A stretch of DNA of 64,000 nucleotides from Stenotrophomonas maltophilia. GTDB taxonomy: Bacteria > Pseudomonadota > Gammaproteobacteria > Xanthomonadales > Xanthomonadaceae. Positions 1 through 64,000 of the stretch are shown one piece after another. The notes below the pieces were generated by a model. The model ran no database searches. It saw only the letters and a program-made list of their open reading frames with translations, and was not told the DNA's origin. A program made the translations under genes and the position numbers. Location: NCBI RefSeq assembly GCF_002799245.1, contig NZ_NEQV01000004.1, positions 62,001-126,000 on the forward strand, given 5' to 3'. Every line of letters begins with the position of its first letter. Position 1 is the first letter of the stretch.

Positions 1-739
1 AACGTTCGAGCCCGGCAGCCATGCATTGGTCAGCGGCGGCGGTGAACCTCGTCGCCGCTTCCTGGATTGGGGCTTGTTCCACGTGGAACCTGATTTCCTG
101 TCCCTGTGGCGTCGCTACTCGAGGGCGCTGAAACAGCGAAATGCCCTGCTCAAGCAAGGCGGCCCATCGCGGATGCTGGATACCTGGGATCACGAGTTGG
201 CCGAGGCAGGAGAGCCCCTCACCAGCCGTCGCCAGCACTACCTTGAGCGCCTGCAGCAGCGCACCGTGGCGCTGGCCGCCAGCCTGGCTCCGCAACTCGG
301 CATCCAGGCACTGGAACTCAGCCCGGGGTGGCGCCGGCACGAGCTTCCGCTGGCCGATGCCCTGCTGCTGGCCCGGGAACGCGACCGCCAGGCCGGGTAT
401 ACCTCGGTTGGCCCGCACCGGGCGGACTGGAGTGTGGATTTCCACAGCATTCCTGGTCGCGACGCGCTGTCACGTGGTCAGGCCAAGCTGACCGCATTGG
501 CCTGCCTGCTGGCGCAGGCCGAGGACTATGCGGAACAGCGTGGCGAATGGCCGGTGATCGCGCTCGACGATCTGGCCTCCGAGCTGGATCGCACTCACCA
601 GGCGCGGGTTCTGGAGCGCCTGCTCAGTGGGCCGGCGCAGATCTTCATCACCGCTACCGAAACCCCGGCGGCGCTGCTGGAGCTGACCCACATCGCCCGG
701 TTCCACGTGGAACATGCACAGATCGTGGCTGTGCCATAG
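1..739 (+). CDS. recF: RecF, C-terminal part (gene begins before the window)
   Basis: The reading frame is open from the left edge, so the start lies outside the window; about 245 residues are visible. RecF is an ABC-type ATPase that loads RecA at single-stranded gaps in the RecFOR pathway. The visible part carries the C-terminal signature region of RecF, with a serine-rich RGQAKL stretch and the Walker B-like [10 protein letters not shown] near its end. gyrB follows directly, which is the usual dnaN-recF-gyrB origin-proximal order. Two CACGTG-centred palindromes lie inside the gene and are listed separately. Identification is secure from motif and context. Confidence 0.95.
75..90. promoter_or_regulatory. 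parS-like site inside recF (copy 1)
   Basis: The 16-mer TGTTCCACGTGGAACC differs at the last base from the general ParB-site form TGTTNCACGTGNAACA. It encodes part of a Phe-His-Val-Glu stretch of RecF. ParB sites cluster close to the origin in many bacteria, and recF-gyrB is an origin-proximal location. The match is seen in the sequence; ParB binding is inferred. Confidence 0.5.
699..714. promoter_or_regulatory. parS-like site inside recF (copy 2)
   Basis: The 16-mer GGTTCCACGTGGAACA differs at the first base from the general ParB-site form. It lies 609 bp past the end of copy 1, near the 3' end of recF, and again encodes Phe-His-Val-Glu. Two such palindromes in one gene are more suggestive than one. 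Confidence 0.5.
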
Positions 740-768
740 TGGGCACATCAGGGCCACTCGACCCCGGC

Positions 769-3311
<2,543 letters not shown>

Positions 3312-3378
3312 CACAATCGGGACCTGGCCGGTGCGCGGGGAGCTGCACCGGCCTTCGTCCCTTGAACGCAGGTACCTG

Positions 3379-4227
3379 ATGTCCGCATCCGCCCCGGTCT
3401 CCGCCGCCCCGCCCCCGGTTCCGCCGGCGTCCACCCCGCCGCGCGCCGTGGCACCGTTGGCAGGTTTCTTCATCGACCTGGGCATCGCCGCGGTCACCCT
3501 GGTCGGCCTGAGCATGGTCACCGGTCTGTTCTGGGGCCTCTACCGTGCGATCGTGGTCAGCCGTGCCAACGCCGAGGCCAATGGCGGTGCACTGACACCG
3601 GACACCGTCGGCGCGGTGGTGGGGCAGCCCGGTGCCCTGGCGCAGATCCTGATGGCCTTGGTCGCCACTGGTGGCGCCGCGCTGCTGCTGTACTTCTGGC
3701 GACGCCCGGCAAGCGCCGGCGAACGCCTGGCTTCGCGACAGGCGCTGCAACGGCCTTCCACATGGGGCTGGACCCTGCTGGTGGCCACGCTGATCGTACT
3801 CGGCAGCAATGGCATCGCTTTCCTTTCCAAGCAGTTCGGCATCGAGCCGGTGCCCACCAACGTGGAACTGATGCAGAGCGCGATCGCGCGCTTCCCGCTT
3901 TTCCTGGTGCTGTTTGCGGTCGTCCTCGCTCCCGCCTACGAAGAGCTGCTGTTCCGCCGGGTCCTGTTCGGCCGCCTGTGGCAGGCCGGTCGCCCCTGGC
4001 TGGGTCTCATCCTCAGCAGCCTGGCATTCGCCCTCGTCCACGAAGTGCCCGGTGTGAGCAAGAATTCGCTGCTGGGCATGGCGCAGTTGTGGCTGGTCTA
4101 CGGCGGCATGGGCGCCGCCTTCTGCTGGCTGTACCGCCGCACCGGCACGCTGTGGGCCGCAATCACCGCCCATGCCCTGAACAACGCTGTCGCCCTTGCC
4201 GCCATGGTGTTTCTTGGCGCAACGTAA
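3379..4227 (+). CDS. CPBP-family intramembrane glutamic endopeptidase
   Basis: This 282-residue polytopic membrane protein belongs to the CPBP (Abi/Rce1-like) family. The first motif, EELLFRR, is visible in the stretch AYEELLFRRVLFG, and the second motif has a histidine in FALVHE. Several hydrophobic segments surround these motifs. The N-terminus is rich in Pro and Ala. The ATG at 3379 is preferred to an upstream in-frame start because the upstream residues are not hydrophobic or conserved-looking. It follows gyrB with a gap of 67 bp. The substrate is unknown; bacterial members process peptides or act in bacteriocin self-immunity. Confidence 0.85.
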   Translation: MSASAPVSAAPPPVPPASTPPRAVAPLAGFFIDLGIAAVTLVGLSMVTGLFWGLYRAIVVSRANAEANGGALTPDTVGAVVGQPGALAQILMALVATGGAALLLYFWRRPASAGERLASRQALQRPSTWGWTLLVATLIVLGSNGIAFLSKQFGIEPVPTNVELMQSAIARFPLFLVLFAVVLAPAYEELLFRRVLFGRLWQAGRPWLGLILSSLAFALVHEVPGVSKNSLLGMAQLWLVYGGMGAAFCWLYRRTGTLWAAITAHALNNAVALAAMVFLGAT

Positions 4228-4298
4228 CGCCGTGTCCGCTTGACGAAAGATTAAGCAGCTACGTTACACACTGCACATATGAACACGGGGGTGGACCC

Positions 4299-5105
4299 AT
4301 GAAACAACTGCTGCTGGCCCTTGTCATCACCACCCTGCTCAGCGCCTGCGCGACGACCACGTCGCCGACCGGGCGTCGGCAGATGGTCGGCGGCGTGTCG
4401 CAGGCACAGCTGGACCAACTGGGTGCGCAGGCGTTCGCCGAGACCAAGCAGAAGGAGAAGATCAGCACTGATGGCCGCCAGAACGGCTATGTGCAGTGCG
4501 TGGTCAACGCCCTGGTCGCACAGTTGCCACCTCAGTACCGTGGCGTACGGTGGGAGACCGCGGTATTTGTCGACAAGGAACCCAACGCCTTTGCCCTGCC
4601 AGGCGGCAAAGTGGGTGTGAACACCGGCATCTTCACCGTCGCCAAGAACCAGGACCAGTTGGCTGCCGTGATCGGCCATGAGATCGGTCATGTCATCGCG
4701 CGTCACCATGAAGAACGCATCACCCGGCAGATGGGCGCGCAGACCGGCCTGGCCGTGCTGGGCGCGCTGGCCGGTGCCGCCTATGGCGATGGTGCCGCCA
4801 GTACGGTCAACCAGCTGGGCGGCATGGGCGCGCAGACGGCCTTCCTGCTGCCGGGCTCGCGGACCCAGGAAAGCGAGGCCGACGTCATCGGCCAGCGACT
4901 GATGGCGCAGGCCGGATTCAATCCGGCCCAGGCCGTGGACCTGTGGCAGAACATGATGGCCGCCAGCGGCGGCCGCAGCCCGCAATGGCTGTCCACCCAC
5001 CCCGATCCGGCCAACCGGATCCAGGAGCTGCGACGCGATGCACCGGGCCTGACGCCGGTCTATCAGCAGGCCCAGGCGGCCGGGCTGCGGCCAAAGTGCG
5101 GATGA
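4299..5105 (+). CDS. M48-family metalloprotease lipoprotein (LoiP/YcaL-like)
   Basis: This 268-residue protein starts with a lipoprotein signal peptide ending in the lipobox LLSAC. The zinc-protease motif HEIGH lies in the segment VIGHEIGHVIARHH, with a third ligand region downstream in QESEADVIGQR. It is likely a periplasmic, membrane-anchored zinc protease of the M48 group involved in envelope quality control, like LoiP and YcaL. The start at 4299 is fixed by the signal peptide. It is a separate unit from the genes on either side. Confidence 0.9.
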   Translation: MKQLLLALVITTLLSACATTTSPTGRRQMVGGVSQAQLDQLGAQAFAETKQKEKISTDGRQNGYVQCVVNALVAQLPPQYRGVRWETAVFVDKEPNAFALPGGKVGVNTGIFTVAKNQDQLAAVIGHEIGHVIARHHEERITRQMGAQTGLAVLGALAGAAYGDGAASTVNQLGGMGAQTAFLLPGSRTQESEADVIGQRLMAQAGFNPAQAVDLWQNMMAASGGRSPQWLSTHPDPANRIQELRRDAPGLTPVYQQAQAAGLRPKCG

Positions 5106-5237
5106 GTGCGCAGTTCTATGCTGTATTGCAGCACATAAAACGATTTCTCACGCCATCTGTTTCTGATACGTTTGGCGGCTCAGATTTTTCTGACAGTCCG
5201 ACTTTGCCGCTATCCGGCGGTTCGATCGAGGTGAACG

Positions 5238-6431
5238 ATGATTTTCCGTAACCACAAAGCTGTGCTTTCCGTCCTCGTCGCGACCGCCCTGACCGGCGCC
5301 GTGGTCACCGATGCCTTCGCGCAGTCCTCGCGTTCCTCCGACCGTGGCAGCCGCGGTGGCAGCAGCAAGCAGGCCAAGGCCGAACCGCTGTACCCGAATG
5401 CGACCCGCCAGGAGCCGACCGCCAAGGCCTCGGCCAAGATGGGCAGCAAGCTGCAGAAAATGATTGACAGCTACAACAAGGAAAAGTTCCCGGAAACGCG
5501 CGAGCAGGCCGACGCGATCCTGGCCGACAGCGCTTCCAACGAGTACGACAAGTCGCTGGCCGCGCAGCTTGCCTCGCAGGCCGCCTACCAGACCGATGAC
5601 GTGCCGGGCGCGATCGCGTACCTGAAGCAGGTGATCCAGTTCAACGGCCTGGACAACAACGGGCACTTCCAGTCGATGCTGATGCTGGGCCAGCTGCAGC
5701 TGCAGGAAGACAAGACCGCCGAAGGCCTGGCCACCCTGGACAAGTACTTCGCCGAGAGCAAGTCGACCAAGCCGGAAGAGCTGATCGCCAAGGGCCAGGC
5801 CCTGTACCAGCTGGAGCGCTACCAGGAAGCGATCCCGGTGCTGAAGCAGGCCATCGCCGGCGCCGCCGAGCCGAAGGACAACTGGAACCAGCTGCTGATG
5901 GCGGCCCTGTCCGAAGCCGGCCAGACCGGTGAGGCCGTGCAGGCCGCAGAAGCCCTGGCGGCCAAGAACCCGACGGACAAGAAGGCCCAGCTGAACCTGG
6001 CCAACATGTACATGCAGGCTGACCAGATGCCGAAGGCCGCCGCGGTGATGGACAAGCTGCGCAGCAGCGGCCAGCTCACCGAAGAGCGCGAGTACAAGCA
6101 GCTGTACTCGATCTATGCCAACACCGAGAACAAGGAAAAGGACGTCATCGCGGTCATCAACGAAGGGTTGCAGAAGGGCATCCTGAAGCCGGACTACCAG
6201 GTCTACCTGGCGCTGGCCCAGTCCTACTACTACTCCGACCAGGTGCCGCAGGCGATCGATGCGTGGCAGAAGGCCGCCCCGCTCTCCAAGGACGGTGAGA
6301 CCTACCTGAACCTGGCACGCGTCCTGCATGCCGAAGGTCGCGTCCCCGAGGCCAAGCAGGCCGCCCAGCAGGCGCTGGCGAAGGGCGTGAAGAACCAGGC
6401 TGATGCCAAAAAAATCATCAACCTGAAGTAA
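5238..6431 (+). CDS. Periplasmic tetratricopeptide-repeat protein
   Basis: This 397-residue protein has a cleavable signal peptide (hydrophobic core at about residues 9-24, then AFAQ). A basic, serine-rich linker follows, and the rest is built from repeated helical pairs with TPR spacing, for example ALYQLERYQEAIPVLKQA. It sits immediately upstream of tonB-exbB-exbD, which suggests an envelope role linked to energy-dependent uptake. TPR proteins are scaffolds; no catalytic motif is seen. The partner is not identifiable from sequence. Confidence 0.8.
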   Translation: MIFRNHKAVLSVLVATALTGAVVTDAFAQSSRSSDRGSRGGSSKQAKAEPLYPNATRQEPTAKASAKMGSKLQKMIDSYNKEKFPETREQADAILADSASNEYDKSLAAQLASQAAYQTDDVPGAIAYLKQVIQFNGLDNNGHFQSMLMLGQLQLQEDKTAEGLATLDKYFAESKSTKPEELIAKGQALYQLERYQEAIPVLKQAIAGAAEPKDNWNQLLMAALSEAGQTGEAVQAAEALAAKNPTDKKAQLNLANMYMQADQMPKAAAVMDKLRSSGQLTEEREYKQLYSIYANTENKEKDVIAVINEGLQKGILKPDYQVYLALAQSYYYSDQVPQAIDAWQKAAPLSKDGETYLNLARVLHAEGRVPEAKQAAQQALAKGVKNQADAKKIINLK

Positions 6432-6574
6432 GTAGGAATAACGCCTGAATGCCTGCTCAGTTGATGCGCAGGCGCTCAGGATTGGTATAAGCTTGGAGGT
6501 TCCTGCGGTGTCATGCACCGCTGATCAGGGATCCCGCCCCCGGGATTCCGGCCCCACTATTGAGCTCTTGGCGC

Positions 6575-7243
6575 ATGACGGAACAACTAGTCGTTCACCG
6601 GTACGAACAACCCGATGACAAGGGGCTGAGCTGGCCTCGCATCGTCGGCATCGCGTTTGTAATCGCCCTGCATCTGGCCGCCTTCATGATGCTCCTGATC
6701 CCCGCCGTGGCCCCCAAGGCCGTGGCTGAGAAGGAGCGTAACGTCATGGTGACCATCGTCGACGCACCGCCGCCGCCGCCCCCGCCGCCGCCGCCGCCGC
6801 CGCCGACCGATACTCCGCCGCCGCCGGTGAAGAATCTGTCGCCGCCGAAGCCGTCGCCGGTCCCGCCGCCGCCGCAGGCGCCGGTCGTGGACGTGCCGGA
6901 ACCGCGCCCGAACGATATCGTCACCCCGCCGTCGCCCCCGTCGCCGCCGGCTCCGCCGACCTCGATCGAGGCCAGCGTGGACATCTCGTCGAAGGCCATG
7001 AATCCGCCGCGCTACCCGCCGGCAGCCTTCCGCGCTGGTATCCAGGGCGAAGTGATCCTGATCATTGATGTCGATGCCAGCGGCAACGTCACCAATGTCA
7101 CGGTGGAAAAGTCCAGCCGTAACCGCGACCTGGACCGTGCTGCGATGGAAGCGGCTCGCAAGTGGCGCTTCAACGCCGCTGAATCTGGCGGTAAGAAGGC
7201 GGCAGGTCGCGTTCGCGTCCCGGTCAACTTTGCGCTGAACTGA
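6575..7243 (+). CDS. tonB: TonB, energy transducer for outer-membrane transport
   Basis: This 222-residue protein has the TonB layout: a short cytoplasmic N-terminus, one membrane helix at about residues 25-45 (IAFVIALHLAAFMMLLIPAV), a very proline-rich periplasmic spacer (with a run of consecutive prolines encoded by CCG repeats at about 6766-6806) and a C-terminal TonB domain with the PRYPPAAFRAGIQGEV segment. It couples the proton-motive force harvested by ExbB/ExbD to TonB-dependent receptors. exbB and two exbD genes follow on the same strand. The ATG at 6575 is preferred to a TTG 15 bp upstream. Confidence 0.95.
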   Translation: MTEQLVVHRYEQPDDKGLSWPRIVGIAFVIALHLAAFMMLLIPAVAPKAVAEKERNVMVTIVDAPPPPPPPPPPPPPTDTPPPPVKNLSPPKPSPVPPPPQAPVVDVPEPRPNDIVTPPSPPSPPAPPTSIEASVDISSKAMNPPRYPPAAFRAGIQGEVILIIDVDASGNVTNVTVEKSSRNRDLDRAAMEAARKWRFNAAESGGKKAAGRVRVPVNFALN

Positions 7244-7337
7244 TGCGCCCGGGTGGCCGCCTGGCCACCCCCGCTCCCAGTTCGATTGTTTAGCTTAGCT
7301 ACACCCTTTATCACCACACACAACAAAGGTAAGCGTC

Positions 7338-8099
7338 ATGCTGCAGGAAATTTTCATCGCCGCTGCTGCCGGGGGCAATCCGTCCAACGCCCTGTCGCAG
7401 ATGGGCTTCGAGCACCTGATCCACGAAATGACCACCAAGCCGGGTGATTTCGCGGTTTCCTGGGTCGTGCTGCTGACCCTGATCGCCATGTCGGCCATGT
7501 CCTGGTACTGGACCGTCATCAACATCTTCCGTGCCACCCGCCTGAAGAGCGCCGCTGATCGCGTCGTCAGCCTGTTCTGGGACACCCCGAACGCGCAGGA
7601 CGCCATCCGTGCGATGGAAGAACAGCCGGCTTCGGAGCCGTTCTCGAAGATCGCCCTGGACGCTGCCCAGGCAGCTGCCCACCACCAGCGCGCTGAAGGC
7701 GGTGCTACCGGCGGCGTCGGTGAGAACCTGAGCCGTTCGGAGTTCGTCGACCGCGCTCTGCGTCAGGCCGTCACCCGCGAAAGCAACAAGCTGCAGTCGG
7801 GCATGACCCTGCTGGCCACCGTCGGCGCGACCGCTCCGTTCGTCGGTCTGCTGGGTACCGTGTGGGGCATCTACGGCGCGCTGATCAAGATCGGTGCCAC
7901 CGGCTCCGCTTCGATCGACGCCGTTGCCGGCCCGGTGGGTGAAGCGCTGATCATGACCGCGATCGGTCTGTTCGTCGCGATCCCGGCCGTGTTCGCCTTC
8001 AACTTCTTCAGCAAGATCAACAGCGCGACCATCAGCAAGTTCGATACCTTCGCGCACGACCTGCACGACTTCTTCGCCACCGGTTCGCGCGTCCGCTAA
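7338..8099 (+). CDS. exbB: ExbB, proton-channel subunit of the TonB motor
   Basis: This 253-residue protein has three membrane segments and the MotA/TolQ/ExbB proton-channel domain. The diagnostic stretch GLLGTVWGIYGALIKIG and the later PVGEALIMTAIGLFVAIPAVFAFN are present. ExbB forms a pentamer around ExbD and drives TonB. A hairpin (GGGTGGCC/GGCCACCC, 7252-7271) sits between tonB and exbB and may tune the relative expression of the two genes. Confidence 0.95.
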   Translation: MLQEIFIAAAAGGNPSNALSQMGFEHLIHEMTTKPGDFAVSWVVLLTLIAMSAMSWYWTVINIFRATRLKSAADRVVSLFWDTPNAQDAIRAMEEQPASEPFSKIALDAAQAAAHHQRAEGGATGGVGENLSRSEFVDRALRQAVTRESNKLQSGMTLLATVGATAPFVGLLGTVWGIYGALIKIGATGSASIDAVAGPVGEALIMTAIGLFVAIPAVFAFNFFSKINSATISKFDTFAHDLHDFFATGSRVR

Positions 8100-8160
8100 T
8101 TGCGGCGCGCGTCACCCAGCGACGAAGTAAGTAGTCACCAAGATCTAGACGGAGCCCGTT

Positions 8161-8586
8161 ATGGCTTTCAGTAGTGGTAACAGCGGCGGCCCCATGGCCG
8201 ACATCAACGTTACGCCCCTCGTGGACGTGATGCTGGTGCTGCTGATCATCTTCATCATCACGGCGCCCCTGATGTCCCACAAGGTCAAGGTGGATCTGCC
8301 GGAAGCCAACCTGATCCAGAAGCCGGAAGATGCTGAAAAGCGTCCGAACCCGATCACGCTGGCAGTCAAGGAAGACGGCTCGATCTACTGGAACGACGAA
8401 GAAATCAACAAGCAGACTCTCGAGTCCCGCTTGGCGACCGCCGCACAGCAGACCCCGCAGCCGCCGCTGAACCTGCGTGGTGACCGCACCACCAAGATGC
8501 GCGTCATCAACGACCTGACCAAGGTCGCGCAGGAACAGGGCATGCTGGACGTCGGCTTCGTTGCGACCAAAGAAAAGGGGCAATAA
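8161..8586 (+). CDS. exbD: ExbD (first copy)
   Basis: This 141-residue protein has a single N-terminal membrane helix ([17 protein letters not shown]) with the conserved aspartate in PLVDVML that carries protons in the ExbBD motor, followed by a periplasmic domain. Downstream of exbB and only a few bases from the second exbD, it is part of one operon. The two ExbD proteins share almost identical N-termini but diverge in the periplasmic part, as is common in Xanthomonadaceae. Confidence 0.95.
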   Translation: MAFSSGNSGGPMADINVTPLVDVMLVLLIIFIITAPLMSHKVKVDLPEANLIQKPEDAEKRPNPITLAVKEDGSIYWNDEEINKQTLESRLATAAQQTPQPPLNLRGDRTTKMRVINDLTKVAQEQGMLDVGFVATKEKGQ

Positions 8587-8589
8587 GCC

Positions 8590-9003
8590 ATGGCATTCAG
8601 TAGTGGTGGTGGCAAGGGCCCCATGGCAGACATCAACGTCACGCCCCTCGTGGACGTGATGCTGGTTCTGCTGATCATCTTCATCGTGACCGCGCCGATC
8701 ATGACGTACCCGATCGCCGTGGACCTGCCGCAGCGCGTGCTCAACCCACCGCCGCAGCTGGTCGAACCGCCGCCGCCGATCGAACTGAAGATCGACGCCA
8801 GCAACCAGGTCTCGTGGAACAACAGCCCGATCAATACCAGCGAGCTGCAGCAGCGGATGGAGCAGGAGGTCCAGCGTGACCCGACCAACCAGCCGGAACT
8901 GCGCATCGACGCCAGCCCGGATTCCGAGTACGACGTGATGGCCAAGGTTCTGGCCGCCGCGAAGAATGCTCAGATGAAGAAGATCGGTTTTGTGCAGCAG
9001 TAA
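8590..9003 (+). CDS. exbD: ExbD (second copy)
   Basis: This 137-residue paralogue starts 4 bp after the first exbD stop. The N-terminal segment, including [18 protein letters not shown] with the proton-carrying aspartate, is nearly the same as in the first copy. The periplasmic part has a different, proline-rich sequence. In Xanthomonas a second ExbD is needed only for some conditions; the same division may hold here, by inference. Confidence 0.95.
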
Positions 9004-9040
9004 ACGCGACACCGCAATACAACAGTCATGACGCGACTGC

Positions 9041-9072
9041 AGACGCCCCTGGAGACAGGGGCGTCTTTTTTT
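9041..9072 (+). terminator. Rho-independent terminator after exbD
   Basis: A perfect 10-bp stem (AGACGCCCCT / AGGGGCGTCT, loop GGAGAC) is followed by a run of seven T residues. It ends the tonB-exbB-exbD-exbD operon. Confidence 0.95.
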
Positions 9073-9090
9073 CGTCTGTGGAATGCAGTC

Positions 9091-9131
9091 GGGGTCAGAT
9101 CCCTTTTCCTGCGGAAAAGGGATCTGACCCC
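9091..9131. repeat. Perfect 19-bp inverted repeat (GGGGTCAGATCCC type)
   Basis: Two 19-bp arms beginning GGGGTCAGATCCC are separated by only TGC and match perfectly. The hairpin is just upstream of the cardiolipin synthase gene and lacks a T-run, so it is not a simple terminator. It may be a dispersed palindromic repeat unit. Confidence 0.7.
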
Positions 9132-9162
9132 AACAGGCAGCATGCGCCGCTATGATCGGCGG

Positions 9163-10623
9163 ATGCTCGCCCTCTTCGACTCCCTGCGCCACTGGCTCGA
9201 CGGCATCGCCCACCTCGGCACGATCCTGGCGGTGGCCTACCTGCTGTACCTGTTCGCGCTGGCGGGCTGGATCATGCTGCAGAAGCGCGAGCCGGTGGCC
9301 ACGCTGAGCTGGATCCTTTCATTGGCGCTGCTCCCCTACCTCGGGCTCTTCATCTACTACCTGCTGGGCCCGCAGAAGGTGAAGCGGCAGCGTCTGCGCC
9401 GTGGCCGTGCACGCTCGGGCATGGAGCACTACAGCGATGTCTGCCCGCCGGATTCGGACTGCACCGAGCTGGCCAAGGTTGCCCAGGCCACCACCGGACT
9501 GGCGCCAAGCAGTGCCACCGAGGTGACCTGGCTGGTGGACGGCGCGGCCACCTATGCCGCGCTGCTCGACGCCATCGCGCAGGCGCGCGACCACGTGCAC
9601 CTGGAGTACTACATCTTCAATCCCGACCATGCCGGTACCGCCCTGCGCGATGCGCTGGTCGAACGCGCGCAGGCCGGTGTGCAGGTGCGCCTGCTGCTGG
9701 ATGCGGTCGGCTCTTCCGCCCTGCCCCGCCGCTTCCTGCAGCCGTTGCTGGACGCCGGCGGTGAGGCCATCTGGTTCCATCCGCGGCAGCTGCTGAAGCC
9801 GTTCAAGCGCCCGTGGTTGAACCTGCGCACCCACCGCAAGCTGGTGATCGTCGACGGTCGCCTCGCCTTTACCGGTGGCATCAACATCACCGACGAGGAA
9901 GACGAGAGCCGCCGGCCCGACGCCTACCGCGACCTGCACATGCGCATCCGCGGCCATGTGGTGCGCAGCCTGCAGCTGGTGTTCGCCGAGGACTGGCTCT
10001 ACGCCAGTGGCCAGGACCACTCCCGTTTCGACATCGCCCGGCTGTGGCCGGCCGACATGCCGCTGCGCGCGGACGGACCGATCAGTGCGCAGGTGCTGGT
10101 GTCCGGCCCCGACTCGGGCTGGGAGACCATCCACCGGCTGCATGTGGCCGCGATCCAGGAAGCGCACGAGCGGGTATGGCTGGTCACGCCCTATTTCGTG
10201 CCGGGCGAAGCAGCGCGGATGGCGCTGACCTCGGCCGCACTGGGCGGCCTGGATGTGCGCCTGCTGGTACCGAAGATGAGCGATTCCTGGTTCGTCACCC
10301 AGGCCGCACGCTCCTACTTCGACGAGCTGCTGCATGCCGGCGTGAAGATCTACGAGTACGGCCCGCGCATGCTGCATACCAAGGCGTTCATCGCCGATGA
10401 CGACGTCTGCATTGTCGGCAGTGCCAACTTCGACCACCGCAGCTTCCGCCTGAACTTCGAGCTGTCGATGATGATCAGCGACCGTGACCGCGTGGCGGCC
10501 CTGGCCGAGCTGCTGCAGGGCGAATTCGACCGCGCCACCCGGGTGCACGACCAGGCCGGGCGCTCGCTGTGGCTGCACCGCCTGCCCGAGGCCTTCGCCC
10601 GGCTGGCCTCGCCGCTGCTCTGA
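9163..10623 (+). CDS. cls: Cardiolipin synthase (phospholipase D family)
   Basis: This protein of about 486 residues makes cardiolipin from phosphatidyl donors at the inner membrane. It has two N-terminal membrane helices and two HKD catalytic motifs: THRKLVIVDGRLAFTGG in the first half and LHTKAFIADDDVCIVGSANF in the second. Two in-frame ATGs (9142 and 9163) are possible; the second is chosen because the hydrophobic region starts soon after it. The open frame extends upstream through the exbD terminator and hairpin, and that extension is not coding. Confidence 0.93.
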   Translation: MLALFDSLRHWLDGIAHLGTILAVAYLLYLFALAGWIMLQKREPVATLSWILSLALLPYLGLFIYYLLGPQKVKRQRLRRGRARSGMEHYSDVCPPDSDCTELAKVAQATTGLAPSSATEVTWLVDGAATYAALLDAIAQARDHVHLEYYIFNPDHAGTALRDALVERAQAGVQVRLLLDAVGSSALPRRFLQPLLDAGGEAIWFHPRQLLKPFKRPWLNLRTHRKLVIVDGRLAFTGGINITDEEDESRRPDAYRDLHMRIRGHVVRSLQLVFAEDWLYASGQDHSRFDIARLWPADMPLRADGPISAQVLVSGPDSGWETIHRLHVAAIQEAHERVWLVTPYFVPGEAARMALTSAALGGLDVRLLVPKMSDSWFVTQAARSYFDELLHAGVKIYEYGPRMLHTKAFIADDDVCIVGSANFDHRSFRLNFELSMMISDRDRVAALAELLQGEFDRATRVHDQAGRSLWLHRLPEAFARLASPLL

Positions 10624-10663
10624 GGCAGCGCTACACTGCGGCGATCATCCGGGGAGCCCGACT

Positions 10664-10933
10664 ATGTACTGGTTGTACCTGCTGCTGGCGCTGGGCTGCT
10701 TTGCCTTTGCGCTGAAGACCCCCAGCGCGGGGTTGATGACCCTGTGCCTGCTGGCTGCCCTCGCCTTCCTGCTGGCCTGGGTACGCGGCCGCTACGTGGC
10801 CCGTTTCGGTGACCTGCAGCGCGACCCGGCCACCCTGATCGATGCCGAGGAACTGCGCCGCCTGCGCGAACAGGCCCAGGCCCGCCGCGGTGACAACCAT
10901 AACGACCACGACCCATCCCCTCTTTCCAAGTAG
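10664..10933 (+). CDS. Small membrane protein of unknown function
   Basis: This 89-residue protein has two N-terminal hydrophobic segments (WLYLLLALGCFAFAL and LMTLCLLAALAFLLAWV) and a charged C-terminal tail rich in Arg, Asp and His. It lies 40 bp after cls and 9 bp before pdxJ, so it is probably co-transcribed with both. I do not recognise a family. Confidence 0.7.
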   Translation: MYWLYLLLALGCFAFALKTPSAGLMTLCLLAALAFLLAWVRGRYVARFGDLQRDPATLIDAEELRRLREQAQARRGDNHNDHDPSPLSK

Positions 10934-10942
10934 TTCCGTTCC

Positions 10943-11686
10943 ATGACCCAGCTCAGCGTCAACGTCAACAAGATCGCCGTCCTGCGCAACTCGCGTGGCG
11001 GCGCCGAACCGGACGTGGTGCGTGCCGCCCAGGCCTGCCTGGATGCCGGTGCACATGGCATCACCGTGCATCCGCGGCCTGACCGCCGCCACATCACCGC
11101 CGAGGACGTGCTGGCCCTGTCCACGCTGACCCGCGCGCGTGGCGTTGAATTCAACATCGAAGGCAATCCGTTCGCGCCGCCGCGCGAGGGTTACCCGGGG
11201 CTGCTGCCGCTGTGCGAACAGACCCGTCCGGCGCAGGCCACCCTGGTGCCCGACGGCGACGGCCAGATCACCTCGGACCATGGATTCGACTTCGAGCGGG
11301 ATGCCGAGCGCCTGCGTCCGCTGGTGGCAGCACTGAAGGCCATGGGGTGCCGGGTCAGCCTGTTCGTCGACGCGGGCAACCCGCTGCTGGAGCAGGCAGC
11401 CGAGGTCGGTGCCGACCGCATCGAGTTGTACACCGGCCCGTACGCGGAAGCGCATGCGGCTGGCGATGCCGAGGCGATGCTGGCGCTGTTCGCCACCGCC
11501 GCGCGGCGTGCGCAGGCGGTGGGCCTGGGCGTCAACGCGGGACACGACCTGTCGCAGGACAACCTGCGCGATTTCCTGGCCCACGTGCCGGAGGTGCTGG
11601 AGGTTTCGATCGGTCATGCGCTGATCGGCGAGGCGCTGTATGACGGGCTGGATGCCACGGTGCGGGGCTATCTGGCTCTGCTGTGA
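10943..11686 (+). CDS. pdxJ: Pyridoxine 5'-phosphate synthase
   Basis: This 247-residue TIM-barrel enzyme condenses 1-deoxyxylulose 5-phosphate with 3-amino-2-oxopropyl phosphate in the DXP-dependent vitamin B6 pathway. The family N-terminus [17 protein letters not shown] and the segments [18 protein letters not shown] and GVNAGHDL are all visible. Length fits the family. Confidence 0.97.
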
Positions 11687-11690
11687 CCGC

Positions 11691-11767
11691 TTGATACAGC
11701 CGAGCGTGGCCTCGGCTCCACAGTGGATACGGGGGCCTTGTAGAGCTGAGCCCATGCTCGGCTCAGC
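11691..11767. repeat. SMAG-type palindromes (GTAG repeat), two units
   Basis: A stem-loop beginning GTAG at 11740 (stem AGCTGAGCC... pairing with ...GGCTCAG) matches the GTAG palindromes (SMAG) described in Stenotrophomonas maltophilia. A second GC-rich palindrome (CAGCCGAG ... CTCGGCT) lies just before it at about 11698-11720 and looks like a degenerate copy in opposite orientation. This supports the genus assignment. Confidence 0.65.
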
Positions 11768-11831
11768 CTCGCCCTCAACCCTTCAGGTGGCCGTCGCAGC
11801 CATTGAGACGGCCGCGACGTACGCTGCCGCA

Positions 11832-12083
11832 ATGGGTATTGCGATCAAGGGCCGAGGTTCCACGTCCCACCTTGCCGGGCGCTTTGAAAGCACCGTCAGC
11901 GAGGCGGTGGACGACGGCTGGGCGGTCGACGAGAGCGAAGAATTCCTCGCCCCGCGCCTGCGCACCGAGGTGCGCGCCGAAACCGCCCGCAGCATCATCA
12001 CCCGCAACAATTCGCCGGACGTCGGCTTCAGCCAGTCGGTGAATCCGTATCGCGGTTGCGAGCATGGTATCAATACCCCCTGA
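11832..12083 (+). pseudogene. Radical-SAM gene (PA0069 family), 5' fragment cut by the island
   Basis: Only the first ~78 codons of the host gene remain. They align with the complete copy at 13015 (KGRG, DDGW, RNx[18 protein letters not shown]) and then run into five unrelated codons and a stop. The break is after GCEHG, before the second cysteine of the CX3CX2C iron-sulfur motif, so the fragment cannot bind the cluster. Base composition is like the core genome to its left. The missing 3' part was not found in this window. Confidence 0.9.
12040..12077. other. Left attachment junction of the integrated element
   Basis: Host coding sequence continues to about 12066 (GCGAGCATGG) and is then replaced by element sequence. 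The last 26 host bases are almost the same as 13246-13271 in the complete copy. Across the junction there is a short inverted repeat GGTAT-CA-ATACC (12066-12077), the sort of core a tyrosine recombinase could use. The exact crossover base cannot be fixed without the other end. Confidence 0.65.
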
Positions 12084-12223
12084 TTGTTCACCAGACAAAT
12101 GGATATAGATCAATAGTTTAGCGGAGTATCAGTAAACACATCGGCTTGGCAGGAGCGCGCGCAGCAACGGCGAGCTCGCCCCTCTCGGACGAGCTGGCCC
12201 TCGCTTTTTAGCTGCGAAGAAAG

Positions 12224-12448
12224 TTAGAGACCTGCGGCGCGTAGCAAGGCTGACATCGACGTGCCCAGACCATCAGCCACGCGCTCCAAGGTAGCGAGAG
12301 TGACGTTCTTTTCGCCACGTTCGATCTTGCTGTAGTAGGCGCGGTGCATTTCGATGTGGTCAGCAAAGACTTCCTGGCTGACACCCAGAGCAATACGATG
12401 CGCGCGGATCACATCTGCAAGTTTCGCTTGATTCGTATGCTCGACCAT
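12224..12448 (-). CDS. XRE-family helix-turn-helix regulator
   Basis: This 74-residue protein is a single Cro/CI-type HTH domain: LADVIRAHRIALGVSQEVFADHIE, then AYYSKIERGEKNVTLATLERVADGLG. It has no other domain. Its gene is close to the left end of the element and divergent from the DUF3072-like gene, with about 80 bp between them; it may regulate that gene or element transfer. Confidence 0.85.
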   Translation of the reverse strand: MVEHTNQAKLADVIRAHRIALGVSQEVFADHIEMHRAYYSKIERGEKNVTLATLERVADGLGTSMSALLRAAGL

Positions 12449-12528
12449 ACGAAGCAGCTTGTGGTCCCGGTACTTTAAAGACTACGCCTCTAAAGGTAGT
12501 CTACTTATAAGTACTAATTGCCCATCTC

Positions 12529-12864
12529 ATGAACTTTTACCTCGTATGTCCGGAACTGGAGTTCACGCTTGAGGTTCCCTTCTCGCCCATGGGCAGGGAG
12601 CAAGTTGCAATGCAGGTGCGTCGGATGCAGGAGGAGGAAGGGCAAGCCAGGGGCTTCGAATGCCGCTTGGCAGAAGAGCTGTCAAAGCTCATCCCGCAAC
12701 TCACAGATTGGGACATCAAGCCACCCACGGGTGCACAGATGGCGTACGCGACTTCGCTCTGCGCGCAGTTGGGTATTCAACTGCCTGCAGCAACACGTCG
12801 ATCGCGTGCATTGATGCAAACCTTCTTGGCCGAAGCCAAAGCGCTCCACGGCCAACGTAGCTGA
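12529..12864 (+). CDS. DUF3072-like small protein
   Basis: This 111-residue protein ends with PTGAQMAYATSLCAQLGI, a segment seen in small proteins with a DUF3072-like C-terminus. The N-terminal half (ELEFTLEVPF) has no recognised domain. It is divergent from the XRE regulator at 12224. Function is unknown. Confidence 0.6.
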   Translation: MNFYLVCPELEFTLEVPFSPMGREQVAMQVRRMQEEEGQARGFECRLAEELSKLIPQLTDWDIKPPTGAQMAYATSLCAQLGIQLPAATRRSRALMQTFLAEAKALHGQRS

Positions 12865-13014
12865 CAAAGACTGCACAAGCCGAAGTTGTGGATAAGTTTG
12901 GGTAAAACTTTCTCGCCAGATTACCCAATGGCCTACAGCTAGCTGAATTCCAGGGTGTTGCGGTGGTTGTGGTTAGCAATAATACTAACAACCTAATCTT
13001 CCCAAGTTGTTGCC

Positions 13015-14106
13015 ATGGAACAGGATGCTCGAAAGGCCCAAGTTCCCCTCAAAGGTAGAGGGGCAGCATCGCGTGTCGCGAGCCGTTTCGATACCACTGC
13101 AACAGTGGGAATCGACGATGGCTGGGAATCGGTCTACCAGGAGATGGAAGACGCGCCGCAGTTGAGAACTCAGGTACAGGAAGAGCGAGCGCGAACGGTG
13201 ATCAGCCGCAACACATCCCCCGACGTTGGCTTCAGCGCGTCGGTAAATCCGTACCGCGGCTGCGAGCATGGGTGCGTTTACTGCTTTGCCCGCCCCTCCC
13301 ATTCCTACTTGAGCCTTTCACCGGGCTTGGACTTCGAGACGCGCCTATTTGCAAAGACGAATGCCCCGGAGCGGCTCAGAGCGGAAATTAGCAAGTCGAA
13401 CTACAAGTGCGCCCCAATTGCTCTGGGAATAAACACAGACGGCTATCAGCCGATTGAAAGGAACTACCAAATTACACGCCAATGCCTTGAGGTGCTTGCT
13501 GATGCCAAGCATCCGGTGAGCTTCGTCACCAAGAGCGCGCTGATCACCAAGGACATCGAACTGCTGGCGTCGATGGCCAAGGACAGGTTGGTTACGGTCT
13601 ACTTCTCGGTCACTACGCTCGACAGGAAGCTATCGGCAAAGCTGGAACCGCGAGCTGCCGCTCCCCACGCCAGGCTGCGAGCAATGAATCAGCTGCACGA
13701 TGCAGGGGTCCCGGTTGGGGTACTGATCGCGCCTGTCATACCCATGATCACGGACCATGACCTAGAAGCTATCCTTCAGGCCGCTCACGAACACGGTGCC
13801 CGGGCCGCTGGCTACGTGCTTCTCCGGTTACCTAACGAGATCAAAGAGATCTGGAGAGAATGGCTCGAGCTGCACTACCCTGATCGGGCCGCGCACGTGC
13901 TTAGCTTGATGCGACAGATGCATGGCGGGAAGGAGTACGACGCCAGCTTCGGCACCAGAATGTCCGGAACTGGACCGGTGGCGGACTTGATCCGTAAGCG
14001 ATTTGAAAAAAAGTATCGTGAGCTCGGTTTCACAAGGCTGCCTGCACTAGCCACTCATCTGTTTCAACCTCCCCAGGAGAAGTCGCCACAAGGTCAACTT
14101 TTCTAA
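13015..14106 (+). CDS. Complete radical-SAM protein carried by the element (PA0069 family)
   Basis: This 363-residue protein contains the CX3CX2C cluster motif GCEHGCVYC (Cys83, Cys87, Cys90) and the rest of the SAM-radical barrel. It is homologous to the interrupted host gene at 11832 along the whole shared part, but clearly diverged in sequence and with lower GC. It therefore supplies the function lost by insertion. The family is predicted to be a radical-SAM enzyme related to spore photoproduct lyase; its substrate is not established to my knowledge. The ATG at 13015 gives an N-terminus that aligns with the host fragment. Confidence 0.9.
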   Translation: MEQDARKAQVPLKGRGAASRVASRFDTTATVGIDDGWESVYQEMEDAPQLRTQVQEERARTVISRNTSPDVGFSASVNPYRGCEHGCVYCFARPSHSYLSLSPGLDFETRLFAKTNAPERLRAEISKSNYKCAPIALGINTDGYQPIERNYQITRQCLEVLADAKHPVSFVTKSALITKDIELLASMAKDRLVTVYFSVTTLDRKLSAKLEPRAAAPHARLRAMNQLHDAGVPVGVLIAPVIPMITDHDLEAILQAAHEHGARAAGYVLLRLPNEIKEIWREWLELHYPDRAAHVLSLMRQMHGGKEYDASFGTRMSGTGPVADLIRKRFEKKYRELGFTRLPALATHLFQPPQEKSPQGQLF

Positions 14107-14302
14107 CCAGACGGAAAGCGTGGTAGCAGCAGTTACGAGCGAAGGATCCAGTCGGAGCGGTGCTTACAGGGACAAGGAGTAACAGGCTCCCGAGTGCTGA
14201 TACCATCTCCCCGAAACTGAACTAGCCCTTCCTGCGTAGTAAGCTCAGACGGCTCTCTAAACGTATTTGGTTATCCCGCTTCCTCATGACAAGGACTAGC
14301 GT

Positions 14303-15193
14303 ATGCCCAAGCAAGTGAGAGGTTTATCAGTCTACCGAAGTACGATTGAGCGATTGCCACAATTTCGTCTCCTTAGCAGCCCACTCACAGAGGACCAGGC
14401 GGCGATGCTGGGATTTGACGGCGTTCCGCTAGCGGGTGCTTCCATTGTGCCAAGCGCCGAAGGACCCGCGACGTTCTTCAATGCCCGGGGCAAAGAGATC
14501 GTCAGAAAGGACCTTCCGATGATCACCAAGTCTCGATCGATCAACACGTCGTGGAAGGACTGGCACGGGCAAACCCACCACGGCACTCAGACGAGATCTT
14601 ACGAAACCTATCCCCGGGAACACATTGCACCACCTGGTGAATTCCTCACCGCCGTGGAGACAGACGGTGGTATCGCAATGGCTACGAGGATCATTGATCG
14701 GACGGAGCCAGAAGAGAGCATTGCAAATCTCCTCAACCTCTACCTGGAATGCTTCCCACACTTTGAAATCGTTGACCCGAACCTTGCGGTGCCAGTCAGG
14801 GTCGAGAAGGTCACCTGGCGCATTCTTCCTCCTGGGAAGTTCCCGTTCGATCGAGCGATGCAGGTGCTGGATAACTATCTGGAGCAGCTTACCGAAAGCG
14901 ATCGCGCAGCCGCTAGACAGCGCATCCGGACCATCACTCGTCACGAGCCAGACTTTATGGCAGTAGGACTAGGCGGTTTCAGTGAGTACATCGTCTTCGG
15001 GTTCACGCGAAAGAGTCGGTACGTGTTCGAGAGCCCGGAGACAGGCAACGCCACCTACATCTTCAGGAACGAATGGGAGGAGGTGTCTCAGCTCACCAAG
15101 CGCCAGATCCTCCAAGAGCAGCTACAGGAGGCCCGGATTATCCACACCTCTCGTTGGGCTATAGAAGTCTCAGAAGCAATCCAGCGGAAGTGA
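14303..15193 (+). CDS. Unknown 296-residue protein
   Basis: I do not recognise this family. The protein is soluble, without signal peptide or membrane segments. It is mixed alpha/beta in appearance and ends with a charged helix (QLTKRQILQEQLQEARI). It lies between the radical-SAM copy and a HAD-like gene on the same strand; a gap of about 117 bp to the HAD start allows co-transcription. GC is lower than in the core genes. It is probable cargo of the element. Confidence 0.6.
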   Translation: MPKQVRGLSVYRSTIERLPQFRLLSSPLTEDQAAMLGFDGVPLAGASIVPSAEGPATFFNARGKEIVRKDLPMITKSRSINTSWKDWHGQTHHGTQTRSYETYPREHIAPPGEFLTAVETDGGIAMATRIIDRTEPEESIANLLNLYLECFPHFEIVDPNLAVPVRVEKVTWRILPPGKFPFDRAMQVLDNYLEQLTESDRAAARQRIRTITRHEPDFMAVGLGGFSEYIVFGFTRKSRYVFESPETGNATYIFRNEWEEVSQLTKRQILQEQLQEARIIHTSRWAIEVSEAIQRK

Positions 15194-15310
15194 GTGGTCG
15201 CGGAATGCTCCAGGATGCGTAAACCGAACCAGCATAATTCGCTCTACGCAGTAGGCAGTCACCTAACGACACGATTACTCTGGGTCGAAAGATCCCAACA
15301 GGAACTCCTT

Positions 15311-15778
15311 ATGAAGCCAACCATCCTGGCGTTGGACCTCGAAGGTACGCTCATCTCGAACGCAGTCAGTCAGATCCCTCGCCCAGGCCTATATAGGTTC
15401 CTTGAGGACGTCCGATCTCAGTTCGAGGAACTTGTGCTGTTCACCACGGTTCCCGAAGCACTCGCCCGAAGCATTGCGGGACTGCTGGCTACGGAAGGCA
15501 GTGTACCGGTATGGTTTTCCGGACTTCGCTACATCCATTGGTCTGGAAAGACAAAGGATCTCTCCTATGTCTCCCCCCACTTGGGCGACGCCCTTCTGCT
15601 GGATGACCACGGCCCATACGTGCATGACGGCCAAGAGAGCCTATGGGTTGAGATACCGTTGTTTGGCTCTCCGTACTCGGCGGACGACGACGGGTTGCAG
15701 ATCGCAACTGCACGCCTGACTGATCGCATCATGCAACTGGAGAGTGCATTCAACCCGGCCCGCAGGACCGAAGGCTAG
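15311..15778 (+). CDS. HAD-like phosphatase (NIF/FCP-type fold)
   Basis: This 155-residue protein begins with a HAD motif I, ALDLEGTLI, in which the nucleophile is Asp; the second acidic residue is Glu rather than Asp. VLFTTV matches motif II and LLLDDHGPY resembles the motif IV acidic pair. The protein is small, with no cap domain, like NIF/FCP-type members. ATG 15311 follows GGAACTCC. An upstream in-frame extension exists but has no support. Confidence 0.65.
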   Translation: MKPTILALDLEGTLISNAVSQIPRPGLYRFLEDVRSQFEELVLFTTVPEALARSIAGLLATEGSVPVWFSGLRYIHWSGKTKDLSYVSPHLGDALLLDDHGPYVHDGQESLWVEIPLFGSPYSADDDGLQIATARLTDRIMQLESAFNPARRTEG

Positions 15779-16407
15779 CTTCAATGACAGCGTCGTCTCG
15801 ATGGCGCTTCGCAAGAGCACACATGTACGGATGGTTCTCTTCCAAAAATGGAACAGATACGGACCACCATGCGAACAAGCCTCAAGTAGGTCTTCCATAG
15901 GGTTCGTCTTGGAGACGCCGGAGACGGCAATCGAGAGGCCGCTCTCAGTGGAGGTGCTGCAGGCCTTCTACGGCACCCCTATCTGCGCCGTCAGAAACTA
16001 ATGTGGAAGCGCCGCACGCACACGTCGTTCCAGCCGATACGATTCGCCGAAGGATGCGCAGTAGCAGGCGCGTCGTCTCCGATCTGCTCATGCCAACTCA
16101 CTGCCAGCGCGCTTCGGTAGCCATAGACCGCGTGCTATCGACTGCAGGGTCAAGCGGACCCCCAAGTTGGTAGCGAAAGCGAAAATCTCGAGTACGCGAT
16201 GACCGAATCCGCTGGGCTTTTGCGCACTTCGCCCCCGCTAAAGTTTGGGCTGTCCTTCACATCAAGCGTACCAGAAGGCTCACGATCAGGCGTAAACCAC
16301 TGAATCAATGACAGTAAAAAACAGATCTGATTCTCATTCCATTTGTTAATGTACCGTAAGGCTCACGCGCCAGAAAATTTTTCGCGTACCTGATAGCTTT
16401 CGGCGCC
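15779..16407. other. Gene-free stretch before the recombinase module
   Basis: No reading frame here has convincing codon structure or family similarity. Its right end is AT-rich, contains the direct repeats listed next, and probably holds the promoter of the recombinase genes. Confidence 0.5.
16268..16367. repeat. Two 17-bp direct repeats upstream of the recombinase genes
   Basis: GTACCAGAAGGCTCACG (16268-16284) and GTACCGTAAGGCTCACG (16351-16367) match at 15 of 17 positions and start 83 bp apart. A partial third word (CGCGTACCTGAT) follows at about 16384. They lie just before the first recombinase gene and could be recombinase-binding or operator sites. Confidence 0.55.
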
Positions 16408-17718
16408 ATGGCCTACGACGTCGAAATCTGCACCGCGCATGCGATCACTTCACCAGCGACGGTGACAACGGGTGAGCAAGGCGTGCCCTTGCCCGAGGGC
16501 TTCTGCTTTCTAATCAGCAGGTCGGACGGATCACTCGTTCAGCCTGCTTTTGAGTTCTTTGCAGATTCTCATCTCACCATTGACCGGAATCCAAAGCTTG
16601 CATGCAGCAAGAATACGACGGCAGCAATAGCGGCTGACCTCACCGACTTCCATCACTTTTTGGACGCAAGGAAAAAGCGCGTCTCGGATGTAGACGAGCA
16701 GCTCCTCAAAGCCTACGCGGACACATTGACGGACCTGGACTCCGCGGTGACCCTCGAGAAATTTGCCGCCGCGACCATCCACCGAAGATGGTCGACCGTG
16801 ACTAAGCTAGTCGCCTTCTGTGTGAAACGGGGCTATCTAAGGAAGCCGCCAGCGCTGCTGAGCAAGCAGACAAAGCGAGGAACTGTTCAAGTTCTCGATG
16901 TTGACGTGAATCTGCCCGGGCTGAACGACGCTGACGAGCTCATTACTGCGCTGCATCCCGAGACGGTCGTAGGCGTTCTCGACGAACTAGGCCCTAAACC
17001 CGTGGTCGAAAGAAACGGTCTCGTTGAACTGGCGCTCGCGACCACGGCGCAGCGATTGATGGCTGAGCTGTGCTACCACGCCGGGTTGAGGCGGTCTGAA
17101 GTGTGCGATCTGCATGCGATCACCGTCCTTAAGACGCGCACCGAAGGGCGCGATCCGCTTTCCGCAGTTGCCATCCCAGTGGTCGGAAAGGGCAACAAGA
17201 AGCGCAATGTTCCCGTACCAGTTTGGCTCCTAGAGGCGCTGAAATGCTATGCCAAGGGTACTCGGCAGGCCCTCATTGACCTCCGACTGCGGTACCGCAA
17301 GCTGGAGGATCACGGCGCACTATTCGTTCTCGACGTAAACGACCGCAGGCATGCGGGTAGTCCGATAACTCCCCAGACGTTCGATCGCCATTTCGCTCTC
17401 GCCAAAGACAGGTTGCTTAAGCGCCTTTCCAAAGAGCCCGACCTGGCGCGCTATGAATCAACGCAGCGAGAGCGGATAACCATCCACGCGCTTCGGCACA
17501 CATTCGCCCTGTACACGTACATGGAGAAGCGCGCAAACGGCGACATGGATGCGATCAAGTATGTTCAGTCAGTACTAGGGCACAGCCTCAGGGAGACGAC
17601 CGAGTCCATCTACCTGAGAAGCGCGAATGCCTTCGAGAGCGAAATCAGGGAGTCCATCAGGCTGCACATTGAAGGTCAATCGTTTATGCAACTAGGCGTA
17701 GCGGGCGGATCGGCTTGA
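16408..17718 (+). CDS. Tyrosine recombinase 1 of the trio
   Basis: This 436-residue protein has a complete tyrosine-recombinase active site: Arg228 in GLRRSE, His360-x-x-Arg363 in IHALRHTF, His392 in LGHS and the nucleophile Tyr402 in SIYLRS. The N-terminal part has the SAM-like core-binding fold. It is the first of three adjacent recombinase-like genes and is probably the catalytic integrase. The layout recalls Tn554-type (TnpA-TnpB-TnpC) and Gamma-Mobile-Trio elements; which of these is closer cannot be settled without a search. Confidence 0.9.
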   Translation: MAYDVEICTAHAITSPATVTTGEQGVPLPEGFCFLISRSDGSLVQPAFEFFADSHLTIDRNPKLACSKNTTAAIAADLTDFHHFLDARKKRVSDVDEQLLKAYADTLTDLDSAVTLEKFAAATIHRRWSTVTKLVAFCVKRGYLRKPPALLSKQTKRGTVQVLDVDVNLPGLNDADELITALHPETVVGVLDELGPKPVVERNGLVELALATTAQRLMAELCYHAGLRRSEVCDLHAITVLKTRTEGRDPLSAVAIPVVGKGNKKRNVPVPVWLLEALKCYAKGTRQALIDLRLRYRKLEDHGALFVLDVNDRRHAGSPITPQTFDRHFALAKDRLLKRLSKEPDLARYESTQRERITIHALRHTFALYTYMEKRANGDMDAIKYVQSVLGHSLRETTESIYLRSANAFESEIRESIRLHIEGQSFMQLGVAGGSA

Positions 17719-17737
17719 GCGCAGAGTTCCCCCGTTA

Positions 17738-19639
17738 ATGGACGAGCATGACCTCACACGCAAACGACCAACCCACGCAGAAAGAATCGAATACGGAGGA
17801 GAGCAAAACGTGGCAGGAAGAAGGACCGCTCAACTCCGGCACGCCTTGGGAGATGAGGACAAGGTCAGCGCAACGAAGAAATGGGATGTACGCGAGACCG
17901 CTGATCGCCTGGAAGCGGCGTTCAGACGCGCCGGCGACCAACGCGACAACATCGTCAACCTCAGCCGGTGGAAGAGCATAGGTGCAGCCGCACCGATCTT
18001 CGCCGAAGCGTTCTGCAGAGCCCACAAAAATAGCAGAGAGACAAGTAGATCCTCTTCAGCTAACAACATGGTGAGTGGCCTGGGGCAGTACCTAGCCGCA
18101 ACAAGAGTGGAGATAAACGGTCCAGATGACGTTCCGATGGACCTGGGCGAATCGTTCCTAACCTATCTGAAAGGAAAGGATGCCACGCACCCGATCACGC
18201 TCGCGGTGCAGACACAGCGTCACTACTACGGGACCTTCAAGAAGGTCGTCCTTGCGCTGCACGAGATGGACCCATGCTGGCAGGTGATCCGTATTCCCAC
18301 AAAGCCGTTCGCAGGCCTGCCACGTAAGAGCAATCCTAAAGAGCTTGACCGTGCGGCTTGGGCCAACGTCATGAAGGCCGCTGTTGAAGAATGCATCTCT
18401 ACAATGGATGAAGTATGGCCGCTTCTGGACAGGGTACACAGTGCTATTGCTAAGAAGAGTAAGGGCGACGCTGTATCGCTAAGCGACCCGGCGGAGGCAA
18501 TTGCGCAGATCCTGGCAAACTTTGACGGTCACTTTCCTCGCCAAGCGGAGGTTCGCCAGCTCCCTGGGGTAGGAAAGATCAGTGAAAGTGAGTACTTCCG
18601 CCTGAGGAGGCTTGCGCACCCCATCGGTGGTGATCTCATCCCATTCTTCCTGGTACTGGCCATGCACTCGGGGTTCAACGAGCAGCCACTTAGAACACTC
18701 ACTCTGGATGGCATATCTGAGCACTACCCGCTTGGACGGAAACGTACGGTGATCAAGTCATCCAAGCACAGGGCTGGGGAGAGCGATCAGGGGGCACCAC
18801 AGCGAGCGGCCTTCCCCGCCAGCGATCACCCGCTAGCCCCGGAAAGATTGATACGTTTCGTCATAGCTTGGACCAGACGAATCAGAGACTACGCTGATGG
18901 CGAGCTTGCCAATGACTTCTTCCTGCACGCAGTATCCGAAGGTGGGCGCCACAAGCGCCGAGGAATGCTCATCGATTCCTACTCATGCAGAACCGACGAT
19001 GTAAACACGCGCGTGACCGGTTACATCACGCTGTTCTGCAAACGAAGGGGGCTCAAGTACTCCGGCTCACGCGCAAATAGGCTTGCGTTCTCTGAAGTGG
19101 TTGATGGACTGACCGACGGCGACGCCTTCGAGCTCCGAGCAATGCTGGGCCATCGGCTGCTGTCAACTGGTCAAGACAGCTATCAGACAACCACGATGCA
19201 GCGTCGGCAAAAGGAACAGATGGCAGGAGCCATGGCGGCCCAGGAGCGCTGGGTGACTTCAAATGGAAATATTGATACGCGCTCAACCCGGAGTGACCGT
19301 GAGCATACGGCAGCCACGCAGGGCTTCTGCTGCGCAGATCCATTCCAAAGTCCGCAACCGGGTCAGCGCCCGGGCAAACTCTGCACCAGCTATGGAGCTT
19401 GCCCTGCGTGCCCGCTCGCAGTAGCTGACTCAAACGAAGCCTACGCGCTCGCCCGCTTCCTTCAACTGCAGGAGCTATACGAAGAAGCTAGGGCAGAGCT
19501 TGGCAGCGAGATATGGCGGCGAAAGTTCGAGAACGCTTACCTAGCGATCCGCGACTCATGGATTCCCGCTGTGAGCACAAATGCGAATCGACAAGCAGCG
19601 GCGATGATCATGCTGACGTCGCTCCCCACACTTGAATAG
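17738..19639 (+). CDS. Large recombinase-like protein 2 of the trio
   Basis: This 633-residue protein begins 20 bp after recombinase 1. It has a recognisable but degenerate tyrosine-recombinase C-terminal domain: an arginine in NEQPLRTLTL, a sequence in place of HxxR (ANRLAF), then LGHRLLSTGQDSYQT with the His and a possible Tyr. A cysteine-rich end (FCC, then LCTSYGACPACP) could bind zinc. Tn554 TnpB has a similar size and position. It may be a structural partner more than a catalyst. Confidence 0.8.
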   Translation: MDEHDLTRKRPTHAERIEYGGEQNVAGRRTAQLRHALGDEDKVSATKKWDVRETADRLEAAFRRAGDQRDNIVNLSRWKSIGAAAPIFAEAFCRAHKNSRETSRSSSANNMVSGLGQYLAATRVEINGPDDVPMDLGESFLTYLKGKDATHPITLAVQTQRHYYGTFKKVVLALHEMDPCWQVIRIPTKPFAGLPRKSNPKELDRAAWANVMKAAVEECISTMDEVWPLLDRVHSAIAKKSKGDAVSLSDPAEAIAQILANFDGHFPRQAEVRQLPGVGKISESEYFRLRRLAHPIGGDLIPFFLVLAMHSGFNEQPLRTLTLDGISEHYPLGRKRTVIKSSKHRAGESDQGAPQRAAFPASDHPLAPERLIRFVIAWTRRIRDYADGELANDFFLHAVSEGGRHKRRGMLIDSYSCRTDDVNTRVTGYITLFCKRRGLKYSGSRANRLAFSEVVDGLTDGDAFELRAMLGHRLLSTGQDSYQTTTMQRRQKEQMAGAMAAQERWVTSNGNIDTRSTRSDREHTAATQGFCCADPFQSPQPGQRPGKLCTSYGACPACPLAVADSNEAYALARFLQLQELYEEARAELGSEIWRRKFENAYLAIRDSWIPAVSTNANRQAAAMIMLTSLPTLE

Positions 19640-19684
19640 TTCGGACCGCAGCGTTAGCAGAGCGTCCACTCTAGAGGTAAGGCT

Positions 19685-21751
19685 ATGCCTGCAGTAAGAA
19701 AGATCAGATCAGCGCAGGCGGCAACCCTGCACCCTTCATTCCAGGTGGACTATGACAGTAATGTCTGGACGTTCGCTCAAACCACTGTCGGCCAACAGAG
19801 GGAGTTCGTCACCGTTGATTGGGCAATCCCGGTTGCGCGCGGGGAATTACTCACAGACTACAAACACAGGGGACTGCTGGATGAACTGAAGTGCTACCTC
19901 AAGACCTCCATCGTCGATGACACGGTACGCATGACGGTTGGATCTATTCCTTCTACCTACATGGGCGTGAGGGAGCTGGTGAAGTTCATGGGGGAGCGGG
20001 AAATCCGCACGCTTTTCGACATATCCACAGCTGTGAGTTGGGAGTATGTCGAAGGTCTCGAAGAGCAATACATCATGGCCGGAGGTGATGTCGGTCGAGA
20101 TAGAGCGTGGACGCATTCCACTGCCTACAAGCTTATTCACCCACTTACACAGATCTACGAGCTCGCGGACAGCTTGCGCGCCAGAGGTGGACAAGCACCC
20201 TGCGAAGCACCGTTTGATGGAAGAAAAACCTATGACGTTGTGACCGGGCCGCTTGGGCTCGCTCGAACGGGTGGATTGCTGCCTATCCCGGACGAGATCT
20301 CGGTGCCAATCCTCACCTACGCATATGAATGGATCGAACACGGCTCGGAAGATGTGATCAGACTTCAGGCCGAGATCATCCCGATGCTCATCGACGCAAG
20401 GAGCGCGAAGGGACCAAGACGAATCATATGTCTTCGTGAGATCAAACGGCACATCGAGGAGTTCCAGATGAGTCCGATCCCTGGAACACTAACGCCTTGG
20501 CATGAGCCGCTGCTCGCAACGGATCGGATTGATGACGCTGGGGACGAGCGCGAAATTAGCGGAACTCAGGCCCTCAGACGCCTAATCCTGATGACTCAAA
20601 GCGCATGTAGTACGTTGCTGCAGGCATGCACTGGGATTCGAGCTCATGAGCTGATAGGCCTATCCTTGGACCACGATCCGACGCTGCAGCACGGTGTGAT
20701 CAAGTCAGTGACTTCTCTAGACGGACTGATGGAGGTCTTCTCCATCTGCGGCATTTCAGCCAAAAGGGAAGCGACTCGCCATGAGTGGACAGCCGGACTG
20801 CGTCCGCTGGGTACAAAGCACATGCCGATTGTTCTGAAGTCCATCGAAGTGTTGGTTCGGCTAATGGAGCCTTGGAGAGCTCTTTCTGGCAGCAGCACGC
20901 TGATGCTCAGCTTCTCCCACGCCAAGTCCCTTCCATCCGGTGCTGATGGAGTTGGCCGAATGACAGCCAACCGAAACTCTCTCCTGCAGCGCGAGTTCGC
21001 CGTGGAGGCCCTCACTAAGAAGCGTGGAATCGAGATGACGCAAGCTATCTACGAGGTGAGATCCCTCCGCCCACAGCGATGGAGGATCACCTTTGCGCAC
21101 TACGTCTTCCGATCCAAGCCGGAGCTTATGCCTGCACTTCGGACCCACTTCCGTCACATGAGCGAGCAGATCACGGATCAAGGGTACATCGGCAACGACG
21201 CAGCGCTGCTCGAGAATCTGGAAGGAGAGAGAGTCATGGAGACCTCCAGGTTCCTCGTTCAAATCACTCTTGGCAAGCCGATCGGGGGGGGACCGGCACA
21301 GCGGCTTCTCATGCAGCATGCCGAATCAATGGCCAAGGCACTGTCAGTGATGGACGGAGAAACACTGATTGATAAGGCCGTAGCATACGTGAAGCTCACC
21401 GACCTGCGGATATGGACAGGGACGTACGCGAGTTGTCTGATCGATATGGTGCCTGATCGCTCCAGCTGCAATCCACACGCAAGCCTGCTCACCGTCCGCG
21501 CCTCGCCAGACTTCGGCGTACGATCGCCCGGCCTGTGTGCGGGGTGCAAGTGCTGCATCATCCTCCCAGAGCATCGGGACTTCTGGGAGGATCGACTTCT
21601 GAAGAATCAGACCATTGTCCAAGCAGATCGGATCAACTCTAAAGACCAGCGATCAAAGATTGCCATGAGTCGTATCGTTCAGAGTCGAGCAGTTCTGAAG
21701 ATGATATCTAAGGCTACCGGGGACGCCTCCGATCGTTCCGGCGGAAGTTGA
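19685..21751 (+). CDS. Large recombinase-like protein 3 of the trio
   Basis: This 688-residue protein starts 45 bp after gene 2. Its C-terminal half has a recombinase-like order of residues: Arg in CTGIRAHELIGL, Arg/His in RPQRWRITFAHYVF, and HFRHMSEQITDQGYIG with His and Tyr. As in gene 2, a cysteine cluster (GLCAGCKCC) near the end suggests a zinc-binding tail. The three genes form one operon. Its 3' end overlaps the convergent small gene by 38 bp. Confidence 0.8.
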   Translation: MPAVRKIRSAQAATLHPSFQVDYDSNVWTFAQTTVGQQREFVTVDWAIPVARGELLTDYKHRGLLDELKCYLKTSIVDDTVRMTVGSIPSTYMGVRELVKFMGEREIRTLFDISTAVSWEYVEGLEEQYIMAGGDVGRDRAWTHSTAYKLIHPLTQIYELADSLRARGGQAPCEAPFDGRKTYDVVTGPLGLARTGGLLPIPDEISVPILTYAYEWIEHGSEDVIRLQAEIIPMLIDARSAKGPRRIICLREIKRHIEEFQMSPIPGTLTPWHEPLLATDRIDDAGDEREISGTQALRRLILMTQSACSTLLQACTGIRAHELIGLSLDHDPTLQHGVIKSVTSLDGLMEVFSICGISAKREATRHEWTAGLRPLGTKHMPIVLKSIEVLVRLMEPWRALSGSSTLMLSFSHAKSLPSGADGVGRMTANRNSLLQREFAVEALTKKRGIEMTQAIYEVRSLRPQRWRITFAHYVFRSKPELMPALRTHFRHMSEQITDQGYIGNDAALLENLEGERVMETSRFLVQITLGKPIGGGPAQRLLMQHAESMAKALSVMDGETLIDKAVAYVKLTDLRIWTGTYASCLIDMVPDRSSCNPHASLLTVRASPDFGVRSPGLCAGCKCCIILPEHRDFWEDRLLKNQTIVQADRINSKDQRSKIAMSRIVQSRAVLKMISKATGDASDRSGGS

Positions 21752-22139
21752 CGACATTGGCCGCTTCATCCCTGTTGGCACTTCTCTTCTGAAGCCGGGA
21801 CACTGCGAGCTGAAGGGAAGCGTTGTGGATATTTGTCTTGTACACCAGAGCCTTCAACCTTGCATTCTCGGCTCTGAGCTTGGCGAGCTCTTCAGTCACT
21901 GAGCCGCGCTTCTCCTCCTCAGCTAGTTCTTGAATTTTGAGCCAGACATGCCCCAGTCGAGCGTGCCTTGATCCAAAGCTTCCTCTATTTACGCCCGCCT
22001 CCGCCGCGACCGAGGTTGGCGTGATGATCCGGTGACCTGCGGCCATCTTTGCTTTCAACAATTCATTGGTTGGGCGTCGCTTCACCAGACGGTCAAGAGC
22101 GGCCAACGCTTTGTCCTCTACTGAGTAGGGTCTGCTCAT
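21714..22139 (-). CDS. Small coiled-coil protein paired with the recombinase trio (TnpC/GmtX-like)
   Basis: This protein of 141 residues (from ATG 22139) has an N-terminal helical part with a possible HTH (ITPTSVAAEAGVNRGSF) followed by a leucine-rich coiled coil (ELAKLRAENARLKALV) and a basic tail. It is convergent with the recombinase genes and overlaps the last one by 38 bp. A small coiled-coil partner is typical of Tn554-like and Gamma-Mobile-Trio modules. The assignment is by position and architecture only. Confidence 0.65.
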   Translation of the reverse strand: MSRPYSVEDKALAALDRLVKRRPTNELLKAKMAAGHRIITPTSVAAEAGVNRGSFGSRHARLGHVWLKIQELAEEEKRGSVTEELAKLRAENARLKALVYKTNIHNASLQLAVSRLQKRSANRDEAANVVNFRRNDRRRPR

Positions 22140-22417
22140 GCTGCTTTCCGATGATTCGTCGTAGCCAGTACATAGCCTACGCCACATGCGCCGCCGAATC
22201 AGCTGGGTGGAATCCGTCATCTCAGGGTCTGCTGAAAACAGCGACTACCAAACTCCAGAAGCTGATAAGGGTCGCGTTCGCTACTCTATCCTCGACGTTC
22301 TGTTTCGGCTTGTAGTAGGCATCCTCCAGGATCCTACGCAACTAGGTTCCCAATACACCATGTTCAGCACGTAGATGCTTTGATTGTCAGCTCTAACACA
22401 ACAGGGAAGCGCTTACC

Positions 22418-22639
22418 GTGTCCATGAAGGTAAAGGTTGCATTAGTTACTGGCGGCCGCTCTGGCATTGGATTGACGATCGCACAAAGGTTCTCAGTAGA
22501 CGGTGCTCGCGTCTTCACCGCCCTGCGTCGTGCAGACATCGTGTTTGAAGGCATTGAAGCGGATTTCTCGGATCCAGCCTCTGCGCAACGCGCCGTCTCA
22601 ACCGTGACTGATTTGCTTCTCGCCCCTGAGGGCTATTGA
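22418..22639 (+). pseudogene. Short-chain dehydrogenase, N-terminal remnant
   Basis: The 73 codons contain the start of an SDR Rossmann fold, VALVTGGRSGIGLTIAQRF, with the TGxxxGIG cofactor motif. The remainder is shortened and ends without the catalytic Tyr-x-x-x-Lys. Normal SDRs have about 250 residues. It is a decayed fragment, maybe formed by an internal deletion. Confidence 0.75.
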
Positions 22640-22654
22640 TTTTGGAGAGAGCAG

Positions 22655-23224
22655 GTGAGCAGGACAAGTATCTCCCATCCACTGCAGATTGCTACCTTGC
22701 CCGTCGGTACGAACGGCGGTGGGATCGGCGTCACCTTTGCACCAGGAAAGCATCAGGACGTTGCAATGACTGGGTCTTGGGCTCGGGACCTGGACGTCGA
22801 TCTAGCTTCGATCGTCGCGTGGGGAGCACAGCATCTGATCACGTTGATTGAGCCGTGGGAGTTCGAGGAGCTGCAAATCACCTCTTTGGCGGAACGTGCC
22901 AGAGCGCACGGCTTGATGTGGCACGGCCTGCCAATTACGGATGGTGCGGTACCTGATGCGCGACTGCTTGAGCCATGGCGATCCCTAGGGCCACAGTTCG
23001 CGGCCAAGCTCTTGTCCGGAACCAGGATCGTGGTGCACTGCAAAGGCGGTTTGGGTCGGGCCGGCACAGTGGCGTCGATGCTCCTCATTGAAACAGGCTG
23101 CGCTTCAGACGGCATCGATGCAATTGCTAAAGTGCGCTCAGTGCGGCCCGGCGCGGTGGAGACAATGGAGCAGGAAGAATTCATCCTGAGCTGGTCTGGT
23201 CGCCCAGGCCAAAGCCTGAGCTAG
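22655..23224 (+). CDS. Dual-specificity/CDKN3-like protein phosphatase
   Basis: This 189-residue protein carries the Cys-phosphatase loop HCKGGLGRAG, matching HCxxGxxRxG, with a conserved aspartate candidate in GLPITDGAVPD upstream. It resembles the CDKN3-like bacterial phosphatase family. GTG 22655 is preceded by GGAGAG. The gene follows the SDR remnant at once and is probable cargo. Substrate is unknown. Confidence 0.8.
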   Translation: MSRTSISHPLQIATLPVGTNGGGIGVTFAPGKHQDVAMTGSWARDLDVDLASIVAWGAQHLITLIEPWEFEELQITSLAERARAHGLMWHGLPITDGAVPDARLLEPWRSLGPQFAAKLLSGTRIVVHCKGGLGRAGTVASMLLIETGCASDGIDAIAKVRSVRPGAVETMEQEEFILSWSGRPGQSLS

Positions 23225-23476
23225 CCGCAATGCACCGCGACCCGACACCAACTCCGCTTGGGAGGATATTCTGGCCAAGATGGCACCGTACCGATACATG
23301 ATTGGCATGTGTCCCTGAAAGCATGCTTGCACCGAGCTGAGCCCAACCCGCGCTCTCAATACTGAGGAGCGGGAAGCCAGATAGGAACAAGATTGCTCGT
23401 CGCCAATCATCCAGCTTCGTCCCTAGAGTTTGCGAGACAGCCCGATCGCCCAATTTGATGTAACGCAGGGGATGCG

Positions 23477-24058
23477 CTATCCCTCGTGAAACCTGTGACG
23501 TTGCATAACGGCATTCAAGTCGTTGAACATCGCGTCGGTCACACCAAACTCACTGATATAGCGGCCGAGATGGCAGACATAGAAGGTATAGCTGCCCTTC
23601 TCGCTCAATGGTATGTACAGGATGCCCGCCCGCCTAATGTGCTTTGAGTACTCATCAAAGTGCGGATGTACGATCCTAAACTTTTTAGGATCACTGGGGT
23701 AATTCACCGGCACATAACCCTTGACCGGTGGGTCGACATGGACCTCCCTGTTTCTCTTGTACTCATTACAATCAGGGCAGCAGACGCACAGGTTGAGTGG
23801 CTCAAACATGTACCCTACGTACGTCGCCTTGGGAGCGATGTGCTCGACGGTAGAGCCCGCAGCCGACCTGACCGACAGGAGGTTCAGGCAATACGGACAC
23901 ACGAAGCGCTGTACGCGTCGGTAATGATCTCGCACATCGACACGAACCGGCTCAAGGCTGGCATCGGACCACTTCGTGTGATCGTACTGGGGGTGCGCAC
24001 GTATGGCATCTATTCTATTGAGCGCATCCGCGCTAAAGACGACGGGTTCGTCAATCAT
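23477..24058 (-). CDS. HNH endonuclease, Septu PtuB-like
   Basis: This 193-residue protein has an HNH fold with two CxxC zinc knuckles: CPYC before the VEHIAPKA core, and CPDCNEYKRN after it. This arrangement is typical of the HNH partner of Septu-type ATPases. Its start overlaps the end of the ATPase gene at 24055, which is the usual ptuA-ptuB arrangement. Since the ATPase gene appears broken, the nuclease may no longer be expressed or active in defence. Confidence 0.8.
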   Translation of the reverse strand: MIDEPVVFSADALNRIDAIRAHPQYDHTKWSDASLEPVRVDVRDHYRRVQRFVCPYCLNLLSVRSAAGSTVEHIAPKATYVGYMFEPLNLCVCCPDCNEYKRNREVHVDPPVKGYVPVNYPSDPKKFRIVHPHFDEYSKHIRRAGILYIPLSEKGSYTFYVCHLGRYISEFGVTDAMFNDLNAVMQRHRFHEG

Positions 24059-24960
24059 GCCCGCTCCTCCTTGAGAAGCGCTGAGAGTGAGTCGATCAAC
24101 GAGATAAGCTTGTCACTGGGGTCAAGCTTGTTGCGCACTTGGAAAAGCCATTCCATCTCCCCCTTCATTTCGCGGGTAAGCGGGCGACCAACGCGCACCT
24201 GGGCGATCAGGTTGAAGCACACCCTTGAGATGTACTCATTCATCATGCCAGGCGCGTCGAAGAGTTCCGCTAGCTGGAAGTCTGCAGAGCGGCGCTGGAA
24301 CTGCGACGCAGGATAGAGCTTCCCCTTGCGCAGGTGATAGATGAAGGATCCGGGACCATTCAGCCTCGCGATGATTTGGGGGGAGTGCGTGGCGATCACA
24401 AACTGGCAGCCGCTATAAGGCGAAAAAGCAGACTGCAGGAGGGCCATGAAGCGCTCTTGCCATTCCGGATGGAGACTAATCTCGGGCTCGTCGATCAGAA
24501 CCAGAGAGTTGTCTTGAATGTGCCCTGCGATACCTAGCATGAGTACAAGCAAGCACTGCTCGCCAGAACTTGCGCGCTTAAGGCTGAAAGGCGGGTGTCC
24601 AAGCTTCTCTACCTCAATATCCATCAATCGAAGCAAGTTATCGTCGAACAGCCGCAGATATGCCCCAAGGCGCTTACGCCCTAGCCGAGTGCCGCCAAGG
24701 GTCGCGACGTTGCTGCGAAAGTCCACCTCCAGACGCAATGCGCCAGGCGTATCCATCAAATCAGAAGCAATGTCGAGGTCTTTCAAGACTGCCGATAGAC
24801 CATCGGTGGCCTCAATAATGGACGCGACGCGGCGATCGAAGCTGTACCTAAATTGCCCAGACCTGAAGGATGACTTTTCGACGCTATGACGGTTCGATGA
24901 ACCGTCCACCCTTGAACGTTCAAACTGAGGCTTCAGTACAAAGGTGAACACTGGAGAGAA
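24055..24960 (-). pseudogene. PtuA-like ATPase, C-terminal part (split gene)
   Basis: About 301 codons code for the C-terminal part of an ABC/RecF-like ATPase. The signature SSGEQCLLVLMLG, Walker B LVLIDEPEISLHPEWQ and the switch histidine in FVIATHSPQ are present, but no Walker A precedes them and an in-frame stop lies close upstream. The matching N-terminal part with Walker A is at 41147-41581, on the same strand and in the proper order. Joined, the two give about 446 residues, a fitting PtuA length. Confidence 0.75.
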
Positions 24961-25064
24961 ATTCAGCGATTTGATGGCGCCGAGGGGTTTGCATCACGAA
25001 ACCGATAGATTCTGACCATCCCCGCCGATTGGTTGTGATCTGGTCAACGACGCGATGCAGTATC

Positions 25065-25865
25065 TTAAAAGGAGGAGCCTTTCGGCCTCCCTTTGACACG
25101 TATGCCGGCTAGCGGAGGAAGGAAGGCTTGCGGGTCAGCTTCCAGCGTCGCCAATCTGGATCGAACCTCCTCGATTGGGAACCGGCCAACCATGCCAGTC
25201 ACATAAATCATGTTCCAGAAGATGCGCTGGAGACATCCGAACAACTCCTCCCATCGATAGCGAAGTGCAGGATTGCCATACAGCATGTAAGGAAAGATGT
25301 CGAACGCACACATGGCCGGCAGGTAGTGCTGAGGCGCGTTTTCAAGGTGCTCTCCCTTTCGGGCAAGAGCTAACAGCGCAATGAATGCATCGAGTGAGCG
25401 CAGGTTTCGTAACCCCAAAGCTCTCTGACGATCGGGAAGCTCATGGTGGTAACCGGATTCTGGGGCTTGCCGGTCCATGAAAAGTACGTGGCGGACGTTG
25501 GCAGAGTGCTCGATGATGCGATGGAGGCGTGGAATTGGTGGGCATTCAGCCGACAGCAACTCCCACAGCATCAGATCGCGCCAGTAATCGAGCCGCACAG
25601 CACCTGCGGACTTCCGAAAGACATGAGCCACTGTGCCGTCACTGGGTAGGGCCTGTCCCTGCCGCCAGCGCTTGTACTTGTTGGAGATTGCCTTCTCTCC
25701 GGCCTCATCGTAGGGCTGGCGCCCATCGACGCGCGCTTCCAGCAAGGCGGGTGATTTCGTTCCGAAGTGGGCAGCCAGAGCGCCATAGCAGGCAGCGCCA
25801 CGCGCACGCTTGACCTCGCCCCTATGGACCTTTTCATCGAGTGGGGCACGGTGCGCCATAGACAT
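25065..25865 (-). CDS. Unknown protein at the left end of the 16-kb insertion
   Basis: This protein of about 266 residues (from ATG 25865; a longer version to 26006 is possible) is not recognised. It is soluble and helical. One stretch, KAISNKYKRWRQGQALPSDG, could be an HTH-like turn that reads RWRQG as in some phage or integrative-element proteins. It is divergent from a small gene with a DNA-binding look. The position next to the element boundary suggests a role in mobility or its control. Confidence 0.5.
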   Translation of the reverse strand: MSMAHRAPLDEKVHRGEVKRARGAACYGALAAHFGTKSPALLEARVDGRQPYDEAGEKAISNKYKRWRQGQALPSDGTVAHVFRKSAGAVRLDYWRDLMLWELLSAECPPIPRLHRIIEHSANVRHVLFMDRQAPESGYHHELPDRQRALGLRNLRSLDAFIALLALARKGEHLENAPQHYLPAMCAFDIFPYMLYGNPALRYRWEELFGCLQRIFWNMIYVTGMVGRFPIEEVRSRLATLEADPQAFLPPLAGIRVKGRPKGSSF

Positions 25866-26004
25866 GCGCGCATCGTCAGCTATGTGTCCACCCTTGTCAC
25901 GTTCTGTCCGGGGGTACAACTTTATGCAAAGCCATACCCTTTGAGTGTCCGGTTGGCTAATGACATGCTGCACCCAACATGGGCTATCCGTGACGGCGCG
26001 CGAC

Positions 26005-26322
26005 ATGACTCAACAAACAATGGTGTTTTCGCCAGCAGGCGCCAGAACACCTCCGACATCCACGCAGTCCTTTGAGGGGTTTGAGCAATGCCTGATACGC
26101 GCATTGGGAGCGACGGTCGGCGGAGGCGAACTCACGCGCGCTCTCGGGTATCCATCTCAAGACGCGTTCAGAAAGGCGCATCAGCGTGGGCGCCTGCCGG
26201 TGAAAACCTTCGAGTTGGATGGCCGGCGCGGGCGTTTTGCGACGGCCACGGATATCGCAACTTGGCTTTGGCGCCAGAAGCATGCGAAGAGCGACAGGCA
26301 GCTGCAGGGAGACGCACTCTGA
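26005..26322 (+). CDS. Small predicted DNA-binding protein
   Basis: This 105-residue protein contains a winged or MerR/excisionase-like segment, ELTRALGYPSQDAFRKAHQRGRLPVKTFELDGR, followed by ATATDIATWLWRQ. Proteins with this pattern occur as excisionase or PrtN-like activators. It is divergent from the gene at 25065, and the terminator at 26377 follows it. Function is inferred from pattern only. Confidence 0.55.
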   Translation: MTQQTMVFSPAGARTPPTSTQSFEGFEQCLIRALGATVGGGELTRALGYPSQDAFRKAHQRGRLPVKTFELDGRRGRFATATDIATWLWRQKHAKSDRQLQGDAL

Positions 26323-26376
26323 CGAGCTGATCTGCAGCGGCCGTTTGGCTGTTTGTACCAGGCGCAGAAATGAAAA

Positions 26377-26403
26377 CGCGCCGGGGGTCACGACCCCGGC
26401 GCG
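26377..26403 (+). terminator. GC-rich hairpin after the small DNA-binding gene
   Basis: GCGCCGGGGTC-type arms (GCGCCGGGG ... CCCCGGCGC) around TCACGA form a strong hairpin 55 bp after the stop at 26322. No T-run follows, so termination would be weak or factor-aided. Confidence 0.6.
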
Positions 26404-26550
26404 CTTCGGGCTATACGACAGATACCCTGATCGGAATCGTCCCTCAGCTACCCAGCTGCTGTCAAGCCTCTTGGGGCTCGCCTATTCCCAACCCACGATC
26501 CGCCGGAGTGGCAGCCGCTCCTGGGTGGCGAATCGTTGTGGGAGAGTTGC

Positions 26551-28092
26551 ATGAAGCAAGACAAATTGGTGACGGCCGTGCGCCTGATCTTGACCACGTC
26601 CGCCAGTAATCGCCAGATCGGACGGGACGTGGATTTGGCCTACAACACGATCCGCCGCTATCGGATGCTTTTGATGGAGCATGCGTTAACGTTGGAGGAC
26701 GTGGAGGGGTTGAGTGAGCCTGCACGTCAAACGCTGTTTAATCGGCGTGGAGCGGCCCTAGACGAAAAGCGCATCCCGGACTGGCCGCATATCCAGCGGG
26801 AGCTGCAACGCAAAGGCGTGACACGTACGCTGCTCTGGCTGGAGTATCGGGACGAAGATCCTGACACCGCCTACGAACTTAGTCGCTTCAACGACCTCTA
26901 CCGTGCATGGGCAGGAACGCAGGCGTTGTCCATGCGGCAACAGTACGATCCCGGTGAACGTGGCTGGGTCGATTTCTCGGGCACGCTGATGGCCTGGGTG
27001 GACCCGGGCACCGGCGAACAGCACAAGGCCGAGATCTTCGTGGCGGCTGCCGGGGTTGCGGGGTTGCTGTTCGCCACGGCCGTGCCATCGCAACGTATCG
27101 AGCACTGGGTCGAGGCGCATTGCCGCTGGTATGCCTTCATCGGCGGCGTGCCACGGATCACCGTCCCCGACAATCTAAAGTCTGCTGTCACCAAAGCCGG
27201 ATCCGAACCGGTTTTGAACGCATCGTACTTGGCAATGGCTGATCACTACGGGACGGTGATCCTGCCGGCCCGCAGTCGCCGCCCCAAAGACAAATCGCTT
27301 GCCGAAGGCGGTGTGTTGGTGTTCTTGCGTTGGGTCATCGCGCGCTTGCGCAACCGGGTCTTCCATTCACTGGATGAGCTCAATGTAGCGATCGCCGAGT
27401 GCCTTGAGCTGATCAACGATCGCACCATGCGCCGGTATCGCCAGAGCCGCCGAGAGCGCTTTGAGCAGATCGACCGTCCCGCACTTCTGCCGCTTCCGGC
27501 GCGCTACGAGTTTGGCGAGTGGATAGGGCCCGTTCGCGTTCCGCCGGATTATCACGTGCCTGTCCGAGGACACTATTACTCCGTGCCGTACCGCTTGGTC
27601 CAACAGCAGATTCATGCACGCTGCAGCCAAAGCGTTATCGAAATTTTCAACCAAAACAAAAGGGTCGCCTCGCATGCTCGGTCGGAGGTGACGGGAGGGA
27701 AGACGACGGATCGATCGCATCTGCCAGAGAACCACCTTGCTTGGGCCGACCACACTCCTGAGCGGTATCTCGGTTGGGCTAAAGGCGTAGGAGATGGCGC
27801 GTTGACCGTCGTGCAATCGCTGCTGGACGCGGCGCGCCAGCCCGCGGCAGCGCTCAATGCATGCGGGAACCTGCAAAAGGTTGCCTATAAGCACGGCGCA
27901 GAAAGGTTCGAGTTGGCGTGTAGTCGGGCGCTGGCGATCAAGTCGCCGACGGTCAAGAGTATCCGTTCCATCTTGCAGAACGGTCTGGAACGACATGAGG
28001 CGATCTCCGCCTTGGCGTCTCCGTTGCCCAGCCACGGCAACGTCCGCGGGCCGAACTACTACTCCACTTCGAAGGTGACCCGTGTTGACTAA
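26551..28092 (+). CDS. istA: IS21-family transposase IstA
   Basis: This protein of about 513 residues (from ATG 26551) begins with an HTH segment (SNRQIGRDVDLAYNTIRRY). The DDE integrase core shows Asp in GWVDFSGTLMAW, Asp in ITVPDNLKSAV and a downstream Glu, followed by the MuTransposase C-terminal domain. It is the catalytic transposase and needs IstB for target use. Its stop overlaps the istB start by 11 bp. Confidence 0.93.
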   Translation: MKQDKLVTAVRLILTTSASNRQIGRDVDLAYNTIRRYRMLLMEHALTLEDVEGLSEPARQTLFNRRGAALDEKRIPDWPHIQRELQRKGVTRTLLWLEYRDEDPDTAYELSRFNDLYRAWAGTQALSMRQQYDPGERGWVDFSGTLMAWVDPGTGEQHKAEIFVAAAGVAGLLFATAVPSQRIEHWVEAHCRWYAFIGGVPRITVPDNLKSAVTKAGSEPVLNASYLAMADHYGTVILPARSRRPKDKSLAEGGVLVFLRWVIARLRNRVFHSLDELNVAIAECLELINDRTMRRYRQSRRERFEQIDRPALLPLPARYEFGEWIGPVRVPPDYHVPVRGHYYSVPYRLVQQQIHARCSQSVIEIFNQNKRVASHARSEVTGGKTTDRSHLPENHLAWADHTPERYLGWAKGVGDGALTVVQSLLDAARQPAAALNACGNLQKVAYKHGAERFELACSRALAIKSPTVKSIRSILQNGLERHEAISALASPLPSHGNVRGPNYYSTSKVTRVD

Positions 28093-28816
28093 CCCCACGC
28101 GTGCTGCACTGGTCACGCTGCGACTGCCTGGCATGGCCCAAGCCTACGACGAGCAACTTGACAGTCCGTCATACCAGTCCATGTCCTTCGACGACCGGCT
28201 CGGCTTGATGGTAGATGCGGAGCTGGCTAGGCGCGAGAATAGCCGCGTTGCCCGCCTGTTGAAGTCCGCGAAACTCAAAGCAGCGAACGCGGTGCCGGAG
28301 GATATCGACTTCTCGGCAAAGCGCAGCATCGATAAGCGACAAGTCATGGATCTACTGACGTGCCAGTGGATCGAGCGCGGCCAGCATGTAGTCATCACCG
28401 GACCGACCGGTACCGGAAAGACTTGGTTGGGCTGTGCGCTGGGGCGTGAGGCCGCTCGTAAGGGCTTTTCTGTCAGCTACCAACGCATGCCGCGGCTGAT
28501 GGAGGATATGGAGGTCGCCCATGCGGATGGGAGCTTGCCGGCGTTGCGTACCAAGCTTGCCAAAGCCAAGTTGTTGATTCTGGATGACTGGGGTGTTTCT
28601 CCCATCGACGCCCGCGGTCGACAGAACTTGCTGGAGGTGATCGACGACCGGGTTCCTGGCGGTTCGGTACTGGTCACGTCCCAGTTGCCGGTAGGGACGT
28701 GGCACGACTACCTGGGGGAGCCCACCGTGGCGGATGCCATCCTCGATCGTTTTTTGCACAACAAGCATGCCATTGAGTTGCGGGGTGACTCGATGCGCAA
28801 AAACGGGCCTCGTTGA
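28082..28816 (+). CDS. istB: IS21-family helper ATPase IstB
   Basis: This 244-residue AAA+ protein has Walker A GPTGTGKTWL and Walker B LLILDDWG. It is DnaC-like and helps IstA select and engage target DNA. GTG at 28082 overlaps the end of istA. Its final codons are followed by IS end sequence at 28817-28876, a copy of which recurs near 41025-41085. Confidence 0.95.
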   Translation: MLTNPTRAALVTLRLPGMAQAYDEQLDSPSYQSMSFDDRLGLMVDAELARRENSRVARLLKSAKLKAANAVPEDIDFSAKRSIDKRQVMDLLTCQWIERGQHVVITGPTGTGKTWLGCALGREAARKGFSVSYQRMPRLMEDMEVAHADGSLPALRTKLAKAKLLILDDWGVSPIDARGRQNLLEVIDDRVPGGSVLVTSQLPVGTWHDYLGEPTVADAILDRFLHNKHAIELRGDSMRKNGPR

Positions 28817-28876
28817 TCTGGTCATTTTCCCCGGCGAGCGCCGGGAACGATGATTCTGACCGGGCAACGACGGTCG

Positions 28877-29334
28877 CTTGGTGAACTGAATACCGGTCTA
28901 TTGGGCCGCGGGCCAAGTGGTGTTTTAGACGCTCGGCCTTCGGTGTATGGCCCCGAAACCCTCTGCTCGTACGATGGTCAGGATCGGCAAACGATCCTGA
29001 CCATCGACAGCACCACAGGTTGATCGAACATCGGCGCCAATTGGACTGGACAGCAGCACCAACGAATTGGACACCGTTCCTTCCATTGCGCCGGCTGCAA
29101 TCGACCCAAAGCGGACATCGCTGGCTCCAAGTCTCCGTCGCGGTCGACTGATTCTCGTGATCAACGCTTCGACCGCATACCTAGAAGCGGTACAGGAGCC
29201 GACCCTGGAGCAGCTGGCCGGCGAGCCCCCCCTCAGTGACTGCCGACGAACTCCTATTGCGGAAGGCACCGAGATCGGTGTCCGGAGACCATCGCTGGGC
29301 ACAGTCGATTCAGCCAGCGGCGTCTGCTGCTGGT
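28877..29334. other. Gene-free stretch between the IS and the thiol-redox operon
   Basis: No convincing gene is seen. Both strands have open frames without family similarity. A half copy of the TGTCCGCTTTGGGTCG word occurs on the minus strand at about 29101-29118. Confidence 0.5.
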
Positions 29335-29883
29335 TCACAGCGGAACCAGCGCATAGCCTTGCTGCTGCAGCGTGATGATGCTGGTCAACGCCGAAAGCGA
29401 TATTGCGATGCTGGGTGCCAGCGAGTTGCTGTCCAGCTGCCGGGAGTGCAAGGCCTGGCCGCACACGAACATTTGCACTCCCGCCGCCGACAGTTGCGCG
29501 ATCAGCCCGAGGTTCGGGTTAGCGACCCCATGGCGGACGCGGTACGCGGGATCAGCCAGCGCTGAATCCGTTGCTCCTTCGCTGAGCAGCACGACGAAGT
29601 CCAACTGCTTCTTCGTCACTCCGCTTGCCTTGAGGAGGTTGACGGCGCGCGCGACCCGCTCCAAGCCCGGATCCGTCGCAGCGGGTGAAGCCGGCGCCAC
29701 GGTCAGGCTGAATACCGCCCGCCGGCGCATTTTCGGGTCGGGTTGGTGGGCGGCGTCCGGCAGGACGATCGCTTTGCCATGCATGGCGATAGTGTGGGCG
29801 GGAGACGTCGCCGGCGTCGCCGCCTGCGCGAAGTAGGTCATGCCCGCCAGCACCAGGCCCAATAGCAAGGATGTGCCCCGCAT
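29335..29883 (-). CDS. DsrE-family periplasmic protein
   Basis: This 182-residue protein has a signal peptide (LLLGLVLAGMTYFAQA) and a DsrE/DsrF-like fold, with a conserved-looking cysteine in VQMFVCGQAL. Members of the fold carry sulfur or act in sulfur relay. It is the last gene of a four-gene operon with DsbG-, TlpA- and DsbD-like proteins, so a periplasmic thiol or persulfide function is likely. Confidence 0.75.
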   Translation of the reverse strand: MRGTSLLLGLVLAGMTYFAQAATPATSPAHTIAMHGKAIVLPDAAHQPDPKMRRRAVFSLTVAPASPAATDPGLERVARAVNLLKASGVTKKQLDFVVLLSEGATDSALADPAYRVRHGVANPNLGLIAQLSAAGVQMFVCGQALHSRQLDSNSLAPSIAISLSALTSIITLQQQGYALVPL

Positions 29884-30716
29884 CAGCGCGGTCCGAGCAC
29901 GGTGGCCAGGTCATCTGGTGCCGGCATGCCGGCTCGGCGCTGGACCGTGCCGTTGTCGTCGCGGAACAGGATGCCCGGCGTGCCTTGGAACCCTAGTTGG
30001 ACCATCAGTCTTTGGTTCGCATCGAGGGTGGCGCGCACATTGGCGGGCACGGAGGCCGCCGGCTTGATGCCGCCTGAGCTGTAGCTGGTTTCATTGCGAC
30101 GGAGCGCCTCCGACGGCGAGCTGGCGGTCATGATCGTGGCAACCTTGTTGGCGCTGTCCGGACGGATCACACCGACCATGATGTGCCGCAGTTGCACCTT
30201 GCCCGAATCCACCCACGGCCGCGCTGCACTCCAGAACTTGTTGCAGAACGGGCAGTTCGGGTCGCTGAACGTGTAGATCACGCGGGGCGCATCTGCCTTT
30301 CCGTCGGCGATCCATTCGCTCGCCTCCAGCAGTGCCCAGGTGCGGGCCGACATCGGACCGGCGACAAGTCGCTGCAGCGCCTCGGCGCCGATGTCCTCGC
30401 CCTTTGCATTGATCAGCGTCCCAACGACGGCATGTTCGCCTTCGTTGGTCGCGTATACCGCCACGGGCTGCTGGCCTGCGACGCCTGCAAAGCCGCGAAG
30501 ACCCGATGGGGCGTCGAACTCGCCGAGCACTTCGAAACCCTGGGCTTCAATGGCTTCGATCACGGCGGGCCTTTCAGTCTCCGGGTTGCTGGTGGCGTTC
30601 GTTGGGACAGCCGGTGCGGTGGAAACCGACTTTTCCTCGGCGGCCTGACTGCAACCGGTGGCGAGCAGCAGGGCGGACGAAAGCAGTATTGCAGTGGGGT
30701 TCACTCGTGCCATCAC
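29883..30716 (-). CDS. dsbG: DsbG-like thiol:disulfide interchange lipoprotein
   Basis: This 277-residue protein has a lipoprotein signal (LLATGC) and a thioredoxin fold with the active site NCPFC in FSDPNCPFCNKFW. An N-terminal dimerisation-like region precedes it. It would act in the periplasm on protein thiols and receive electrons from the DsbD-like protein coded upstream. It is equivalent in place to ScsC of the Scs copper-tolerance loci, although its sequence looks more like DsbG. Confidence 0.85.
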   Translation of the reverse strand: MMARVNPTAILLSSALLLATGCSQAAEEKSVSTAPAVPTNATSNPETERPAVIEAIEAQGFEVLGEFDAPSGLRGFAGVAGQQPVAVYATNEGEHAVVGTLINAKGEDIGAEALQRLVAGPMSARTWALLEASEWIADGKADAPRVIYTFSDPNCPFCNKFWSAARPWVDSGKVQLRHIMVGVIRPDSANKVATIMTASSPSEALRRNETSYSSGGIKPAASVPANVRATLDANQRLMVQLGFQGTPGILFRDDNGTVQRRAGMPAPDDLATVLGPR

Positions 30717-31567
30717 GGCACCTCCTTGGTTGGAAGGGTTGGGGGACTCGATGAGGGCGCAGCACCGAAGCGCCGCAGCTTTACGGCAAGGCTCGCATTC
30801 GAGAGTTCGCCCATGTGGGTGTCCACAAGCCGGCCGTCGGCATCGAAGAACAGCGTCGTTGGCAGGCCGCGCGAGCCGGACTCCTGCATTACGGACGAGA
30901 ATGGATCGAGCAGCACATTGCTCAGTTGCAGGTGACTCTCGCGCAGGTAGTCACGGATCTCCGATTCGGATTCCCCCTGATTGACGAAGACGAACGTCAC
31001 GTCGCCGCGTTCTTCCTGCGCCTTGGCCAGGACCGGCATTTCGCGGCGACACGGCGGGCACCACGTCGCCCACAGGTTCACGACCATCGGCTCGCCGGTC
31101 ATCGCCGAAAGCTTCGTGCTGCCGCCGTCGAGCGTGCTCAGTTCGGTCGCCGGCAGTTTCACCACCGACTGCTGCATCAACAGCAGCGCGCCACCGAGAA
31201 CGGCCCAGGAAGCCAGCCCTGCGATCGCACCGAACAGCAGCGGACGTCGCAGCGCGGGAGCGTTTCGCGCTCGCCATGCGCCGAATGCGAGGCCCGCGAG
31301 CACGCCCGCCCAGATCGAGAAGCCGCCGTCGCCGATGCGGACAATTGACCACGGATCCGCGAGGTACTGCGGCCACCATGCGAGCACGAAGGCTAGCCGC
31401 GCCGCGAGCACGCCGACCATCAGCATGTCGAGGAACGTCGAAAGCGGCTTGATCGCGGGTTGCCCGGGCAAGGGCACAACGAACTGCCGGGCGACCAGTG
31501 CGGCAATCGCGAGTGCGACCAGCAGCACCACCAGGGACATGGGAAACGGGCCAAGACTGACCATCAT
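30713..31567 (-). CDS. TlpA-like thioredoxin with multi-helix membrane anchor (ScsD-like)
   Basis: This 284-residue protein has several N-terminal membrane segments that resemble the prolipoprotein diacylglyceryl transferase fold, followed by a thioredoxin domain with active site WATWCPPC. ATG 31567 overlaps the dsbD stop. It likely passes electrons in the periplasm, as TlpA/ScsD do. The Lgt-like part lacks evidence of enzyme activity and may serve only as an anchor. Confidence 0.8.
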   Translation of the reverse strand: MMVSLGPFPMSLVVLLVALAIAALVARQFVVPLPGQPAIKPLSTFLDMLMVGVLAARLAFVLAWWPQYLADPWSIVRIGDGGFSIWAGVLAGLAFGAWRARNAPALRRPLLFGAIAGLASWAVLGGALLLMQQSVVKLPATELSTLDGGSTKLSAMTGEPMVVNLWATWCPPCRREMPVLAKAQEERGDVTFVFVNQGESESEIRDYLRESHLQLSNVLLDPFSSVMQESGSRGLPTTLFFDADGRLVDTHMGELSNASLAVKLRRFGAAPSSSPPTLPTKEVP

Positions 31568-33519
31568 TGCGCTCCTTGCTGGACGCGCTGCAGGCGGGCC
31601 AGGAATGCTTCGGGGGTGATCTCGCCCACCGTGCGCTCGGCGCGGTGTTCTTGGCCGTCGGGTCCGATGAGCAGCAACGTCGGCGGACCGGCCACCTGCC
31701 ATGCCTTCATCAATGCCCGATCGGCCACATCGTTGGCGGTGACGTCGGGCCTCACGACCTGCATGCCGGCGAGCATCGATGCCACCTGCGGATCACCGAA
31801 CACTTCCCGTTCGATGACATGGCAGGAAACGCACCAGTCGGCGTAGAAATCGACCAGCGTCCATTGGCCTCGCGCACCGGCTTCGGCGATGCGACGTGAA
31901 AGGTCGTCGGCCGTCTTGGCTTGGACGAAGGCGACCGTCGGCGCGGCTGTCTGCGCACTCGCATCGCCGGCACCGAGTCGTTCCAGGGGGCGCCACGGAT
32001 CGCCGGAGCCGCTGGCACCGCCAATCATGAGTGCCAGTGCCCAGACCGCCGACGCGGCTGCAAAATAGCGCGGCAGCCACAGGCGCAGCGGGCCGCTTGC
32101 AGGCGGTGCGACCAGGGCCAGGAAACCCGCCGCCACGCCGAGCAGCCAGGCGCCCCATAGCACCAGCGCCGTCGCCGGTGCCAGCACCCGCGCCAGCACC
32201 GATATCGCCAACGCCAGCAGGACGTAGCCGAAGACCGCCTTGACGCGATCCATCCACGCGCCGGGGCGCGGCAGGATGCGTGCGCCGAACACCGCAATCG
32301 CGAGCAGGGGCAATCCCATGCCCAGCCCAAGCGCGAACAGCGCCAGGCCGCCGGTCAGCGCGCTGCCGGACTGGCTGATGTAGAGCAGCGCGCCGGCAAG
32401 TGGCGCAGTCATGCACGGTCCCACCAGCAGCGCGGACAGGAACCCGAGCGCGGCGGCGCCAGCGAGCGTGCCGCCGCGCTGCTGGCGACCGGCGCGATCC
32501 AGGCGGTTGCCGAGCCACGCCGGCAACTGCAGCTCGAACGCACCGAACATCGACAGCGCAAGCACCACGAACACCGCCGCGAAGGCGCCCAACAGCCACG
32601 GGTTCTGCAAGGCCGCCTGCAGGTTGGCACCGGCGATCCCGGCGGCCACGCCGAGCGCGGCGTAGGTCAACGCCATCGGCAGAACGTAGGCCACCGACAA
32701 GGCGAGCGCACGCCGCGTGGTCGGCTGTCCGCCAACGATCAGGCTGGAAACGATCGGGATCATCGGCAGCGTGCACGGCGTGAACGCGAGCAGCAGCCCC
32801 ATGCCGAAGAACACCGCGACCGACGCGAACAGGCTGGCATCGGCGAGGCGGCTGGCGAAGCGCTGGTCCTCGCCGGCAACGGAAGGCGCCGGGGCGGCCT
32901 CCCTGATCGAGCCCGTGACGGATGATGCGCCGACGCCTGCCGAGTTTTGTGCGACGGAGGCCGCAGAGGGGGAGGTGGGCGGCTGCGGGGCGCTGTCGCT
33001 TGTCGCCTTTTCCGAGGGCGGCGTCGTCGCTGCGGTGTCCACAGCGGCATTGGTTGCCGGTGGCGTCTCGACCGATGGCAGATCGACCGGCATGGTCTGC
33101 GGCGGATAGCAGATGCCGGCATCTGCGCAGCCCTGCCAATGCAGCGTCGCCGAGCGTGCGTCGCCACCATTGACTATGATTTCGACAGTGTCGTAATAGA
33201 CCTCGGTGCGGCCGAAGAACTCGTCGGTTTTCGCCCTGCCGTTCGACAACTGCAGCGGCAACGCCTTGCCGCCGTCGAGAACAACGCTCAGGCGGTGTCG
33301 ATAGAGGTAGTAGCCCGGCGCGATAGTGCCGCTCAGCCGGGTCGCGCCATCCTTCACGGCCGTTGCCTCGACCCTGAACACCTCGCTGACCTCGAGGAAC
33401 TCGGGCTGCTGCTGCCCGCTCGGTGGTGCGAGCCAGCCTTGCGCCATCGCGGGCACGGGAACCGCCAACATCGGCAACATCAACAGGCTTAGCAACAACC
33501 GGCGCAGCAACAGCATCAT
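31564..33519 (-). CDS. dsbD: DsbD-like thiol:disulfide interchange protein (ScsB-like)
   Basis: This 651-residue inner-membrane protein moves electrons from the cytosol to periplasmic thiol proteins. A signal peptide is followed by the alpha domain with a redox pair in GCADAGICYPPQ, then about eight membrane segments with cysteines (FTPCTLPMIP and GPCMTAPLAG), and a C-terminal thioredoxin gamma domain with WCVSC. It is the first gene of the operon and divergent from the two-component genes. Confidence 0.93.
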   Translation of the reverse strand: MMLLLRRLLLSLLMLPMLAVPVPAMAQGWLAPPSGQQQPEFLEVSEVFRVEATAVKDGATRLSGTIAPGYYLYRHRLSVVLDGGKALPLQLSNGRAKTDEFFGRTEVYYDTVEIIVNGGDARSATLHWQGCADAGICYPPQTMPVDLPSVETPPATNAAVDTAATTPPSEKATSDSAPQPPTSPSAASVAQNSAGVGASSVTGSIREAAPAPSVAGEDQRFASRLADASLFASVAVFFGMGLLLAFTPCTLPMIPIVSSLIVGGQPTTRRALALSVAYVLPMALTYAALGVAAGIAGANLQAALQNPWLLGAFAAVFVVLALSMFGAFELQLPAWLGNRLDRAGRQQRGGTLAGAAALGFLSALLVGPCMTAPLAGALLYISQSGSALTGGLALFALGLGMGLPLLAIAVFGARILPRPGAWMDRVKAVFGYVLLALAISVLARVLAPATALVLWGAWLLGVAAGFLALVAPPASGPLRLWLPRYFAAASAVWALALMIGGASGSGDPWRPLERLGAGDASAQTAAPTVAFVQAKTADDLSRRIAEAGARGQWTLVDFYADWCVSCHVIEREVFGDPQVASMLAGMQVVRPDVTANDVADRALMKAWQVAGPPTLLLIGPDGQEHRAERTVGEITPEAFLARLQRVQQGAQ

Positions 33520-33560
33520 TCAGTACTCCGGAGATCCAGGCCGGCCACGATGAAGGCGCG

Positions 33561-33578
33561 CGATTAAGTCACGATTAA
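33561..33578. promoter_or_regulatory. PmrA/QseB-type direct repeat operator
   Basis: Two copies of CGATTAA start 11 bp apart, giving TTAA-N7-TTAA, the form bound by response regulators of the PmrA/QseB group. The site lies between dsbD (minus) and the response regulator gene (plus) and could let the regulator control both. Confidence 0.6.
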
Positions 33579-33672
33579 AGGCCCCCCAGGCTGGAGCCAT
33601 GACCCGGCGGTGGCGACGCCGGGTACCCTGCGCTAGGATGCAGCGCGCATCTGGTTTCCGGAGTTGGCATCA

Positions 33673-34338
33673 ATGAGGATCCTGGTCGTTGAGGACGACG
33701 AATTGATCGCCCGGGGCATAGTCTCCGGTCTTCGGGCTTTTGGAATGACAGCCGATCGCGTGGAGAGCGTCGCGCACGCCGAACTCGCGCGACAGACGAC
33801 CCATTGCGACGCGATGGTGCTGGACCTTGGGCTGCCCGACGAGGACGGTATGCAGCTGCTGGTGCGCATGCGCCAGAGCGGTGATGAATTGCCGGTGCTG
33901 CTGCTGACCGCGCGCGATGCGGTGGAAGATCGCATCGCCGGCCTGCAAGGCGGCGCCGACGACTATCTGGTCAAACCGTTCGATCTCGGCGAGCTCGTGG
34001 CACGGCTGCACGCCTTGTCGAGGCGTGCCGCTGGCCGCAGCGTGAACCTAATCGAAGCCGGTTCACTGGCGCTGGATCCCGCCAGTGGGCAGGCTTGGCT
34101 CGACGGCATACCCGTCGACCTGTCGCGTCGCGAGACCGCACTGCTCGCCAGCCTGATGCAGGCAGGCGGGCGCTGCCTGTCCGGCGAACAGCTCAAGGAC
34201 AGCCTGTACGGTTTCGAACAGGAGGTCGGCAGCAACGCAATCAACGTGCACATCCATCACCTGCGCCGGAAACTCGGTGCCGATGTCATTCAAACCGTGC
34301 GCGGACTCGGATATCGGTTCGGCAGGGCCGAGCCATGA
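33673..34338 (+). CDS. OmpR-family response regulator
   Basis: This 221-residue protein has a receiver domain (acidic pair in VVEDDE, phosphoacceptor Asp in MVLDLGLPDEDG, Lys in VKPFDLGE) and a winged-helix C-terminus ending INVHIHHLRRKLGADVIQTVRGLGYRF. It is of the QseB/PmrA type. ATG 33673 is preferred to a TTG 9 bp upstream. Together with the kinase it likely controls the adjacent thiol-redox operon. Confidence 0.93.
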   Translation: MRILVVEDDELIARGIVSGLRAFGMTADRVESVAHAELARQTTHCDAMVLDLGLPDEDGMQLLVRMRQSGDELPVLLLTARDAVEDRIAGLQGGADDYLVKPFDLGELVARLHALSRRAAGRSVNLIEAGSLALDPASGQAWLDGIPVDLSRRETALLASLMQAGGRCLSGEQLKDSLYGFEQEVGSNAINVHIHHLRRKLGADVIQTVRGLGYRFGRAEP

Positions 34339-35663
34339 GCCTGCGATTCCGCCTGGTGCTGACAATCGGCATCGCCTTGGCGGTGCTGTGGAGCGTGGCG
34401 GCGGCGTGGATGCTGCGTGACCTCGATCGCAACCTGCAGCATACCCTCGACGACCGGCTGGCGATGTCGGCACGCATGGTGTCCGGACTGCTGGCGCAGG
34501 GCGCGTTGGTGGGCGCCTCGCCGGTAGCGGCGGCTGATGCGGTGACCGTTGCCGGCAGTCGCGGGATGGCGTGCCAGATACGCTCGCTGCGTGGGGAGGT
34601 GATCGCCACCACCCAGGGCGCATCCAGCGCACTGATGGCGACCGACGCGCCGGGCTATCGCACGCGTGAGATCGAGGGTACGGCGTGGCGTACCTACACG
34701 CTGGAGGCGAACGGTTACAGCATTACCACTGCCGACAGTCTCGGTGAGCGTGCCGAACTGAGCCGCCAGATCGCGCTGGCGGCCGGGCTGCCGTTCCTGA
34801 TTGCCGCGGTGGGTGGCTTGCTTGCGTTGTGGCTGGGCGCGGGCCGTGCGCTCGCGCCGCTCGATCGGCTGCGTCGCACGCTTGCGCAACGCCAGCCCGA
34901 TGCCGACGAGCCCCTCGACGCGCAACCAATGCCGGGCGAACTCCGGCCATTGGTCGAATCCCTCAACCACCTGCTGCAGCGCGTTTCCGACGCGGTGTCA
35001 CGAGAGCGCAGCTTCACCAACCATGCTGCGCACGAACTGCGCACACCCTTGACTGCGATCGACACTCACCTGCAGGTTGCGCGGCTGACTGGTGGCGAGG
35101 ACTCACGACGTGCGCTGGCCGATGCCGGTGAAGGCGTGCAGCGTATGCGTGCGACGCTGGACCAGTTGCTGATGCTGGCGCGGGTCGAAGGACGGCTGCC
35201 GTTCGACGACGGACAGTGGATCACCGCCGCGCAGGTGGTGGAGCAGGCGGTGGCGGCCAGCAGTCCGGCGGCCAATGGCCGGGTCGTTGTCGTGGCTGGA
35301 AGCGGTAGTCAGGCGGTGCCGGCGGTGCCTCCCGCGCTGTCCGTGGCGGCGTTGCGCAACCTCGTCGACAACGCGTTGCGCTATTCGCCTCCGGGAAGTG
35401 CCGTAGACCTTGTTGCTGATGCCGATGCCACCACGGTACGGTTCCGTCTGACCGATCGTGGCGCTGGTCTCGAACCTGACGAGTACCGGCAGGCGACGCA
35501 ACGGTTCTGGCGAGGACGCGCGACCGGCAGCGCAGGAGGCAGCGGGTTGGGGTTGACGATCGTCGAGGCAATCGCCGAGCGTCATGGCGGGTACGTGGTC
35601 TTGCGTCCCAGGGAGGGAGGTGGGACGGTCGCGGAGCTCGTCCTGCCGAGGCAGGACGGTTAG
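34335..35663 (+). CDS. Sensor histidine kinase
   Basis: This 442-residue protein has two membrane helices around a periplasmic sensor region (about residues 35-140), a HAMP-like linker, the H box FTNHAAHELRTPLTAID, and an HATPase domain with the N box LRNLVDNALRYSPPG and glycine-rich G boxes (DRGAGLEP and GGSGLGLTIV). Its ATG overlaps the regulator stop. The stimulus is unknown; thiol stress or metals would fit the neighbours. Confidence 0.93.
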   Translation: MSLRFRLVLTIGIALAVLWSVAAAWMLRDLDRNLQHTLDDRLAMSARMVSGLLAQGALVGASPVAAADAVTVAGSRGMACQIRSLRGEVIATTQGASSALMATDAPGYRTREIEGTAWRTYTLEANGYSITTADSLGERAELSRQIALAAGLPFLIAAVGGLLALWLGAGRALAPLDRLRRTLAQRQPDADEPLDAQPMPGELRPLVESLNHLLQRVSDAVSRERSFTNHAAHELRTPLTAIDTHLQVARLTGGEDSRRALADAGEGVQRMRATLDQLLMLARVEGRLPFDDGQWITAAQVVEQAVAASSPAANGRVVVVAGSGSQAVPAVPPALSVAALRNLVDNALRYSPPGSAVDLVADADATTVRFRLTDRGAGLEPDEYRQATQRFWRGRATGSAGGSGLGLTIVEAIAERHGGYVVLRPREGGGTVAELVLPRQDG

Positions 35664-35702
35664 ATTCGGCGGCCGTGGAATGCCTCCAACCCCCGACCCT
35701 CG

Positions 35703-36467
35703 CTAACCTTGGGGGCTTTCCGCCATTTCCTGACAGTACTGGCGAAGGTGCTCCGGCAGGTCCGGAGGACACTGCCCGCACGCCTTGTTACCCGGCACGG
35801 CATAGTCGATGAACTTCGGGTATGGCAGGTTCAGGTTTTCCATCAGCTCGATGAAATCCTCGAGCGTGCGTTCGGCGCCGAGCCGCGGGTTGCGCTGCTT
35901 CTCCTGCGCGATGCTCGATACCCACCGCCCCTGGTAGTCATGCGCCGGGTACACGAGCGTCTCGCCCGGGAGGCCGAACAGCCGACCGCGTACGCTCTCG
36001 TACAGTTCACGCGCGTCGCCGCTCTGGAAGTCCGTACGGCCGCAGCCGTCGATCAGCAGCGCGTCGCCGGTGAACACGCGGTCATTCATCACCAACGCGA
36101 AGTGGTTGTCGGTGTGGCCGGGCGTATGCATCGGGTCTATGCGCACGCCGCCGACCTGCAGGGGGACGCCGTCTTCCATCGGCACGTCGGTACAGGACAA
36201 TGCATCGAGCGCGGGGGTAGCGATGCGGCTGCCTACCTCCCGCCGGAGCATCGACGCCGACGTGATGTGGTCCGCATGAATGTGCGTGTCGATCGTCATA
36301 ACGAGATTCAGACCGAGCTCGTTGACTACCTGCAGGTCGCGCTGCCAGGCGGGCATCACCGGATCCACGAGGGCGGCTTCGCGCGTTTCGGGGCAGGCGA
36401 TCAGATAGGTGTAGGTCGAAGACACCGGCTCGAAGAGCTGGCGGAAGATGGTGGCGGGACCGATCAT
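35703..36467 (-). CDS. Persulfide dioxygenase-like MBL hydrolase (ETHE1 family)
   Basis: This 254-residue protein has the metallo-beta-lactamase motif THIHADH and further ligands in TPGHTDNH, VFTGDALL and YPAHDYQG. The single mononuclear iron site and the SGDARELYESV segment fit the ETHE1 persulfide dioxygenases, which oxidise glutathione persulfide to sulfite. It is the last gene of the bigR operon, with its start overlapping the DUF442 gene. Confidence 0.87.
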   Translation of the reverse strand: MIGPATIFRQLFEPVSSTYTYLIACPETREAALVDPVMPAWQRDLQVVNELGLNLVMTIDTHIHADHITSASMLRREVGSRIATPALDALSCTDVPMEDGVPLQVGGVRIDPMHTPGHTDNHFALVMNDRVFTGDALLIDGCGRTDFQSGDARELYESVRGRLFGLPGETLVYPAHDYQGRWVSSIAQEKQRNPRLGAERTLEDFIELMENLNLPYPKFIDYAVPGNKACGQCPPDLPEHLRQYCQEMAESPQG

Positions 36468-36904
36468 GACCGGGCTCCTTCGTTTTCCGCGAGCGCGACC
36501 ACCGCCGGCTCCAGCGTCGCCAGACCGGCCTCACGGCCGCGCTTGAGCGCCGCTTCCAGCGAGCAGCCGCGGTTGAGTGTCGCGTCAAGCGCGATCATTG
36601 CGCCCACGCGGTTGGAACTCGCGCAATGGATCAGGACCCCGCCTTCGCGGCGCGCATCGTCCAGCGTCTGGCCGAACTCGCGCACCCGGGCTCGGTCGAG
36701 ATCGGCGGCGCCGGCGATCGGCAGCGATACGTAGTGCACGCCGAGCCGGGCGGCCTCGGCGGCTTCGTCGTACTCCGCCGGCTCTTCTGGGGCACGCAGA
36801 TTGATAACCGTACGCACGCCCTCGCGCACGAGTTCGGCCAGATGCGCAGGCGTGGGCTGCCCACCGGCGTAGTGATCTTCAGCGAAGCGCCAGGGTGTGT
36901 TCAT
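36464..36904 (-). CDS. DUF442 phosphatase-like protein, possible sulfurtransferase partner
   Basis: This 146-residue protein has the protein-tyrosine-phosphatase-like loop HCASSNRVG. DUF442 domains are found fused or adjacent to persulfide dioxygenases in sulfide-detoxification operons such as that of Xylella BigR. The catalytic Cys and Arg are both present. It overlaps the ETHE1-like gene by 4 bp. Confidence 0.85.
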   Translation of the reverse strand: MNTPWRFAEDHYAGGQPTPAHLAELVREGVRTVINLRAPEEPAEYDEAAEAARLGVHYVSLPIAGAADLDRARVREFGQTLDDARREGGVLIHCASSNRVGAMIALDATLNRGCSLEAALKRGREAGLATLEPAVVALAENEGARS

Positions 36905-36940
36905 GGGAGCCTCCGGAACGTTTGCGGGGAAGAACGAAAT

Positions 36941-37726
36941 TCAGATCCAGCCGAGTTCACTCGCGGTGCGGTACAGCATGTACACCGCGACGACGACGAT
37001 CAGGCCGGCAAGCACCGTGTTGAGCACGCCCTTGCGGTCGCCCAGGCGTGTGGCGAGGCGGGCGCCAAACAGACTGCCGACCGCGCCGCCGCCGATGAAC
37101 GCCACCGCAAGCGACCAGGCGACCAGTCCGGAGCTCGCGTAGCTCAATGCGGTGGTCAGTCCGAAGGCGGTAACGGCGAGCAGCGATGAACCGACCGCGA
37201 ACAGGATCGGCATGCCGGTCGAGGCGATCAGGCCCGGTACTACCAGAAAGCCCCCTCCAATACCGAAGAAACCCGACAGGAGCCCGGTGACCGCGCCCGA
37301 ACCCAGCAGCTTCGGCGCGTTGCCCCGATTGAGCACCACCGCCGGATCCCCTTCACTTCCGCGCGGGCGGAACATCATGCCGGCGACCACGAGCATCAGG
37401 AGCGCGAACAATGCAAGCAGCTGCTGCCCGTCCATGGCCTTGCCGAGCATCGCCCCGAACCACGCGCCCAGCACGCCGGCGATAGCGAACGCCGCGGCGC
37501 AACGCCACTTCACGTTGCGCTTGCGGGCATGGTTGGTCAGGCCGATAAGTGCGTTGGCCGCAACCGCAAGCGCGCTGGTGCCGATCGCCACATGCGGGTC
37601 GCGCACCCCGACGAGGTAGACCATGAGCGGGACCGCGAGAATGGAGCCGCCGCCACCGACCAGCCCGAGCGTGAAGCCGACGACGCCGCCGGAAATGACC
37701 CCCATCACTAACTGGAACGTGGTCAT
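36941..37726 (-). CDS. TauE/SafE-family permease
   Basis: This 261-residue protein has eight or so membrane helices and two glycine-rich repeats, GLVGGGGSILAVPLMVYLVG and SGFFGIGGGFLVVPGLI, typical of the family that moves sulfite or other sulfur anions outward. Its start overlaps the bigR stop by 3 bp. In BigR operons this permease is thought to export sulfite formed by the dioxygenase. Confidence 0.88.
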   Translation of the reverse strand: MTTFQLVMGVISGGVVGFTLGLVGGGGSILAVPLMVYLVGVRDPHVAIGTSALAVAANALIGLTNHARKRNVKWRCAAAFAIAGVLGAWFGAMLGKAMDGQQLLALFALLMLVVAGMMFRPRGSEGDPAVVLNRGNAPKLLGSGAVTGLLSGFFGIGGGFLVVPGLIASTGMPILFAVGSSLLAVTAFGLTTALSYASSGLVAWSLAVAFIGGGAVGSLFGARLATRLGDRKGVLNTVLAGLIVVVAVYMLYRTASELGWI

Positions 37727-38067
37727 TGGACAGCCTCCTGGCTGCCACAGTAGGCGGCGTATAGCGTATCGAGCACGCTTGCAGCAGGGCCCTCGGCTAG
37801 CGCGTAGTAGATGGTCTGCGCCTCGCGACGCGTCGTGACGAGCTGCATCTCGCGCAGTACGGCCAGGTGCTGCGACAGGGCGGACATGCTGAGCCCGGTA
37901 ATCGGCTGCAACTCTCCTACCGAAGCCTCGCCCTCGACCAGCTGGCACAGCACGAGCAGGCGTGCCGGATGGGCCAGTGCCTTCAACAGTGCGGCCGCTT
38001 CATTGGCATGCTGCGCCATCTGCTCGGTCGAGGGCATCGGACGTATCTTCTTTGATGAACGGGCCAT
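37723..38067 (-). CDS. bigR: ArsR-type repressor, BigR/SqrR-like
   Basis: This 114-residue winged-helix protein has two well-placed cysteines, one in LLVLCQLVEGE and one in YAAYCGSQ, which in BigR and SqrR form a di- or trisulfide when sulfide-derived persulfides appear, releasing DNA. The DNA-binding helix is in GLSMSALSQHLAVL. It is divergent from the blh-yeeE genes and heads the permease-DUF442-dioxygenase operon, the usual BigR context. Confidence 0.85.
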   Translation of the reverse strand: MARSSKKIRPMPSTEQMAQHANEAAALLKALAHPARLLVLCQLVEGEASVGELQPITGLSMSALSQHLAVLREMQLVTTRREAQTIYYALAEGPAASVLDTLYAAYCGSQEAVQ

Positions 38068-38090
38068 GGCGGATGTAGTTTAGTAAGTTC

Positions 38091-38119
38091 TTGACAAGGA
38101 CAGGTGACGAATGTAATGT
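38091..38119 (+). promoter_or_regulatory. Sigma-70 promoter for the blh-yeeE operon
   Basis: TTGACA (38091-38096) is followed after 17 bp by TAATGT (38114-38119). It lies in the 87-bp gap between bigR and blh and is the likely target of BigR repression. An AT-rich stretch (AGTTTAGTAAG) overlaps the -35 side. Confidence 0.65.
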
Positions 38120-38154
38120 AGCAGTACCTAAAGTACAGAGCAAGAAGCTGTCAA

Positions 38155-39027
38155 ATGAATCCGCAGGTGCAGAGCTTTTACGACCCGGCCACGTTCACCT
38201 TCACCTACGTGGTCTACGATCGTGACGGTGGCCATGCCGCCATCGTCGACCCGGTGCTCGACTACGATCCCGCCTGTGCCCGAACCTCGACCGCCTCGGC
38301 CGACCGCGTGCTCGCGTTCGTGCGCGATCATTCGCTGATCGTGGACTGGATCCTTGAAACCCATGCGCATGCCGACCACCTGACGTCGGCGGCATACCTC
38401 AAACGCGAAACCGGCGCGAAGGTCGCGATCGGTCGCGGTATCACCCAGGTGCAGGAGCGCTTCAAGGCGCTGTTCGGGATGGAGCCGGAGTTCGCCACCG
38501 ACGGCCGCCAGTTCGATCGGCTGTTCGCCGATGGAGACACGTTCGCCATCGGCGAGCTCGAAGCGCGTGCGATCGCGACGCCCGGTCACACCGACGATAG
38601 TCTGACCTATCTCGTTGGTGACGCCGCGTTCGTGGGCGATACGGTGTTTGCCCCTGAAACGGGCACCGCGAGAGTGGACTTCCCAGGGGGCGACGCGCGC
38701 AAGCTCTACCGATCGATCCGCACCTTGTTCGATCTGCCCGCCGACACCCGCCTGTTCCTGTGCCACGACTACCCGCCGGCCGAGCGCGAGGCGCATCCGC
38801 AGAGCTCGCTCGACGAGCAGAAGCAGCGCAATGTGCATGTGGGCGGCGAGGCAGATGAGGAGACGTTCGTGAAGTTGAGGACCGAACGGGATGCAAGACT
38901 GGCGGCGCCCAAGCTGATTCTGCCGGCGTTGCAGGTGAACATTCGCGCTGGCGAGCTGCCGCCGACGGACGCGAACGGCATCCGCTACCTGCGGCTGCCC
39001 CTGAACCAATTGGGAGGTGAGGCATGA
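38155..39027 (+). CDS. blh: MBL-fold hydrolase, Blh/persulfide-dioxygenase-like
   Basis: This 290-residue protein has the metal-binding motif THAHADH and ligands in TPGHTDDS, AFVGDTVF and LCHDYPP. It is larger than the ETHE1-like protein coded at 35703 and matches the Blh type found beside bigR in Xylella and Agrobacterium. A role in sulfide or persulfide oxidation is likely. The start follows the promoter by about 36 bp. It overlaps yeeE by 4 bp. Confidence 0.85.
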   Translation: MNPQVQSFYDPATFTFTYVVYDRDGGHAAIVDPVLDYDPACARTSTASADRVLAFVRDHSLIVDWILETHAHADHLTSAAYLKRETGAKVAIGRGITQVQERFKALFGMEPEFATDGRQFDRLFADGDTFAIGELEARAIATPGHTDDSLTYLVGDAAFVGDTVFAPETGTARVDFPGGDARKLYRSIRTLFDLPADTRLFLCHDYPPAEREAHPQSSLDEQKQRNVHVGGEADEETFVKLRTERDARLAAPKLILPALQVNIRAGELPPTDANGIRYLRLPLNQLGGEA

Positions 39028-39440
39028 CCACGTGGATGATCGCCCTGGCAGGCGGGGTGCTGATTGGACTGTCCGCGACGTTGTTGCTGTGGCTCAACGG
39101 ACGGGTCGCGGGCGTCAGCGGCATCCTCAACGGCGTTCTGTTCCCGAAGGCAGGTGATGTGTCGTGGCGCGCCATGTTTTTGCTGGGCTTGATCGTCGCC
39201 GCGGGCCTATACATGGCACTGGTGCCCGGTGCACCACTGCCGCGGACGGACTATTCGCGAGTCGGGCTGGTGGTCGCCGGGCTGCTGGTGGGCTTCGGCA
39301 CGCGCATGGGCAACGGCTGCACGAGCGGCCACGGCGTGTGTGGGCTCGGCCGACTGTCCATGCGCTCGCTGGCGGCCGTCCTGACCTTCATGGCCACGGC
39401 CATTGCAACCACCTTCCTTGTGCGCCACGTCTGGAGTTGA
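39024..39440 (+). CDS. YeeE/YedE-family sulfur transporter, first half
   Basis: This 138-residue membrane protein has the motif [17 protein letters not shown], whose cysteines are used by YeeE to pass thiosulfate. It has about four helices and, with the next gene, makes up the two halves that are fused in full-length YeeE. Overlaps with both neighbours indicate one operon. Confidence 0.88.
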   Translation: MTTWMIALAGGVLIGLSATLLLWLNGRVAGVSGILNGVLFPKAGDVSWRAMFLLGLIVAAGLYMALVPGAPLPRTDYSRVGLVVAGLLVGFGTRMGNGCTSGHGVCGLGRLSMRSLAAVLTFMATAIATTFLVRHVWS

Positions 39441-39856
39441 TGATGAAGTTCTCGATTGCCGCGCTGCTGTCGGGTGCGCTGTTTGGTCTGGGGCTGGCAA
39501 TGTCGGGCATGACCGACCCCCGCATCGTGCTCGGCTTCCTCGACGTGTTCGGAGATTTCGATCCGACGCTGGCGTTCGTCCTCGGCGGCGCCGTCACCAC
39601 CACCGGGCTGCTGTTCCGCTTGGTGCTGCGCCGTGGCAGCCCGGTGCTCGCCGATACGTTCCAGCTGTCGAACCTGAAGCAGGTCGACCGCAAGCTGCTC
39701 GGCGGTGCGGCACTGTTCGGAATCGGCTGGGGTATCGCCGGCTACTGTCCAGGTCCTGCACTCGCGGGCCTGGGGATCGGCTCGGTCGAAGCGCTGTGGT
39801 TCATCCCGGCCATGCTGGCTGGCATCCTGTTGCACCGTGTCGTCAACCGCGCCTGA
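39440..39856 (+). CDS. YeeE/YedE-family sulfur transporter, second half
   Basis: This 138-residue membrane protein carries the second half motif GIAGYCPGPALAGLG, also with a sulfur-handling cysteine. ATG at 39440 overlaps the first half's stop by one base. The pair probably moves thiosulfate or another sulfur compound in the sulfide-response operon. Confidence 0.88.
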   Translation: MMKFSIAALLSGALFGLGLAMSGMTDPRIVLGFLDVFGDFDPTLAFVLGGAVTTTGLLFRLVLRRGSPVLADTFQLSNLKQVDRKLLGGAALFGIGWGIAGYCPGPALAGLGIGSVEALWFIPAMLAGILLHRVVNRA

Positions 39857-39865
39857 GGTTATGCC

Positions 39866-40405
39866 ATGAAGCCTATTCCATTGCTCTTCCTTGTCGTTGC
39901 GCTCGCAGGCCCCGGCTGCGCCTCCGCCACGTACCCGACTGCACTGCCGACCGTTGCGGATGCGGTGTCACCTGCGCCGGGCATCGTGTCGGCGGGGCGG
40001 CTGGATGCCGACGACATCTCACGCGTGCGTGATGCTGGCATCCGCCACGTCATCGACCTCACCTTGGATGCGGAGACGCCAGATTTCGACGAGGCGGCAG
40101 CCGTCCGCGCGGCCGGCCTTCTGTACTCCAACCTGCCATTACGCGGTGCAGTGGATCTCACCCGTGAGAACGTGATGGCGTTTGATGCCATTGTTCGAGA
40201 CGCGAAACGTCCGGTGCTCGTGCACTGTGCCAGCGGCAACCGTGTCGGTGCGATGGCAGCGCTCCGGGCCGCATGGGTGGACGGAAAGGAGGCCGATGAA
40301 GCGATCGCGATCGGAAGAACCTGGGGGCTCAAGGGTCTTGAGGAAGAGGTGCGCCGCAGGATCGAGGCCGACGCTTCCCAGGCCAGGAGCAAGGTCCCGG
40401 GCTAA
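39866..40405 (+). CDS. Exported DUF442 phosphatase-like lipoprotein
   Basis: This 179-residue protein has a signal peptide with a lipobox-like end (LAGPGCAS) and a DUF442 domain with the loop HCASGNRVGA. It is the periplasmic counterpart of the cytosolic DUF442 protein at 36464. It closes the blh-yeeE-yeeE operon. Confidence 0.8.
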   Translation: MKPIPLLFLVVALAGPGCASATYPTALPTVADAVSPAPGIVSAGRLDADDISRVRDAGIRHVIDLTLDAETPDFDEAAAVRAAGLLYSNLPLRGAVDLTRENVMAFDAIVRDAKRPVLVHCASGNRVGAMAALRAAWVDGKEADEAIAIGRTWGLKGLEEEVRRRIEADASQARSKVPG

Positions 40406-40431
40406 CGACCGCTGCGTGCCGGGTCCGGTCA

Positions 40432-40849
40432 GTGCCGGACTGCGTCCATGATCCGGTAAGCGTTCGCGCCGGCGACCTGCCGTTCTTCGTACCCGGCACC
40501 GAGGGCGTGCTGATACATCCGAAGGTAGCCCCCCAAGACGACGAGCACGTCATCACAAAGAACTATCCGAACTCGTTCCACAAGACGGACCTCAAGGAGA
40601 CACTCGATTCCGACGGCATCGAATAAGTCACGGTTATTGGCCGATGAGCCACATGTGCATCGACGCGACAACTTGCGCCGCGGCTATTTTGGTTACAAGA
40701 CAACGGTCGTGCACGACGCCTGCGCAACCCGCGAGCTCGAGTTCGATGGGAAGAGCGTGCCCGCCGAGCAAGTGCATACGGCCCTGATGTCAACGCTCGC
40801 ATTCGGGTATGCGGAAGTCATTTCAGCCGACACCTATCTGGCCAAATGA
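40432..40849 (+). pseudogene. Isochorismatase-family hydrolase remnant
   Basis: The C-terminal two thirds of a cysteine hydrolase survive in two frames. The first piece reads DLPFFVPGTEG...VITKNYPNSFHKTDL and ends in a stop; then SHMCIDATT appears and shifts frame to GYKTTVVHDACATREL. The N-terminus is missing. At least one frameshift lies near 40680-40690. Confidence 0.75.
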
Positions 40850-40927
40850 CATCTGTTGGGGCGTGCAGCGCGATTTGCTTGGCGGTAAGTCATCGGCCGC
40901 TCTCTCATCCCGGGCGTTGCTACGTGA

Positions 40928-41085
40928 TGTCCGCTCTTGGCCGAAAGGGGGCATCGGTGCCATGTCAGGTGTCCAACTGACTGGCGGCGGTGTCGAGTTC
41001 GTTTGGCGGCGCTGTCAGGGGTCGTTGATCTGATCAAAGTTATCGGCGACCTGTGGGAACGATGGTTCTGACCGAGCAACGATGC
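40928..41085. mobile_element. IS21-like right-end remnant with a palindromic word
   Basis: The stretch 41025-41085 (CGTTGATCTGATCA ... GGGAACGATGGTTCTGACC) matches the sequence after istB at 28813-28870. A TGTCCGCTCTTGGCCG word lies at 40928. No istB coding remains. This remnant borders the N-terminal half of the split ATPase. Confidence 0.6.
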
Positions 41086-41146
41086 TGGTCACCAGGCTCG
41101 GTCGCGTGATCATCTTCTGCTGGTCCAGGTGATCAATCTCATCGGT

Positions 41147-41581
41147 ACCCGCAGATTCCAGGACACCTAGTAGGTTCAAGCTAGGCGGGGTCTCAGCCAG
41201 CTTCGATAGCAATCCCCGAGCTGCGGAGGACAGCAGCGACACGGCTGATGATGAGCCGTACATGCCCTCTCCACGCATCCCAACGTAGCGGTAGTTCTTC
41301 TGCGCCTTTGCACTCCGCCTTGGCGGCGCTGGAAACTTGTCGAAGGGACTCGTTGAAGCCGCAACGACCACAGGATGTGGGGGATGACTAAATTGCCCAG
41401 TGCCGATTGGGCCGTAATACTCGCTAATCCGAAGCCGCGCAATATCCGACAACAGCCGGCTTTTTCCAACTCCGTTCTCTCCCACAACAACTGTATATGT
41501 GTTATCCCTTGGGCTGACTTTAGCCTCGTCTACCAGACGCACCAGCTGACCATCATGGTAGATATTGATCACTCGTTCCAT
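41147..41581 (-). pseudogene. PtuA-like ATPase, N-terminal part (split gene)
   Basis: About 145 codons hold the start of an ATPase with Walker A VVVGENGVGKSRLL, then STSPFDKFP and NYRYVGMRG, segments seen in Septu-type ATPases. After LLGVLESAG the sequence becomes unrelated and ends in IS-like DNA. The missing part matches that present at 24055-24960. The ATG is preceded by GGGAGAG. Confidence 0.75.
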
Positions 41582-41925
41582 TGGAGGCTCTCCCTGTCTA
41601 TAGGAAGAATGTTGGCAGATACTGGTTAGCTATCCAAGGTCATGGTCCCTGCGGCCTAGGACGCTCCCATTCCGGCGATGGGAGATCTCGGCAGAGAAGT
41701 GCAGGGCCTTCCTGGCCCAGAGCTAGCGCCACCCATCGCCGCTCCTTGACCGATCTCCCCACGGAAGGCTGACAGGTAAGATCCGGGCTGACACCGAACG
41801 CTTGGGCCGTGCCCTTAGGCCCAAAAGCTCGTGCGCCCTACCTAAATGTGCCTTCGGGAAGGCATAATCTGGCGGGAGAGGTAAATATCAACCGCCTGCC
41901 AATCTAGTTGACCGGGGAGAAGGAA
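41582..41925. other. Intergenic stretch between divergent genes
   Basis: No gene is seen. It should hold the promoter of the split ATPase (minus) and that of the membrane protein gene (plus). Confidence 0.5.
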
Positions 41926-42561
41926 GTGTCTGCAAAAGGAGGACTGCTGAGATGGCTCGGAGCCTTCATAGCTTTCGATATGGCGCTGCTAACCTACGTC
42001 TTGATTCCCGATTGGCGTTGGGGTGCTGCCGACCCGAAGATGATCATAGGTGGGCTAACGACAGTACTTTCCCCTCCAATGCTCTACATGATGACCTCAA
42101 TTCTCTCGCCAGACATGAAGGCTGCACTCGTCTTCTGGAGAACCAAGCATCACTTGCCTGGCTATTCGGCATTCTCCAGGCACCTAAGAGAAGACTCGAG
42201 AATAGACGGTGAAGCAGTTGCGGCGCGGCGGGGTCCTCTTCCGTCAGACCCGGATGAACAGCAGCGCCTGTGGTACAAAATTTACCGCGACCATCGCAAT
42301 GACGAGGCAGTTCTTGATGCCAATCGTCGCTTTCTCACTTTTCGGGATCTGGCAGTAGTGTCACTCCCGGTTACCGTGGTGGCCCCCATCGCGCTCACGT
42401 TCTTCGATCTCGGCTTCGCACGAGGCCCCGTGGCCGCAATCTTCTGCCTGCAATACCTTGGCGCAAGTGTCGTCGCGCGCGTAGCGGGCGTACGTCTGGT
42501 TCGAACTGTTCTGGCGATAGAGGGCGCGCAGCCAGGTTCCGCTGCTCCCGGTTCGGCATGA
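41926..42561 (+). CDS. Four-helix membrane protein of unknown function
   Basis: This 211-residue protein has two N-terminal hydrophobic helices (WLGAFIAFDMALLTYVLIP and IIGGLTTVLSPPMLYMM), a charged central loop of about 80 residues that should face the cytosol, and two C-terminal helices. GTG 41926, spaced well from GGAG, is preferred to a TTG 18 bp upstream. It is convergent with the WYL gene (11-bp gap). I do not recognise a family. The topology would suit a membrane effector, but there is no direct evidence. Confidence 0.65.
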   Translation: MSAKGGLLRWLGAFIAFDMALLTYVLIPDWRWGAADPKMIIGGLTTVLSPPMLYMMTSILSPDMKAALVFWRTKHHLPGYSAFSRHLREDSRIDGEAVAARRGPLPSDPDEQQRLWYKIYRDHRNDEAVLDANRRFLTFRDLAVVSLPVTVVAPIALTFFDLGFARGPVAAIFCLQYLGASVVARVAGVRLVRTVLAIEGAQPGSAAPGSA

Positions 42562-42572
42562 CTGGCCCTTTA

Positions 42573-43475
42573 CTAGAAATCCGGCCGCACAATTGAGGGA
42601 AGGTAGGCAGCTAGTTCGGTGCGGTTTGCAAGGACAATCTGCTGCGATCTTGCCGCTTCGTTCTCTTGTTCTTTAAGACCCAAGCGTGCCAACAAGTAAT
42701 AGCCCATTGCTTGTCTGCACTTCAGCTTCAATTTGCCTTCTGACATGCCGTAGTCAAGTTCAATCACTCGCCGCGCGCCCTCCGAGAGAGCAGGGTTTGG
42801 TGCTATCTCAATATCGATCACGCGGTTCCATTGTACGTCGCCACTGATCGTGGCTTGAGCGTCTCCAGATGGCTTCGCCAGCAAGATTCGCGCAAAGAGG
42901 AAGTCACGGTAGTCGTTGCGCAAGTGACAGTAGGCTCGGATGTGCCATCGGAATCCGTCGTAGGCCAATGCCAAGGGTGAGACGCACCTTACATCTGGCT
43001 CAGCACGTGCCATGGTCTGGTAGGTGATCTCCAGAGCTCTGCCGGACTGAATTGCAGACAAGGTCTCCCGTAGTAGCGAGACATCGACCCGGCGGCTAGG
43101 GAAGCTCACGATCTCTGAAGGCGGCGGGTTACCCAAGAAGCTCAAATCGGGACTCAGCAAGCCGGTAGTGATCGCATGCAGTTCCGCCAGATAGCGGGCG
43201 CTCGATCCTTCGGTGAAGATCGGCGCATATGTCGGCATCGCCACATAGGCACGCTCCTTGGCGTCGTACTTCGCATTCAGCGGGGCGCGTGCGGCGTATT
43301 CAGCAAAGTCCAGAGTCGCCTGAGGGGGTGAGATCTTGAAGAACTCCACTAGGTCAGAACGATTGACCTTACCTGCCCACAAGAGCCGAGAGTCAATGAA
43401 TTCTAGCCGGCGTGCCTGACCCCAGCGCTCTTTGCGGGCGGACACATCCTTTAAGTCATTGAATTTGTTAGGCAT
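42573..43475 (-). CDS. WYL-domain transcriptional repressor (CapW/BrxR-like)
   Basis: This 300-residue protein has an N-terminal winged HTH (ERWGQARRLEFIDSRLLWAGKVNRSDLVEFF), a WYL domain (ALEITYQTM... SPLALAYDGFRWHIRAYC) and a C-terminal WCX extension. This layout is that of CapW and BrxR, regulators that control CBASS, BREX and related defence operons. It is divergent from the MBL/E2-E1-JAB operon with a 107-bp gap that contains an inverted repeat. ATG 43475 follows GGAAG. Confidence 0.87.
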   Translation of the reverse strand: MPNKFNDLKDVSARKERWGQARRLEFIDSRLLWAGKVNRSDLVEFFKISPPQATLDFAEYAARAPLNAKYDAKERAYVAMPTYAPIFTEGSSARYLAELHAITTGLLSPDLSFLGNPPPSEIVSFPSRRVDVSLLRETLSAIQSGRALEITYQTMARAEPDVRCVSPLALAYDGFRWHIRAYCHLRNDYRDFLFARILLAKPSGDAQATISGDVQWNRVIDIEIAPNPALSEGARRVIELDYGMSEGKLKLKCRQAMGYYLLARLGLKEQENEAARSQQIVLANRTELAAYLPSIVRPDF

Positions 43476-43498
43476 GTGAGAATCTTCCAAAAATATCC

Positions 43499-43536
43499 AC
43501 TACTTTTTATGACCTCATAGTTTTTCGTAGTATAGT
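43499..43536. promoter_or_regulatory. Candidate operator of the WYL repressor
   Basis: The palindrome TATGA-CC-TCATA (43508-43519) is framed by ACTAC (43499-43503) and GTAGT (43527-43531). TATAGT (43531-43536) fits a -10 element for the plus-strand operon. The dyad lies midway between the divergent genes, as in CapW-controlled loci. Confidence 0.6.
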
Positions 43537-43582
43537 GCGTCTGAAGGCCACGGGGTGGTCAACACGATGAGGCGCAACTCGA

Positions 43583-44758
43583 ATGAGCAACATCACGTTC
43601 TTCCCGGTCGACTGCGGTGACATGACCCTGATCCGCCTCGCGGATGCTGCGGTCAGTTCTATCCTTATTGACGTTAACATCCGCGCGGCGGCGGACGATG
43701 CTGACGACACTTCTGTACGTGATGTGGCTTCGGACCTGCGGGGCAGGCTGCAGCGGGATGGATTTGGCCGGCCCTATGTCGACGTCTTCATGTTGAGTCA
43801 CCCTGATCAAGACCATTGTCTCGGTCTGGCCCGTCACTTCTACCTGGGCCCAATCGAGAACTATCCTGATGACAACAAGGCGGACAACGACAAGCGGATA
43901 GTCATCCGGGAAATCTGGTCGTCTCCGTTGGTTTTCCGCCGTCGTTCAAAGGACCATGTTCTCTGCGACGACGCATTGGCTTTTAATCGCGAGGCTAAGC
44001 GGCGGGTAACGCAGTTCCGCCATGGTCTAGGGAACAAGGACGGCGAGCGCGTACTTCTGATGGGTGAGGACGTTGACGGCAAGACGGATGATCTCGCCCC
44101 GATCGTCATCCAGCCTGGTACTACCTTCAACCGTATCAATGGGGCTAGTAGCTCCTACTTTGAGGCAACGCTGCTCGCGCCAATCCTCTGCGATGACCCG
44201 GACATTGTTGAGGAGCTGAAGAAGAACAATTCCAGCATCGTCATCAACTTCGCCTTGGACTCTGTCGAGGCCGGACGGCCGCGCTGCAAATTCTTGTCTG
44301 GCGGTGATGCGGAAGTTTACGTATGGGAGCTTCTCTGGGCTGAGTATGGCAAGAGTGGAGAGCTGCAGTACGACCTTCTTCAGGCACCGCACCATTGCTC
44401 GTGGCATTCGCTGTCATGGGATAGCTGGTCCGAAAAGGGCGAAAAGGCCCAAGTGTCACCTGAAGCGCGAGCTGCCCTAGGTCAGGCGAAGACAGGTGCG
44501 GTGATTGTGGCTAGCTCAAAGCGGATCCTGGATGACAAGAATGATCCGCCGTGTATTCGCGCTAAGACGGAGTACGAGAGCATCCTGGCTACTGTGGGCG
44601 GAAAATTCATGTGCACCGGAGAGTATCCGCACCATTGGGAGCAGGCTCCGCTGGATCTCCAGGTTTCATTCGGAGGTGTCCGAGTCAGGAAGGCAGGCGC
44701 AGGCTCTTCTACGGTAGCGGCACTGGCTGCCGCGCCGCGCGCGGGCAGCCCTCAGTGA
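43583..44758 (+). CDS. Metallo-beta-lactamase-fold protein (ComEC-like) of the ubiquitin-like locus
   Basis: This 391-residue cytosolic protein has the metal-binding HPDQDH (residues 73-78), a later LSGGDAE segment and APHHCSWHS, which fit the MBL hydrolases related to the ComEC nuclease domain. The function of this group is not known; nuclease or other phosphodiesterase activity is possible. The stop overlaps the next gene's GTG (44755), so the two are tightly coupled. It occupies the place of the CD-NTase and effector in CBASS. Confidence 0.83.
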   Translation: MSNITFFPVDCGDMTLIRLADAAVSSILIDVNIRAAADDADDTSVRDVASDLRGRLQRDGFGRPYVDVFMLSHPDQDHCLGLARHFYLGPIENYPDDNKADNDKRIVIREIWSSPLVFRRRSKDHVLCDDALAFNREAKRRVTQFRHGLGNKDGERVLLMGEDVDGKTDDLAPIVIQPGTTFNRINGASSSYFEATLLAPILCDDPDIVEELKKNNSSIVINFALDSVEAGRPRCKFLSGGDAEVYVWELLWAEYGKSGELQYDLLQAPHHCSWHSLSWDSWSEKGEKAQVSPEARAALGQAKTGAVIVASSKRILDDKNDPPCIRAKTEYESILATVGGKFMCTGEYPHHWEQAPLDLQVSFGGVRVRKAGAGSSTVAALAAAPRAGSPQ

Positions 44759-47007
44759 CTTCAGATTTTCTCGACTGGGGGGTCAGCATCCCCAAAGATG
44801 AGCCTGATCCATTCCGCGATGGCCGCATGCGGGCCCTCCTCAGGGCCTGCAATGCACACGCGGATATCAATGTTGTGGAGCTGAGACGGCTTGAACACCC
44901 ATTCGTTGCAGAGATCATAGTGGCCGATGTTGGTGATGGCGCCGTGTCCCCTGGGAACGACGCAGGGATTCACCGCATCGAACGAATTGCACTTCTCTAC
45001 CGAACTGGTGCCCGATTCCCATTCGAAGCTCGACCTCTCAGGAAGAGCTTCCCGAGAGCGCTGCATCAGTACTCTACGGGTGACCAAGGACCGCCGTCGC
45101 TCTGCATTATGGAGGGAGACTGGGAGCTTGCGGAACATAGGTTCACGCCAGAAGCGCTACTCGAGACCCTTCTAGCTTGGCTGGAAAAGACGGCAGATGG
45201 GACGATTCATGGGGCCGACCGCGGCTTGGAACCCGTCTTCTACAGCCTTGGGCAGTGCCTAATGCTTCCGCCGGACTTTGCGGAGGCTTTGAGCGATCCG
45301 TCCAAGGAGCTCGCTTTTGTGGACGCGTGGGAGTGGGAACGCGGAGTGACATATCGCACGCGCATTGTCGCGTCTGCTTCTCCGGCACGGGCGCCGCATC
45401 GCATACTCATCATGGATGCCGCCCCAATCGCGCACCTGCCACTCTCCTCGCCGCCGTCATCGCTTGGCAGCCTTGAAGAGCTGCTTGTAGCTAAGGGAAG
45501 CTCGCTGATGCCGGGACTGGCCAAATCAGTTCAAGAGGCTTTCCGGCGATGCTGCAACGCCAACATCCAGCCGGGTCAGGGGCGAATCATCTTGATCGTT
45601 CGTCTTCCGCGGCTACGAGACGGTGAAGTGGTGAGCATCGACTCGATGGGCTTCAGAATCGACTGTGACCTGGTCGCGCTAGGATTAAAAATACAGGCAC
45701 TTGGCCGGTACGGAGAGAACGATACAGTCCAGCCAGTCCTTATACTTGGAGAAGGACCGAGGTGGCCAGAGAAGGGTTGGCAAGATATCGAAGTGCTGCA
45801 CATCGACGTCAGCCGCAGTCTGGATCGAGACGAGGCGAAGCGATGGTCGGGAATTGAAGACGGTGAGTTCCGCGGCGTAATTGCAGGAGTGGGCGCCCTG
45901 GGAAGTGCCCTTATCGATATATGGTCACGCTCCGCATGGGGTCACTGGGACTACATCGATCCCGACGTTCTAGCTCAGCACAACGTCGTCCGGCATGTCG
46001 GCACCCAAGATCAGGTTGGGTTGCCAAAAGTCGAAGTAGCCAAACGCCATGCGCGGCGGACGCTCGGGTTTGCCGACCCAGATGTGAAAGCGTTGCAGAA
46101 CCGGGCCTCGGACCTTGATACAGAGGCGGTACATGCGTGCCTGAAGCGTGGCGATCTCCTCATCGATGCATCAACAACCATCCAGGTAACTAGGTCGTGG
46201 TCTGGAGCGGACCTACCTCGAGGTATGGCAACCTTCTTGACGCCGTCGGGAGATGGCTGCGTGCTTCTTGCTGAGGACAGCTCGCGGGAAATCAGAGGCG
46301 CATCGCTTGAGGCCCAGTACTACAGGGCGATCATCCAGCAAGATTGGGGAGCAGTGCACCTCGAAGCAAAGGGTCGCCCACTTCGAAGTGGGGCGGGCTG
46401 TCGCGATGTCTCTGTAGTCCTAGGCTACGACCAGGTGTTGCGAAGTGCATCATTACTTGCAGGGCAGATCAGGAATAGGTCAATGCTTTCCGGTGCAAGT
46501 ATCGATGTATGGGAGTCTTCGAGCGACGGCAGCATTCGTCACATTGAGGTGGCAGCCAGACGAACCTTTTCGAAAAAGGTAGGAGACTGGGAGATTATCT
46601 GGGACGAAGGTCTCTGCGAACAACTCCTAGGGGAACGAGCCAACTCGCTTCCACTCGAAACCGGAGGAATCCTTCTGGGCGTCGTCGATTTCAAGCTCAA
46701 CACAATCCATCTCGTGGACGGCCGTTCCGCACCAAAGGACAGTGTGTCAACTGAGGCGGACTTCCAGTGCGGTAGCTGCGGCGTGCAGGAAGACATTACT
46801 GAGGCCCAGCGTCGAACAGCCGGTATGGTGCTTTGGATAGGTGCTTGGCACTCGCATCCCCAGGGTGTGAAGGCAGTTCCAAGCATCCAGGATCAGGAAC
46901 TTCTGTCACATCTCTGCACAAGGCTGGGTGCGCACGGACTACCAGCGGTGATGCTCATAGCGGGCGAGAACGGCATCGACGTTTTCCTGCAAGCGAAAGG
47001 GAGTTAG
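44755..47007 (+). CDS. E2-E1-JAB fusion protein (Cap2-Cap3-like ubiquitin-type enzyme)
   Basis: This 750-residue protein joins three activities. Residues 1-180 look like a bacterial E2 domain with a cysteine candidate at Cys117 in PPSLCIMEGDWE. Residues 370-600 are an E1/ThiF domain with the nucleotide loop GVGALGSA, YIDPDVLAQHNVVRH and LLIDAS, and a catalytic cysteine candidate Cys549. Residues 630-750 are a JAB/JAMM isopeptidase with Glu635, His699-x-His701, Ser710 and Asp713. E2 and E1 cysteines are placed as in Cap2 of type II CBASS, and the JAB matches Cap3. GTG 44755 overlaps the MBL stop. Confidence 0.88.
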   Translation: MTSDFLDWGVSIPKDEPDPFRDGRMRALLRACNAHADINVVELRRLEHPFVAEIIVADVGDGAVSPGNDAGIHRIERIALLYRTGARFPFEARPLRKSFPRALHQYSTGDQGPPSLCIMEGDWELAEHRFTPEALLETLLAWLEKTADGTIHGADRGLEPVFYSLGQCLMLPPDFAEALSDPSKELAFVDAWEWERGVTYRTRIVASASPARAPHRILIMDAAPIAHLPLSSPPSSLGSLEELLVAKGSSLMPGLAKSVQEAFRRCCNANIQPGQGRIILIVRLPRLRDGEVVSIDSMGFRIDCDLVALGLKIQALGRYGENDTVQPVLILGEGPRWPEKGWQDIEVLHIDVSRSLDRDEAKRWSGIEDGEFRGVIAGVGALGSALIDIWSRSAWGHWDYIDPDVLAQHNVVRHVGTQDQVGLPKVEVAKRHARRTLGFADPDVKALQNRASDLDTEAVHACLKRGDLLIDASTTIQVTRSWSGADLPRGMATFLTPSGDGCVLLAEDSSREIRGASLEAQYYRAIIQQDWGAVHLEAKGRPLRSGAGCRDVSVVLGYDQVLRSASLLAGQIRNRSMLSGASIDVWESSSDGSIRHIEVAARRTFSKKVGDWEIIWDEGLCEQLLGERANSLPLETGGILLGVVDFKLNTIHLVDGRSAPKDSVSTEADFQCGSCGVQEDITEAQRRTAGMVLWIGAWHSHPQGVKAVPSIQDQELLSHLCTRLGAHGLPAVMLIAGENGIDVFLQAKGS

Positions 47008-47824
47008 CTCGCTTAACACGCAGACGAGTTGCCGAGCGGTTTGATGGCGCAGGCGGGACTTGCTGGCTTCGCCTCTGCGCACATGGGGTGGCCGCTTGGC
47101 GTGAGCGGATACATCTCCAGTTCCGATATGACCTGGTGCTGGCGGCCTTCCGTCAGCGCCCCATCAGTGATCAGGGGAGCAGTTGGAGTCTGCACTGGGC
47201 ATCTGAACTGGAGAGCCCGCTCTTCGTCTAAGGCCATCACCCCGGGGTGGTAATGATTGATCAAGCAGCTCTGGACGGCTGATATGCTCGGGTCCTGATA
47301 GATGTCGAATGGCAGCTTCTGGCCGGAAGCGGACATCAGGATCGCTGCTCCACTGGCTGTGCATAGCTCAGCCTTGAGGCGCTGCCGCGCTCTGGTCCTG
47401 CTCCACGCGCCGGCCAAGCTCGCCTTTGCCTTGCTGCCGCTTCTGGCCGAAAAGACTGTCGATTGATGCGCCCAGCCGCTAGGCGGCCTCCGCTACCAGG
47501 CGGCCGTACTCAACGATCTGCTGGATCGCCTCGATCTTGAACTCATGGTGCACCGATTCATGCCCACGACCACCTCTGCCTAAGCCATAGTTTATGGCTT
47601 CGATATTTCCGCAGAATCCGGCGGGATTGCAAATCGCTCAGAGGGATGCAGAAATCAGAATACTCCAGCGGGAGGTGCTTGACCTCGGCGTTAAGTGGAG
47701 GCGTTGCAGGACGATGGAAATGCTGTCGGTCGCCAGGCTGAATAATGGGACTTAGCGAGACGCAAGGCTCTCGCTAGAGTGGCCGGGATCGTTCTGTATT
47801 ACCCGACCCCGGCCCAAAGGGGCG
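47008..47824. other. Decayed intergenic DNA with repeats
   Basis: No intact gene is seen in this 817-bp stretch. It holds an IS3 remnant (next entry), a TGTCCGCTTCCGGCC palindrome on the minus strand at 47310-47335 and a small hairpin AAGCCATA/TATGGCTT at 47582-47600. Confidence 0.5.
47360..47560 (-). pseudogene. IS3-family OrfA transposase remnant
   Basis: The minus strand codes for EFKIEAIQQIVEYG..VAEAA, an in-frame TAG at 47481-47479, then RLGASIDSLF, matching the HTH region of IS3-type OrfA proteins. QRLKAEL in another frame further on resembles the next OrfA part. The element has lost the rest. Confidence 0.65.
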
Positions 47825-48034
47825 CTATTTCCGCAGGCGATCGAAATGCTCGTCACCTATCACAGGTGCGAACTGAGACTCCTGCTTCAATAGCATAACC
47901 GAGTGCTCGCAGTCAGAAAGGTTAATGTAGCTCTCCGAGCTCACCGCAATGATTCTTCCATTCTTTGCCGTGAACCGCCATCGCCACTGTCCCGCAACGT
48001 CCTTGTATACATAGAAGTAAGAAACCTCTGCCAT
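47825..48034 (-). CDS. DUF1508 (YegP-like) small protein
   Basis: This 69-residue protein is one DUF1508 unit: YFYVYKDVAGQWRWRFTAKNGRIIAVSSESY, then a C-terminal helix. The fold is a small beta-sheet of unknown role; YegP has two such units. It is alone, flanked by decayed DNA. Confidence 0.8.
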   Translation of the reverse strand: MAEVSYFYVYKDVAGQWRWRFTAKNGRIIAVSSESYINLSDCEHSVMLLKQESQFAPVIGDEHFDRLRK

Positions 48035-48590
48035 TGCGTATTTATCCCCCTTCGTTCGCCAATGTATGGCCGACCGGCGTTAGGCTGGTCGGCCTCCCTG
48101 GAGGCAGACTGCGATCCTCGTGTCGGAAGACAGTGAGTCTGCGTCTCCTGTCTTCGATCTTAGGTTTGCCGAGTCTACTGAACAAGTGGTTAGGGGCTGG
48201 GATGCGGGCAAGCGATTGTCAAATTGGCCGGATCAGCTCGGAGTCGTGTGCCGCCTCTAGCCGGAGACGCTCGGCCACGCGCATAGGGCCCTTTTCTGGA
48301 TCCTCGCATACGCGATCGATCTCGGGTTTGGTGGGAGCATGAGCGTGTGGTATCACGGAGAGGGTTAGGGCGTGCCGTAACGTCGGTGTGATACGACACA
48401 AAAGCACCAAAAGTAGCATCGACGCCGGATTGGGCCGCCAGAACTTGCCCAGCACGGCTGCTTTTCCGGGGACCAGCCTGTTGAATGGGTGTAGGATTTT
48501 TCCTATTCCAAGTTGAAACCGGATTGGCGACACTTCGCGCAATGCCGCTCTAAGCGGTCCATTCCTGGTTGGCCCATTCAGGGGAAAAAC
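48035..48590. other. Intergenic stretch without a supported gene
   Basis: An open frame on the minus strand (48219-48542) has no family resemblance I can name and is not called. No repeats of note were seen. Confidence 0.4.
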
Positions 48591-49331
48591 ATGCCAGCTT
48601 TTGCGGTCGGAGATCGGGTATACGTTCCGTGCCTTCTTGTGCCCGACCTTGAGGATCAGGACACCGCGCTTTACAGGACAAAGATTTCATCCATCAACGC
48701 TAGGTCTGCAACTGTAGAGGTACCACGTGGTGCTGTTTCAGGGCCCATTGGAGTAGGCCGGCTCCACTCGGATGTGGGCATTCTCATCATCAATATCGGC
48801 GACTTCGTTAGCGAGGCCGCGTTACTTGACCCACTCGCGAAGTCAGTGCTTCAGTTTTGCCGCCTGCTCGTTCCAGACGACCAGGTTATCGCGGTGAAAG
48901 TCCGAAGCGTTGCTGAGTTGAAAGCGTTCTGGATCAAGAACCATAGAGCTTACACGCACGTTATCCTCATCGGGCATGGAAACAGGGACTGTATTGGCTT
49001 TGGCGTGGATGGTGACGTCAATCTTCCAACATAAGATGATGCCCTAAAGGATCGTGGTGCCAAGCCAAAATCATTTATCTCTCTCTGTTGCAAAACAGGT
49101 TATGCAGATTTCGGAAAGACCTTTTCGCGGTTCACCATCTGTAAAACCTTTGCAGCGCCGTTCCACTCGGTTCATGGCGCGACAGCCTCTCAGTTTTGCC
49201 AAACCATGCTCACTTGGATGCTAGTTGACGGGAGGACCACCAAAGCTGCCTTCAGGAGCGCGCGCAACTCGGTTCCGGGCGGCGTCAGCTTTCGCCTATG
49301 GCAGAATGGTGAGTTGTCGGCGGGCAGGTGA
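48591..49331 (+). pseudogene. Possible CHAT/caspase-like protease gene with in-frame stop
   Basis: The frame runs from ATG 48591 to TGA 49331 with a single TAA at codon 148 (49032-49034). Before the stop lies VILIGHGNRD (His129), after it ISLCCKTG (Cys166 or Cys167). A His-Gly followed by a Cys in a hydrophobic strand is the dyad pattern of CHAT and caspase-like peptidases. The stop separates the two catalytic residues. A 245-residue protein would result without it. Confidence 0.55.
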
Positions 49332-49731
49332 TTCGCCCCAATGGCTGTAGACAGCAACTTCCAATCTGAATGTCCGCTTTTGGCCGATAGCGGACACAGG
49401 CCCCGCGGCGAATGTCCACCTCTTCTTTGGCGATTCGGTCAGAGCTCAATTCAATCTGATCAACTGCCTACCAGCTTGTCGACTTCGCCTGCGAAATGAT
49501 CTTGGGATCTGGGAAGCTACCCTTGAGAGTGCACCGAGGCGACCGCGATGCCGGCCGGATTTCCCCTCAGGCGCTATGCCAGTCTACAATATACCGTCAA
49601 ATACCCAACGGATCGGCTAGCGATGACTCCACCCTGACGCTTGATTGAAGAAGCGACCCAGACACTTAGGTCTGGAAGGGTGCCTGTTTCTTTCGTTTGG
49701 CGCGCACTGCTGTGCGCGGAGATCATTTTCT
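49332..49731. other. Intergenic stretch with palindromic repeat
   Basis: No gene is seen. A 26-bp palindrome with arms TGTCCGCT and AGCGGACA occurs at 49371-49396, followed by a related word (ATGTCCACCTCTTC) at 49414. The end of this stretch should contain the promoter of the SulP gene. Confidence 0.5.
49371..49396. repeat. Dispersed palindrome with arms TGTCCGCT/AGCGGACA
   Basis: The best copy of a word that recurs in the accessory DNA at 40928 (plus), 47310 (minus) and, as a half, at 29101 (minus). The arms match perfectly over 8 bp with TTTTGGCCGAT in between. Confidence 0.65.
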
Positions 49732-51210
49732 ATGCCTGCAATTTATCCCCTGCGCCAGCAATGGCTCGGTAACATCCGTGGTGACCTGCTGTCGGGCATT
49801 GTCGTTGCGCTAGCCCTGATTCCTGAGGCAATCGCGTTTTCCATCATCGCCGGCGTCGACCCAAAGGTAGGTTTGTATGCCTCGTTCTGCATCGCCGTCA
49901 TCACCGCCATCGCCGGTGGCCGCCCTGGCATGATCTCGGCTGCGACCGGCGCCATGGCGTTGGTGATGGTCACGCTGGTGCGCGAGCACGGCATTCAGTA
50001 TCTGTTTGCCGCCACCATCCTGGCCGGCGTCCTGCAGATGCTGGCCGGCGCCCTGCGGTTGGGCTCGCTGATGCGCTTTGTGTCGCGCTCGGTGGTGACC
50101 GGATTTGTGAATGCACTGGCGATTCTCATTTTCATGGCGCAGCTTCCCGAGCTCATCGGCATGCCGTGGATGGTGTATGCGATCTGTGCTGTGGGTCTGG
50201 CAATCATCTACCTGCTGCCGCTGCTGACCAAAGCCGTTCCTTCGGCATTGGTGGCGATCGTGGTTCTCACGGCCGCTTCCATGTATTTCGGCTTCCAGGT
50301 ACGGACCGTAGGCGACATGGGGGCGCTGCCTGACAGCCTGCCGTCGTTCCTGATTCCGGATGTGCCATTCACCTGGGAAACACTCCAGATCCTGCTGCCG
50401 GTTTCGGCGACTTTGGCGGTCGTTGGCTTGTTGGAATCGCTGATGACCGCGCAGATCGTCGAAGACATGACCGATACCCCGAGCCAGAAGAATCGCGAAT
50501 GTGCTGGCCAAGGCTTGGCTAACACCGTAACGGGCTTCTTTGGGGGCATGGCAGGCTGTGCAATGATCGGCCAGTCGGTGATCAACATCACTTCCGGTGG
50601 CCGGGGCCGTCTCTCGTGCCTTGTGGCCGGCGTGGTTTTGCTCCTTCTGGTTGTTTATGGGTCAAACCTGGTGAGTCAGATTCCAATGGCCGCACTGGTC
50701 GCGGTGATGATCATGGTCAGCATCGGCACCTTCAGCTGGCGCTCGCTGCGCGAGCTGGCCATTCATCCCAAGAGCTCTTCGGTCGTGATGATTGGCACGG
50801 TCATCGTGACCGTGGCTACCCACGACCTCGCCAAAGGCGTGTTGACAGGCGTGATCCTGTCGGCGGTGTTCTTCACCCGCAAGGTCGGCAAGATGCTGAT
50901 CATCGACGACACCCAGGTCGAGACCGACTCGCGCGTCTACGTTGTGAAGGGGCAGGTGTTCTTTGCGTCTGCCGGACAGTTCGTGAGTAGCTTCAACTAT
51001 CTGGATGTCCCCAAGGAGGTCATCATCGATCTGAAGGACGCCCACTTCTGGGACCTGACCGCCGTTGATGCGCTCGACCGGGTAGTGATGAAGCTGCGCG
51101 AGCACGGCGCGACCGTTGAGGTGTTCGGTCTCAACGATGCAAGTGAGACCTTGGTAGACCGCTTGGGAAAGCATCGTACGCCAGGCGCCACACGGTCGTC
51201 GGGTCATTGA
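49732..51210 (+). CDS. SulP-family anion transporter with STAS domain
   Basis: This 492-residue inner-membrane protein has the SulP transporter part (about residues 1-380, with [20 protein letters not shown] and [20 protein letters not shown]) and a C-terminal STAS domain ([20 protein letters not shown]). Members move sulfate, bicarbonate or other oxyanions. In arsenic loci SulP genes occur next to ArsC-like phosphatases, so an oxyanion role is possible. ATG 49732 is preferred to an upstream TTG. Confidence 0.9.
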
Positions 51211-51221
51211 ACAGATGAGCG

Positions 51222-51253
51222 AAGCGGGCACCGAGGGGTGCCCGCTTCCTTTT
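51222..51253 (+). terminator. Rho-independent terminator after the SulP gene
   Basis: The stem AAGCGGGCACC / GGTGCCCGCTT with a GAGG loop is followed by CCTTTT. Confidence 0.85.
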
Positions 51254-51292
51254 CGGCAGTCATCGAGTTGACATATGGCAAGGCAATACTTC

Positions 51293-51308
51293 GATTATTC
51301 TAGATAAA
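51293..51308. promoter_or_regulatory. ArsR-type operator candidate before the arsC-like gene
   Basis: The AT-rich word GATTATTCTAGATAAAT at about 51293-51308 contains ATTCTAGA, also present in the operator between arsR and arsH (54847-54864). It could place this gene under the same ArsR. Confidence 0.5.
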
Positions 51309-51321
51309 TGGTTGCGATGAC

Positions 51322-51855
51322 ATGCGTCCCCTGAATGTTCTGTTCCTTTGCACAGGCAACTCGGCGCGCAGCATTCTTGCCGAAGCACTGGCCAGCCATT
51401 TAGGGCGTGAACGTATCCGCGCTTACAGTGCGGGCAGTCATCCCAAGGGCGTAGTTCATCCGGTGGCCCTGCAGGTGCTCTCGGAGATTGGCTTCGACGT
51501 TGCCGGGCTGTCGAGCAAGCCGTGGGATGCATTCGCAGGTCCGGAAGCACCGCAGATGGATCTCATCGTAACGGTGTGCGATCGTGCCGCGGGTGAAGCG
51601 TGTCCCGTGTGGCCAGGCCACCCGGCTACCGCCCACTGGGGCATCCCCGACCCGGCCGCAGTGCAGGGCAGTGCTGATCAGGTCCATAAGGCGTTCCTGA
51701 GCACGCTTCACCAGCTCCAGCACCGTCTCGGATTGCTGTTGGCGCTTAAGCCTGAAGCGCTGGACCGCATGGCCCTGCAATCGCAGGTGCGGGCGCTGGG
51801 CAATGGCGCCGAGGCTCACGCGCCAGATAACACCGGAGAAGCCTCCCCGATGTAG
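51322..51855 (+). CDS. arsC: Arsenate reductase/LMW phosphatase-type ArsC (second copy)
   Basis: This 177-residue protein has the P-loop LCTGNSARS and the segments SAGSHPKGVVHP and DLIVTVCD typical of thioredoxin- or glutaredoxin-coupled ArsC of the low-molecular-weight phosphatase type. It is similar to the ArsC coded at 54014 but longer at the C-terminus. It is convergent with and overlaps arsO by 40 bp. Confidence 0.85.
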   Translation: MRPLNVLFLCTGNSARSILAEALASHLGRERIRAYSAGSHPKGVVHPVALQVLSEIGFDVAGLSSKPWDAFAGPEAPQMDLIVTVCDRAAGEACPVWPGHPATAHWGIPDPAAVQGSADQVHKAFLSTLHQLQHRLGLLLALKPEALDRMALQSQVRALGNGAEAHAPDNTGEASPM

Positions 51856-52901
51856 TCGCTGATCTGCCTAACTGCCTCGCGCGCGTATCGGGTCACCCCG
51901 ATCAGCGTGGCCGATGCTGCGCCATTCCAGTCGCCATAGCCAAGCAGCCAAATCGATGGCGCTGCGACCGACCGAACCTGGGTGTCATCCACGTCGATCC
52001 GACCACGAGCGTTGACAATGCCCAGTCCTTCCAGGTGCGACAATACCGGCCGGAAGCCGGTGCACCATATCACCGCGTCGAAGTTGCGTTCGCTGCCATC
52101 TGCCCACTGCATGCCGGTGGCGGTGAAACGGACGGGTGGCGGCATGGAGACCAGTACGCCGCGGCGCCGTGCGTCCACCACCGGCGGCACCATCACGATG
52201 TCGCCAAAACCATCCCGCTGAATATCCGGCTCGCGTCCTTCCTGCTGAGCCCTCCACTTCTCGGTTGCGCGTGCGAACAGAATGCGCCCGTCGACATCGT
52301 CGGCCAGGAAGGCTGGCACCCGCTGGGTGATCCACGTGGTCTTGGCCACCTTGGAGACCTCGGCCAGAATCTGTGCGCCTGAGTTGCCGCTGCCGATGAT
52401 GGCCACGCGCATTCCGGCGAAGGGTTCGGGATGGCTGTAGTGGGCCGAGTGCAGCTGCACGCCGCCGAAAGCGTTCAGACCTTCATATCCGGGCGTGCAG
52501 GGATGCCGCCACGTACCCGTGGCGCTGATCACTGCATGTGTCTGCCACTGCCGGCCGTCATCTGCTTCCACCCGCAGCCGGCTCCCCGAGCGGCTGATGC
52601 GTTTTACCTGCACGGGACGGATGACAGGCAGCGCATACTTATGCTCGTAGCGCGCGAGGTAGTCGAGCACTTCCGCCTGCGACGGGCACGGTTCCCGGGT
52701 AGCAGGCATCGGCCAACCGGGAATCGAGCTCCAGCCCGCCGGCGAGAACAGATGCAGGGATTTCCACGCATGCTGCCACGCCCCGCCAGGTGACGTTTCG
52801 GCATCAAGAATCACATAGGACAGCCCGCTGCGACGCAGGAAGTAGCCAGCCGAAAGACCCGCCTGGCCACCTCCGATCACCACGACATCGACGCTGTCCA
52901 T
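51816..52901 (-). CDS. arsO: Flavin monooxygenase-like ArsO
   Basis: This 361-residue protein has an FAD-binding GGGQAGLSAGYFLRR near its start, an NAD(P)-binding GSGNSGAQ in the middle and the ATGTW motif, in common with flavin monooxygenases of the ArsO type found in ars operons. ATG 52901 follows GAGGAAG. It is the last gene of the arsR-arsC-acr3-arsO operon. The reaction is not settled. Confidence 0.85.
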   Translation of the reverse strand: MDSVDVVVIGGGQAGLSAGYFLRRSGLSYVILDAETSPGGAWQHAWKSLHLFSPAGWSSIPGWPMPATREPCPSQAEVLDYLARYEHKYALPVIRPVQVKRISRSGSRLRVEADDGRQWQTHAVISATGTWRHPCTPGYEGLNAFGGVQLHSAHYSHPEPFAGMRVAIIGSGNSGAQILAEVSKVAKTTWITQRVPAFLADDVDGRILFARATEKWRAQQEGREPDIQRDGFGDIVMVPPVVDARRRGVLVSMPPPVRFTATGMQWADGSERNFDAVIWCTGFRPVLSHLEGLGIVNARGRIDVDDTQVRSVAAPSIWLLGYGDWNGAASATLIGVTRYAREAVRQISDYIGEASPVLSGA

Positions 52902-52934
52902 CGGGACTTCCTCATGCTGCAGCACCTAGGCGGT

Positions 52935-53993
52935 TCAGCGGCTCCGTGCATCGGCAGGAAAGTAGCTTTTGCCCAGGCGCAGGGCGACGTGGACCAGCAG
53001 AATCAGCACGGGCACTTCCACCAGCGGGCCGATAACAGCCGCGAAGGCTACCGGGGAAGCCAGCCCGAACGCCGCGATCGCCACGGCGATGGCCAGTTCG
53101 AAGTTGTTGCCTGCTGCGGTGAACGCGATCGCGGTGGTGCGGGGGTAGTCTTTGGCGATCAGGTTGCCCATGAAGAAACTGATGACGAACTGGATGATGA
53201 AGTACAACGTCAGCGGGATCGCGATGCGTACCGCGTCCATCGGAATCCTCAGCACATCGCCTCCCTTCAGGCTGAACATCGCCACGATGGTAAACAGCAG
53301 TGCGGCGAGGGTTACCGGGCTGATGGCGGGCAGGAACGTCTCTTCATACCATTGCACGCCCTTGCGCGCCTTCAACCATCGGCGGGTGAGGAAGCCCGCC
53401 AGGAACGGGATACCAAGGTAGATCAGAACAGCCTCGGCGATGGTCCAGAAACTGACATCGATGACGCTGCCCTGCAGACCGAACACCGGCGGCAACCAGG
53501 ACAGGAAGAACCACGCGTAGACGCTGAACAGCGCAATCTGGAAGATCGAGTTGAATGCCACCAGCCCAGCGACGTACTGGCCGTCACCGCGGGCAAGCTG
53601 ATTCCAGACCAGCACCATGGCGATGCAGCGTGCCAGCCCGATCAGGATCAGGCCGGTCATGTACTCGGGGTAATCCCGCAGGAACAGCACGGCCAGGCCG
53701 AACATCAGGAACGGACCGACGATCCAGTTCTGCAGCAGCGAGAGCATCAGTACCCGTTTGTCGGCGAAGACCCGCGGCAGTTCCTCGTACTTCACCTTGG
53801 CCAGCGGCGGATACATCATCAGGATCAGACCAATCGCGATCGGGATGTTGGTCGACCCTATGGAGAGGCTGTTCAACGCGCTGGGCACACCCTCGAACAA
53901 CGCCCCCATGCCGACGCCGAGCGCCATGGCGGCGAAGATCCAGAGCGTGAGATACCGGTCCAGGAAGGACAGGCGGGAGGTATCAGTGGTCAT
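52935..53993 (-). CDS. acr3: Arsenite efflux permease ACR3
   Basis: This 352-residue protein has ten membrane helices and the ACR3 cysteine in [12 protein letters not shown], needed for arsenite transport. Segments [10 protein letters not shown] and [14 protein letters not shown] are family features. It expels As(III) produced by ArsC. It lies 20 bp after arsC. Confidence 0.95.
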
Positions 53994-54013
53994 GGGGATT
54001 TCCGGAAGGACGG

Positions 54014-54505
54014 TCAGTTGATCTGTGCGATCGGGTCGAGCCGGGCCTTGAGGGCCTCGCTGTCATCCCAGACGCTGTCGGAGATCTCCAGGAAGGCCCT
54101 CAGGCGCGCCTTGATGATCTGGTGCGCGCGATCGAAGGCTTCGGCTTTCTCTCCGTCCGAGCCTTCAACGCCGGCCGGATCGAACAGGCCCCAGTGCACC
54201 CGTACAAAGTCGCCGAACACTACCGGGCATGCCTCGACCGCCGCGCTGTCGCAGACGGTGACGATCAGATCCATCGGCGCGGCATCCGCTTCGGCGAACT
54301 CGTCCCACGACTTGCTGCGAAGGCCGTCCACCGGGAAACCCTCGCGCTTCAACTGAGCAATGGCAAACGGGTTGACACGGCCGGCCGGCTGGCTGCCGGC
54401 GCTGAAGGACTCGTAGCGGCCTTGGCCCCACTTCTTCAGGGTCGATTCGGCCAACACGCTGCGAGCGGAATTACCGGTACACAAGAACAGGACGCGACGG
54501 GTCAT
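54014..54505 (-). CDS. arsC: Arsenate reductase ArsC (LMW phosphatase type)
   Basis: This 163-residue protein has the P-loop [24 protein letters not shown] and [16 protein letters not shown], the resolving cysteines of the thioredoxin-linked ArsC class. ATG 54505 gives a family-like MTRRVLF start. It lies 25 bp after arsR. Confidence 0.92.
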
Positions 54506-54530
54506 CTGAGCGATCTCTAAGGTGGGTTGG

Positions 54531-54845
54531 TCAGCAGCCAACGGGTCGTTCGCAGGCCTGTTCGTCGGCACAACAGTTCTCCGTGAGATAGGCCACCAAT
54601 GCGGTCATCGCCTCGAACTCGGCCCGGTAGCAGATCGTCCGACCACGTTGCTCGGCGCTGATCAGGCCCGCAGCCAACAGTTCCTTCAGGTGGAAGGAGA
54701 GCGTGGCGCCAGGCAAGCAGAGCGTCTGGGCAATGTCACCGGCCAGCTTGCCGCCGCTGCCGGCCTGTACAAGCAGGCGGAAGATCGACAGGCGGGTGGC
54801 GTGGCCCAAGGCAGCAAGAGCGTGGGTTGCAGTTTTATGTTCCAT
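54531..54845 (-). CDS. arsR: Arsenic-responsive repressor ArsR
   Basis: This 104-residue winged-helix protein has a DNA-binding helix in LPGATLSFHLKELLAAGL and a C-terminal cysteine group (NCCADEQAC...GC), which fits type 2 ArsR proteins that bind As(III) with C-terminal cysteines. It is divergent from arsH with an operator between. Confidence 0.92.
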   Translation of the reverse strand: MEHKTATHALAALGHATRLSIFRLLVQAGSGGKLAGDIAQTLCLPGATLSFHLKELLAAGLISAEQRGRTICYRAEFEAMTALVAYLTENCCADEQACERPVGC

Positions 54846-54846
54846 G

Positions 54847-54864
54847 ATTCTAGAATAATAGAAT
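54847..54864. promoter_or_regulatory. ArsR operator between arsR and arsH
   Basis: ATTCTA-GAATAA-TAGAAT forms an 18-bp inverted repeat directly upstream of the arsR ATG and 21 bp before arsH, so one repressor site can control both directions. Confidence 0.75.
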
Positions 54865-54884
54865 CGATTCCGTAGGACAACCCC

Positions 54885-55625
54885 GTGCAGCAGATCCCCA
54901 ACTTGGTCCCAGGTGCCTTGGACATTCCGACGGCCACCAAGCTCAACGACCCGGCCGCGCAGCCGCACCGCCCGCGCATCCTGATCCTGTACGGCTCGCT
55001 GCGGCCTCAGTCGTTCAGCCGCAAGCTGGCGCTGGAGGCGCAGCGGCTGCTGGAACAGCTCGGGGCGGAAACCCGCCTGTTCGATCCACACGAGCTGCCG
55101 ATGCTTGACTCGGTGCCAGCCACCCACCCAAAGGTGCAGGAGCTGCGCCAGGCCTCGCTGTGGTCGGAGGGCCACGTGTGGGTCAGCCCGGAACGCCATG
55201 GCACCCTTACCGCGGTATTCAAGAACCAGATCGACTGGCTGCCACTGGAAGAGGGCAGCGTGCGCCCCACCCAAGGCCGCACGCTGGCCGTGATGCAGGT
55301 CTGCGGCGGTTCGCAGTCGTTCAACGTCGTCAACGCGCTGCGTGTGCTCGGCCGGTGGATGCGGATGGTGACGATCCCCAACCAGTCCTCGGTCGCCAAG
55401 GCCTGGCAGGAGTTCGACGACGAAGGTCGAATGAAGCCTTCGGCGTACTACGATCGCGTGGTGGACGTCATGGAGGAACTGGTCAAGTTCACCCTGCTGG
55501 TGCGTGGGCGCAGCGACTACCTGGTGGACCGTTACAGCGAGCGCAAGGGGGCCATCGAGGCGGCGGCGCTGGCGGCCGCTGCAGGGGTGGTGGAAACTGT
55601 TTTTAACGAGGAGGAAAGTGCGTGA
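54885..55625 (+). CDS. arsH: ArsH, NADPH-dependent FMN reductase
   Basis: This 246-residue protein has the flavodoxin-like FMN site [15 protein letters not shown] and [20 protein letters not shown], typical of ArsH, which oxidises trivalent organoarsenicals. GTG start at 54885. Its stop overlaps the next arsC by 4 bp. Confidence 0.95.
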
Positions 55626-56041
55626 ACGCGGTCATCTACCACAACCCCAAGTGCGGCACCTCGCGCAACACTCTGGCGATGATCCGCTTCGCCGGGATCG
55701 AGCCGGAAGTGATCGACTACCTGGCCCACCCGCCCAGCCGCGCGCGCCTGGTCGACCTCATTAGGGCCGCGGGCTTGAGCGTGCGCGACGCCATCCGGCA
55801 GAAGGGCACTCCTTATGACGAGCTAGCACTGGGCGATGCGGCACTGAGCGACGACGCGTTGCTTGATGCCATGCTGGCGCACCCAATACTCATCAATCGT
55901 CCTTTCGTGCAAACCGATAATGGCACGCGCCTGTGCCGGCCTTCCGAACTGGTGCTGGATATCCTGCCGAAGCTTCCCGGACCATTCCGGAAGGAAGATG
56001 GAGAGTTGGTGGCCGAGCACAGGGGAGGCCCGGCGACCTAA
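55622..56041 (+). CDS. arsC: Glutaredoxin-linked arsenate reductase ArsC
   Basis: This 139-residue protein has the N-terminal active site [12 protein letters not shown] and the segments FIDYL-like [14 protein letters not shown] and [10 protein letters not shown], all typical of the E. coli ArsC type. It is the third ArsC in this locus and of a different fold from the other two. GTG start overlaps arsH. Confidence 0.95.
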
Positions 56042-56095
56042 TCTGGGTGCTGGGCCGGGCTGGCCGCCTTTGAGAACAACAGGAGATCCTGCCCC

Positions 56096-56370
56096 ATGCC
56101 GACGCTCCATCCCGCAAAAAGCGAAAGTGCGTGGCGTGACTTTCTGGTGTTCCTATGACTGGGACTGACCTCGTTCGGTGGCCCGATTGCCCATCTGAGC
56201 TACTTCCGCCTCGAGTTTGTCGAGCGCCGCCGGTGGCTGACGGACCGTAGCTACTCGGATCTGGTGGCCTTGTGCCAGTTGCTTCCAGGCCCAGCCAGCA
56301 GCCAGGTTGGGGTGTTGCTGGGCTTGGCCCGCGCCGGCTGGCTTGGCCTGCTGGCCGCCTGGGCAGGTAA
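56096..56370 (+). pseudogene. chrA: Chromate transporter ChrA, N-terminal remnant
   Basis: The frame reads TSFGGPIAHLSYFRLEF and LVALCQLLPGPASSQVG, both diagnostic of ChrA, but codon 21 is TGA and the sequence ends after the first membrane segments. At least 80% of a normal ChrA is lost. Confidence 0.85.
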
Positions 56371-56690
56371 ATCGCATGGGTCAGGTCGCGTTGGCGCTGC
56401 ACCAGTTCGGCTACGCGCGCCGCCATGCGGTTGGAATGTTCGATGATGACCCGGATCTGCGAGCGCGGCGAGACCGGGCAGCGTCGAATCCCCGCTAGGA
56501 AGCGGATCCTGCCAGATCGGAGGGCAGCTGTCGGCCAGAAGTGGATACTGCAATCATTGCTGCCTGAGCCCACTCTCCAAAGGCAAGGGGGAGCGCCTGC
56601 TGTTCGCCCGCTGTCACATCAACTGCGACTAGCTGAAATCTTTGATCGCCTACCTGGAAGGGCATTCCGCGCACCAGCATCCTGTTCGAT

Positions 56691-56796
56691 CTGATGACTA
56701 ATGATTCTCAGGACTTGCTGCGGTACCGGTGTGCGGCTACCTCCTGATGACTAATGATTCTCAGGACTTGCTGCGGTACCGGTGTGCGGCTACCTC
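56691..56796. repeat. 53-bp perfect tandem duplication
   Basis: The unit CTGATGACTAATGATTCTC... (56691-56743) is repeated exactly at 56744-56796. The second copy ends 8 bp from the stop of the H-NS-like gene. Confidence 0.9.
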
Positions 56797-56803
56797 GCTA
56801 TCA

Positions 56804-57172
56804 CTACTTGATCAGGAAGTCATTCAGTGATTTTCCACTTGCTACCAGCTCGGCTATCCATCGCGGTTGCCGCCCTCGACCGGACCACGTCTGGCCGCGC
56901 ACTGCAGGATTGCGGTACTTGGGAGCGATCTTGGACCCTGTCGATTTGGCAGGCCTCCGATCACCTCGCTTCTTGGCGGTTTCGGAGGGCACGATCACTG
57001 AAGCGCCGTAGAGTTCCTCTATCGTGTATCCATGATCCTTGACGTACTTGTTGATCTTGGCGCGCATCGCTGTGGCCTTAGGGCGTGACAGCACCTTGGA
57101 CTGCTGCTTCTCCGCCTGAGCAATCAGTGAGCGAAGTTCCTTGGCAGAAAGGCCGCTGATATCAATAGTCAT
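56804..57172 (-). CDS. H-NS-family nucleoid protein
   Basis: This 122-residue protein has an N-terminal coiled region (LSAKELRSLIAQAEKQQSK) and a C-terminal H-NS DNA-binding domain, PKYRNPAVRGQTWSGRGRQP, with the WSGRGRQP signature. H-NS-type proteins silence AT-rich transferred DNA, which would fit its place at the edge of the accessory region. Confidence 0.92.
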   Translation of the reverse strand: MTIDISGLSAKELRSLIAQAEKQQSKVLSRPKATAMRAKINKYVKDHGYTIEELYGASVIVPSETAKKRGDRRPAKSTGSKIAPKYRNPAVRGQTWSGRGRQPRWIAELVASGKSLNDFLIK

Positions 57173-57470
57173 GAATTCTTCCCCGATGTCGAGGCCCTAG
57201 CCTATTCTCAAATGACATTGCGTGTCACTCCATGTCCACTATGAGTCGCTCAATCTCAGGATCGACTACTAAAAAGTGGATCGTGTTAGCTACTCTCTCA
57301 CTACACATGATTTTCACGTGGCATATGGACCTGAGGACTAAAGACGCGCCGTGAGTGATTGCTGTGGCGTCGCCAAGAGTTCTTTGAGATCGCCAGTTTG
57401 AGGCATTGGATGAATCGACGTTAGACTCAAGCGCTTTCCGTAGCAGATCAGGGAGGCAAGGCGCATAACC

Positions 57471-58568
57471 GTGAGATCAATTCCCTTCATTGTCGCTGCC
57501 GCGTTGGCGGGAACTTCGCTGGCTGCAGATGCTTCTGAGGATAACCTACATAGAGATCCTTACTTTGATCCAGGAGGCGCCGTCAGGTTCAACTATGGCT
57601 GGCTCGACTACGGGCCGTCCAGCCGCCTGCAGCTTGAACTGCTGCGTGCAGACCTTGACGCTGGAACCGGACCGTTTTCCTTCTCTGCCCAATACCGCTG
57701 GTACGATGGCTTCGACGCCGTGCATCACGCCTACGCGGGCTGGCAGTTCTCCGATGCTACCCAGCTCAAGGCAGGTATCCAGCAAGTCCCGTTCGGGCTG
57801 CTCCCCACCGTTTCGCAGAGTTTCTGGTTCGGCTCCGGCTACTACCTGGGCATCGAGGATGATTACGATCCGGGCCTTGTGGTGATTCACCGCAGCGGCA
57901 GCACAACTTGGCATCTTGGCTGGTTCTCCGGAGACGAATACGGGTCCGGGGCTCGCTACGATCGCTACTCCTTTGATGTCGCGCAGACCGAGGCATTGCC
58001 GTATCGCGAGCGGCAACGACTGCATGCACGCGTGGAGAGCGCGCACGACTGGGGCGGCGGCGAACTGTTGCTGGGCGCATCAGCGTTTGCTGGCAAAGTG
58101 CAGAACACTCAGACACGGCGTCAATACGGTCATCAGGGCGCGGCCCTCCACGCACAGTGGCAGCGCGATGGTTGGACCGCGCAGTTGCAGTGGGCGCGGT
58201 ACCGGTATGACGTGCCCGGAGATCGCATCGCAATGTCGGCGTTCCAATCCCCCTTCCAGGTTGCAGCGCAGGCGGATGTGCCAAGCGCCAACATCGCCTA
58301 TTCGTTCGGCCAGAAGGGCTGGCTGGATGACATCACCTGCTATAACAACCTCAGCATGACCCGCCCGGTCGGGCACCGCGCGGGCCTTCGTGATTCGTGG
58401 CAGAACGTGACCGGTTGCAGCCTGCAGAAAGGCATCATGCTCACCTATGTCGACTGGATCGCTGGCCGCAACATGTGGTTTGCCGGTGGTGATGGTATCG
58501 GCATCGACGAAGGAGGCCTTTCCAGCTGGCATTCGCGGCTGAACCTCAATATCGGCTTCTACTTCTGA
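57471..58568 (+). CDS. Outer-membrane porin-like beta-barrel
   Basis: This 365-residue protein has a signal peptide (FIVAAALAGTSLAADA), alternating hydrophobic strands rich in Trp and Tyr and a C-terminal Phe (NIGFYF), the outer-membrane insertion signal. It is probably a substrate porin. It lies 51 bp before the BCCT gene, so it may feed that transporter. GTG start. Confidence 0.75.
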   Translation: MRSIPFIVAAALAGTSLAADASEDNLHRDPYFDPGGAVRFNYGWLDYGPSSRLQLELLRADLDAGTGPFSFSAQYRWYDGFDAVHHAYAGWQFSDATQLKAGIQQVPFGLLPTVSQSFWFGSGYYLGIEDDYDPGLVVIHRSGSTTWHLGWFSGDEYGSGARYDRYSFDVAQTEALPYRERQRLHARVESAHDWGGGELLLGASAFAGKVQNTQTRRQYGHQGAALHAQWQRDGWTAQLQWARYRYDVPGDRIAMSAFQSPFQVAAQADVPSANIAYSFGQKGWLDDITCYNNLSMTRPVGHRAGLRDSWQNVTGCSLQKGIMLTYVDWIAGRNMWFAGGDGIGIDEGGLSSWHSRLNLNIGFYF

Positions 58569-58619
58569 TCGGCCTCGCGCAAGCCGCAGATTTTTCCACC
58601 CAATAACACGGAGGTATCC

Positions 58620-60599
58620 ATGCAGAGCACGGCTCCGCAACATCCCCCCGTTCGCCAGCGGATCCTTTCGCAGGTGTTCATTCCCACGGCAGCCATCGTC
58701 ATCGCGCTGCTGGCGCTTGCCGCCTTCGCGCCCGAAATGGCCACGCGGTGGTTCACCGCGGCCAAGTCATGGGCCGCCAATGATGCAGGTTGGTTCACCA
58801 TCCTTGCAGTAGCCGGCTTCCTGGTCTTCGTCGTCGGCGTCGCCATCAGCAGTTACGGCCGCATCAAGCTCGGCCCTGACCACAGTACGCCGGACTACAG
58901 CTACGGCTCCTGGTTCGCAATGTTGTTCGCTGCGGGCATGGGCATCGGTCTGATGTTCTTCGGCGTTGCCGAGCCCATCATGCACTACGCCACGCCGCCG
59001 GTTGGTTCGCCTGAGTCCGCCGCCGCTGCCCGCCAGGCAATGCGCATCACCTTCTTCCACTGGGGCATCCACGCATGGGCGATCTACGCGGTGGTAGCGC
59101 TGTCGCTGGCGTACTTTGCGTACCGACACAATCTCCCGCTGCGTGTCCGCTCCGCGCTGTATCCGCTCATCGGCGACCGTATCCACGGCCCGTTGGGACA
59201 TGCCGTAGACACGTTTGCCGCACTGGGTACCATCTTCGGCCTGGCCACCTCGCTGGGACTGGGCGTCATGCAGATCAACGCCGGCCTGAACTACCTGTTC
59301 GGCCTGGAGGTCAGTACGCTCGCCCAGGTTGGCTTGATCACCGTCATCACACTGGTGGCCACCGGATCGGTCGTGGCTGGCCTGGACAGCGGCGTACGCA
59401 GGTTGTCCGAGCTCAACATGATCCTGGCGGCGGCGCTGCTGGCCTTCGTGCTGGTCTGTGGACCCACCGTTCACCTGATGCAGGCGCTGGTGCAGAACAC
59501 CGGCATGTACGTTTCCCAACTGTTCTCGATGACCTTCAACCTTTATGCCTACGAACCCACGGGTTGGCTGGGTGGCTGGACGCTGTTCTACTGGGGCTGG
59601 TGGATTGCGTGGTCGCCCTTCGTTGGCATGTTCATCGCGCGCATCTCACGTGGACGCACCGTCCGTGAGTTCGTGGTAGGGGTGCTGCTCGTACCGCTTG
59701 GCTTCACATTCCTGTGGATGACCATCTACGGCAACACCGCGTTGCACATGGTGCGGACGGAGGGCATCCAGCAGTTGGTGCAGGCGGTCTCAACCGACAG
59801 CTCGATGGCGCTCTTCGAGTTCCTGGAGCACCTGCCGCTGACCATGCTGACCTCTTCGCTGGCGGTCATCCTGGTTGCGCTGTTCTTCGTAACCTCAGCG
59901 GACTCCGGTGCCCTGGTAATCGACATGCTTACCTCGAAGGGTGAGGAGGAATCGCCGGTCTGGCAGCGGATCTTCTGGGCGCTGCTGGTCGGCGGCCTTG
60001 CGATTGCCCTGCTGGTGGCCGGCGGCTTGGAATCATTGCAGGCGGCCACCATTGCCAGTGCGTTGCCATTTACGATCGTCATGATCCTGATGTGCTGGGG
60101 ACTGCTGAAGGCCATGCATCTGGATGCAACCAAGCGCTCGATCCTGCGCGAGGCACGTATCTTGCCGGGTACCAGCGAGGATTGGCGGGCGCGCCTGCGC
60201 CTGCTGGCGCACAATCCGTTGAAGATCGAGGTGACCGGCTTCATCGAGCAGCGTGTCATCCCGGCATTGGAAGAGGTTGCGGCTGAGCTGCGCAAGCAGG
60301 ATCTGCCGGTCCAAGTCTCCAAGGGGGAGGATGGTCGTGCGTGGCTGCAGGTTGGCCATGGCGAGGAGATGGACTTCTTCTACTCGGTACGGCCCCAGCC
60401 CTATGAGCCGCCGACGTTCGCCCTGCAGGATCCTCGTCGGCCGGTCAGCGAGGGTACCCGTCATTACCGTGCGGAGGTCTATCTGCGGGAGGGCGGGCAG
60501 GACTACGACGTCATGGGATGGACCAAGGTTCAACTCATCCACGATGTGCTCGATCAATACGAGCGCCACCGTCAGTTCCTGGACAAGGTGCGCTCGTAG
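58620..60599 (+). CDS. betT: BCCT-family betaine/choline/carnitine transporter
   Basis: This 659-residue inner-membrane protein has 12 helices, the family tryptophan-rich segment TLFYWGWWIAWSPFVGMFIARISRG in part, and MGIGLMFFGVAEPIMHY. The long cytosolic C-terminus (about 150 residues) is like that of BetT. It imports quaternary ammonium compounds, often under osmotic stress. Substrate is inferred. Confidence 0.92.
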   Translation: MQSTAPQHPPVRQRILSQVFIPTAAIVIALLALAAFAPEMATRWFTAAKSWAANDAGWFTILAVAGFLVFVVGVAISSYGRIKLGPDHSTPDYSYGSWFAMLFAAGMGIGLMFFGVAEPIMHYATPPVGSPESAAAARQAMRITFFHWGIHAWAIYAVVALSLAYFAYRHNLPLRVRSALYPLIGDRIHGPLGHAVDTFAALGTIFGLATSLGLGVMQINAGLNYLFGLEVSTLAQVGLITVITLVATGSVVAGLDSGVRRLSELNMILAAALLAFVLVCGPTVHLMQALVQNTGMYVSQLFSMTFNLYAYEPTGWLGGWTLFYWGWWIAWSPFVGMFIARISRGRTVREFVVGVLLVPLGFTFLWMTIYGNTALHMVRTEGIQQLVQAVSTDSSMALFEFLEHLPLTMLTSSLAVILVALFFVTSADSGALVIDMLTSKGEEESPVWQRIFWALLVGGLAIALLVAGGLESLQAATIASALPFTIVMILMCWGLLKAMHLDATKRSILREARILPGTSEDWRARLRLLAHNPLKIEVTGFIEQRVIPALEEVAAELRKQDLPVQVSKGEDGRAWLQVGHGEEMDFFYSVRPQPYEPPTFALQDPRRPVSEGTRHYRAEVYLREGGQDYDVMGWTKVQLIHDVLDQYERHRQFLDKVRS

Positions 60600-60721
60600 A
60601 ATCTGCACACAGATGCCGCCCGGAGTAGCGGCATCTGCCTTGGGTCGGGCATGACCCTGCGTTGACGTGGCCTCGGCGCCCGGCCGTGCTATTGATGGTC
60701 GAACTTCCCAGGAAGTAGCCC

Positions 60722-61993
60722 ATGCTCACCAGATTGAGGCTTGCAGCCAGCAAAGTTACAAAGCGGATGTGGTTCCGCTCGACCCTGTATGGCGCCCTAG
60801 GCATCATCACGGCGTTGGCGGGCGCGTTCCTGAAGTTCCTCATTCCCGTCGGCCTTGCCGCACGGATCGGCGCAGATTCCGTCGGCAACATTCTTGGCAT
60901 TCTTGCCGCGTCGATGCTGACGGTAACCACCTTCTCGCTGTCCACCATGGTCTCGGCATACGGGTCCGCGTCCAACAGCGCCACCCCGCGCGCGGCCCGC
61001 CTGCTGATCGAAGACACCCGGGCCCAAGGTGCGCTGGCCACCTTCATTGGTGCCTTCCTGTTCTCGATCGTGGGCCTCATCGCGCTCAGCACTGGCATCT
61101 ACGGAGATAGCGGCCGGCTTGTACTGTTCGGGGCAACCATCGCGGTCATCATCGTCATCACAGTGACGTTGCTCCGGGCTATCGAGCAGTTCTCACGCTT
61201 TGGCCGCGTCGGCGAAACCATCGATCTGGTGGAGCGGGCGACCCAAGTGGCAATGAAGCGCCGCGCCGAGGAGCCTTCGCTCGGCGGAGCCAGTGCGGTT
61301 CGGGTAGGAGAGGGGGCGGTGCAGCTGGTCGGCGATCAGGTGGCCTACGTTGAACACGTGGATGTCGGGCGGATCAACGCCATTGCGCAGGAACATGATC
61401 TACGCGTTCATCTGCTCTGCCAGCCGGGTACGTTCGCAACCCCAACCCGTCCGTTGATAGCCATCGAGGGAAATCTACTTCCTGAAGTACAGAGTGAAGT
61501 GATCTCAGCCATTTCCTTTAGCGACGCGCGCTCCATCGAAAATGACCCACGGTTCGGGCTGGTCGTGCTTGCGGAAATTGCGCAGCGAGCCATGTCACCT
61601 GCGGTGAACGACCCTGGGACCTGCATCGACGTCATCGGGACATGTGTCAGGCTGCTCTGTGCATGGTCCAGCCACGCAGGGGACGCTGCGACAGGCGAGG
61701 TGCTGTATCCGCGCGTGCACGTGCAGTGTCTCGACGTACGCGACATGTTTGAGGACGCGTTCACTCCGATTGCCAGGGATGCCGCCGCGTCCCTGGAGGT
61801 CAGTATCCGGCTGCAGAAGGCCTTCGCAGCGTTGGCAGGGTCCTCGAATGAAGCGACAAGAGTCGCATCACAGGCGCATGCCCGCATCGCGTTGGAGCGC
61901 GGCCTATTGGCCATGGATTTCGAAGCTGATCGCGAGGCGCTTCGAGCCGTCGCATCTTATTTGACTCTGGAAGATGTGGACCACCGTTCGTAG
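60722..61993 (+). CDS. DUF2254 membrane protein
   Basis: This 423-residue protein has four N-terminal membrane helices (YGALGIITALAGAFLKFL, NILGILAASMLTVTTFSLS and two more) and a long soluble part with SPAVNDPGTCIDVIG, the signature of DUF2254. Function is unknown. Confidence 0.88.
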   Translation: MLTRLRLAASKVTKRMWFRSTLYGALGIITALAGAFLKFLIPVGLAARIGADSVGNILGILAASMLTVTTFSLSTMVSAYGSASNSATPRAARLLIEDTRAQGALATFIGAFLFSIVGLIALSTGIYGDSGRLVLFGATIAVIIVITVTLLRAIEQFSRFGRVGETIDLVERATQVAMKRRAEEPSLGGASAVRVGEGAVQLVGDQVAYVEHVDVGRINAIAQEHDLRVHLLCQPGTFATPTRPLIAIEGNLLPEVQSEVISAISFSDARSIENDPRFGLVVLAEIAQRAMSPAVNDPGTCIDVIGTCVRLLCAWSSHAGDAATGEVLYPRVHVQCLDVRDMFEDAFTPIARDAAASLEVSIRLQKAFAALAGSSNEATRVASQAHARIALERGLLAMDFEADREALRAVASYLTLEDVDHRS

Positions 61994-62065
61994 TATCTTC
62001 CTATCAAAGCCTTTGAAGCGCTGCGCTGGCTATCAGTGCTCGGCTGTGGTCTGGAGCACATCCGG

Positions 62066-62842
62066 TCAGCTCACCTTCCACAGCATGTATGCGGCAGTAA
62101 TGAAGATCAGTACTGCAAATACCGTGTTCAGAGCTCCACGATAGTTGGCCAGCTTCGTCGAAGTTGCTGCACCTGCAATACCGCCAGCCACGCCGGCAAC
62201 GACGAAAACTGCCGCGAGCTTCCAGTTGACCAGACCTGTACGCGCGTAGTTCAGTGCGGTGGTCATGCCAAATGCGGCGACGGCGACGAGCGAGCTTCCG
62301 ACTGCGGCGATCATCGGCATGCCCGTCGCGGCCACCAGTGCGGGCACGATGAGAAAGCCTCCGCCAATGCCAAAGAAGCCAGAAAGCCCGCCGGCGGTGG
62401 CGCCCAGCCCAATCAGCGCGGGCGCGTTGCCTCTGCCGAGCCGAGCGTCCGTGAGTCCAGGCGTGTTGCGCCTGCGAAGCATGGCGATGCCGACAACGAT
62501 CATAGCCACAGCAAACAGCGCCAACAGGCTCCTGCCGTCGAACGCCTTGCCCAAGCTGGAACCCAGGTATGCGCCCGCGATCCCCGCCAGAGCGAAGACC
62601 GAGGCACAAGGCCAGCGAACGTTCCCTCTACGGGCATGTATCACCAGATTCGACACCGCATTGACCGCTACTGCCAGGGCGCTGGTGCCGATAGCCACAT
62701 GCGGATCTCCCACTCCGACCACGTAGAGCATCAGTGGCACCGCCAGGATGGATCCGCCCCCACCGACCACGCCCAGGACGAAGCCGACCAGGACGCCAGA
62801 CAGGCCGCCCAGAACCAACTGCAGCAGAGATAGCGCTTCCAT
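62066..62842 (-). CDS. TauE/SafE-family permease (second module)
   Basis: This 258-residue protein has the glycine-rich repeats LGVVGGGGSILAVPLMLYVV and SGFFGIGGGFLIVPALV and closely resembles the permease at 36941. It is the last gene of the second sulfur module, 3 bp after the DUF442 gene. Confidence 0.9.
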   Translation of the reverse strand: MEALSLLQLVLGGLSGVLVGFVLGVVGGGGSILAVPLMLYVVGVGDPHVAIGTSALAVAVNAVSNLVIHARRGNVRWPCASVFALAGIAGAYLGSSLGKAFDGRSLLALFAVAMIVVGIAMLRRRNTPGLTDARLGRGNAPALIGLGATAGGLSGFFGIGGGFLIVPALVAATGMPMIAAVGSSLVAVAAFGMTTALNYARTGLVNWKLAAVFVVAGVAGGIAGAATSTKLANYRGALNTVFAVLIFITAAYMLWKVS

Positions 62843-62845
62843 ATG

Positions 62846-63283
62846 TCAGTCGCCGGACGCCGGGCCTTGCTGCAGCCGTGTTGCGATGGAAGAAAGGTCA
62901 TAGCCTGCATCCGAAGCAACAGACAGGACGTGGTCAAACGCCGCTCCATTGTGAACGACTTCCGACAGCGCCCAAAGCATCGCAGCACGGGTGCCGGTTC
63001 TGCAGTACGCGGCAACAGGGCTTGGCAGCGCTTCGATCAACTTGGCAAAGGTATGCACCTGATCATCGGTAATAACGCCAGGCAGCGCAGGAAGATAGGC
63101 AAACTGCATGCCCGCCTGGTGGCAGGCGGCCTGCAGCGCATGGTGACTGGGCTGCTCCGGCTGTTCATCGTCGGGGCGGTTGCAGATCACGCTCGCAAAG
63201 CCCTGCTCCTTCAGGGCTTCAATGTCCTTTGGCAGGAGCTGGCCGGACACCTTGAGGCTGGCGGAGAGTGGCTTGAGGTTCAT
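62846..63283 (-). CDS. DUF442 (TIGR01244-type) phosphatase-like protein
   Basis: This 145-residue protein has the loop AYCRTGTRA with Cys and Arg, and the N-terminus LKVSGQLLPKDIEAL common to the TIGR01244 family. In BigR-type operons this domain works with a persulfide dioxygenase; no dioxygenase gene is visible here. ATG overlaps the YeeE gene by 4 bp. Confidence 0.88.
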   Translation of the reverse strand: MNLKPLSASLKVSGQLLPKDIEALKEQGFASVICNRPDDEQPEQPSHHALQAACHQAGMQFAYLPALPGVITDDQVHTFAKLIEALPSPVAAYCRTGTRAAMLWALSEVVHNGAAFDHVLSVASDAGYDLSSIATRLQQGPASGD

Positions 63284-63711
63284 GGTTCTCCCGTAGTTGC
63301 AGTGGGGCGGTGAATGAGGCCATGCAGGAGCACGCCAGCGATCATTGCCGTGGCGAAGATGATCGCGAAGGGCTGGCCGGTTCCCAGCAACGCGATGGCT
63401 GGGCCGGGACATAGTCCGGCCAGACCCCAACCCAGGCCGAATATCGCCGCACCGATCACCAGGCGCCGATCGATGATGCGATGGGTGGGAATGTGCAGCG
63501 ATACGGCAAGCAGCGGCGTTCTGCGGGCGCGTATCCACAGGTAGGCTGCGCCGGAAGGGATCAGTGCGCCCAGCATGACCAGCGCCAGGGAGGGGTCCCA
63601 GGCGTCGCTCACATCAAGGAAAGCAAGCACGCGGGCTGGGTTGGCCATACCGGATACGACCAGTCCCAGTCCGAAGAGTGCGCCGCACAGGAACGCGGCG
63701 AGACGGATCAT
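63280..63711 (-). CDS. YeeE/YedE-family sulfur transporter, second half
   Basis: This 143-residue membrane protein carries [15 protein letters not shown] with the sulfur-handling cysteine. It corresponds to the gene at 39440 in the first module. It overlaps its neighbours on both sides by 4 bp. Confidence 0.88.
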
Positions 63712-64000
63712 GCCGTGCCCCCCGCCACAATCCGTACCAGGGTCGCCGTGGCCATGCCCATGAGCATGAACACGCAGGTAGCCACCACCGACCGCGACGA
63801 TCCCCTGCCCAGGCCGCAGACACCGTGCCCACTGGTACAGCCAGCGCCAAGGCGAGTTCCGTAACCCACCAGCAGTCCGGCAATCACCAATACCACTGCT
63901 CCGTTTGCGGAGAGCGCCGGCAATAGTATGGGCCTGGCCGCCAATGCCAAGCCTGACGCCAGGGCAAGTCCCGCCAGGAATAGGGCTGCACTCCCGCGTC
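63708..64000 (-). CDS. YeeE/YedE-family sulfur transporter, first half (gene continues past the window)
   Basis: The frame is open to the right edge; about 96 residues are visible. The motif [17 protein letters not shown] is present, with the cysteines used for thiosulfate passage. It corresponds to the gene at 39024. Its start and any regulator lie beyond the window. Confidence 0.88.

What the first reader, a model, noticed from the sequence alone, without database searches (positions are those of the whole stretch)
41926..47007. Ubiquitin-like conjugation locus without cyclase: WYL repressor, MBL hydrolase and E2-E1-JAB fusion
One 750-residue protein unites E2-like, E1-like and JAMM isopeptidase domains, with all key residues apparently present (Cys117, Cys549, Glu635, His699, His701, Ser710, Asp713). 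It is translationally coupled to a ComEC-like metallo-beta-lactamase protein and divergent from a CapW-like WYL repressor with a palindrome between them. The enzymes match Cap2 and Cap3 of type II CBASS, yet there is no CD-NTase, no CBASS effector and no ubiquitin-like protein. Comparative genomics has noted MBL genes beside bacterial E2/E1/JAB genes, but I know of no experimental account of this exact set. It may be a defence system whose conjugation target is the MBL protein itself or a host protein.
Basis: partly seen in the sequence, partly recalled or inferred. Interest (0 to 1): 0.88.

Follow-up and report, generated by a model that had tools for sequence, protein, structure and literature searches.

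The report
Tailed hydrolase in bacterial ubiquitin-like operon
This is a copy of a known but little-studied bacterial anti-virus operon, and its sequences suggest that its metal-dependent hydrolase is itself the protein that the operon's ubiquitin-like enzymes attach to targets, through a conserved tail.

Summary
In detail: window 42573-47007 encodes a CapW repressor, a ComEC-like metallo-beta-lactamase (MBL) protein and a 750-aa E2-E1-JAB fusion. It is not a new system: it is operon type 6a of Iyer 2006 and far exceeds NCBIfam's '6A-MBL' cut-offs. What was missed is the likely mechanism. MBL proteins beside the fusion end in a flexible tail with Arg-Ala-Gly (76 of 77 relatives; about 2% expected), last or followed by 1-9 residues (window: PRAG+SPQ). 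Another enzyme clade has His-Gly tails; tail class fits the enzyme tree better than the MBL-core tree. CD-NTases of type II CBASS show the same kind of end. I infer that the MBL is the conjugated protein, with the JAB domain trimming and detaching it. 'No effector' is doubtful: a 211-aa membrane protein (41926-42561) is linked to such operons elsewhere, and many relatives carry a patatin or another membrane protein. No SMODS cyclase was found in the genome. Shown: sequence, folds, linkage, tail-enzyme co-variation. Inferred: conjugation, trimming, effector role. New member of a known kind; the mechanism may already be in print elsewhere.

The parts
41926..42561 (+). 211-aa membrane protein (three segments pass a hydropathy threshold), candidate effector, called TM-A here
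   Evidence: Inside the 5.18-kb stretch shared with X. citri plasmid pCuR; homologs next to CapW or after the fusion gene in several other loci, but not in all; in 101 relatives found only in genomes that carry a full-length fusion; no Pfam, PADLOC or NCBIfam match
42573..43475 (-). CapW, wHTH-WYL repressor, 300 aa, divergent from the MBL gene
   Evidence: PDB 7tb6 CapW E 6e-64, 7tb5 3e-60, BrxR 7t8k 3e-35; Pfam WYL
43498..43538 (+). conserved promoter/operator block with predicted -10 TATAGT at 43531-43536
   Evidence: Aligned with few changes in three distinct relatives (L092, L135, L002; L093 is the same record as L002); promoter-like match; inverted repeat not above shuffles
43583..44758 (+). 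MBL-fold hydrolase, 391 aa; H73, D75, D77, H78, D242, H271 invariant (their role as metal ligands is from general knowledge of the fold)
44699..44755 (+). disordered MBL tail, residues 373-391, ending PRAG-SPQ
   Evidence: pLDDT under 50 for 373-391; RAG in 76 of 77 relatives
44738..44746 (+). Arg386-Ala387-Gly388, proposed conjugation end of the MBL; SPQ (44747-44755) is the proposed removed extension
44755..47007 (+). E2-E1-JAB fusion (Cap2 plus Cap3 in one chain), 750 aa

Best explanation
A 6A-MBL anti-phage operon that works like type II CBASS with an MBL hydrolase in the place of the cyclase. CapW keeps it off; damage or infection releases it (inferred from published CapW work). The MBL is made with a flexible tail ending PRAG-SPQ. 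The JAB domain trims it to ...RAG; the E1 domain adenylates the new C-terminal glycine and takes it as a thioester (Cys549), passes it to the E2 cysteine (Cys117), and the MBL is attached to a target, most likely on lysine. Attachment activates or positions the MBL; the JAB domain can reverse it. The MBL, a ComEC-like hydrolase, then acts on nucleic acid or a nucleotide, and the neighbouring membrane protein (a patatin lipase or another membrane protein in relatives) delivers the cell-killing step. Shown: genes, folds, conserved active-site residues, linkage, tail conservation and its co-variation with the enzyme. Inferred: all chemical steps, the target, the MBL substrate, the effector role.
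For: Fusion is Cap2-like and Cap3-like, with the named catalytic residues invariant (121 of 121 rows). MBL tail RAG in 76 of 77 loci, KAG in the other; 51 of 77 end exactly at RAG, 25 have 1-9 more residues; all six Arg, four Ala and four Gly codons occur. Chance by shuffling the last 30 residues about 1.9%; RAG is absent from the last 15 residues of 80 of 80 fusion proteins, 16 of 16 CapW-like and 66 of 66 downstream proteins. The tail is disordered in the model. Tail class fits the enzyme: 9 of 9 HG-tail loci form one enzyme clade (support 1.0; 3 changes in all, the minimum) but lie in a 31-tip MBL-core clade (5 changes). A search of 398 genomes with an HG-class enzyme gave three strong new hits, and all three have HG tails; the next three by score (one is the window) have RAG. 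In CBASS the CD-NTase C-terminus is conserved as Gly or Ala in operons with full-length Cap2 and Cap3 and not in other architectures, and is the conjugation end. No SMODS cyclase match in the genome. Third genes: 31 of 66 downstream open frames form one patatin-type cluster; the membrane protein is linked to the operon.
Against: No conjugate, thioester or phage phenotype was tested. The anti-phage label is NCBI's; its source could not be read. The window's MBL ends in Gln, three residues after the Gly, so it needs a trimming step that I only infer. The MBL-core tree also groups the tail classes better than any of 500 shuffles (5 changes against at least 8), so shared descent of the MBL explains part of the pattern, and the difference from the enzyme tree is 5 against 3 changes. 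Two of 120 listed MBL homologs fit no tail class. The membrane-protein gene is convergent with capW, not in the MBL transcript; of 8 plasmid loci of its relatives opened, 4 lie by the operon (one of them fragmented), 1 by a JAB-annotated piece only, 2 by a different MBL with no fusion gene annotated, 1 by none of these (its stretch is cut at the record start). 14 of 80 loci have no downstream frame by my criterion and 12 of the 66 fall in no cluster.
Confidence: 0.72

Rival explanations
1. The MBL is itself the killing effector, a DNase kept inactive until conjugated or deconjugated, as the MBL nucleases of Hachiman, AVAST and canu are until their partner protease acts; the membrane gene is an accessory.
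For: MBL nucleases in defence operons can be gated DNases (PMC12799240, passages); weak profile kinship to LmuA and to RT-associated MBL and to Avs1a (on the Acinetobacter homolog); ComEC fold; Iyer 2006 describes usually two genes.
Against: 31 of 66 downstream open frames form a patatin-type cluster and further clusters are membrane proteins, so killing seems often delegated; the MBL sits in the place of the CD-NTase.
Confidence: 0.35
2. The RAG tail is a docking peptide that the E2-E1-JAB protein reads without linking it; the MBL is a stoichiometric partner or regulator.
For: Co-variation with the enzyme would also arise from non-covalent recognition.
Against: The motif ends in Gly and sits at or within 9 residues of the C-terminus in 77 of 77 loci, as a conjugation end requires; E1 and E2 cysteines and JAMM residues are invariant.
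Confidence: 0.1
3. A conventional beta-grasp Ubl encoded elsewhere is conjugated, with the MBL as its target.
For: Other bacterial operon types (6d, 6e; Bil and Bub, recalled) use a Ubl.
Against: No neighbouring gene put through Pfam matched a Ubl family; the conserved Gly tail is on the MBL; row 6a of Iyer 2006 lists no Ubl. Very short frames near the operon, and ThiS or MoaD of the host, were not examined.
Confidence: 0.05

Closest known systems
Operon type 6a (Iyer, Burroughs, Aravind 2006, PMC1779556; passages read) and NCBIfam '6A-MBL' system (NF058523, NF058524)
   Same: Triple-module E2-E1-JAB protein next to a specialised MBL; both NCBI models far above cut-off
   Different: The passages read name usually two genes and no MBL tail; here a CapW and a linked membrane protein are present and the MBL tail is identified as the likely conjugation end
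Type II CBASS (CD-NTase, Cap2, Cap3, effector)
   Same: Cap2-like E2-E1 and Cap3-like JAB; conserved Gly at the end of the partner protein; CapW control; effector-like third gene
   Different: No CD-NTase found; Cap2 and Cap3 fused; MBL hydrolase in the cyclase's place; conserved RAG rather than a variable penultimate residue; short extension after Gly in about a third of relatives
Bil and Bub operons
   Same: Bacterial ubiquitin-like conjugation with E1, E2 and JAB (recalled); CapW or CapH+CapP beside 219 of 544 Bub operons (PMC13373217, passage)
   Different: They encode beta-grasp Ubl proteins (recalled); none seen here
Protease-activated MBL nucleases (HamM, CanC; PMC12799240, passages)
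   Same: ComEC-like MBL in a defence operon
   Different: Activation there is by proteolysis; here a conjugation enzyme is encoded instead
CapW/BrxR regulators (PMC9122588, passages)
   Same: Sequence match over nearly full length, divergent from the operon, conserved block over the predicted -10
   Different: Sits beside a cyclase-free operon

Membership tests
6A-MBL / operon type 6a | one protein with E2, E1 and JAB in that order | tested here: met
6A-MBL / operon type 6a | adjacent specialised MBL above NF058524 cut-off | tested here: met
   410 bits against 220
6A-MBL / operon type 6a | anti-phage activity | not testable with these tools
   label from NCBIfam only
Type II CBASS | CD-NTase (SMODS) in the operon or genome | tested here: not met
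   no PF18144 match in the whole genome; control rings in 3 of 14 genomes, 2 over the cut-off; other cyclase families not searched
Type II CBASS | Cap2 and Cap3 folds | tested here: met
Type II CBASS | partner protein ending in Gly or Ala | tested here: inconclusive
   on the MBL, not on a cyclase: RAG or KAG in 77 of 77 relatives, 52 of 77 ending exactly there; the window's MBL ends in Gln three residues after the Gly
Bil / Bub systems | Ubl gene in the operon | tested here: inconclusive
   none of the neighbouring genes put through Pfam matched a Ubl family; very short genes and a fold search of each neighbour were not done
CapW | wHTH-WYL-WCX protein, gene next to a defence operon | tested here: met
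   7tb6 E 6e-64 over residues 13-289
CapW | binds a palindrome over the -10 | tested here: inconclusive
   conserved block over the predicted -10; inverted repeat not above shuffles

The most novel reading that the evidence does not exclude
6A-MBL is a second ubiquitin-like system whose attached protein is not a beta-grasp Ubl: an enzyme, the ComEC-like MBL, is matured by its JAB domain like a ubiquitin precursor and conjugated through a class-specific C-terminal Gly tail (RAG, HG and others) that co-evolves with the E2-E1-JAB protein, and its output is carried out by exchangeable effectors (patatin or membrane proteins). One tail class (NKPAGFA, seen in P0223 and P0228) nearly copies the tail of a CBASS cyclase (KPGGFA), which suggests that the Cap2 handle can be moved between unrelated enzymes.
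Probability: 0.7. Interest if true: 0.82.

Novelty: new member of a known kind. Interest (0 to 1): 0.64.

Why it matters
[quoted passage not shown] The tail evidence points to one. The record titles name many bacterial phyla, and 249 plasmid records match the MBL homolog P0190, 127 of them in Klebsiella. It gives a defined residue (Gly388) and a defined trimming site (388/389) to test, and suggests that an enzyme used as a modifier is a more general design in bacterial immunity.

Tried and rejected
Palindrome as evidence of an operator: best inverted repeat no better than shuffles; I keep only the conserved block. Nucleotide constraint (stop/start overlap) as the cause of the terminal Gly: rejected, since all synonymous codons occur and RAG is kept where the stop lies further on. 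MBL paralogs as control: ten second MBLs in these loci lack a terminal RAG, though six of them (one cluster, some near copies) also end in Gly and one has RAG 15 residues before its end. A natural MBL-fusion chain for modelling: P0107 (1166 aa) looked like one but its MBL part is garbled to the eye, so it was not used. VIA-align rows cover mainly residues 355-616 of the fusion; the JAB match rests on Foldseek and profiles. Partner enzymes of the NKPAGFA-tailed MBLs were not found among the rows listed nor in the phage records, where P0228 has no match. The Pfam family tried (PF18138) was the wrong one (HORMA, not the cyclase); replaced by PF18144. The inverted repeat at the ends of the 16-kb insert is 11 of 13, the best of many pairs tried, so it may be chance. 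Literature: ten searches listed no paper that, by title, abstract start or the passages opened, treats the MBL tail or conjugation of the MBL; this covers open-licence PMC only, without preprints, and the source behind the NCBIfam 6A-MBL names could not be read, so the mechanism may already be in print.

Of these 80, three lack an MBL hit: L014 and L057 are cut by the contig end, L028 has an acetate-kinase-like fragment there (identified by eye). Downstream 'genes' are open frames of at least 100 aa, some of which may not be genes. The tree sets hold 72 of the 77 genome loci with an MBL plus the window and 11 plasmid loci (84 tips), then 8 more (92 tips); five genome loci with short or open frames were left out, as were the plasmid loci L135, L137, L142, L143 and L150. 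The HG sample is nine loci, five of them reached through one HG-tailed MBL or the membrane protein on plasmids. Only 2 of the 31 patatin-cluster members, plus L141, were put through Pfam.
Full report
WHAT IS THERE. The divergent pair capW (42573-43475, -) and MBL (43583-44758, +) is followed by the E2-E1-JAB gene (44755-47007, +), whose GTG start overlaps the MBL stop. Pfam identifies the fusion and the WYL protein, NCBIfam the fusion and the MBL, and the PDB the WYL protein as CapW. The named catalytic residues of the fusion are invariant in 121 of 121 rows, the window's protein counted twice, and H73, D75, D77, H78, D242 and H271 of the MBL in 91 of 91.

IT IS A KNOWN OPERON TYPE. Iyer and colleagues (2006) list row 6a: a triple-module E2-E1-JAB protein, in most operons next to an MBL (PMC1779556, passages). 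NCBIfam names both proteins as parts of an 'anti-phage 6A-MBL system' (549 bits against 320; 410 against 220). [quoted passage not shown] The genome has no PF18144 (SMODS) match. Of 101 relatives, 6 (the window's genome included) have a full-length enzyme and two more have remnants; of 297 genomes of the family 7 pass the NCBI enzyme cut-off, and of 369 genomes drawn from the class 5 pass the MBL cut-off; 249 plasmid records match the MBL homolog P0190.

THE TAIL. Among 80 reference-genome loci found by the enzyme, 77 have an MBL frame directly upstream; two of the other three are cut by the contig end. In 76 of 77 the MBL ends in, or 1-9 residues after, Arg-Ala-Gly; in the last it is Lys-Ala-Gly at the end. 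51 of 77 end exactly at RAG. Six Arg, four Ala and four Gly codons are used, so the constraint is on the protein. Shuffling the last 30 residues gives RAG in the last 12 in 1.9%; the last 15 residues of the fusion (0 of 80), CapW-like (0 of 16) and downstream proteins (0 of 66) lack it. Among the 120 listed MBL homologs (of 2644 found), 85 have an [RK]AG tail, 29 HG, 4 PxGF[AG] and 2 none of these.

THE TAIL GOES WITH THE ENZYME. Five HG-tailed MBLs share 46-56% of their core with the window's MBL, yet their enzymes share only 21-27%; in the pairs printed, RAG-tailed MBLs of 24-29% core identity come with enzymes of 29-35%. On 92 tips the four tail classes need 3 changes on the enzyme tree (the minimum; 9 of 9 HG loci in one clade, support 1.0) and 5 on the MBL-core tree, where the HG loci lie in a clade of 31. 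Both are below every one of 500 label shuffles (at least 9 and 8), so descent of the MBL explains part of it, and the HG sample is small. A search of 398 genomes with an HG-class enzyme brought three strong new loci, all with HG tails (AHG+CRNKDS, GHG, KHG+DDD); the next three by score, one of them the window, have RAG.

WHY THIS MEANS CONJUGATION. In type II CBASS Cap2 forms a thioester with the C-terminal Gly of the cyclase; the last residue is conserved as Gly or Ala in operons with full-length Cap2 and Cap3 and not in other architectures; Cap3 cuts at that end (PMC10097602, passages). A B. cereus cyclase ends in KPGGFA and is linked through that end to PspA (PMC11153139, passages); two listed MBLs end in NKPAGFA. 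The MBL of 6A operons shows the same kind of mark beside a Cap2-Cap3 fusion. Where residues follow the Gly, as SPQ here, a maturation step is needed; the JAB domain is the obvious candidate. This is inference: nothing was measured.

A THIRD GENE. The 5.18-kb stretch 41857-47033 is about 90% identical to X. citri plasmid pCuR and includes 41926-42561, a 211-aa membrane protein. Its relatives lie next to capW (L002, L004, L023, L135, L149, L150) or after the fusion gene (L138, L147, L151), in differing orientation. In 101 relatives it occurs in 5 of the 6 genomes with a full-length enzyme (one a fragment on another contig) and in none of the other 95. Against: two plasmid relatives sit by a second MBL with no fusion gene annotated, one by none of these in a stretch cut at the record start, and one beside only a JAB-annotated piece. 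In 66 of 80 loci an open frame of at least 100 aa follows the fusion within 250 nt; by all-against-all search 31 form one cluster (patatin by Pfam in the two tested), 11 and 4 two membrane-protein clusters, 6 a second MBL, 2 a pair, and 12 none. The membrane families also appear beside capW. This resembles the arrangement of CBASS effectors. The representatives tested of the membrane families and of the main patatin cluster have no PADLOC or NCBIfam match; the Rhodococcus patatin has weak ones to CBASS-type phospholipase effectors and an anti-phage phospholipase.

CONTROL. CapW identity is firm. [quoted passage not shown] Here a 41-bp block over the predicted -10 is largely conserved in three distinct relatives, but its inverted repeat is not significant.

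MECHANISM AND RIVALS. I give 0.72 to the CBASS-like scheme with the MBL as attached protein. The main open point is what the MBL does: nuclease effector, as in protease-activated MBL systems (PMC12799240, passages), or producer of a trigger for the membrane or lipase protein. Neither excludes conjugation.

NOVELTY. As a locus it is a new member of a known kind. The tail, its co-variation with the enzyme and the third gene were not met in the listings of ten searches or the passages opened, but the literature behind the NCBIfam names could not be read.

Noticed in passing
window 24993-41110: A roughly 16-kb insert with possible imperfect terminal inverted repeats (11 of 13) and a Mu-type transposase frame (26536-28092) carrying DsbD, thioredoxin-like, sensor kinase, TauE and MBL genes; it splits a ptuA-like Septu gene whose two parts (23465-24965, 41154-41650) are contiguous on X. 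citri pCuR.
   Followed up: partly
L028:1962-2630: In a Lysobacterales MAG the MBL is replaced by an acetate-kinase-like fragment (judged by eye) that ends ...GASLPPRAG just before the fusion gene: a deletion junction or an assembly artefact that leaves only the MBL tail.
   Followed up: partly
P0223, P0228: MBL homologs ending NKPAGFA, nearly the tail of a B. cereus CBASS cyclase (KPGGFA); their enzymes were not found.
   Followed up: partly
L141 and L143: Rhodococcus and Bradyrhizobium plasmids with MBL, E1/JAB-type protein and a patatin-like phospholipase (in L143 with a gene on the other strand between), with tails PVGFG+R and PARAG.
   Followed up: partly
L148:4140-5998 and L152:4158-5974: A different MBL next to a relative of the 211-aa membrane protein, with no fusion gene annotated: possibly a separate two-gene system.
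   Followed up: no
G021:C1:77894-78382 and G009:C8:199082-199213: Remnants of the fusion gene in two relatives of the same genus, one with stop codons: the operon is gained and lost.
   Followed up: no
L027, L028, L031, L043, L045, L052 downstream frame: A second ComEC-like MBL (PADLOC candidate PDC-M48B for the L027 copy) follows the fusion gene.
   Followed up: no
L039 MBL tail: Two RAG motifs in one tail (PPRAG-LESRP-LRAG).
   Followed up: no
window 48513-49034: Open frame of 173 aa without a Pfam match; not tested as a gene.
   Followed up: no
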